A DNA stretch of 22,873 bases, from positions 1 through 22,873 of the IMG/VR virus record IMGVR_UViG_3300025889_001014. One strand, 5' to 3'. The position numbers and the translations under genes were made by a program. Of this stretch, positions 1-22,873 are shown one piece after another. Position 1 is the stretch's first letter. Each line of letters opens with the position of its first letter. This DNA comes from a virus. Under the pieces are notes generated by a model. The model made no database searches. It was given only the letters and a program-made list of their open reading frames with translations, and was not told where the DNA came from.

Positions 1-237
1 GCCGTGACCTAGACGACCATCGATGTTTTCACAATACGTCTTGCGATACTTCTTGTATATCCAACCGCCGATGTCGTAATTCTTGAAGTGGTGCTTGCCA
101 CAGACGTAACCTTCTTCAACACCGAACTCTTCACGAACCCATGATGCTTTGCGCCATTTTGGATTTGCTGTTGTGTTTGTATTGTGTGCGTTCTTACCGC
201 AACCAGGTACTTGACATTTTGGACGTTCTGTAACCAT
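1..237 (-). CDS. HNH endonuclease, N-terminal part (cut by window edge)
   Basis: The gene runs off the left edge, leaving 79 codons. The ATG at 237 follows a GAGAGG ribosome binding site. The visible protein starts MVTERPKCQVPGCGKNAH, giving a Cys-x4-Cys pair (residues 8 and 13), then a later CGKHH, and ends in CENIDGRLGHG. From memory, phage HNH nucleases with an N-terminal zinc knuckle have this layout, with the stretch NxxGRLG lying just before the DHIDGN catalytic core, which would be outside the window. Such genes are often free-standing homing endonucleases between phage genes. A sigma-70-like promoter lies directly upstream (275-303), so it appears independently transcribed. The catalytic core is not visible, so the call rests on the N-terminal half only. 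Confidence 0.6.
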   Translation of the reverse strand, partial: MVTERPKCQVPGCGKNAHNTNTTANPKWRKASWVREEFGVEEGYVCGKHHFKNYDIGGWIYKKYRKTYCENIDGRLGHG

Positions 238-274
238 TTGAAAACCTCTCTGTTACAATTCATCTTACTCTATT

Positions 275-303
275 AATGTAACACACTTTTGCGAGTGTGT
301 CAA
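275..303 (-). promoter_or_regulatory. sigma-70-like early promoter for the HNH gene
   Basis: On the minus strand TTGACA (303-298), a 17-bp spacer and TACATT (280-275). The sequence GTAAGATGAATTG begins 7 bases after the -10 box, the place where transcription should start. The same 13-base start is found at the promoters near 3310 and 11900. Confidence 0.7.
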
Positions 304-306
304 GTA

Positions 307-543
307 TTATTTAAATAGACCCTGTACTTTTTTATTGAACGGAACAACATTATTCGTCTGCTTGACTTTTGCATCAAAGTCTTTTAACCACTCAACTGCT
401 TCATGCTCATCTTTGAAGACAGGACTAATCTGTGTATGTCCTCTTTTAAGTCTGTCTCTAGTTACCCAAAAACATCCAGACGCACCATTACTATACATCA
501 GAAATCTATTCTCTGTTGTATAGTCAGATGCTTTATCACTCAT
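307..543 (-). CDS. hypothetical protein, 78 aa
   Basis: Start MSDKASDYTT. It overlaps the end of the upstream gene by 8 bases and is the last gene of the run that begins near 2839. It is a mixed, charged, soluble protein with no membrane segment and an aromatic YSNGASGCFWV patch at about residues 17-27, perhaps a short beta-hairpin. I do not recognise a family. The short overlap and lack of a gap support translational coupling with the upstream gene. Confidence 0.6.
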   Translation of the reverse strand: MSDKASDYTTENRFLMYSNGASGCFWVTRDRLKRGHTQISPVFKDEHEAVEWLKDFDAKVKQTNNVVPFNKKVQGLFK

Positions 544-796
544 CTTTCAATACTCTAAACTTTCTATCAAGTTCTCGTAGATAGCGATACGATACTTCTA
601 ACTGCTTTTGATTACACCGAGAGAAGTAGTCATCGAACTGAGGTTCTGGATCTTCAAACCAGCATCCCATACGCACGACTAGTTGCGTTACTAAGTCTTC
701 TGTGTCTGCAGTATTGACTGCGAACTGTTCAATACCACGAAATGCTTCTTCTAGATTATCTTTAACTGTTGATCCGTAGTTACTATACTTTGCCAT
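536..796 (-). CDS. hypothetical protein, 86 aa
   Basis: Start MAKYSNYGST, with GAGAAG a few bases before the ATG. It overlaps the upstream gene by 14 bases and the downstream one by 8. The protein is acidic and predicted mostly helical (stretches NLEEAFRGIEQFAV and QKQLEVSYRYLRELDRKFRVL). It has no signal peptide or membrane segment. No family recognised; from memory, small acidic helical proteins of this type are common in early regions of marine T4-like phages. Confidence 0.6.
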   Translation of the reverse strand: MAKYSNYGSTVKDNLEEAFRGIEQFAVNTADTEDLVTQLVVRMGCWFEDPEPQFDDYFSRCNQKQLEVSYRYLRELDRKFRVLKDE

Positions 797-1073
797 ATTT
801 TTCTTCTCGTTCTTTCATCCACATTTCTGCTAACTGTCTTGCCGCAAACTTAGGACTGAGTTCTGCTTTATTTTGTTCATCATACCAGAAGTATGATTGC
901 TTACCTGTTATTTCATCTGTGTATTGCATGAGTACTATTTCATATCTTTGAGATAAGTTATAATCTTGTTGCACTTCAAGATAAGATGGTACTTCTATTG
1001 CTCTCATCTCAACTTCTTTTTCTTGCACAATGTAATCACGAATATCGTTTTTGAATTTTTTAATCCATACCAT
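783..1073 (-). CDS. hypothetical protein, 96 aa
   Basis: Two ATG codons (1076 and 1073) follow an AGGAG. The inner one has the better spacing (6 bases), giving MVWIKKFKND. A TTG one codon further out is too close to the Shine-Dalgarno to be used. The protein is charged and helical at both ends, with a middle segment (YEIVLMQYTDEITGKQSYFWYDEQ) that could form a beta-hairpin. No known domain is recognised. It lies in the minus-strand run of overlapping small genes. Confidence 0.55.
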   Translation of the reverse strand: MVWIKKFKNDIRDYIVQEKEVEMRAIEVPSYLEVQQDYNLSQRYEIVLMQYTDEITGKQSYFWYDEQNKAELSPKFAARQLAEMWMKEREEKYGKV

Positions 1074-1082
1074 CATCAACTC

Positions 1083-1352
1083 CTATGAGAATATATATCT
1101 AAGTACACCAACGCCTAATACGAAGACAAGAACTGAATTCAATACTGTCAATGCTCGGTCTTTCCATTGCAGTCCGACCCACAACCACATCAGTGTTCCT
1201 ATCAGACTGAACACTTGGTCATAGATACGAGGCACTTCTTCTACTGACCGACACATGACTGCAATGATGACAATGATAGTTGCCATCCACTTAATCCACC
1301 AAGTGAGACCTTGTGTCTTAATCAATGTGATTTCTTCAGTTAGTTTTTTCAT
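1083..1352 (-). CDS. small membrane protein with three predicted transmembrane segments, 89 aa
   Basis: The preferred start is MKKLTEEI at 1352, because GGAGAG lies 4-5 bases upstream and the longer reading would run deep into the preceding gene. Hydrophobic segments lie at about residues 18-34, 46-63 and 68-88, the last two separated by a short charged turn (KDR). The N-terminus is amphipathic and charged. From memory, a similar protein (WWIKW...ALTVLN...) recurs in marine cyanophages and related phages without an assigned role. It is probably inserted into the host inner membrane. Its function is unknown; a holin-like role cannot be excluded but nothing here supports it. Confidence 0.65.
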   Translation of the reverse strand: MKKLTEEITLIKTQGLTWWIKWMATIIVIIAVMCRSVEEVPRIYDQVFSLIGTLMWLWVGLQWKDRALTVLNSVLVFVLGVGVLRYIFS

Positions 1353-1518
1353 ATCTCTCCGATATCTGTCGATAAATTTCTTGTAACTCTGTCTGTGGAA
1401 TATCATATTCTCTTTCTAGAGTTCTCAATTGTTGAACTGTGTTCGTGATAAGAATATCTCGCTTATCCAACCACCGCATGTATTGCTCATGCCCTAGTCT
1501 GTTGATATCAAGTTTCAT
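1336..1518 (-). CDS. hypothetical protein, 60 aa
   Basis: Start MKLDINRLGH at 1518, inside the last codons of the upstream gene (11-base overlap); its own end overlaps the start of the membrane protein by 17 bases. The protein is almost entirely helical and charged, with a long amphipathic stretch from residue 14 to the end (LDKRDILITNTVQQLRTLER), consistent with a coiled coil. No family recognised. Confidence 0.55.
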   Translation of the reverse strand: MKLDINRLGHEQYMRWLDKRDILITNTVQQLRTLEREYDIPQTELQEIYRQISERYEKTN

Positions 1519-1696
1519 CGTCAGGCACTACATCTATGCGACCATCAATATGATAACCACATGCTCTCAGAAAATATAAGAACGATTCCAGCATCTCATC
1601 TAGTGATGCTTCATCTTCAACAGTGAATTCAATCTTATTCGTTGCTGTAAATTCTTTATGCGTGTCAGGTGTTTCTTGAATAAACTTATAACTCAT
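1508..1696 (-). CDS. hypothetical protein, 62 aa
   Basis: Start MSYKFIQETP at 1696, overlapping the upstream stop in an ATGA arrangement, which implies coupled translation. The central motif EASLDEMLESFLYFLRACGY, followed by HIDG, resembles a short conserved phage protein I remember from marine phages, of unknown role. It is acidic (net negative C-terminus VVPDDET) and has no membrane segment. Confidence 0.6.
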   Translation of the reverse strand: MSYKFIQETPDTHKEFTATNKIEFTVEDEASLDEMLESFLYFLRACGYHIDGRIDVVPDDET

Positions 1697-1947
1697 AGTT
1701 GCACATCTCCTGCTGGTTGATAATACTCATCGAAGTATTCGACTTCTTGCACGAACAATCGATAATGCTGAAAACTCTCTTCAGGATATCCTTGCTCTAC
1801 TACCCACTTAGTCAAATCAAAACTAGTGAGAATAAACAAGTCATGACCAGTTCCGCCTACCGCTTCTTTCGGTAGTGCTTTAGGAAACCCATATGCCCAA
1901 CCTTGAGGCGTAGGGTCAATCATTAAAGTGTATTCTTTTTTACTCAT
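1693..1947 (-). CDS. hypothetical protein, 84 aa
   Basis: Start MSKKEYTLMI at 1947, whose ATG overlaps the stop of the tiny membrane protein upstream (ATGA). The protein is acidic, aromatic-rich and probably a small alpha/beta fold (YTLMIDPTPQGWAYGF, then DLFILTSFDLTKWVV). No family recognised. It is in the same tightly packed operon as its neighbours. Confidence 0.6.
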   Translation of the reverse strand: MSKKEYTLMIDPTPQGWAYGFPKALPKEAVGGTGHDLFILTSFDLTKWVVEQGYPEESFQHYRLFVQEVEYFDEYYQPAGDVQL

Positions 1948-2039
1948 AATACAAAGTCCTCGACAAAGGCGACTACGCCCATTAGAAAAACGACTACAAG
2001 AAAAACTTGTGCCATTCTTACTGCAATATAATCACTCAT
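1944..2039 (-). CDS. 31-aa single-pass membrane microprotein
   Basis: The reading frame begins at ATG 2039 (a second ATG immediately before, at 2042, is equally possible) and encodes MSDYIAVRMAQVFLVVVF, continuing to end EDFVL. Residues 9-26 are a hydrophobic helix. The gene exactly fills the space between its neighbours: its ATG overlaps the upstream stop codon and its TGA overlaps the next ATG (ATGA). This fit on both sides is the main evidence that it is real. No homologue is recognised. Confidence 0.5.
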   Translation of the reverse strand: MSDYIAVRMAQVFLVVVFLMGVVAFVEDFVL

Positions 2040-2304
2040 CATATGGTCCTTTTACCATTGCTAGTTTCTTCATTATAGATGAAACATCATCTTCTGTCAA
2101 GTATCCTTTTACACTATCGCCATCATTTGTGATGCCAGGTAGTGAGACACCATTGATGCCATCAGATACCATAATCTCATAGAGACCTTGCTTGCCACCA
2201 TAAGAACTAGAATGTTTAACAACCGACAACTCATAGTCGCCTATACCCATGACTGCTTGAACGCCGTCATACAATTCATGAAAGTTTAAATCTGAAAATT
2301 TCAT
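2032..2304 (-). CDS. hypothetical protein, 90 aa
   Basis: Start MKFSDLNFHE at 2304, with GAGGAAC 5 bases upstream. Soluble, acidic, glycine-rich in the middle (SSSYGGKQGLYEIMVSDG and GVSLPGITNDGDS), ending in a helical EDDVSSIMKKLAMV stretch. No domain recognised. Its ATG overlaps the TGA of the 41-aa membrane protein upstream. Confidence 0.6.
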   Translation of the reverse strand: MKFSDLNFHELYDGVQAVMGIGDYELSVVKHSSSYGGKQGLYEIMVSDGINGVSLPGITNDGDSVKGYLTEDDVSSIMKKLAMVKGPYDE

Positions 2305-2426
2305 ATGAAGTTCCTCATAAAGGTTAGTATTGCTATTAGTGCAATGGTTTGATACGGATGCTCATGGACGAACCGAAGAACAGTATGTTCAATCGGATAA
2401 AGTATTTTATCAATGACTGACTGCAT
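2301..2426 (-). CDS. 41-aa single-pass membrane microprotein
   Basis: ATG at 2426, protein MQSVIDKILYPIEHTVLR..., then a hydrophobic segment at about residues 27-37 (TIALIAILTFM) and end RNFI. The TGA overlaps the start of the next gene, and the frame fills the gap between two longer genes. It starts within the 3' end of the upstream gene. The arrangement matches the 31-aa microprotein about 300 bases further along. Function unknown; probably membrane anchored. Confidence 0.5.
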   Translation of the reverse strand: MQSVIDKILYPIEHTVLRFVHEHPYQTIALIAILTFMRNFI

Positions 2427-2667
2427 GTGCGATTGCCTCAAAGTCTTTGTCGTCCTTTATATGCACCCATCGCTGGTCACGACACTTGTGACCTTTACCG
2501 ATGTTGAAAGTCTCGTTACGACTATTTAGACGGACTGCAGTAAAACCATTAAAGGTACCTACTGCATCTATCTCCCACCAATCACCGTGTTGTTGAATAC
2601 GGTTCTTTCCATGACGGGTGATACCTTTCAGTTTCAACCAGTCTCCTTTTTTGAAAGCACTAAACAT
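2410..2667 (-). CDS. hypothetical protein, 85 aa, SH3-like beta composition
   Basis: The start chosen is MFSAFKKGDW at 2667 because GGGAGG precedes it by a good distance; the open frame extends 14 codons further but there overlaps another gene. The protein begins FKKGDWLKLKGITRHGKNRI, continues with WWEIDAVGTFNGFTAVRL, and ends WVHIKDDKDFEAIAHAV. The pattern of a KxGDWLxLKG start and alternating hydrophobics suggests a small SH3-like or KOW-like beta barrel (inference only). No family is identified. Confidence 0.6.
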   Translation of the reverse strand: MFSAFKKGDWLKLKGITRHGKNRIQQHGDWWEIDAVGTFNGFTAVRLNSRNETFNIGKGHKCRDQRWVHIKDDKDFEAIAHAVSH

Positions 2668-2839
2668 TAACTTCCTCCCACAGTTTTTTTGCACTGATGA
2701 AACTTCCATCTTCCATAGTGAACTTGATATCAGGCAACGCGCCGAACCCTAAGTGACGGGCGATAACTTTGACGCCATTGATTTCAGACACGGACCACAT
2801 GTTGTCCATGAATGCTTTGAATTTTGGATCGATATTCAT
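2660..2839 (-). CDS. hypothetical protein, 59 aa
   Basis: ATG at 2839, protein MNIDPKFKAFMDNMWSVSEI... ending KKLWEEVNV. Its ATG overlaps the TGA of the upstream 55-aa gene and its end overlaps the next start by 8 bases. The composition is normal for a soluble globular protein (KVIARHLGFGALPDIKFTM), and no competing frame is open here. No known family. Confidence 0.6.
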   Translation of the reverse strand: MNIDPKFKAFMDNMWSVSEINGVKVIARHLGFGALPDIKFTMEDGSFISAKKLWEEVNV

Positions 2840-3003
2840 ATTGTGCGCTCCTCTACAGTAAAGAAGTCAACTGCTGTAGTAGTGTCATTCATATCTTTGA
2901 CAACTTCAGCAAGAACATTATCAAGTCCTTCTTTAGTGTTACGAATAGTTTCGGCAATTGCTTTACCTGCAACATCGAAAGTAGTAATTTTAAATTCAAT
3001 CAT
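2836..3003 (-). CDS. hypothetical protein, 55 aa
   Basis: ATG at 3003 in a TAATG overlap with the stop of the upstream gene; the TGA overlaps the next ATG. Protein MIEFKITTFDVAGKAIAETI... with a helical middle and end TVEERTI. The GTAGAGGAG near its end supplies the ribosome binding site for the following gene. No family recognised. Confidence 0.6.
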   Translation of the reverse strand: MIEFKITTFDVAGKAIAETIRNTKEGLDNVLAEVVKDMNDTTTAVDFFTVEERTI

Positions 3004-3263
3004 TATGCTAACTCCTCAGCAACTTTATCACACTTAATCATTTCAAAACACTCATCGACAATCTTCTTAGCATCATCGTAGTGGGCGAACCCTTCTTCAT
3101 CAGCGAAGTCCATAGTGCTTCCGTAGTAGAAGGTCTCTTCAGTCAACTTGTGGGTCTCAAGAATGTATTTCAACATCTTTGCGGTTTTCGCCCGACCAAC
3201 TTCATGACCGACATCTTTATAAACAACAATCTTTTTTTCAAGGGCATCAAGGAAACAAGTCAT
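3003..3263 (-). CDS. hypothetical protein, 86 aa, first gene of an early operon
   Basis: Start MTCFLDALEK at 3263, the first gene behind a strong promoter (3305-3333). It is acidic and helical, with no membrane segment; the C-terminal half (DDAKKIVDECFEMIKCDKVAEEL) is a clear amphipathic helix. No domain recognised. The genes that follow, down to about 307, overlap one another and are probably co-transcribed from the same promoter, so this is the lead gene of a roughly 3-kb operon. Confidence 0.6.
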   Translation of the reverse strand: MTCFLDALEKKIVVYKDVGHEVGRAKTAKMLKYILETHKLTEETFYYGSTMDFADEEGFAHYDDAKKIVDECFEMIKCDKVAEELA

Positions 3264-3304
3264 ATCAATCTCTCTTTCTCTCTTTCAACTCATCTTACTT
3301 ATAT

Positions 3305-3333
3305 AATATACCCTACTTTTACACTAATGTCAA
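3305..3333 (-). promoter_or_regulatory. strong sigma-70-like early promoter
   Basis: Minus strand TTGACA (3333-3328), 17-bp spacer, TATATT (3310-3305). The predicted transcript begins GTAAGATGAGTTG (3298-3286), shared with two other early promoters. It drives the gene at 3263 and the run of small genes after it. Confidence 0.8.
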
Positions 3334-3343
3334 GAGAAATCCA

Positions 3344-3374
3344 CAAAAAAATGCAACAATTAATTGTTGCATTT
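3344..3374 (-). terminator. intrinsic terminator after pstS
   Basis: A perfect 26-base palindrome at 3349-3374 (arm AAATGCAACAATT-like) is followed on the minus strand by a run of T (A at 3344-3350). It lies 25 bases after the pstS stop and just before the promoter of the next operon. Confidence 0.75.
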
Positions 3375-3398
3375 CAATGACTTGTAATTTTTTTTTAA

Positions 3399-4352
3399 TT
3401 ATTTTTGAACTGCGATAAGACCTTGGTCGTATAATACGCCTTCATCACCTAAGAACTTATCACTCATAAAGAAATCTGCATACTCTTGTAGACCCGGAAT
3501 GATACCAATGTGTTCTTTCTTTAAATAGAAGTAAAGTGGACGGGATACTGTGTATGACCCATCAGCAATGGTTTCAAATTCAGGTAGCACACCATCAATA
3601 GCAGTTGCTTTTACTTGGTCTCTATTCTGGTCTAAGAAAGAGAATCCAAATACACCCAAGCGTCTGTCATCATCTTGTAGTTTCTGAATAATCAAGTTGT
3701 CATTCTCACCCATCTGAACAACGAAAGTTCCTTTAGTGCGAACCGCGGTGCAGTTCGCTTTGTATTCTTTCTTTGACATACCTAACTTCTTACATGCACT
3801 ATGCATAATGAGTTCAACAAATGCATCTCTAGTGCCTGAAGTTGTAGGTGGAATCATAATGTCAATCTTAATGTCAGGAAGTGATGGGTCAATGTCTGAC
3901 CACTTCTGGTATGGGTTCTCTACCCACTGACCATCAATCAAAACTTGTGCGGCAACCGCGCGCCAAATCTGCTCTTTAGTCAGAACGAAGTCTGGACCTG
4001 ATTTTTTGTTTGACAATGTGATACCATCGTAACCAATCAAATATTCAATTGGCGTGATGCCATTCTTTCTACATGTATCAATTTCTTTTTGTTTGATTGC
4101 TCTAGATGCATTAGCAACATCAGGAGATGTTGTTCCTAGTCCACCACAGAACATTTTCAGACCACCGCCTGAACCTGTGCTTTCAATGACTGGAGATTTG
4201 AACCCTTGTTCTTGTCCGAACTTTTCTGCTACAGTGATAGCAAATGGATAAACTGTTGATGAACCAACGATAGAGATTTGGTCTCTTGCAAACGCACTGT
4301 TTGCGGATACTGTTATAAATAGTAATGCGGCAATTGCCGATAGTTTTTTCAT
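3399..4352 (-). CDS. pstS: PstS-like periplasmic phosphate-binding protein, 317 aa
   Basis: Periplasmic phosphate-binding subunit of the Pst ABC transporter. Residues 1-22 are a Sec signal peptide ending SANSAFA, giving a mature protein of about 295 residues, typical for the family. Phosphate-site motifs are present: GSSTVYPFA (about 30-38), STGSGGG (about 59-65) and TTSGTRDAF (about 168-176). No pstABC genes accompany it; phages that carry pstS alone are thought to supply extra binding protein to the host transporter during phosphate limitation (known for marine myoviruses). An AAGGAG lies before the ATG. A terminator-like hairpin sits in its leader (4371-4417) and a candidate Pho box further up (4451-4468). 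It is followed by its own terminator, so it is transcribed alone or by read-through from the genes upstream. Confidence 0.93.
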   Translation of the reverse strand: MKKLSAIAALLFITVSANSAFARDQISIVGSSTVYPFAITVAEKFGQEQGFKSPVIESTGSGGGLKMFCGGLGTTSPDVANASRAIKQKEIDTCRKNGITPIEYLIGYDGITLSNKKSGPDFVLTKEQIWRAVAAQVLIDGQWVENPYQKWSDIDPSLPDIKIDIMIPPTTSGTRDAFVELIMHSACKKLGMSKKEYKANCTAVRTKGTFVVQMGENDNLIIQKLQDDDRRLGVFGFSFLDQNRDQVKATAIDGVLPEFETIADGSYTVSRPLYFYLKKEHIGIIPGLQEYADFFMSDKFLGDEGVLYDQGLIAVQK

Positions 4353-4370
4353 TGCTTACTCCTTATGAAA

Positions 4371-4417
4371 AATAAAAAAGAACAACCGAGTTGTCTTGGC
4401 GGGCACTCGGTTTGTTC
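4371..4417 (-). terminator. hairpin plus T-run in the pstS leader (terminator or attenuator)
   Basis: On the minus strand the arms 4417-4405 and 4391-4380 pair over about 12 bp (ACTCGGTT-type arms, one bulged base) around a 13-base loop and are followed by a T-rich stretch (A at 4371-4379). It ends only about 18 bases before the pstS ATG, leaving no room for another promoter. It is either the terminator of the upstream operon with read-through or an attenuator for pstS. Confidence 0.7.
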
Positions 4418-4450
4418 GTAAGTATGTATAAAAAAATGTACAGATTTTAT

Positions 4451-4468
4451 GTTACAGTTTTGTGAAAT
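4451..4468 (-). promoter_or_regulatory. candidate Pho box upstream of pstS
   Basis: The minus strand reads ATTTCAC, four A, CTGTAAC: two 7-base half-sites 11 bases apart, about 14 of 18 positions matching the enterobacterial PhoB consensus. A TATACA-like -10 lies about 20 bases downstream, which is longer than typical, so the call is tentative. Confidence 0.35.
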
Positions 4469-4469
4469 T

Positions 4470-5036
4470 TTATCCGCGCCATTTTGAATTCTTTACATCA
4501 AAAATAATTGAAATGCGGGATAGTTCGGATTTGTTTTCTACATGATGAGTTTCTTTATTATTAAACCACCACAACTCTCCAGCAGAATATAGTTCAACTT
4601 CATCACCTTCAAACTCAGTATTAAGTTGAGGAGGAGTGACTACTATATTTTCATAGTAACCAGATAGAACTAAATGAAATCTATCTTTGTCTGCATAGTA
4701 CTGACCTTCATCTATGTGTGCATCTACTACACCGTCTTTAGGTAAATGTACAATAGCAATACGATATACTTCACCGCCGTACTGTTCTACAAACCAATTC
4801 ATAAACTCTCTCACTTTTGGATATCGCGCATAAGTTTGAGTATCGGTTGTTGTGTGAGTATCATTAATATGCAAGTTATGTAGTTTTGCTTTTCTTAGAT
4901 TAATGCTTTGTGTCATGCGTTGACATTCGATAGTATCTTGTCTACCGGTTTCTAAGTTAAAGTCATCCCATTGCATTGCTACTTCTTTGAGCATTGGTAG
5001 AACATTTAGATTTTCAGCGAGTTTAAAATGGTTCAA
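4470..5036 (-). CDS. 2-oxoglutarate/Fe(II) oxygenase, aspartyl/asparaginyl beta-hydroxylase-like, 188 aa
   Basis: Double-stranded beta-helix oxygenase. The HxD iron motif is H107-x-D109 (VVDAHIDEG), the distal histidine is H164 or H165 (KETHHVENKS), and R174 (SRISIIFDV) would bind 2-oxoglutarate; this is the pattern of the aspartyl/asparaginyl hydroxylase family. The start appears to be a TTG at 5036: AAGGAG lies 7 bases before it and TTG overlaps the TGA of the upstream gene; the next ATG would remove 14 residues. It forms a three-gene unit with the phosphoribosyltransferase-like gene and a prolyl-hydroxylase-like gene, overlapping the former by 4 bases. The substrate is unknown; modification of a host protein, phage protein or small molecule is possible. 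Confidence 0.75.
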   Translation of the reverse strand: MNHFKLAENLNVLPMLKEVAMQWDDFNLETGRQDTIECQRMTQSINLRKAKLHNLHINDTHTTTDTQTYARYPKVREFMNWFVEQYGGEVYRIAIVHLPKDGVVDAHIDEGQYYADKDRFHLVLSGYYENIVVTPPQLNTEFEGDEVELYSAGELWWFNNKETHHVENKSELSRISIIFDVKNSKWRG

Positions 5037-5695
5037 TGACTTGCTCCTTTCAGATTAAATTCATCCATATCGAATAAACTAATTATTTTTACACTAGGGT
5101 CTAGATACATATCATGCATCTGTCTCAGTTCATGTTCTTTCACACTATATCTTTCTTCTGGTAATCCCATATCATAATAACTACGATTGACTTTATTGAC
5201 TACAACAAATGCATATTGCATTTTAGGAATATCATAGTTTCTGCAGATATCCGAAGCAATCTTCAAAGACATTGTTGAGTTTGCTAAGTCATCACACAGA
5301 AGTACAGGCATATCAAACTTAGGCGTACCTTCCCAAGGTTCTTCTAATCCATATTCTTTTGGTGCTTTTCGAAATATAAAAGAGTGTATATCTAAGTCTA
5401 ATAAATGTTTAGCATAGATTGGTATAGAAGTTATCATAGGTGTTGCGGCAGTTTCAAGACCAGACATCTGAAAGTTGAAGTGACCTATCTCTTCTTGTAT
5501 CTTATATAAGAAACAAATTGTCAAGTGCTTATTGAATTCAGGATTGTATAGACCTTTACGAAGATAGAAGCACCAAGTATAATTTGTACCTGGTACTTTA
5601 CCTTTCATGTATTGTCCACGAACAATACAGTTCTCATCAATATATTTTTTTAACCAGAGTAAACTGGCATCATAATTTTTTTGTTCAATCATCAT
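5033..5695 (-). CDS. phosphoribosyltransferase-like protein (orotate-PRTase-like), 220 aa
   Basis: The stretch SFIFRKAPKEYGLEEPWEGTP (about 105-125) followed by MPVLLCDDLANSTMS (129-143) matches the order in orotate phosphoribosyltransferases, where a mobile RKxxKxHG loop precedes the PRPP-binding motif VVVVDDVxTTGxS. The two acidic residues of the PRPP motif are kept (D135, D136), but the usual TTG(G/T) is replaced by NST. An upstream SGLETAATPMITS segment (78-90) resembles the conserved GxExxxxPLA region. It probably acts in nucleotide salvage or transfers a phosphoribosyl group to another base. It starts at an ATGATG overlapping the upstream stop and sits between two 2OG-Fe(II) oxygenases, which may hint at base or sugar modification (inference). 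Confidence 0.65.
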   Translation of the reverse strand: MMIEQKNYDASLLWLKKYIDENCIVRGQYMKGKVPGTNYTWCFYLRKGLYNPEFNKHLTICFLYKIQEEIGHFNFQMSGLETAATPMITSIPIYAKHLLDLDIHSFIFRKAPKEYGLEEPWEGTPKFDMPVLLCDDLANSTMSLKIASDICRNYDIPKMQYAFVVVNKVNRSYYDMGLPEERYSVKEHELRQMHDMYLDPSVKIISLFDMDEFNLKGASH

Positions 5696-6176
5696 GTGGT
5701 CTAAATTTAAATGCTACGTTAAGTCTTTTCTTATCACGATAAGATGTTCCTCTATGGAGTTGATTGCCTGGCATACGCATTATTCGTCCAGGTATTGGCA
5801 GAATGCTTTCAACCCTTTTTTCATCTTCAAACAATACTTCTGTACCACCCTCATAAAATTCATTATTATCGACATAACATATTACAGTAACAGAACCTTC
5901 TATTTGATTGTCACGATGAAATTGCGTATGTTCTCCAGGCCAAAAGCAATTAGTATGACAATCATATAAATCTAATTCTCTTAACTCTGGCCATGCTTTA
6001 AATATTCCATTCAACATCAAATCATGAAACTTCCATTCATATGGAACAGGTGCTGATGCTCCAGATTGAAAGGCGCCATCATCTGTTGTATTGATATTAT
6101 ACGGCAACTCTTTCACTTCTCTATAGAATAGTTCAACTTCATTCTTAGTGAAAAGATTATCAACAAATTGTATCAT
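5685..6176 (-). CDS. 2-oxoglutarate/Fe(II) oxygenase, prolyl-4-hydroxylase-like, 163 aa
   Basis: Typical short phage P4H-like dioxygenase. The iron ligands are H87-x-D89 (TQFHRDNQ) and H141 (NQLHRGTSY); R151 (KKRLNVAFKFRP) is the 2-oxoglutarate anchor. GGTEVLFED (110-118) and PGRIMRMPGNQLHRG (129-143) are the expected strands between them. Start MIQFVDNLF at 6176, with AAGGA about 11 bases upstream. It is the first gene after the tRNA-Thr gene and overlaps the phosphoribosyltransferase-like gene by 11 bases. From memory, oxygenases of this type are abundant in T4-like marine phages; their substrates are not established. Confidence 0.85.
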   Translation of the reverse strand: MIQFVDNLFTKNEVELFYREVKELPYNINTTDDGAFQSGASAPVPYEWKFHDLMLNGIFKAWPELRELDLYDCHTNCFWPGEHTQFHRDNQIEGSVTVICYVDNNEFYEGGTEVLFEDEKRVESILPIPGRIMRMPGNQLHRGTSYRDKKRLNVAFKFRPHDD

Positions 6177-6198
6177 GTTATTATATATCCTTCCAGAA

Positions 6199-6273
6199 TG
6201 GTGCCGATGGAGAGATTTGAACTCCCAACCTACTGATTACAAATCAGTTGCACTACCATTGTGCTACATCGGC
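6199..6273 (-). tRNA. tRNA-Thr (anticodon TGT)
   Basis: The acceptor arms 6267-6273 and 6203-6209 pair over 7 bp, with discriminator A and an encoded CCA (6199-6201). The anticodon loop TTTGTAA gives TGT, reading ACA, and a T-loop TTCAAAT is present. Confidence 0.92.
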
Positions 6274-6277
6274 AAAT

Positions 6278-6354
6278 TGGTCGGAGATGCTGGATTCGAA
6301 CCAACGACCCTCTGCTCCCAAAGCAGATGCGCTACCAGACTGCGCTAATCTCCG
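6278..6354 (-). tRNA. tRNA-Pro (anticodon TGG)
   Basis: The acceptor arms 6348-6354 and 6282-6288 pair over 7 bp, with discriminator A and an encoded CCA (6278-6280). The anticodon loop TTTGGGA gives TGG, reading CCA, and the T-loop is TTCGAAT. Its 5' end directly abuts the stop codon of the upstream CDS. Confidence 0.92.
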
Positions 6355-6675
6355 TTAAACTTTATCCCACAACTGACTTTCTAATGGTTGGTCTGTATCT
6401 CGCCAACGCAAACATCCATCTTCATCTTTATAATATTGAGGAGCATACTCATCTAGTTCGAAGACTTGCTTAAAAATAATCTCAGCATTCTCACACTTTG
6501 CTTCTAATACTTCTGCTAGACCACTCAGAACGGTGTGTGTGCGGTCTTCAGTATAAATGAGACTACTATCATACATCATATCCGCAACGGTTTGTATGTC
6601 TGTTGCTGTACTGCGAATATCACTCATCGCATGTTCTAAATCAAATCGGGTTTTACCGAACCTATTTTCACTCAT
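6355..6675 (-). CDS. hypothetical protein, 106 aa, inside the tRNA cluster
   Basis: The start is MSENRFGKTR at 6675; the open frame extends 40 codons upstream but that part is tRNA-Cys and tRNA-Arg sequence and is not coding. The stop TAA is adjacent to the 5' end of tRNA-Pro. The protein is acidic and helical (LEHAMSDIRSTATDIQTVAD, LSGLAEVLEAKCENAEII) and ends in an acidic aromatic tail. No family is recognised. It must be expressed from a transcript carrying tRNAs on both sides, so tRNA processing would release its mRNA. Confidence 0.65.
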   Translation of the reverse strand: MSENRFGKTRFDLEHAMSDIRSTATDIQTVADMMYDSSLIYTEDRTHTVLSGLAEVLEAKCENAEIIFKQVFELDEYAPQYYKDEDGCLRWRDTDQPLESQLWDKV

Positions 6676-6689
6676 TTTATTTCCTCGTA

Positions 6690-6764
6690 TGGACTTGCGG
6701 AGAGGATTCGAACCTCCATAGAACAGATTTGCAATCTGTCGCATCACCTTTCTGCCACCGCAAG
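6690..6764 (-). tRNA. tRNA-Cys (anticodon GCA)
   Basis: The acceptor arms 6758-6764 and 6694-6700 pair over 7 bp, with discriminator U (A at 6693) as expected for Cys and an encoded CCA (6690-6692). The anticodon loop ATTGCAA gives GCA, and the T-loop is TTCGAAT. Confidence 0.9.
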
Positions 6765-6767
6765 AAT

Positions 6768-6844
6768 TGGCCTGCCCGGTAGGATTCGAACCCACGACCT
6801 ACGGATTAGAAATCCGTTGTTCTATCCAACTGAACTACGGGCAG
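6768..6844 (-). tRNA. tRNA-Arg (anticodon TCT)
   Basis: The acceptor arms 6838-6844 and 6772-6778 pair over 7 bp, with discriminator G and an encoded CCA (6768-6770). The anticodon loop TTTCTAA gives TCT, reading AGA. It lies only 3 bases from tRNA-Cys. Confidence 0.92.
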
Positions 6845-6850
6845 ATACTT

Positions 6851-7039
6851 TTACTTCTGATACTTATTTGTATCAGCACCAATCATTCGACACATATGTT
6901 GAATGTCATCAATCATAAACTGAATGAGTTCAGCATTCTGTTCGGTTTTTGGTGTATCGTATTTCAATCTACGAAGGTTCATTGATTTCTCGTAGATAAC
7001 ATTTACTTTATCACATAAGTCTGATATTTTATGTTGCAT
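6851..7039 (-). CDS. hypothetical protein, 62 aa
   Basis: Start MQHKISDLCD at 7039, with a strong AGAGGTGAT ribosome binding site. It ends 6 bases before tRNA-Arg. The protein is all-helical and charged, with heptad-like spacing over residues 5-50 (DLCDKVNVIYEKSMNLRRL, AELIQFMIDDIQHMCRMI), so it may be a short coiled coil. No family is recognised. Confidence 0.6.
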   Translation of the reverse strand: MQHKISDLCDKVNVIYEKSMNLRRLKYDTPKTEQNAELIQFMIDDIQHMCRMIGADTNKYQK

Positions 7040-7053
7040 TTATCACCTCTATG

Positions 7054-7275
7054 TTATAATCCTAAGATTTTAGATGCACTCTCTCTAAACCCTTTACCAG
7101 GATTTTCTGTCAACCAATCTTTCAATTGCTCAAAGTAAAAAGCAGAGTCCTCTTCACCTTGACGTTCTAGTGCTTCTTGAGCATCTCTAGCAAATGCAAT
7201 TGCTTGTCTTAGCATTGCGCCGTTATCATTGAACATTGCTTTGCTTTGATATTTACCTGGACGTTGATTACTCAT
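7054..7275 (-). CDS. hypothetical protein, 73 aa
   Basis: Start MSNQRPGKYQ at 7275, overlapping the stop of the LPP20-like lipoprotein gene in an ATGA. The N-terminus is basic, followed by a helical hairpin (GAMLRQAIAFARDAQEALER, then DSAFYFEQLKDWLTEN) and a short C-terminal helix. The arrangement resembles small helical phage proteins, but I recognise no specific family. It is coupled to the envelope operon upstream, though it is itself soluble. Confidence 0.6.
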   Translation of the reverse strand: MSNQRPGKYQSKAMFNDNGAMLRQAIAFARDAQEALERQGEEDSAFYFEQLKDWLTENPGKGFRESASKILGL

Positions 7276-7928
7276 TGTGTCAAAATCTCCGTGACAGTTT
7301 TATCTTTAATTGCATCTTGCTCATTTTGTGCTTCTACTGCGGCATCAAGTTCTTTGTATGCATTCGTAGCAGAAATCTTTGAAAGTAAGATGCGGTCTTT
7401 ACGCAAGCGGTTCAGCAAAATCTTCTGCGCTTGCAAATCGGAATACTCAAGTAGTACATAGACACGGTACTGTGTGCCACTAGATACAACCTTACTCTCA
7501 GCAACTTTATAACCAGCAACATCTACATCAGCAATTAGATTGCTAGTAGTCTTTTCAATCTCCGAGAGTACGGCAGTATCAGTTTCATCAGAACCAATCT
7601 TTGACATAAATGATTTTGTCTGACTACGAACACGACCATTGATACGGTCAGCAAGAGTAGTCTTTGCATTCAGAACTGCCATGTCAAAAGACAACTGCAA
7701 GTCTGGTGATGCTGTAGTGCCGACTGCATAGATTGCTTTGTCACTCTCTGGCATCTCTGTAAACCATTTAGGAATTACTGCAACATTGTCTTGTACAACA
7801 TTTGCTTTATATTCATACGATGCAACATCAACTGTATTAGGCGGTGCAGTACCAGCAACCTTCACATCGTTAGAACTACACGCCGCAAGTGCAAGACATG
7901 CGGTACCCATCATAATATACTGTTTCAC
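7272..7928 (-). CDS. LPP20-family-like lipoprotein, 218 aa
   Basis: A type II signal sequence with lipobox LAAC (C17) follows a short N-terminus, so the mature protein should be lipidated. The body matches what I remember of the LPP20 family: a PKWFTEMP motif (about 54-61), then YAVGTTASPDLQLSFDMAVLNAKTTLADRI, then YRVYVLLEYS near residue 155-165. The start is GTG at 7928, with AAGGAG 7 bases upstream; it overlaps the stop of the small membrane protein. An internal ATG five codons in is less well placed. A phage lipoprotein of this size could alter the host envelope, for example by superinfection exclusion, but that is inference. Confidence 0.75.
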   Translation of the reverse strand: MKQYIMMGTACLALAACSSNDVKVAGTAPPNTVDVASYEYKANVVQDNVAVIPKWFTEMPESDKAIYAVGTTASPDLQLSFDMAVLNAKTTLADRINGRVRSQTKSFMSKIGSDETDTAVLSEIEKTTSNLIADVDVAGYKVAESKVVSSGTQYRVYVLLEYSDLQAQKILLNRLRKDRILLSKISATNAYKELDAAVEAQNEQDAIKDKTVTEILTQ

Positions 7929-8074
7929 TATTTCACTCCTTCTAGCACTTCAACAGTTTGGTCACGAAGACCACTATCAACGAACCAACCCATCGGATCA
8001 ATGTTCGTCATCAATTCAGGAAAGTTGTAAATAACAACTGCACCCAAAATAAAACCCACCAAATACTTCATCAT
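7928..8074 (-). CDS. 48-aa membrane or secreted small protein
   Basis: Starts at ATGATG (8074/8071) after a TAGGAG. The protein begins MMKYLVGFILGAVVIYNF, a hydrophobic segment of about 14 residues that could be a transmembrane anchor or uncleaved signal, followed by a polar tail (DPMGWFVDSGLRDQTVEVLE). The TAG stop overlaps the GTG of the lipoprotein gene. It fills the gap between two larger envelope genes with good spacing on both sides. No homologue is recognised. Confidence 0.6.
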   Translation of the reverse strand: MMKYLVGFILGAVVIYNFPELMTNIDPMGWFVDSGLRDQTVEVLEGVK

Positions 8075-8080
8075 AAACTC

Positions 8081-8608
8081 CTAGTATCTGTTATTACCTA
8101 TTATCAAATCTACCACACTTGATATTGCTTTGTCAACTGGATTCGTCTGTATGTACCCACTATTGCCATTGATTGGAACAAATCGTATCACCGGTTGTGC
8201 TTGTTGAACTATTACTTCTCGTTCTACAATCTGCACCTCAGGTTGAGGTATTGGTGTATGTGTAGGTAATGCATCAGACTGTGCCACTACAGGTTCTTGT
8301 TCTTGCTTCAATGAACAATTCATTTCTGTTTTAGCAGTAAGAACTTCTGGAGATACTTGTTGAATAATATCTTTCTTACCTTTTGTCATCGCCTGTTCAC
8401 ATGCATAATTTTCTGTAACGTCTGGACCAAACACATAATCACCTGAAGTGTAGTGTTCAACTCCATCAATGGTTACATCAAACTTCATAATACATTTACG
8501 AGTATCATCTATGTAAGGAAAAACTTTTCGGTCTATATTACGAACTTCTTCAATAGTATGTTGCCAGTTCGATACGACCTGTTGGTCATAATCACAAGGT
8601 GCATCCAT
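8081..8608 (-). CDS. hypothetical protein, 175 aa, Pro/Gln-rich C-terminal part
   Basis: Start MDAPCDYDQQ at 8608, after the GGAGG located at the end of the small lipoprotein gene. It has four cysteines (5, 39 and about 70 and 98) and a domain-like N-terminal half (CIMKFDVTIDGVEHYTSGDY). A low-complexity linker rich in Pro, Gln and Val follows (HTPIPQPEVQIVEREVIVQQ), and the tail ends IIGNNRY. No signal peptide is visible, which is odd because the neighbouring genes in the operon encode exported proteins. Family not recognised. Confidence 0.6.
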   Translation of the reverse strand: MDAPCDYDQQVVSNWQHTIEEVRNIDRKVFPYIDDTRKCIMKFDVTIDGVEHYTSGDYVFGPDVTENYACEQAMTKGKKDIIQQVSPEVLTAKTEMNCSLKQEQEPVVAQSDALPTHTPIPQPEVQIVEREVIVQQAQPVIRFVPINGNSGYIQTNPVDKAISSVVDLIIGNNRY

Positions 8609-8611
8609 AAT

Positions 8612-8770
8612 CTATCCTCCATTCAACCAATTACCAACTAACTCAACTGGACATTTATCTCGGTACTTACAACTCTGATACATGTCTATTGCAAGTTCAG
8701 TTGTAGTACAACCAGATAGTACGAATATTAAGGGCAGTAAATACCATTGCCTTTTGGATCGCTGTAGCAT
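8612..8770 (-). CDS. 52-aa lipoprotein overlapping the upstream secreted-protein gene
   Basis: ATG at 8770 lies inside the 3' end of the secreted-protein gene in another frame, with GGGGA a few bases upstream. The protein has a basic N-terminus (MLQRSKRQ), a hydrophobic stretch (WYLLPLIFVL) and a lipobox LSGC with C21, then a mature part of 32 residues (TTTELAIDMYQSCKYRDKCP...) with two further cysteines. The sequence is a textbook lipoprotein signal, and the frame carries the ribosome binding site of the next gene. The partly nested layout recalls spanin Rz/Rz1 pairs, but the upstream partner is not Rz-like and no lysis gene is nearby. Function unknown. Confidence 0.7.
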   Translation of the reverse strand: MLQRSKRQWYLLPLIFVLSGCTTTELAIDMYQSCKYRDKCPVELVGNWLNGG

Positions 8771-9060
8771 TTACCAGTCCCCAAGTTACCTAATTTGTAG
8801 TTGAGTTTAGGACGCTTACCGTTAGGATATGCTTTCCCGCTATAACCGCGCGGATCAATCACAGTGCTAATTACTGCTCTTGCCGCTTGCTCAAGGTCAA
8901 GACCTTGATTGAAAATGTAACGAACATCGTGCGGAAGTTGAAGAGCAGTATTGCTATCATTCCAAACACTGTTTGCAGGAAGTTTCCAACTGTCTAAGTC
9001 GCCAGCATTTGCAGTTGTCGCTGTAAATACAAGAGCGGCAGTCATCAAAATTTTCTTCAT
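8728..9060 (-). CDS. secreted protein, 110 aa
   Basis: The start chosen is MKKILMTAALVF at 9060 (AAAGG upstream); the open frame extends 7 codons further. Residues 1-19 form a Sec signal peptide ending TTANA, so the product is exported to the periplasm. The mature part has an N-terminal polar region, a helix (LDLEQAARAVISTVID) and a basic, glycine-rich C-terminus containing two cysteines (KCYSDPKGNGIYCP). No family recognised. It is the lead gene of an operon of envelope proteins behind the promoter at 9091-9119. Confidence 0.65.
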   Translation of the reverse strand: MKKILMTAALVFTATTANAGDLDSWKLPANSVWNDSNTALQLPHDVRYIFNQGLDLEQAARAVISTVIDPRGYSGKAYPNGKRPKLNYKLGNLGTGKCYSDPKGNGIYCP

Positions 9061-9090
9061 AATTTTACCTTTCATCAACATTATGTATAT

Positions 9091-9119
9091 ACTATAACAT
9101 AGTTAAATTACTTTGTCAA
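9091..9119 (-). promoter_or_regulatory. sigma-70-like promoter of the envelope operon
   Basis: Minus strand TTGACA (9119-9114), 17-bp spacer, TATAGT (9096-9091). The TGA stop codon of the upstream gene (9118-9116) is part of the -35 box. The transcript start does not carry the GTAAGATGA element seen at other early promoters. Confidence 0.75.
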
Positions 9120-9316
9120 TCATTTTCGTCATTAAAAGCGGAAATAATTTCAAGTTCATCTACTTTTGTCTTTAGTGCAGTGATTGCGAGTTGCATTGCA
9201 CCGGTATAACGCCGTGCTTCAGCAAGAGATATATGGTCGGTTAGTGTCCATTCAATCTTACGTTCAACTTCATTTTCTAGCACATCTAGATATTCTTGCA
9301 ATTCATCTAATGTCAT
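9116..9316 (-). CDS. hypothetical protein, 66 aa, coiled-coil-like
   Basis: Start MTLDELQEYL at 9316, with GAGGAAG 4-5 bases upstream, overlapping the stop of the previous gene (ATGA). The protein is acidic and all-helical with heptad spacing (LQEYLDVLENEVERKI, AITALKTKVDELEII), so it is probably a coiled coil. Its TGA doubles as part of the next promoter's -35 box. No family is recognised. Confidence 0.6.
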   Translation of the reverse strand: MTLDELQEYLDVLENEVERKIEWTLTDHISLAEARRYTGAMQLAITALKTKVDELEIISAFNDEND

Positions 9317-9630
9317 GTTACTTCCTCAAACCCTGCGAATGCTACGCGATACTTTTTATTACCAAATAAGATTTGGTCATTGACTGATGTAGAACGAAGA
9401 CCCCATTCTTTACCATCTTTGTCAACATGAAGAGGCGCCATAAGAGTAACATTATCGTTACCATCTTGTTCACCTTTCATAGACCAACTGTCATTGATGT
9501 TTTGTGTCCAGCGATACGCATACTCAAGACAAGCATCGATACCTGCTTCAACTGTGTTAAGTGGAACATCGACAAACGCAACAGTGCGAGGTGTCTCTTC
9601 AAATGCTGTGTGAATAACTGCTAGTTTCAT
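9313..9630 (-). CDS. hypothetical protein, 105 aa
   Basis: Start MKLAVIHTAF at 9630, with AAGGAAG upstream and a 4-base overlap with the preceding stop. A mixed alpha/beta protein: it starts with a short strand (KLAVIHTAF), then a helix (AGIDACLEYAYRWTQNI), and ends in strands (QILFGNKKYRVAFAGFEEV). From memory similar small proteins occur in cyanophage and roseophage genomes, but I can name no function. Confidence 0.6.
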   Translation of the reverse strand: MKLAVIHTAFEETPRTVAFVDVPLNTVEAGIDACLEYAYRWTQNINDSWSMKGEQDGNDNVTLMAPLHVDKDGKEWGLRSTSVNDQILFGNKKYRVAFAGFEEVT

Positions 9631-9785
9631 AATGTAACTTCCTTCTTGTAAACCTCATACGCTTCAAGAGTTTTCATGTCTTGCGCCATAGGATTCTTTT
9701 CAATAAACTCAATCAACTGTTCCATTGTGAACCCAAAGAACTCACAACGCTTTTTCAGAACAGTCATAGCACCTTTAATTCTCAT
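9627..9785 (-). CDS. hypothetical protein, 52 aa
   Basis: The start chosen is MRIKGAMTVL at 9785, because AAGGAG lies 7 bases upstream and the extended frame would overlap the gene before it. It is a small helical protein with a basic N-terminal half (VLKKRCEFFGF) and an acidic-helical C-terminal half (EQLIEFIEKNPMAQDMK). No recognised domain. Confidence 0.55.
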   Translation of the reverse strand: MRIKGAMTVLKKRCEFFGFTMEQLIEFIEKNPMAQDMKTLEAYEVYKKEVTL

Positions 9786-9796
9786 AACAAATCTCC

Positions 9797-10135
9797 TTAG
9801 CAGATACCTGCCCAACGAATGCGACCTTCAAAACTATCTGTGTCGAACACTGTCGCTCTTGCGAAGTTTGTAGCAGGAGCATTCCATCCTGCCGCCATCA
9901 ACACATCACCTTCAACAAATTTCTTTGTTGCTTTCTTCACAATGAAACTGTGAACGCTACGTTCATCATCGCCGCGACACTGAATAATCTTAATGTAGTT
10001 GCGACCTTCTTTAGCAATCCACTTCATATCATCTTTCTGACTACTGTTGATTTCGGCACGTTCACACCAGTCAATCCAGTCTGCATGAACATAGTCAATG
10101 TAGTCAGCGATGTTTTTTTCAGTCACTTGATTCAT
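9797..10135 (-). CDS. hypothetical protein, 112 aa
   Basis: First gene behind the promoter at 10170-10198; start MNQVTEKNIA at 10135. An N-terminal helical part (IADYIDYVHADWIDWCERA) is followed by a beta-rich region (RNYIKIIQCRGDDERSVHSF) and a C-terminal segment with KFVEGDVLMAAGWNAPATNFARATVF. From memory, proteins of this type are common in marine phage early regions. The function is unknown and no catalytic motif stands out. Confidence 0.6.
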   Translation of the reverse strand: MNQVTEKNIADYIDYVHADWIDWCERAEINSSQKDDMKWIAKEGRNYIKIIQCRGDDERSVHSFIVKKATKKFVEGDVLMAAGWNAPATNFARATVFDTDSFEGRIRWAGIC

Positions 10136-10169
10136 AATTTTCTCTCTTCTCTATTCAACTTACATTATA

Positions 10170-10198
10170 ACTATACCAAAAGAATACATGTTTGTCAA
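10170..10198 (-). promoter_or_regulatory. sigma-70-like early promoter
   Basis: Minus strand TTGACA (10198-10193), 17-bp spacer, TATAGT (10175-10170). The transcript should begin GTAAGTTGAATAG, a shortened form of the shared 5' element. The stop codon TGA of the preceding 39-aa gene lies within the -35 box. Confidence 0.8.
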
Positions 10199-10314
10199 GT
10201 CTTTTTTTCAATTTTTTTCAATTTTTTTTCGAAAATTTTTGACCAATTTTCTTTGAATTTTTTATCGTCTGCATTCTTACGAGGTGCAGAACCTTTACCG
10301 TTCTGTGGATTCAT
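10195..10314 (-). CDS. 39-aa conserved small phage protein
   Basis: Protein MNPQNGKGSAPRKNADDKKF, then NWSKIFEKK and a lysine-rich tail. The NGKGSxPR start followed by a short NW.KIFxKK helix is a pattern I remember in many marine phage small proteins. It starts 20 bases inside the end of the upstream gene. Its TGA (10197-10195) lies in the TTGACA of the next promoter. The A-rich coding strand (seen as T-runs on the plus strand) encodes the lysines and should not be mistaken for a terminator. Highly basic; it may bind nucleic acid or another phage protein (inference). Confidence 0.7.
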   Translation of the reverse strand: MNPQNGKGSAPRKNADDKKFKENWSKIFEKKLKKIEKKT

Positions 10315-10627
10315 TTAATTTCAGATTGCCTTGCTTTTCTTTTTCCATGTCATCTAACATGTTATACAAACCAATCTTCACCGTATATGCAAAGAAGTAG
10401 TTTGTGACTTGGTCATCATCTGATAGATTTTCAAAGTTTGGTGCGAGAAAGTTCTCAACCTCAAGTAAGTCTTTGTTGATTACATCTCGGATGCCTGCTC
10501 TGACTATCAGACCCATATCTTCATCACTACCCTCAAAAGTAAAGACAGCGGAACCGTCAGGCAGTTCCGTGTCGGTAACTTTAAGACTTGCGAGGGTTGT
10601 ATCGTTGAAATCCTTTTTGGATGGCAT
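10295..10627 (-). CDS. hypothetical protein, 110 aa
   Basis: Start MPSKKDFNDT at 10627, with GGAG 7 bases upstream, although this overlaps the previous gene by 47 bases. The protein is acidic; an N-terminal beta part (VTDTELPDGSAVFTFEGSDEDM) precedes a helical C-terminal half (YFFAYTVKIGLYNMLDDMEKE). It looks like the small acidic proteins of early T4-like operons. No known domain is recognised. Confidence 0.6.
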   Translation of the reverse strand: MPSKKDFNDTTLASLKVTDTELPDGSAVFTFEGSDEDMGLIVRAGIRDVINKDLLEVENFLAPNFENLSDDDQVTNYFFAYTVKIGLYNMLDDMEKEKQGNLKLNESTER

Positions 10628-10814
10628 CGATAAACTCCTTCTTAGAGAAGACTGCGTTAGTAGGACCTGATAAGTCGGTCACAAATCTATAGTTCTTATA
10701 GACAGTGTGGTAGATTTTACCAGCGTGAGATGAGGGTGAATATACAAACCCTCTGAAGTTGTACGATGGAAGTGTATCCATATTCATTTCATTCTTCTTT
10801 AGATAGCGCATCAT
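10581..10814 (-). CDS. hypothetical protein, 77 aa
   Basis: Start at ATGATG (10814) after AGGAG; first gene behind the promoter at 10847-10876. It has a beta-rich middle with aromatic residues (NFRGFVYSPSSHAGKIYHTV, YKNYRFVTDLSGPTNAVF) and a basic helical end (KKEFIDAIQKGFQRYN). No family is recognised. Confidence 0.6.
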   Translation of the reverse strand: MMRYLKKNEMNMDTLPSYNFRGFVYSPSSHAGKIYHTVYKNYRFVTDLSGPTNAVFSKKEFIDAIQKGFQRYNPRKS

Positions 10815-10995
10815 TTTCTCCTATGCGTCTGTGTAATGAGTTTCTTACTATACTATAGTTATGTCTGCAATGTCAACTGTTTTGTATGGCAAGAATAAAA
10901 AATATCTTTTGCCGCTACTTTCGCCATGGTAACTCTGAATTTGACGTTACCCAATACTATATAGGGTGTCCCCTTTTCAGAAACAAATAAAACCT
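10815..10995 (-). other. 181-base intergenic region with promoter and hairpins
   Basis: This is the longest non-coding stretch of the early region except the thyX upstream region. It holds the promoter at 10847-10876, an inverted repeat GGTAAC/GTTACC (10928-10933 with 10946-10951) and a second imperfect one, GGCAA/TTGCC. No strong terminator with a T-run is visible, and no open frame has a ribosome binding site. Confidence 0.5.
10847..10876 (-). promoter_or_regulatory. sigma-70-like promoter
   Basis: Minus strand TTGACA (10876-10871), 18-bp spacer, TATAGT (10852-10847). It is 33 bases upstream of the ATG of the 77-aa gene. It lacks the GTAAGATGA start element. Confidence 0.65.
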
Positions 10996-11208
10996 TTACC
11001 TTTCCAAGATAACATAGTCACCAAAGAACCTGTCAAACACACTGACTAAGTTCTCATAATCACCTGATTTCATTTCTTCAATAATCTCTTCTGTATCAAA
11101 CCCCAAGTCACGCCCCCATTTCTCTGCTCTAGCAAGAAGGAAGAATGCGTTACCCTCAGGACCCGTCAGGTCAATGACAGGTGTTCGGTCTATCTTTTCT
11201 CTAATCAT
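10996..11208 (-). CDS. conserved small phage protein, 70 aa
   Basis: The start is taken at ATG 11208 (GAGGAG 10 bases upstream); a TTG two codons earlier is also possible. The sequence PVIDLTGPEGNAFFLLARAE, followed by a helix and then SGDYENLVSVFDRFFGDYV, matches a short protein I remember from many marine phages, where a VIDLTGPxGNAF start and a GDYENL...GDYV end are constant. Its role is not known. It overlaps the upstream gene by 8 bases and closes the operon that starts at 11860. Confidence 0.7.
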   Translation of the reverse strand: MIREKIDRTPVIDLTGPEGNAFFLLARAEKWGRDLGFDTEEIIEEMKSGDYENLVSVFDRFFGDYVILER

Positions 11209-11422
11209 TTGCAATAAACTCCTCTAAGGTAGGACGCTCACGATTACCACGAACATAGGAACGAAACGCAGATATTATTTGCATCTTGGTTTCGCTACCT
11301 TCAGCAAGGTTGTATAATCGTTGTTGGTTATCACGACCTGCAGTCCAAACACGATGGTCATCACTATAGTCATAGAACCAATCGTGCATGGATGCTTCAT
11401 TGAAAAATTGTTCTATATTCAT
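11201..11422 (-). CDS. hypothetical protein, 73 aa
   Basis: Start MNIEQFFNEA at 11422, with AAGGAATAAGT before it. Acidic at the ends, with an aromatic-rich N-terminal half (MHDWFYDYSDDHRVW) and a helical middle containing a basic patch (KMQIISAFRSYVRGNRER). No known family. It is the middle gene of a three-gene early operon. Confidence 0.6.
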   Translation of the reverse strand: MNIEQFFNEASMHDWFYDYSDDHRVWTAGRDNQQRLYNLAEGSETKMQIISAFRSYVRGNRERPTLEEFIAND

Positions 11423-11431
11423 ACTTATTCC

Positions 11432-11860
11432 TTATGCAGTGTAAATGTAAGGTTTGTTCCACTGACCAACTTTCAGTGACAAGTAGTAAGCAGTGTCGAA
11501 GTAGTCAGTCATTGCATCGCTGTTATCGTACCACTTAGTACCTTTCATTGCGGCAATCATCTCATCAACAAAGTTTGCTTCTTTCTCAGCACCGACTTTT
11601 CTGTACCAATCAGCAGAATGGTAAGGGTTAATGTCGTAGTAGTCACTGACACCACCGAAGTAGTTGAAACCACGGCGCTCATTTTCTTGTTCGTAGTACT
11701 TGTTAGAAGCACCAATCAAGTCAAGCGCACCTTCTTTGATTTTGACAACTAAAGAAGAATGATGATTAATACCGATTGTCACTTTGACACCGTATTTCTT
11801 AGCAACTGCTTTGATGGCAGGAGTAAGTTCTTTCTTAGTCTCTTGTGAAATATATGCCAT
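11432..11860 (-). CDS. conserved marine-phage protein, 142 aa
   Basis: Start MAYISQETKKELTPAIKAV at 11860, with AAAGGAAA before it. The sequence continues KKYGVKVTIGINHHSSLVVK and ends with a DEMIAAMKGTKWYDNSD block and NKPYIYTA. This protein (MAYISQE...AIK.V.KKYG...HHSSLVV...MKG.KWYDNSD.MTDYFD) is one I remember as highly recurrent in marine and other phages. No function is assigned to it in my knowledge. It is the first gene behind the near-consensus promoter at 11899-11927. Confidence 0.75.
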   Translation of the reverse strand: MAYISQETKKELTPAIKAVAKKYGVKVTIGINHHSSLVVKIKEGALDLIGASNKYYEQENERRGFNYFGGVSDYYDINPYHSADWYRKVGAEKEANFVDEMIAAMKGTKWYDNSDAMTDYFDTAYYLSLKVGQWNKPYIYTA

Positions 11861-11898
11861 GTTGATTTCCTTTCTCTCTCAACTCATCTTACATATAC

Positions 11899-11927
11899 AT
11901 TATAGGACATATTTCGGTGAATGTCAA
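11899..11927 (-). promoter_or_regulatory. near-consensus sigma-70 early promoter
   Basis: Minus strand TTGACA (11927-11922), 17-bp spacer, TATAAT (11904-11899), both boxes perfect. The transcript should begin GTAAGATGAGTTG (11892-11880), identical over 13 bases to the promoter at 3305. Confidence 0.88.
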
Positions 11928-11977
11928 GGGAAAATTGAAAAAAGTTTACCATGCAAATCAAGCACTTAGAATTTTTT

Positions 11978-12544
11978 TTAAGAAAAATTAAAAGAAACTG
12001 TAACTCTCATGTCTGAATTATTGTATCCTACATAGTGTTCTAACCAAGACGGAAACATAACTAGTTTTCCTGTCTCTGCGGGTACATTAAGAAACTCAAC
12101 ATCATAGTCTGTACTACCTCCAATAGTAGGTTCATGCATCTTATGTGCCATGAGTGGATTAGCAAAAGTGATAGGCGCCGCATCTTTATCAGCGTAAATA
12201 TAAAATGCTCCACTGATAACCGAGCGTCTATGATTATGTTGCATTATAGTAGAACCTCGCTTTTGAATATTGAACCAACTTCTACCTAACTTCAGATTAC
12301 TCATGTCAATACCGACTTGTTTTGTGAATGCTTTCACTTCTGATGTGATTACCGATTTCAACAAACTAAAATCCGAATGCTCTAGAATATTCATTTCTTT
12401 AGTATAGGTACTTGTCGCATCACCATGTAATAGTCCATGGTCTTCACTCTCTATCTGCAGACAGGTTTCTAACATTTTACTGGTATCGATGCGAGTGTCT
12501 TTTATTGCAATCGCCGATGGAAATAAACTCAATACTTCAATCAT
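11978..12544 (-). CDS. putative 2OG-Fe(II) oxygenase with HxH motif, 188 aa
   Basis: Matches the layout of the short phage oxygenase family I know as 2OG-FeII_Oxy_5. W90-FN leads to QHNHRRS with H103-x-H105, then SGAFYIYAD (111-119), ITFANP (125-130), KLVMFPSWLEHYVGYN with distal H170, and R180 in the final strand (MRVTVSFNF). The usual HxD is HxH here, as in most members I remember. Its start MIEVLSLFPS overlaps the thyX stop by 4 bases. Substrate unknown; hydroxylation is only inferred. Confidence 0.75.
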   Translation of the reverse strand: MIEVLSLFPSAIAIKDTRIDTSKMLETCLQIESEDHGLLHGDATSTYTKEMNILEHSDFSLLKSVITSEVKAFTKQVGIDMSNLKLGRSWFNIQKRGSTIMQHNHRRSVISGAFYIYADKDAAPITFANPLMAHKMHEPTIGGSTDYDVEFLNVPAETGKLVMFPSWLEHYVGYNNSDMRVTVSFNFS

Positions 12545-13212
12545 ACTAAATCACTTGCTAATGGAAAAACTTCTGCTATAACTTTTGCAACTTCATGTGC
12601 AATCTGCATATGCTCTTTTTGAGTACCATTCGCACCACGAAGTTCAATGTAGTGCATCCAAGAACGAAGTGTTCCGTTCATATACATGCGTGAGATTGTA
12701 TTACCCTCAGGTAGAACTGCTCTTGCTTGCTCTTTAGCAATACCGTTTTCAACCGCCCATGTGTATGCTTCTTTAGCGGCATCGATAACTGCTTGCTGTT
12801 TCTCACACCAAGTGTGGTGTAGTTCTACATTTTCTGTGGGTATACTGTTCTGTCTGTTCTTAGGGTCTTGCAATCTCGCATCACGAATTTCGAAATCTAA
12901 GTCGTGGGTAGGGTCAGCATAGCGTTGACTGAACTCTTGAAAAGAGAAAGAGCGGTGTCTTAAAATTTGTCGAGCAATATCTCTGGTCGTTTCAATCTCC
13001 AAACATGCAGACACCATTTCGAATGGCGACCAATGCTTATGTTTTGCGAGATAGTTCAGCAGTTTTTCCGATGTTTCTGAATTGTTTTGATTTGAAGGAT
13101 TCGATACTCTAGCGCAATAAGCAATAAGTTCTTGCACATCATTTCCTACAAATAGTTCGCCTTGTTGTGGTTGAGAGTAACTAATTAATCTAACTTTCAC
13201 TGTCTTCTCCAT
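12541..13212 (-). CDS. thyX: ThyX flavin-dependent thymidylate synthase, 223 aa
   Basis: Makes dTMP from dUMP using FAD, NADPH and methylene-tetrahydrofolate, supplying phage DNA synthesis. The signature RHRSFSFQEFSQRY at 85-98 contains the family motif (RHRxxSxxExSxRY). The C-terminal LRSWMHYIELRGANGTQKE block (about 182-200) is also typical of the family. Length is normal for ThyX. It starts at ATG 13212, at the divergence point between minus- and plus-strand genes, and couples by 4 bases to the oxygenase gene downstream. A weak -35/-10 pair (TGTACA, 16 bp, TACTAT) lies upstream. Confidence 0.95.
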   Translation of the reverse strand: MEKTVKVRLISYSQPQQGELFVGNDVQELIAYCARVSNPSNQNNSETSEKLLNYLAKHKHWSPFEMVSACLEIETTRDIARQILRHRSFSFQEFSQRYADPTHDLDFEIRDARLQDPKNRQNSIPTENVELHHTWCEKQQAVIDAAKEAYTWAVENGIAKEQARAVLPEGNTISRMYMNGTLRSWMHYIELRGANGTQKEHMQIAHEVAKVIAEVFPLASDLV

Positions 13213-13398
13213 AGTGCTATTTTGTCACATGTGTTATGCCGAAAAAGCATCAGTATTGCTGACGTTTCCAAGCATGATTTGTATATATAGTATCGTGCAG
13301 TGCAACATTGTACACCTTCATTAACTATCACTGTAATATATATGTCTGGTCTGAGATGACTGGAAAAAAACAGGTGCGTCTAATTATCGGAGAAGAAA
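13213..13398. other. 186-base divergent intergenic region between thyX and the plus-strand genes
   Basis: This is the switch from minus- to plus-strand transcription. Candidate minus promoter: TGTACA (13309-13314), 16 bp, TACTAT (13287-13292), weak. The plus side has an AT-rich TAATAT (13334-13339) without a well-spaced -35. Two small hairpins lie near the thyX start (ATGC/GCAT and TCAG/CTGA). No open frame with a ribosome binding site was seen. Confidence 0.4.
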
Positions 13399-13566
13399 AT
13401 GTTTGAAGTACTTAAAAAAATGTTTGAACCTAAAGCGTCTACCAGCGATATGGTAAAATATATTCGCACTGAATTCGCAAGTGATACTAAGCATCTCAAA
13501 GATGATGATGCTATACAATTTTACAACTATTATATAAACTCAAGGAGAAATAAAAATGTCAGTTGA
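13399..13566 (+). CDS. hypothetical protein, 55 aa
   Basis: ATG at 13399, with GGAGAAG upstream. Protein MFEVLKKMFEPKASTSDMVK..., charged and helical, ending NSRRNKNVS. Its last codons overlap the next gene by 11 bases and contain that gene's AAGGAG. It is the first plus-strand gene. No family is recognised. Confidence 0.55.
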   Translation: MFEVLKKMFEPKASTSDMVKYIRTEFASDTKHLKDDDAIQFYNYYINSRRNKNVS

Positions 13567-13759
13567 CAGCGTATTAGATTATGGATATAAATTCACATGC
13601 ACTTTTTGTGCAACAGTGAGAACTGCAATCGTATCTGCATTTATTGCAATCATTGCATTCGGCGAACATGCAGGTCGTGCCAGAGCGGCATCTGAACTTG
13701 CGAGACAAGGTTATATGAATGAAGCAAAATACTTAATGACCGGTAACCGTGATGATTAA
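13556..13759 (+). CDS. small membrane protein with conserved ARAASELARQGY tail, 67 aa
   Basis: Start MSVDSVLDYG at 13556, with AAGGAG at good spacing. A hydrophobic segment at about residues 22-35 (RTAIVSAFIAIIAF) suggests one transmembrane helix, followed by a basic region ARAASELARQGYMNEAKYLM. From memory this tail occurs in small proteins of cyanophages and other T4-like marine phages. Probably anchored in the host membrane with the tail inside; function unknown. Confidence 0.7.
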   Translation: MSVDSVLDYGYKFTCTFCATVRTAIVSAFIAIIAFGEHAGRARAASELARQGYMNEAKYLMTGNRDD

Positions 13760-13771
13760 GTAGAAGGAGAA

Positions 13772-14479
13772 TTATCTCCTTCTTTTCTTTTCTAACTCGT
13801 TAGCAATCCATTGTTTAGCAATATAGTTTTTGACTGGTGTTTTAACTAGTCCACGAACTCTCTTAAACACCATTTGAAGCACATCATCATTTGGACCATT
13901 GTTGTCTAGAATGATGAAGTTCTTACCACCAAAGAAACGCTGAAATGCACCGATGTTTTGTTGTACACCATTCCACATCTTTGTAACTTCTTCTCTAGGT
14001 AGTGTTCTTTTTCTTTCTTGATTTCTCTGTTGTGCAACTTCTTCTGAAGTGTTTACAAAAATCATGTAAGTGTCGTAACCAAGTTGCTTTAGTGCCGCCG
14101 CTTGTCTTTGAATTTTTTCAAAGTCTTTACCGGTACCATCAATGACAACACCAAGACGACCCATCAAGAAATTACTCTGCATTCGCTTGGTAGTTGCTTT
14201 TGCTCTACCACGAATTTCTTGACCTTTATCTGAGTAGATATCTTCTGGTGTAGTATCTAGACCAGCATCTTTGAGCATCTTTTCATAAACGTCATCAGAA
14301 TTTACAACTTTCAGTCCCATACCTGAAGTCGTCTTTTTCTGAACATAAGACTTACCTGAACCAGGACCTCCTGCTAGAAAGAATGCTTTGAAGATGCCTG
14401 GATCATAAACGCCTTCATTCAGTTCTTTAATTTGCTCAACGATGATATCATCTTTAAGTTCCGAATATTTCTTAGACAT
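13772..14479 (-). CDS. P-loop kinase-like protein (zeta-toxin/AAA_33-like), 235 aa
   Basis: The start chosen is MSKKYSELKD at 14479; the open frame goes 29 codons further but that part is the intergenic promoter region. Walker A is GGPGSGKS at 37-44 after the strand AFFLA, followed by NSDD and then VVIDGTGKDF as the second strand (Walker-B-like region), IFVNTSEEVAQQRNQERKR and an ILDNN element. This is the layout of nucleotide or zeta-toxin-type kinases. From memory the family is widespread in T4-like marine phages, with no proven substrate. It is the only minus-strand gene among the plus-strand genes and has its own T4-type late promoter (14512-14519). Confidence 0.75.
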   Translation of the reverse strand: MSKKYSELKDDIIVEQIKELNEGVYDPGIFKAFFLAGGPGSGKSYVQKKTTSGMGLKVVNSDDVYEKMLKDAGLDTTPEDIYSDKGQEIRGRAKATTKRMQSNFLMGRLGVVIDGTGKDFEKIQRQAAALKQLGYDTYMIFVNTSEEVAQQRNQERKRTLPREEVTKMWNGVQQNIGAFQRFFGGKNFIILDNNGPNDDVLQMVFKRVRGLVKTPVKNYIAKQWIANELEKKRRR

Positions 14480-14493
14480 GCTTATTCTCCGAT

Positions 14494-14501
14494 TATAAAT
14501 A
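14494..14501 (+). promoter_or_regulatory. candidate T4-type late promoter (TATAAATA)
   Basis: A perfect TATAAATA on the plus strand, 67 bases before the start of the 198-aa gene. Less well placed than the copy at 14533-14540. Confidence 0.4.
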
Positions 14502-14511
14502 ACTATGAAAG

Positions 14512-14519
14512 TATTTATA
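14512..14519 (-). promoter_or_regulatory. T4-type late promoter (TATAAATA) for the kinase-like gene
   Basis: A perfect TATAAATA on the minus strand, 33 bases before ATG 14479. In T4 this box alone defines late promoters. It faces away from the plus-strand copy at 14533, forming a divergent pair. Confidence 0.65.
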
Positions 14520-14532
14520 AAACCAACTATCG

Positions 14533-14540
14533 TATAAATA
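14533..14540 (+). promoter_or_regulatory. T4-type late promoter (TATAAATA) for the 198-aa gene
   Basis: A perfect TATAAATA on the plus strand, 27 bases before the ATG at 14568. The position is right for a late transcript with a short leader containing GAGGAA. Confidence 0.7.
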
Positions 14541-14567
14541 CTCATATAATTATAGTAGAGGAACAAA

Positions 14568-15164
14568 ATGTCAGATTACGATAAAACTCAACGTAAGTTG
14601 AATCCTGATGGAACTATTACTTTTATTAAAGGCGGTAGTAGATTTACAAATAATGGTAGGGACAATATTGTCAGCAAAGTGGGTGTTCTGTCTAATGCTG
14701 ATATTGCTACTGCTAGAATGCCAAATACTCCTCCTGAAATTTCTAGAAAAAATTATAAGCAGATGATAGAACAGGGTCTAATACCATCTAAAGAAGAACT
14801 TGCGAAACAAGGACTTAAATTTACCTATGAAGATGATGTAGATGATAGTGTAACACATGTTTACTATGGTAATAAAAAGTATCCTAAAAATTCACAACTT
14901 TTTCCTGGTGATATTGTTGAAGGAAACTTTCCTAAAAATGAGAGAAAACACAAAAAGTTAGCAAAAGTGATACATGTTAGAAATTTCATGGATTGGACTA
15001 TTTCAGTAAAGTGGATGGATGGTGACTATTTCGGTACTAAAGAAGTCTTGACTGTAGACCAATATAGAGTTGTTAAAAGATTAGATGGTACTTTACCTGC
15101 TGATATGAAGCGAGTACGCACAAATATTCTTAAAGAAGATGACGATAATATAGATAATATTTAA
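14568..15164 (+). CDS. hypothetical protein, 198 aa, with SH3-like C-terminal region
   Basis: Start MSDYDKTQRK, with GAGGAA before the ATG. The N-terminal third is polar and basic; a central acidic stretch (EDDVDDS) is followed by LFPGDIVEGNFPKNERKHKK, then KVIHVRNFMDWTISVKWMDG. The GDIVEG and hydrophobic alternation suggest a small beta barrel of SH3 or KOW type (inference). Acidic tail EDDDNIDNI. Not recognised as a known structural protein. It is expressed late, from the TATAAATA at 14533. Confidence 0.65.
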   Translation: MSDYDKTQRKLNPDGTITFIKGGSRFTNNGRDNIVSKVGVLSNADIATARMPNTPPEISRKNYKQMIEQGLIPSKEELAKQGLKFTYEDDVDDSVTHVYYGNKKYPKNSQLFPGDIVEGNFPKNERKHKKLAKVIHVRNFMDWTISVKWMDGDYFGTKEVLTVDQYRVVKRLDGTLPADMKRVRTNILKEDDDNIDNI

Positions 15165-15178
15165 ATAGGAATTTTATT

Positions 15179-15829
15179 ATGCAAATAGATTATGTGTTTC
15201 CACATCCAATTGCAAGATTGGATATAAGTGATGAGGTGAATAACGATAGTATTGTTAAGTCTGTCGTTGAATTATCAGAAACTATAGATGAAAATAGTGC
15301 AACCGAGTACTGGGATTGCAAACTTATAACTTCATTTGAAAATGAAAAAATCAATATTGAATTTGCGAGAGACAACATTCCTTTTATTGAAGTTGTCGAG
15401 AAGCATGTAAATCAATATATGGTAGAAGTTGGTTGGTACAAACCACACCTACCGAATAAAATTACTCAAATGTGGTTCAACAGATATATTGAAGGTCATC
15501 ATTTTCAAGAAGCACACAATCATGGCAATCATGAAGTGTGTGCTATCTATTATGCTACTAATGATTTGACACCTACTCTATTCTTAAATCCTAATCATCA
15601 TACTTTTCATAATCATTATGATGCTTGTGATGTAACTGAAGTCACTAGAAGAGCATATGAAGCATATTCCCAGACGGGCACACTTGTAATCTTTCCTGGT
15701 TACATGCTACACACAGTACCTTATATAAGAAAAAAAATGACAGAGTTTGATTTAGAAAAAGATAGAATGACTATTGCCATGAATTTCGGTAAATATGAGG
15801 AATCTGTCTTGACAAAGATAGATAAGTAG
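15179..15829 (+). CDS. putative 2OG-Fe(II) oxygenase with HxH motif, 216 aa
   Basis: Same family layout as the gene at 11978: MWFNRYIEGHHF (98-109), then AHNHGNHEVCAIYYA with H113-x-H115, TLFLNPN (133-139), LVIFPGYMLHTVP with distal H178, and R196 (DRMTIAMNFG). This is the 2OG-FeII_Oxy_5-type pattern of a putative hydroxylase. It follows the late gene at 14568 by 14 bases, with AGGAA as ribosome binding site. The linker between the NPN strand and the FPG strand is longer than in the two sister genes. Substrate unknown. Confidence 0.75.
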   Translation: MQIDYVFPHPIARLDISDEVNNDSIVKSVVELSETIDENSATEYWDCKLITSFENEKINIEFARDNIPFIEVVEKHVNQYMVEVGWYKPHLPNKITQMWFNRYIEGHHFQEAHNHGNHEVCAIYYATNDLTPTLFLNPNHHTFHNHYDACDVTEVTRRAYEAYSQTGTLVIFPGYMLHTVPYIRKKMTEFDLEKDRMTIAMNFGKYEESVLTKIDK

Positions 15830-15843
15830 AGTATATTGATTGC

Positions 15844-16095
15844 ATGACTTATAAAAACTATAAACACACAAGAAAAGAAAGACCCCCTAAAGATGAGGGA
15901 TTAACTGTTACTGTTAGAGATGGTAATCTAGAGAAAGCAATGCGTATCTTTAAGAAGAAAGTGCAGAAAGCAGGAGTACTCAAAGAACTGAAGATGCGTA
16001 AGCAATTTGAAAAACCATCCGAAAAGAAACAGCGTAAGAAAAAAGAAGCAGTAAGACGCTGGCGCAAGTTGCAAAAGAAACTTGAAGAACAATAA
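15844..16095 (+). CDS. rpsU: ribosomal protein bS21, phage copy, 83 aa
   Basis: Small-subunit ribosomal protein bS21, important for initiation. After a 19-residue basic N-terminal extension, residues 20-77 follow the bS21 pattern: TVRDGNLEKAMRIFKKKVQK, AGVLKE, then KQFEKPSEKKQRKKKEAVRR. Bacterial bS21 is about 70 residues; this one is slightly longer at the N-terminus. Phage-encoded bS21 is known in marine phages, including those of SAR11, and is thought to replace the host copy on ribosomes to favour phage mRNA (the role is inference). It has an ATG 14 bases after the upstream stop and no obvious strong Shine-Dalgarno, so coupling with the preceding gene is likely. Confidence 0.9.
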   Translation: MTYKNYKHTRKERPPKDEGLTVTVRDGNLEKAMRIFKKKVQKAGVLKELKMRKQFEKPSEKKQRKKKEAVRRWRKLQKKLEEQ

Positions 16096-16137
16096 ATACT
16101 TGACATAATGAATACTGTATGATACAAAGAGGTGACA

Positions 16138-16719
16138 ATGAATATATTCTATTTACATAATGACCCTAAAACGTGCGCTGAGTGGCATGTAGACAAACAT
16201 GTGAGCAAGATGCTTGTCGAGTATGCACAACTGATGTCGACCGCCCACAGGGTCTTAGACGGCGATGAATACATAGGTAAATCGCAGACTGGTCGTAGAG
16301 TAAAACGCTGGAGACTATCCGACAATTATGAGAACATTATATACAAAGCATGTCATGTCAATCATCCTTCGGGTGTTTGGACTCGTCAGTCTCGTTCTCA
16401 TTATGAGTGGTTGTACTCACTCTGGACTGAACTTCATGAAGAATTCGTATATCGTTACGGACACTCCCACAAAAGTTACGATTTACTCAATGAAATTCTA
16501 GCAACACCCCCTAGTAACATCGAAGACAAATCTTTTGTCGAACCTCCGCAAGCAATGAAACAATTTCCACAATGCATGGTAGAAGGTGATAGTATTTCTG
16601 CTTATCGTAATTTCTATCGCGTGGCAAAAAAGACTTTTGCTGTGTGGTCTAAACGTAATGTGCCTGACTGGTACAATCTTACAAATCTAAATAGTGATAC
16701 AGAATATGCCAACATATAA
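16138..16719 (+). CDS. conserved phage protein of unknown function, 193 aa
   Basis: The start is taken at ATG 16138 with AGAGGTG upstream; a GTG two codons earlier belongs to the Shine-Dalgarno region. The sequence starts MNIFYLHNDPKTCAEWHVDK, then KMLVEYAQLMSTAHRVL, with VNHPSGVWTRQSRSHYEWL (about residues 75-95) and RYGHSHKSYD later. From memory the block NIFYLHxDPxxxAexhxDKHVxKM is frequent in cyanophages and other T4-like phages. The function is not known to me; many His, Trp and Tyr residues suggest an enzyme or nucleic-acid-binding protein (weak inference). Confidence 0.7.
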   Translation: MNIFYLHNDPKTCAEWHVDKHVSKMLVEYAQLMSTAHRVLDGDEYIGKSQTGRRVKRWRLSDNYENIIYKACHVNHPSGVWTRQSRSHYEWLYSLWTELHEEFVYRYGHSHKSYDLLNEILATPPSNIEDKSFVEPPQAMKQFPQCMVEGDSISAYRNFYRVAKKTFAVWSKRNVPDWYNLTNLNSDTEYANI

Positions 16720-16999
16720 TTTTATAAACCAAGCAACTGGAGAAGTTGAAGAACATTTCATGTCAATATCAGAATTGGATGATTTCAAAAAAACGAACCC
16801 GCATCTCGATAAAATTGTATCTGCACCTGCTATTGTGGGTGGAGTTTCTATTCGCAATAAAGAATCCGATGGTATGCGAGAAGTATTTTCTAGAATTGCA
16901 GAAAAGAATCCAGGTTCGAACTTAGATAGTTATCGTTCTAAAACGAATGCTGAAGTTAAAACAAAAAGTATTTTGGAAAAGCATAGGAATAAAAAGTGA
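16706..16999 (+). CDS. FmdB-like small phage protein lacking the cysteines, 97 aa
   Basis: The start is MPTYNFINQATGEVEEHFMS at 16706 (the frame opens 4 codons earlier, but PTYxFxNxxTGE at the start is the family pattern). FmdB-type zinc ribbons start MPTYEYxC; the marine phage homologues I remember, as here, keep MPTYxFxxxxTGExxExxMSI but have no Cys-x2-Cys, so no zinc site. The helix ISELDDFKKTNP is followed by APAIVGGVSI, then a basic tail. It overlaps both neighbours (14 bases upstream; GTG-TGA overlap downstream), so it is part of one transcription unit. Function unknown. Confidence 0.65.
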   Translation: MPTYNFINQATGEVEEHFMSISELDDFKKTNPHLDKIVSAPAIVGGVSIRNKESDGMREVFSRIAEKNPGSNLDSYRSKTNAEVKTKSILEKHRNKK

Positions 17000-18006
17000 G
17001 AGAAATCATTCAAGACTTTGCTCAATGGTTAGCAAAGAAAAGTTACACTCCACCAAAGATGCAATACTATTCGCATATTGAAGGTATGGAAAAGTGGGCG
17101 GCACCTAAACCAATGTCTCGCTGGATTCCAGAGTGGTATAAAAAATTACCTAAACAAAATGTAGAAAATACTAAATCTTTAGTGGGACAATTACAAAGGA
17201 ACGCCCCTATAGGTATTCATCCTGATTTTGGAACTGATGGACAGACTATCAAAACATGTCCTGGTATGCAAGATATCATGACAACTGGATACATGGTCCC
17301 TTTCTGGTCTAATGCTATTATTACTACAACATTAGACGGAACACAAGTACTTGCCCATACTGCAACTGATGGAAGTGAAACACTAGGTGCCGACTGGGAA
17401 ACTAGAAGTAGTGACTTTACTAAACTTGAAATGTTGAATCCAGACAGTGATACCGTGCATCAATACTTACAAGGTATAGGATATACTACAGAAGAAATTG
17501 GAGACTGGAGAGCATTTCAAAAAAGACCTGAAACCACAGTTCATTTTAAAATACATCCTGATGCTCAATACACTACTATGGTAGAACAACTACCTGAAGA
17601 GTGGTGCACCACTTTACTTAAATTAGAAACACCTTGGAGAATATGTACTCCTCCTGGTTGGAGTGTTTTATACACTGATCCAACATATCATTTTAATGAT
17701 TGTCTGCAAGTAATGCCAGGTATATTAAATACAGATTACTGGCACGAAAGTAATATGTTTTTCTTTATTAAGAGAAAAGGTATTCAATTTTCTATGAATT
17801 TTGGTGACCCATTGATTTGTCATATACCAATCAAAAGAGAAATGTTACCATTAGAAGTTCGAAAGTCTACAGAAGAAGAGCGTGAAAGAGACCGTCAGAT
17901 GTTTTACTTTATGAATGCTCACTGGAGTGGAGCGAAAGCATATAGAAAATTCAAAGAAGTATTTGGGTATAAACAAAAAGGAGTGTGTCCATATAAAAAA
18001 GATTGA
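16996..18006 (+). CDS. conserved marine-phage protein, 336 aa, beta-helix-like C-terminal half
   Basis: GTG start at 16996 overlapping the TGA of the upstream gene. The N-terminal part has RWIPEWYKKLPK and TIKTCPGMQDIMTTGYMVPF (about residues 84-103). A later block TPPGWSVLYTDPTYHFNDC, then PGILNTDYWHESN, then FSMNFGDPLICHIPIKREM (about 260-290), resembles a cupin-like or DUF6065-type domain as I remember it. No metal-ligand set could be identified with confidence. From memory, homologues occur in T4-like cyanophages near phoH. The size and position (just before phoH) fit an accessory rather than a structural protein; function unknown. Confidence 0.65.
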   Translation: MREIIQDFAQWLAKKSYTPPKMQYYSHIEGMEKWAAPKPMSRWIPEWYKKLPKQNVENTKSLVGQLQRNAPIGIHPDFGTDGQTIKTCPGMQDIMTTGYMVPFWSNAIITTTLDGTQVLAHTATDGSETLGADWETRSSDFTKLEMLNPDSDTVHQYLQGIGYTTEEIGDWRAFQKRPETTVHFKIHPDAQYTTMVEQLPEEWCTTLLKLETPWRICTPPGWSVLYTDPTYHFNDCLQVMPGILNTDYWHESNMFFFIKRKGIQFSMNFGDPLICHIPIKREMLPLEVRKSTEEERERDRQMFYFMNAHWSGAKAYRKFKEVFGYKQKGVCPYKKD

Positions 18007-18057
18007 TGATGTTATTTGATGCTTCAATACAATGCATGACATGTAGAGGAGAAATTA

Positions 18058-18804
18058 ATGTCAAGACAAAAGTCCACAGCAGTAAAAGCAAAATGTTTAA
18101 CTAAGACTTCAATTAAAAGAATAAATCCGATTACGGAAAATCAAGAAAAAACATTCGAAGCATTTAATGATGATAAACATTTGATGTTGCATGGATGCGC
18201 TGGAACAGGTAAAACATTTATTATGATTTATCTAGCAATGAAAGCAATTTTATCTCAAAGAGTAGAGCAACAGAAACTTTATATTGTAAGGTCTATGCTA
18301 CCGACAAGAGATATTGGTTTCTTACCTGGTTCACAAGAAGAGAAGATGAGTGTTTACACCGAACCCTACTACTCACTATTTGACGAAATGTTTCCTAACA
18401 TAGAGAACCCTTATGAACTTGCAAAGTATCAGGATATAGTAGAATTTATACCTACTTCATATATCAGAGGCATTACACTAAGGGATGCATTTATTATTGT
18501 TGATGAATGTCAGAATTTAAATTTTCATGAATTAGATACAATCATCACTAGAGTGGGAGAAAACTCGCGCATTGCTTTCTGTGGAGACTTTATGCAAACT
18601 GATTTGAAGAACAATGCAGAACAAAGAGGTCTCATTCAGTTTATGGATATAATCAAATCTATGAAATGTTTTGAAACAATTGACTTTAAAGAAGAAGATA
18701 TCGTAAGAAGTGGTCTTGTGAAGGAATATATATTAAGCAAGAACCAAAAACAATATGAAAATACATTTGAAAGCATAGACAAGAAGATGCGACAAGTTGC
18801 CTGA
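18058..18804 (+). CDS. phoH: PhoH-like ATPase, 248 aa
   Basis: Walker A GCAGTGKT at 46-53 and Walker B FIIVDECQN at about 150 show an ATPase of the PhoH family, with the family-specific LPGSQEEKM after strand 2 and FCGDFMQTDL (sensor region) later. Starts at ATG 18058, with AGAGGAG upstream. phoH is a very common marine phage gene; its name comes from phosphate-starvation induction in E. coli, and its role in phages is not settled (RNA handling and nucleotide metabolism have been proposed). It lies in the plus-strand block, separated by 50 bases from the upstream gene. Confidence 0.92.
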   Translation: MSRQKSTAVKAKCLTKTSIKRINPITENQEKTFEAFNDDKHLMLHGCAGTGKTFIMIYLAMKAILSQRVEQQKLYIVRSMLPTRDIGFLPGSQEEKMSVYTEPYYSLFDEMFPNIENPYELAKYQDIVEFIPTSYIRGITLRDAFIIVDECQNLNFHELDTIITRVGENSRIAFCGDFMQTDLKNNAEQRGLIQFMDIIKSMKCFETIDFKEEDIVRSGLVKEYILSKNQKQYENTFESIDKKMRQVA

Positions 18805-18817
18805 AAGGAGAAGTAAA

Positions 18818-18979
18818 ATGAGAAAATGGATTAACGCAAGAATTGGCGAAAGAACTAGTTGGGATGGAGCAGTGCTTATTGGTGCTGGCGTAGCATTTTT
18901 AATTTTTGCACCAATCGCTGATATTGTAGCATATGGTGCGATTGCATACGGTGCTTGGACAATATTCAAAGGAGAATAA
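18818..18979 (+). CDS. 53-aa two-helix membrane protein, holin candidate
   Basis: ATG at 18818, with AAAGGAG upstream (the open frame begins earlier, but only this start has a ribosome binding site). Protein MRKWINARIGERTSWDGAVL, then two hydrophobic stretches of about 15 residues (LIGAGVAFLIFAPIA and VAYGAIAYGAWTIF) and end KGE. The layout of a basic N-terminus and two transmembrane helices, right before a muramidase gene with 2 bases between them, suits a small holin. From memory, similar proteins (ERTSWDG...) occur in cyanophages. The holin role is an inference from position and topology. Confidence 0.65.
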   Translation: MRKWINARIGERTSWDGAVLIGAGVAFLIFAPIADIVAYGAIAYGAWTIFKGE

Positions 18980-18981
18980 AG

Positions 18982-19560
18982 ATGGCAAAAGAGAATTGGG
19001 GAAACTGCATTTCTAAAGTTCTCATTCATGAGGGTGGTTATGTAAATCATCCAAAAGACCCTGGTGGTATCACGAATATGGGTGTCACCAAGAGAGTTTA
19101 TGAAGAGTGGGTTGGTCACGAAGTATCTGAACAAGATATGAAAGACTTAACAGAAGATGATGTAAGACCAATCTATAAGAAAAACTATTGGGATAGAATT
19201 AAGGGAGACAAACTTCCTGATGGTCTAGACTTGTGTGTTTTTGACTTTGGAGTAAATGCAGGTACAGGTCGTGCCGCAAAATATTTGCAGAAGATGATTG
19301 GCACTACTGCAGATGGTGGGATTGGACCTAATACCCTTAAAGCACTAAAGGCATATGTGAAAGAGAATGGTCTAGTAGAAACTATCAAGAAGTATCAATC
19401 AAATCGTCAAGACTATTATGAGAGTTTGAGTACATTTGATACTTTCGGTAGAGGTTGGACAAATCGTAATAACGATACAACTGAATACGCAATAGAACTC
19501 GCCGAGAGTGATGATGACGAAAATACTAGAGAAGCAGATAGAAATTCTATAAAGACTTGA
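18982..19560 (+). CDS. endolysin, GH108-type N-acetylmuramidase, 192 aa
   Basis: Start MAKENWGNCI at 18982, after GGAGAATAAAG; the longer open frame starts within the preceding gene. The catalytic glutamate is E17 in LIHEGGYVNHPKDPGGITNM, the hallmark of glycosyl hydrolase family 108, followed by GVTKRVYEEW. KNYWDRIKGDKLPDGLDLCV and FDFGVNAGTGRAAKYLQ match the family's second conserved block. The C-terminal part (TFDTFGRGWTNRN) resembles the peptidoglycan-binding region of these enzymes. It cleaves cell-wall glycan at lysis. No signal peptide, so it needs the holin-like neighbour for export. The gene's TGA lies inside the -35 box of the promoter at 19557. Confidence 0.9.
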   Translation: MAKENWGNCISKVLIHEGGYVNHPKDPGGITNMGVTKRVYEEWVGHEVSEQDMKDLTEDDVRPIYKKNYWDRIKGDKLPDGLDLCVFDFGVNAGTGRAAKYLQKMIGTTADGGIGPNTLKALKAYVKENGLVETIKKYQSNRQDYYESLSTFDTFGRGWTNRNNDTTEYAIELAESDDDENTREADRNSIKT

Positions 19561-19585
19561 CAATTACATTATAGTGTGTTATATT
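19557..19585 (+). promoter_or_regulatory. sigma-70-like promoter for the exonuclease gene
   Basis: TTGACA (19557-19562), 17-bp spacer, TATATT (19580-19585). The stop TGA of the endolysin gene (19558-19560) is inside the -35 box. It drives the nuclease gene at 19605, after a GAGG ribosome binding site. Confidence 0.75.
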
Positions 19586-19604
19586 CACACTAGAGGATGA
19601 AAAA

Positions 19605-20276
19605 GTGAAATATACACACATTGAAGAAATTGATTATAATAATAGTCTACCAGAATTAACAACTGAGCAAAACGACAACCTAAGACTGTACGTTACACCA
19701 GATGGTCAAAAATATCCATCAGTTACTACAGTCTTAGGTTGGCACACTCGTAAAGGTATTATGGAGTGGCGCAAGCGAGTAGGTGATGAAGCGGCGAACA
19801 AGATATCTCGCCAAGCATCATCAAGAGGTACAAGATTTCATTATCAGTGCGAAGACTATCTCAACAATAAAGAACCTAAGATTGAGGGTCCTGGTGAGAT
19901 GTCTATGTTCAGTAGTATTAAACCTTTCTTACATCGTATAGACAATATACACTTTCAAGAAAAAACTATGTACTCAAAGTTTCTACAAACTGCAGGTCGT
20001 GTAGATTGCGTTGCTGAGTTTGATAATCGTTTGTCTATTATCGATTTCAAGACAGCAAGTAAACCAAAAAAAGAAGAGTACATCAGCAATTACTTCATGC
20101 AAGGTGCGGCATATGCAGTTATGTTCGAAGAGAGAACTGCAAAACCTATTGACCAGATTTGTATCTTGATTGCAGTTGAGGGTGATGAAGCACAACTATT
20201 CAAAGTTAAGAGAGATGATTACATAGAACAATATCGAAGTGTCAGAGATGCATGGCGAGATGCTCATGGATATTGA
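19605..20276 (+). CDS. PD-(D/E)XK exonuclease (MGME1/RecB-like), 223 aa
   Basis: The nuclease core motifs are in order: H79 in the GTRFHYQCEDYL helix, GRVD (131-134), IIDFKT with D147 and K149, and the QxxxY-type QGAAYAVMF (166 on). This is the layout of RecB-like or mitochondrial MGME1-like single-strand exonucleases, common in T4-like marine phages. It has a GTG start at 19605 with GAGG 8 bases before; an ATG at 19597 reads into a stop after three codons. It probably acts in phage DNA recombination or degradation of host DNA. Confidence 0.82.
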   Translation: MKYTHIEEIDYNNSLPELTTEQNDNLRLYVTPDGQKYPSVTTVLGWHTRKGIMEWRKRVGDEAANKISRQASSRGTRFHYQCEDYLNNKEPKIEGPGEMSMFSSIKPFLHRIDNIHFQEKTMYSKFLQTAGRVDCVAEFDNRLSIIDFKTASKPKKEEYISNYFMQGAAYAVMFEERTAKPIDQICILIAVEGDEAQLFKVKRDDYIEQYRSVRDAWRDAHGY

Positions 20277-20790
20277 CAACATTCAACTCTTTTCCTCAAA
20301 CTTATATAAATACTTTTTACCAACATCACTTGTTGATGATTGTAAAGAAGAATTAGTAGAGTATGCTAAAAATAATAAAAGTGGAATTCAACAATACTTT
20401 ACCACTTACAATACTTTTTTAGAAACTGTTGATAGTATAGGTTCTTCTTGTAAATTGATTAGTGACAATGTTGTTAGAGTTGCAACAAAATTGTCAGAAC
20501 GCCGAGTAAGAGTGGAGAATAGTTTCTTTAATTATGTACCTAAAGGTAATGTTCACTCAAAGCACAATCATGGCGGTAAAGAAATGATATGTGCTATTGT
20601 TTACTTTGATACTATTGGTCAAACAAATTTTTATGATCCTAGACCTCAAGTATTCAATTGGCAACCTCATGTCGAAGTTGCTGAAAAAGGCAAAGTAGTT
20701 TTCTTTCCTGGTTGGTTAGAACATGATATGCCTGCTCATTATGAAGATGAGTTTAGAATTACAATGCCTTTTAATATGCTCATACATTGA
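20266..20790 (+). CDS. putative 2OG-Fe(II) oxygenase with HxH motif, 174 aa
   Basis: The frame opens with GTG at 20239; ATG at 20266 (MDIDNIQLFSSNLYKYFLP) is the most likely start because it gives the family's usual N-terminus, though it has only a weak ribosome binding site and overlaps the exonuclease end by 11 bases. The motifs are HSKHNHGG with H100-x-H102, VYFD, FYDPRP (122-127), VVFFPGWLEHDMP with distal H153, and R164 (EFRITMPFNM). Same family as the genes at 11978 and 15179. The shared HNH-FPGWLEH pattern suggests paralogues that have diverged. Substrate unknown. Confidence 0.75.
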   Translation: MDIDNIQLFSSNLYKYFLPTSLVDDCKEELVEYAKNNKSGIQQYFTTYNTFLETVDSIGSSCKLISDNVVRVATKLSERRVRVENSFFNYVPKGNVHSKHNHGGKEMICAIVYFDTIGQTNFYDPRPQVFNWQPHVEVAEKGKVVFFPGWLEHDMPAHYEDEFRITMPFNMLIH

Positions 20791-20805
20791 GCAAAGGAAA
20801 GTAAA

Positions 20806-21192
20806 ATGAAAAATGTAGTATATGTAATAATACTAATTTGGTCTATATCATTTTTAGCAGGTTTTGCTAGTGCAGAACCGAAAGACTTACCTGAAGTAGA
20901 ACCAGAACCTAGTGTATTTCAATCTAGCAAAAATGTTACTTGTACTTCTGATGAATATGATGTGGTTAAGAAAAATTTTCAACAGTCTCATGGTGAAATT
21001 GGTATAATGAGATACGTCAGTGATATTCAAACTGGAATTGAAATAATTGGTAATGTCGATACTGGAACTATTACTATTTTAGAATTCATACCTCCGAATA
21101 AAATTACTTGCTTCATCTCTATGGGTAAAGGTTTAGAAATTAATAGTTTAATTTTTAAAAAAGCAGAAACCGGTATACGAACTTCCTATTAA
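20806..21192 (+). CDS. secreted protein, 128 aa
   Basis: Start MKNVVYVIILIWSISFLAG, with AAAGGAAAG before it. Residues 1-23 are a signal peptide ending FASA. The mature part begins with a proline/glutamate-rich linker (PEVEPEPS), has two cysteines (residue 45 and about 106) that could form a disulfide, and a beta-rich end. It is probably exported to the periplasm. From memory, similar short secreted proteins occur in marine phages without known role. Confidence 0.65.
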   Translation: MKNVVYVIILIWSISFLAGFASAEPKDLPEVEPEPSVFQSSKNVTCTSDEYDVVKKNFQQSHGEIGIMRYVSDIQTGIEIIGNVDTGTITILEFIPPNKITCFISMGKGLEINSLIFKKAETGIRTSY

Positions 21193-21221
21193 GTGATAGT
21201 AACAAAAAATATTGCTTGAGA

Positions 21222-21229
21222 AATAAATA
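21222..21229 (+). promoter_or_regulatory. possible variant late promoter (AATAAATA)
   Basis: AATAAATA differs from the T4 late box at one base and lies 27 bases before the Rieske-like gene. A second copy at 16091-16098 precedes the gene at 16138. Placement fits, sequence is not perfect. Confidence 0.3.
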
Positions 21230-21255
21230 TTTGATATGGCAGAAAGGAGACTAGT

Positions 21256-22320
21256 ATGCCACCTCGTAATCATAAGCAGTGGTCATCAGCACCACGAATA
21301 GAAGCAATTAGTAGTAGAGCATATAATAACTACGAAGTATACAAACAAGAACAAGAACTAATATTCAGCAAAGTCTGGGTACCAATGTGTCACATCTCTG
21401 AGATGTATGAGACAGGTGAGTTTCGCACTACGCAAATAGCAGGTGTGAATGTAATTGCAGTGAATGACCATGACGGTGTTAGAGCATTCAGAGACCATTC
21501 TATTGAGCAAGTCTCTGGTTGTTTATCTTGTCCTTACGAAGGTAATGAGATATATTGTGAAGTCAAGCATGGGGGTATGGTATGGGTAACACTTGATCCT
21601 AACCCCACACAATCTGTAGAAGAGTGGACTGCAGGTGCATTTGATTGTATCGCAGACGCAATCGACACAGAAGAAATGGAAGTCTTTCACTATCACAAAG
21701 CAGTGATAGATACAAACTACAAACTGTGGCATGACACAAACAGTGAATTCTATCACGACTTCATGCATTACTTTAATAGAGTGTCAGGATTCAATGATGA
21801 ATATTTCGCTAGAAAAAATATTCCTTTTGATAACGGTCATGTTAATGTTAGTAGTTTTACTGTTAATTACGAAGAGTATGACGGATTTGAAGATAGAGGG
21901 GATTTATCTTTTCCCAATCTGCCGCCCAACCAGTGGTACATGGTCGACCTCTTTCCAGGATTCAACTTTAACCTCCGTGGGAGTGCATATCGTTCAGACA
22001 CAGTAACACCACTTGGTCCGAATAAAGTATTGATTGAGTTTCGTGGATATGGATTAAGAAAAGATACACCAGAAGAAAGACAAACTCGTATCAAGCATCA
22101 CAATAGTATATGGGGACCTTTCGGTAGAAACTTGCACGAAGACCTTATTGGTGTAGCAGGTCAAGGCACAACAATGCGTGAAGGTACAGAAACAAGAAAC
22201 ATTCTACATGGAAGACATGAGAATGGAACTATACATGATGAAGTAGGTATGAGACACTACTATACTGAATGGGGTAAATATCTAGATATCGACCCATATG
22301 TTCTTGACAAAGTTGCTTGA
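21256..22320 (+). CDS. Rieske-oxygenase-like protein with a degenerate [2Fe-2S] site, 354 aa
   Basis: The overall order is that of a Rieske non-heme iron oxygenase alpha subunit: KVWVPMCHISEMYETGEFRT (40-58), a Rieske domain, KHGGMVWVTLDPNP (104-117), DTNYKLWHDTNSEFYHDFMH (152-171), DLFPGFNFNL (231-240) and LHEDLIGVAGQGT (293-305). In normal members the cluster ligands are CxH and CPYH; here the aligned positions are H81, I83, C92 and E95, so three of four are changed. The mononuclear iron site keeps H167, H171 (spaced by three residues instead of the usual four) and D296. The family normally hydroxylates or demethylates small molecules such as betaines using a reductase. Without a Rieske cluster it would need another electron source or have lost activity. 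ATG with AAGGAG; 62 bases after the secreted protein gene. Confidence 0.75.
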   Translation: MPPRNHKQWSSAPRIEAISSRAYNNYEVYKQEQELIFSKVWVPMCHISEMYETGEFRTTQIAGVNVIAVNDHDGVRAFRDHSIEQVSGCLSCPYEGNEIYCEVKHGGMVWVTLDPNPTQSVEEWTAGAFDCIADAIDTEEMEVFHYHKAVIDTNYKLWHDTNSEFYHDFMHYFNRVSGFNDEYFARKNIPFDNGHVNVSSFTVNYEEYDGFEDRGDLSFPNLPPNQWYMVDLFPGFNFNLRGSAYRSDTVTPLGPNKVLIEFRGYGLRKDTPEERQTRIKHHNSIWGPFGRNLHEDLIGVAGQGTTMREGTETRNILHGRHENGTIHDEVGMRHYYTEWGKYLDIDPYVLDKVA

Positions 22321-22326
22321 ATGTAG

Positions 22327-22334
22327 TATAAATA
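22327..22334 (+). promoter_or_regulatory. T4-type late promoter (TATAAATA) for the permuted tmRNA
   Basis: A perfect TATAAATA 6 bases after the stop of the Rieske-like gene and about 30 bases before the base-paired part of the tmRNA acceptor piece. Transcription would start near 22340. Confidence 0.75.
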
Positions 22335-22339
22335 GAATT

Positions 22340-22401
22340 GAATTTGATGACACATGTTGGAGGATTGTAGGACGTGGGGGCAGTACCCACCGCCTCCACC
22401 A
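22340..22401 (+). ncRNA. ssrA: tmRNA acceptor piece with encoded CCA
   Basis: T-arm GTGGG (22374-22378) with CCCAC (22386-22390), a 7-base loop GGCAGTA in place of TTCGAAT, acceptor strand CGCCTCC, discriminator A and CCA (22399-22401). The 5' end is placed near the start of transcription and is uncertain. Confidence 0.85.
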
Positions 22402-22675
22402 TAAACACACTAAGGAAATATGACTAAGATAACAAAAGAAAATACGCCAAACAAATATGTAAGATGGTTCTGTTGGTTTATACAATTTAAATATGTATGG
22501 GATATCCAAACATTATTTGAAAAATACCTTCCAATGGAAAAGATATATCGAACCTTAGGTTTTTACTTATTCTGGTTTATTTGGTTTTGTATTCTAATGT
22601 TTGTATTATATCAAATTACAGGAAGTTTTGATTTCCTTCTTTGGTTTGAAGAATAGTGTGTTTATGATGGGGGCG
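22391..22675 (+). repeat. 22-base inverted repeat enclosing the tmRNA intervening segment
   Basis: The arms 22391-22412 and 22654-22675 pair at 21 of 22 positions (one G-U, one A-C mismatch at 22399/22667). The outer 7 bp are the acceptor stem; the inner 12 (22401-22412 with 22654-22665) are perfect. The loop contains a complete small gene; its TAG stop is in the right arm. Confidence 0.85.
22420..22656 (+). CDS. 78-aa membrane protein encoded inside the tmRNA intervening segment
   Basis: Start MTKITKENTPNKYVRWFCWF at 22420, directly after AAGGAAAT, a good ribosome binding site. The N-terminal part is basic and aromatic (WFCWFIQFKYVWDIQTLFEK); a hydrophobic helix occupies about residues 47-66 (GFYLFWFIWFCILMFVLYQI), followed by an acidic end. 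So it is likely a single-pass inner-membrane protein with a basic side facing the cytoplasm. It is surrounded by the tmRNA acceptor piece and coding piece, 18 bases from the former and 12 from the latter, and lies on the same transcript from the late promoter at 22327. No family is recognised. The use of A/T-rich codons matches the neighbours, so nothing suggests recent acquisition. Confidence 0.75.
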   Translation: MTKITKENTPNKYVRWFCWFIQFKYVWDIQTLFEKYLPMEKIYRTLGFYLFWFIWFCILMFVLYQITGSFDFLLWFEE

Positions 22676-22834
22676 AAATAGGTTCGACTGCATTAAGAAG
22701 GCATGAAGAGAATTCAAAAACATAAATGCAAACGATAACATTGCATATGAAGATGTTCGCCTAGCGGCATAATCTTCTGGGTGTTGTGGGGACGCCTGGA
22801 AACAGAAGAAGCAATTGCTTCACCCTACATTACA
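22669..22834 (+). ncRNA. ssrA: tmRNA coding piece with tag ANDNIAYEDVRLAA
   Basis: Begins GGGGGCG, then AGGTTCGACTG, the usual tmRNA 5' motif. The resume codon GCA at 22728 opens a 14-residue tag ANDNIAYEDVRLAA ending in TAA (22770-22772); the LAA end is the ClpXP-type degron. A CTTCTG/CAGAAG stem and the palindrome GAAGCAATTGCTTC follow, then CCTACA, which pairs with the acceptor piece. The 3' end is an estimate. Confidence 0.92.
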
Positions 22835-22858
22835 CACATACACACAAGGAGAAATAGT

Positions 22859-22873
22859 ATGAGTAATCCGTTC
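22859..22873 (+). CDS. start of a further gene, cut by window edge
   Basis: ATG at 22859 after AAGGAGAAATAGT, a strong ribosome binding site, reading MSNPF before the window ends. Only five codons are visible, so no function can be given; it follows the tmRNA by about 25 bases. Confidence 0.5.

Follow-up and report, generated by a model that had tools for sequence, protein, structure and literature searches.

Genes and promoter of the operon

The window, namely the whole stretch of viral DNA analysed here (22,873 nucleotides, or 22.9 kb), is a fragment with relatives among T4-like phages: Melnitz, which has an OM43 host, and HTVC008M and Mosig, which have a SAR11 host. Its minus strand carries a real operon of five genes lying head to tail from 9060 to 7272, followed by a sixth gene, and the following features have been assigned.

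9091-9119, minus strand: predicted sigma70-type promoter, TTGACA-17-TATAGT with TG before the -10 element (11/12 matches; sites of at least 11/12 exceed shuffles)
8728-9060, minus strand: 110-aa exported protein with a predicted signal peptide ending in ...ANA (by eye)
8612-8770, minus strand: 52-aa predicted outer-membrane (OM)-type lipoprotein with LSGC, lipid Cys21, and Cys34 and Cys40 (C-x5-C) (lipobox, family alignment A4)
8081-8608, minus strand: 175-aa four-Cys protein with a Pro/Gln-rich tail (alignment A2, AlphaFold2)
7928-8074, minus strand: 48-aa protein with one predicted N-terminal transmembrane (TM) segment at about residues 5-23 (hydropathy)
7272-7928, minus strand: 218-aa LPP20-like predicted lipoprotein, GTG start at 7928, LAAC followed by SS (alignment A1, tblastn, Pfam LPP20 in relatives)
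7054-7275, minus strand: 73-aa cytoplasmic-type protein (gene overlaps that of the LPP20-like protein by 4 nt)

The junctions between the five genes are, in order, a 43-nt overlap, a 3-nt gap, a 6-nt gap and a 1-nt overlap. The original prediction, that the genes overlap or abut behind one promoter, agrees with this layout, and its signal-peptide protein, 52-aa lipoprotein and small membrane protein were recovered as the 110-aa, LSGC-bearing and 48-aa one-TM products. The 73-aa gene overlaps the last of these five, and the operon thus extends beyond 7272, where it had been proposed to end. Signal sequences were called by eye, by a lipobox pattern and by hydropathy, and not by a signal-peptide predictor. 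Fusion of the 52-aa lipoprotein and the four-Cys protein by stop-codon read-through was rejected; a comparison worked out by hand places them in one reading frame in the window and locus L008 but not in L005, L015 and L017.

Promoter-type sites with at least 11/12 matches number 10 in the window against a mean of 1.27 and a maximum of 5 in 60 dinucleotide shuffles; a stricter rule gives 8 sites, and at a threshold of 9/12 the 20 sites in 5500-11500 are at chance level (19.2 expected). The start of the 110-aa protein was set at 9060, and, with transcription expected to start near 9084, use of the upstream ATG at 9081 would leave almost no leader. The exact late motif TATAAATA, which in Melnitz sits ahead of late genes, e.g., gp23 and sheath, occurs on the operon's strand of the window only at 14519, and none of 20 related loci has it in the stretch from -2600 (or from the contig end) to +700 relative to the LPP20-like gene. 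The promoter type and the absent motif suggest early transcription, and the early label given originally stands to this extent, as a timing read from promoter types only. One exact late motif within the LPP20-like gene of HTVC008M counts against this reading. In the available text of PMC7029224, cyanophage-derived promoter methods are stated to perform poorly on middle and late promoters of pelagimyophages; HTVC008M is not mentioned in the excerpt of the pelagiphage transcriptome paper (PMC12753301) and is cited for rhythmic expression only in that of PMC7238727.

Properties of the encoded proteins

The 52-aa protein has the features of a small OM-type lipoprotein (LSGC, +2 Thr), with a mature part of about 32 residues, and C21, E25 and C34 are invariant in its family (A4). 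Its position is occupied by a lipoprotein-type ORF in 70 of 71 Melnitz-type loci among the matches listed, as judged by a loose pattern (a first, narrower one found 50). No homology to the lipoproteins Llp, Rtp45 or Cor was detected, and profile searches of a PDB library, which may lack these chains, matched neither Llp nor Rtp45 at E<=10. Cor was matched in PHROGs by 8 of 14 members (best E 0.018), which does not surpass the matches to two families of Rz-like spanins (5 of 14 members each; best E 0.0057 and 0.014). The lipoprotein signal common to these proteins is the probable source of the Cor matches.

The four-Cys gene is present in 71 of 71 Melnitz-type loci among the matches listed. Residues 1-98 of its product are modelled as bbbb-alpha-b (mean pLDDT 91-94 in blocks at residues 21-80), and the Pro/Gln-rich label given earlier fits the tail that follows (17 of 77 residues) but not this four-Cys domain. 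A signal peptide is found in 19 of 23 members of A2; in the window's sub-lineage it is missing except in the L009-L014 types, and none was seen by eye in the window's own protein, an observation that counts against superinfection exclusion as the role of the operon. Foldseek against PDB gave nothing at E<=0.001 for the domain, and BFVD gave two unnamed phage proteins (3.7e-8 and 1.5e-4). VIA-align matched it to RAD52 (Z 8.0) and to six outer-membrane lipoprotein/LptE entries (Z 5.6-6.7), of which 4rh8 and 8h1r carry the LptE name in the output and 7rxu, 3bf2, 4kwy and 5tse we take to be LptE. Because all of these matches fall in the tool's common-arrangement range, the modelled likeness to LptE is only a lead.

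The 218-aa LPP20-like protein has tblastn matches to Melnitz, Mosig and HTVC008M, and its two family alignments (A1 and A3) matched at 99.7% in hhalign. A lipoprotein signal is seen throughout the family: the lipobox pattern was found in 79 of 80 copies among the matches listed, the exception being truncated by a contig end, and A-C-S is invariant across the 27 sequences of A1. In ten copies the pattern probably took an earlier Cys, e.g., VGACLALGACSS of L041. The LPP20 assignment made originally holds for the family but not for the window's protein, which has no Pfam match at E<=1; at this level 5 of 27 A1 relatives (best 6.2e-6) and 17 of 19 A3 members (best 4.9e-5) match LPP20 (PF02169, cut-off 25.9 bits). 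When relatives were scanned singly, L024 (26.1 bits) and L037 (25.9 bits) reached the cut-off and the others fell under it, and a search of genomes with the family put none of six records above it. The AlphaFold2 model was too poor (mean pLDDT 45.9) and assignment of a fold from it was dropped. A cellular origin of the gene was also rejected: a scan of genome contigs gave one relative among 31 pattern matches, on a MAG contig labelled Opitutia (L193), which is probably phage because an apparent gp32-type gene, recognized by eye, lies nearby.

For the LPP20-like and four-Cys families, the PHROGs matches were all weak and went to families with scattered names or without known function (best 0.00077 and 0.024). 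PDB sequence profiles gave nothing convincing for A1, A2 and A4, and a match of A3 to an RNA polymerase 30-kDa polypeptide (0.0056) was taken as chance. The 48-aa position holds a TM-type ORF in 71 of 71 Melnitz-type loci among the matches listed by a loose pattern, which replaced one that was too narrow (44 of 71), and tblastn with the 48-aa protein gave no convincing phage record. The 110-aa protein has no match at E<=1 among phage records; it was found in 8 of 71 related loci among the matches listed, all from the window's sub-lineage.

The cassette in related phages

A search for the gene order in other marine phages, proposed originally as a check, found the plan in Melnitz-, Mosig- and HTVC008M-type loci. 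A core of an OM-type lipoprotein, an exported Cys protein, a one-TM protein of about 38-49 aa and an LPP20-like lipoprotein, as recognized from sequence, recurs in these three phage lineages. Melnitz has clear homologues of the four-Cys protein (54% over 116 residues) and of the LPP20-like protein (56%), and differs from the window in retaining the signal peptide, lacking the 110-aa exported gene and having a SleB gene downstream. In Mosig and HTVC008M, the exported Cys protein has no detected homology to that of the window, glutaredoxin/thioredoxin lies downstream, and a 17-kDa-antigen-like lipoprotein, under the Pfam cut-off, lies upstream. Among the matches listed, this lipoprotein, the exported Cys protein and the TM protein were found in 63, 62 and 57 of 63 Mosig-type loci and in 16 of 16 HTVC008M-type loci each; these counts rest on loose patterns, and many loci are near-identical. 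The two lists of 80 loci comprise the best 80 of 100 and the best 80 of 340.

No published description of the cassette was found in the literature searched, so that the statement that no system of this composition has been described stands in that scope; the cassette itself is present in cultured Melnitz, HTVC008M and Mosig, where its genes are annotated almost entirely as "hypothetical protein". Since Melnitz-2 and HTVC008M carry CsgG as well as the same kind of cassette, the genes could be accessories of a phage curli-like CsgG/CsgF pore, but such a link is very unlikely: CsgG occurs in two of nine cassette-bearing records (the other seven being six possibly incomplete contigs and the complete Mosig), has no match on the 125,860-base, possibly incomplete contig of a phage closely related to the window, and lies about 8 kb from the cassette in Melnitz-2.

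A SleB-type gene for an exported cell-wall hydrolase adjoins the cassette in 63 of 75 Melnitz-type loci among the matches listed (Hydrolase_2, PF07486; E 1.1e-21 in Melnitz-2 and 1.3e-20 in L018), overlapping or touching the LPP20-like stop in the loci listed. Such coupling in most Melnitz-type loci is not needed for superinfection exclusion and counts against it. The downstream genes of 9 of the 12 pattern-negative loci include no SleB gene; because the pattern recovered the gene in one of four sub-lineage loci tried, it may miss divergent copies. The position is taken in the window's sub-lineage by the 73-aa gene (8 of 8 loci listed).

Because of this coupling, peptidoglycan remodelling is a serious rival explanation. 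The operon may be a unit remodelling or stabilising the outer membrane and peptidoglycan, in which the LPP20-like protein, like FlgP, would provide a scaffold beneath the outer membrane and control the secreted hydrolase; the envelope would be kept intact or opened locally, with exclusion at most a by-product. The 17-kDa-antigen-like lipoprotein of the Mosig and HTVC008M cassettes fits this reading, as do parallels in Helicobacter pylori, where, in the available part of PMC11756786, the gene for lipoprotein FapH, which protects the outer-membrane barrier, lies beside flgP, and, in that of PMC12222027, FlgP forms a basal disk and has an SHS2-like fold in common with Lpp20. We consider it possible but rather doubtful, as the hydrolase lies elsewhere in the genome in the window's sub-lineage (6 of 6 longer contigs; context seen in L195), Mosig and HTVC008M have no hydrolase match at E<=0.001, and the LPP20 membership is borderline and the model poor.

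The composition also resembles holin/lysin/spanin sets, and a lysis cassette would have the small lipoprotein as an o-spanin-like protein, the TM protein as a holin or i-spanin-like protein and SleB as an exported lysin. The SleB adjacency and the weak spanin matches in PHROGs point the same way, and Melnitz-2 has a GH108 gene of the same strand whose end lies about 2.2 kb upstream. This gene is taken to be gp67 of Melnitz, a glycosyl-hydrolase endolysin placed under an early promoter in the excerpt of PMC9004378, and therefore early promoters do not exclude lysis genes. We nevertheless judge a lysis role improbable. The operon is without a late motif, and the window's GH108 endolysin overlaps a 60-aa membrane-type protein on the other strand (18797-19560), a more ordinary holin-lysin pair with the holin role assigned by eye. 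In Rz/Rz1, an i-spanin with a long periplasmic part and an o-spanin together span the periplasm; here only about 25 residues of the 48-aa protein lie outside the membrane, and these and the mature lipoprotein of about 32 residues are too short for this.

Exchange of alleles was compared in 69 of 80 loci and the window, leaving out nine loci with fewer than 1000 bases upstream, L008 and L079, and a swap was called at an identity below 0.8 for the four-Cys domain or below 0.6 for the lipoprotein. L009, L010 and L011 against L014 gave a clean swap, and between L011 and L014 the lipoprotein and four-Cys gene were exchanged as a single block. Among distinct locus pairs with LPP20 identity of at least 0.95, a swap was found in 2 of 74 and a low-identity neighbour gene (<0.75) instead in 7 of 74. 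Since neighbouring genes swap too, such exchange does not set the cassette apart, and it was not taken as proof of exclusion. In six locus pairs, dN/dS was below 1 wherever computable, i.e., purifying selection in the compared pairs.

Possible envelope change and known systems

Targeting of most of the operon proteins to the envelope, as judged from lipoboxes and signal sequences kept in divergent copies, is well supported; this part of the original prediction was upheld, while exclusion, which it listed beside receptor masking and envelope remodelling, is approached by analogy only. Lipoproteins with Ser or Thr rather than Asp at +2 are sorted to the outer membrane. Gene order, lipoboxes, conservation and, in the compared pairs, purifying selection are observed, and early timing, membrane sorting, topology and disulfides are inferred. 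We tentatively favour an early operon whose products change the host cell envelope during infection, with superinfection exclusion as its likeliest net effect. Points in favour are the recurrence of the cassette, the lipoboxes, the early-type promoter with no late motif nearby, dN/dS below 1 and the block exchange between L011 and L014. Both lipoproteins (+2 Ser or Thr) would be in the outer membrane and the 48-aa TM protein in the inner membrane, and, together with the four-Cys protein, they may make up a complex spanning the periplasm or act on one. Its constant base would consist of the LPP20-like lipoprotein and the TM protein, and the lipoprotein of about 32 residues with its C-x5-C loop might act as T5 Llp or Rtp45 do, so that later phages would be excluded. 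Exclusion itself, a receptor and a complex of whatever kind are guesses; exclusion is the best single one, from the likeness in build of the 52-aa lipoprotein to Llp and Rtp45. The LPP20-like protein is well conserved between SAR11 and OM43 phages, which would not be expected of a receptor-specific blocker and is a point against exclusion.

A wider and rather improbable reading is that these T4-like marine phages assemble, early in infection, a machine spanning the host envelope, with an LPP20-like scaffold and inner-membrane base, swappable lipoprotein/Cys specificity parts, and coupling to a hydrolase in one large lineage. If true, they would take over the envelope in a novel way, both shielding the cell from other phages and readying its controlled opening. 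Little is known of the way in which phages of SAR11 and OM43, both abundant in the ocean, deal with superinfection, envelope integrity and lysis; the presence of a conserved and apparently early envelope cassette in cultured Melnitz, HTVC008M and Mosig provides named genes for testing.

Among known systems, the LPP20 family and H. pylori Lpp20 are likewise lipoproteins, and relatives of the window's protein score as LPP20 while this protein is below detection; its long C-terminal helices are seen in the low-confidence model only. H. pylori flgP, whose product has the related fold, also adjoins a lipoprotein gene, whereas the window's cassette has no flagellar context. Rz/Rz1 likewise pair a small lipoprotein with a small membrane protein, but those of the operon are too short and stand behind an early-type promoter. 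T5 Llp and Rtp45 of phage Rtp are described in the excerpt of PMC12685063 as binding an outer-membrane receptor from the periplasmic side. The 52-aa lipoprotein is alike in build to Llp, Rtp45 and Cor without detected homology, the two-Cys disulfide of Rtp45 having a counterpart in its two-Cys loop. To our knowledge, Llp, Rtp45 and Cor are not contained in any conserved multi-gene envelope cassette. In exclusion by Imm and Sp of T4, an early small membrane protein and an early exported protein act with no lipoproteins involved; the operon has predicted proteins of both kinds and, unlike T4, predicted lipoproteins in addition.

Gene content of the virus and layout of the operon

The LPP20-like protein of the operon matched seven phage records: four isolates of Melnitz, a phage of OM43, at 56% identity over the full length, and HTVC008M (two matches) and Mosig, phages of SAR11, at 32-34% identity with partial coverage. 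Genes for PhoH, ThyX and a PstS-type binding protein, for 2OG-Fe(II) oxygenases and for a GH108 endolysin are also present in the 22,873-base virus record (G000), together with four tRNAs and one permuted tmRNA; the window therefore most probably comes from a T4-like marine phage in the Melnitz/pelagimyophage group. The operon and other genes are as follows.

9119-9091: operon promoter, TTGACA-17-TATAGT, with TG ahead of the -10
9060-8728, minus strand: 110-aa exported protein, first gene
8770-8612, minus strand: 52-aa lipoprotein, second gene
8608-8081, minus strand: four-Cys protein, 175 aa, third gene
8074-7928, minus strand: transmembrane (TM) protein, 48 aa, fourth gene
7928-7272, minus strand: LPP20-like protein, 218 aa, fifth gene
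7275-7054, minus strand: 73-aa protein, sixth gene
4470-5036, 5685-6176 (slightly under the Pfam cut-off), 11978-12544, 15179-15829, 20239-20790: 2OG-Fe(II)/Asp/Arg-hydroxylase-type oxygenases, five in 23 kb
13772-14566: AAA/zeta-toxin-like kinase
18797-19560: 60-aa membrane-type protein overlapping the GH108 endolysin; likely a holin-lysin pair, judged by eye
21256-22320: ring-hydroxylating oxygenase alpha-subunit gene, adjoining the tmRNA
22340-22772, plus strand: permuted tmRNA gene, with a TATAAATA motif at 22327

The operon junctions are, in order, a 43-nt overlap, gaps of 3 and 6 nt, and overlaps of 1 and 4 nt. A tmRNA was also found in the related contigs L194 and L195, with differing tag peptides, and in L195 a similar ring-hydroxylase gene precedes it.

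Promoter and timing of expression

Sites matching the promoter at 11 or more of 12 positions numbered 10 in the window versus 1.27 in shuffles (60 shuffles, maximum 5). On the strand of the operon, the exact late motif TATAAATA has a single copy (14519); around the cassette it was absent from all 20 related loci scanned, some of which have little upstream sequence. In Melnitz-2 it lies at 127851, 121098 and 126597, ahead of the genes for the major capsid (CDS 127893), sheath (CDS 121161) and prohead core (CDS 126636), and is absent from plus-strand positions 30925-46000, which include the cassette (40680-42741). The Melnitz paper assigns sigma70 sites to the early class and TATAAAT to the late one (PMC9004378). 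Because of the sigma70-type promoter, this late-motif distribution and the early class of sigma70 sites in Melnitz, early expression, as proposed in the original prediction, is likely. Two points count against it: HTVC008M has one TATAAATA motif within its LPP20-like gene, and promoter methods are described as unsatisfactory for middle and late promoters of pelagimyophages (PMC7029224).

Recurrence of the cassette in marine phages

A search for the same gene order in other marine phages, suggested in the original prediction, recovered the cassette plan, by loose patterns, in Melnitz-, Mosig- and HTVC008M-type loci. For the Melnitz type, the best 80 of 100 confirmed LPP20-like relatives in IMG/VR were used. 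Among the 71 loci with at least 1000 bases upstream, many of them near-identical and thus not independent, the four-Cys gene and, by a loose pattern, a small TM-type ORF were each found in all 71, and a lipoprotein-type ORF, likewise by a loose pattern, in all but L078 (70). A SleB-type hydrolase gene lies downstream of the LPP20-like gene in 63 of the 75 loci, likewise non-independent, with at least 300 bases downstream; the other 12 are L078 and 11 from the window's sub-lineage. Six longer contigs of this sub-lineage have one Hydrolase_2 gene each, away from the cassette (in L195, after the ring-hydroxylase gene and tmRNA).

In Melnitz-2 the gene directly after the LPP20-like gene is annotated as cell wall hydrolase, in agreement with its Pfam match (Hydrolase_2, 1.1e-21).

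L001:12654-13181 (Melnitz-2): exported hydrolase of SleB type (Hydrolase_2), immediately following the LPP20-like gene

This runs counter to the statement in the Melnitz paper that there is no lysin-like gene besides gp67 (PMC9004378). The LPP20-like protein and its coupling with SleB point away from exclusion, to peptidoglycan or outer-membrane work; FlgP, which has an SHS2-like fold in common with Lpp20, makes a disk beneath the outer membrane (PMC12222027), and FapH, encoded beside flgP, guards the outer-membrane barrier (PMC11756786). We consider such remodelling less likely than superinfection exclusion, although a serious rival to it, and a lysis role for the cassette improbable.

Among the best 80 of 340 Mosig-type loci and the 25 HTVC008M-type loci, respectively, there were a 17-kDa-antigen-like lipoprotein (63/63 and 16/16), an exported Cys protein of a different family (62/63 and 16/16), a TM protein (57/63 and 16/16) and a downstream glutaredoxin/thioredoxin (70/75 and 24/25), and the SleB pattern had no match in either set.

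L002:8791-9285 (Mosig) and L003:8785-9135 (HTVC008M): 17-kDa-antigen-like lipoproteins (PF16998, below cut-off)

The two LPP20-like groups are linked by hhalign at 99.7%. Equivalence of the TM proteins across lineages is based on position and pattern; tblastn with the 48-aa TM protein did not recover even Melnitz. In several lineages the LPP20-like gene has small exported proteins, alike by eye, close to it (L189:2537-2758, L002:8323-8550 and L193:4763-4996).

Conservation, exchange and possible function

Conservation within the cassette is highest for the LPP20-like protein, whose mean column identity is 78%, versus 44% for the four-Cys protein and 42% for the lipoprotein in alignments whose member sets differ. 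Throughout the 14 aligned lipoproteins the lipid Cys, Glu25 and Cys34 are invariant, and Cys40, Tyr31 and Trp48 occur in at least 90%. The model of the four-Cys protein gives bbbb-alpha-b for residues 1-98 (mean pLDDT of 91-94 for blocks 21-80), followed by a variable tail with low model confidence. This protein lacks a signal peptide and begins at the mature N-terminus (MDAP/MDSP) in the window and in L005-L008 and L015-L017, yet all four Cys are retained; L009 and L014 keep the signal peptide. The window and near relatives that have this shortened form (8081-8608 in the window) also carry the extra 110-aa exported gene, which in L014 occurs together with the signal peptide. Wherever computable in six locus pairs, dN/dS was below 1, some dS values being saturated: for the window and L005 it was 0.12 (LPP20-like), 0.14 (four-Cys), 0.21 (110-aa), 0.36 (lipoprotein) and 0.42 (TM), and the highest value was 0.55 (four-Cys gene, L009-L014).

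Between L011 and L014 the backbone is 88-99% identical over the stretch starting near -2050 and reaching to about -1000, and 93-100% identical between -100 and +2400, whereas identity falls to 36-69% over the lipoprotein and four-Cys genes, with further dips at about -2500 to -2050 and past +2450. At LPP20 identities of 0.8-0.9, mean identity was 0.60 for the lipoprotein, 0.77 for SleB, 0.77 for TM and 0.67 for the neighbour gene 'MNIFYL'. Modular exchange is real, yet not special to envelope genes.

The operon genes very probably act on the envelope. A curli-linked role is highly improbable, and superinfection exclusion is the role that we favour, tentatively and by analogy. The terms 'lipoprotein' and 'LPP20' gave no match in a search of the main texts of the Melnitz (PMC9004378) and pelagimyophage (PMC7029224) papers, and among the matches listed in open-licence literature on phage LPP20/lipoproteins, exclusion lipoproteins, and cyanophage lipoproteins/signal peptides, no such cassette is named. 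In superinfection exclusion, the small lipoprotein would block later phages by acting from the periplasm, in the manner of Llp and Rtp45. The phage lipoprotein Llp excludes via FhuA from the periplasmic side (PMC9586334), and Rtp45, a protein of some 6 kDa that has a Cys30-Cys38 disulfide, acts likewise from that side on LptDE (PMC12685063). Although sequence likeness to Llp or Rtp45 is not detectable, the 52-aa lipoprotein is similar to them in build.
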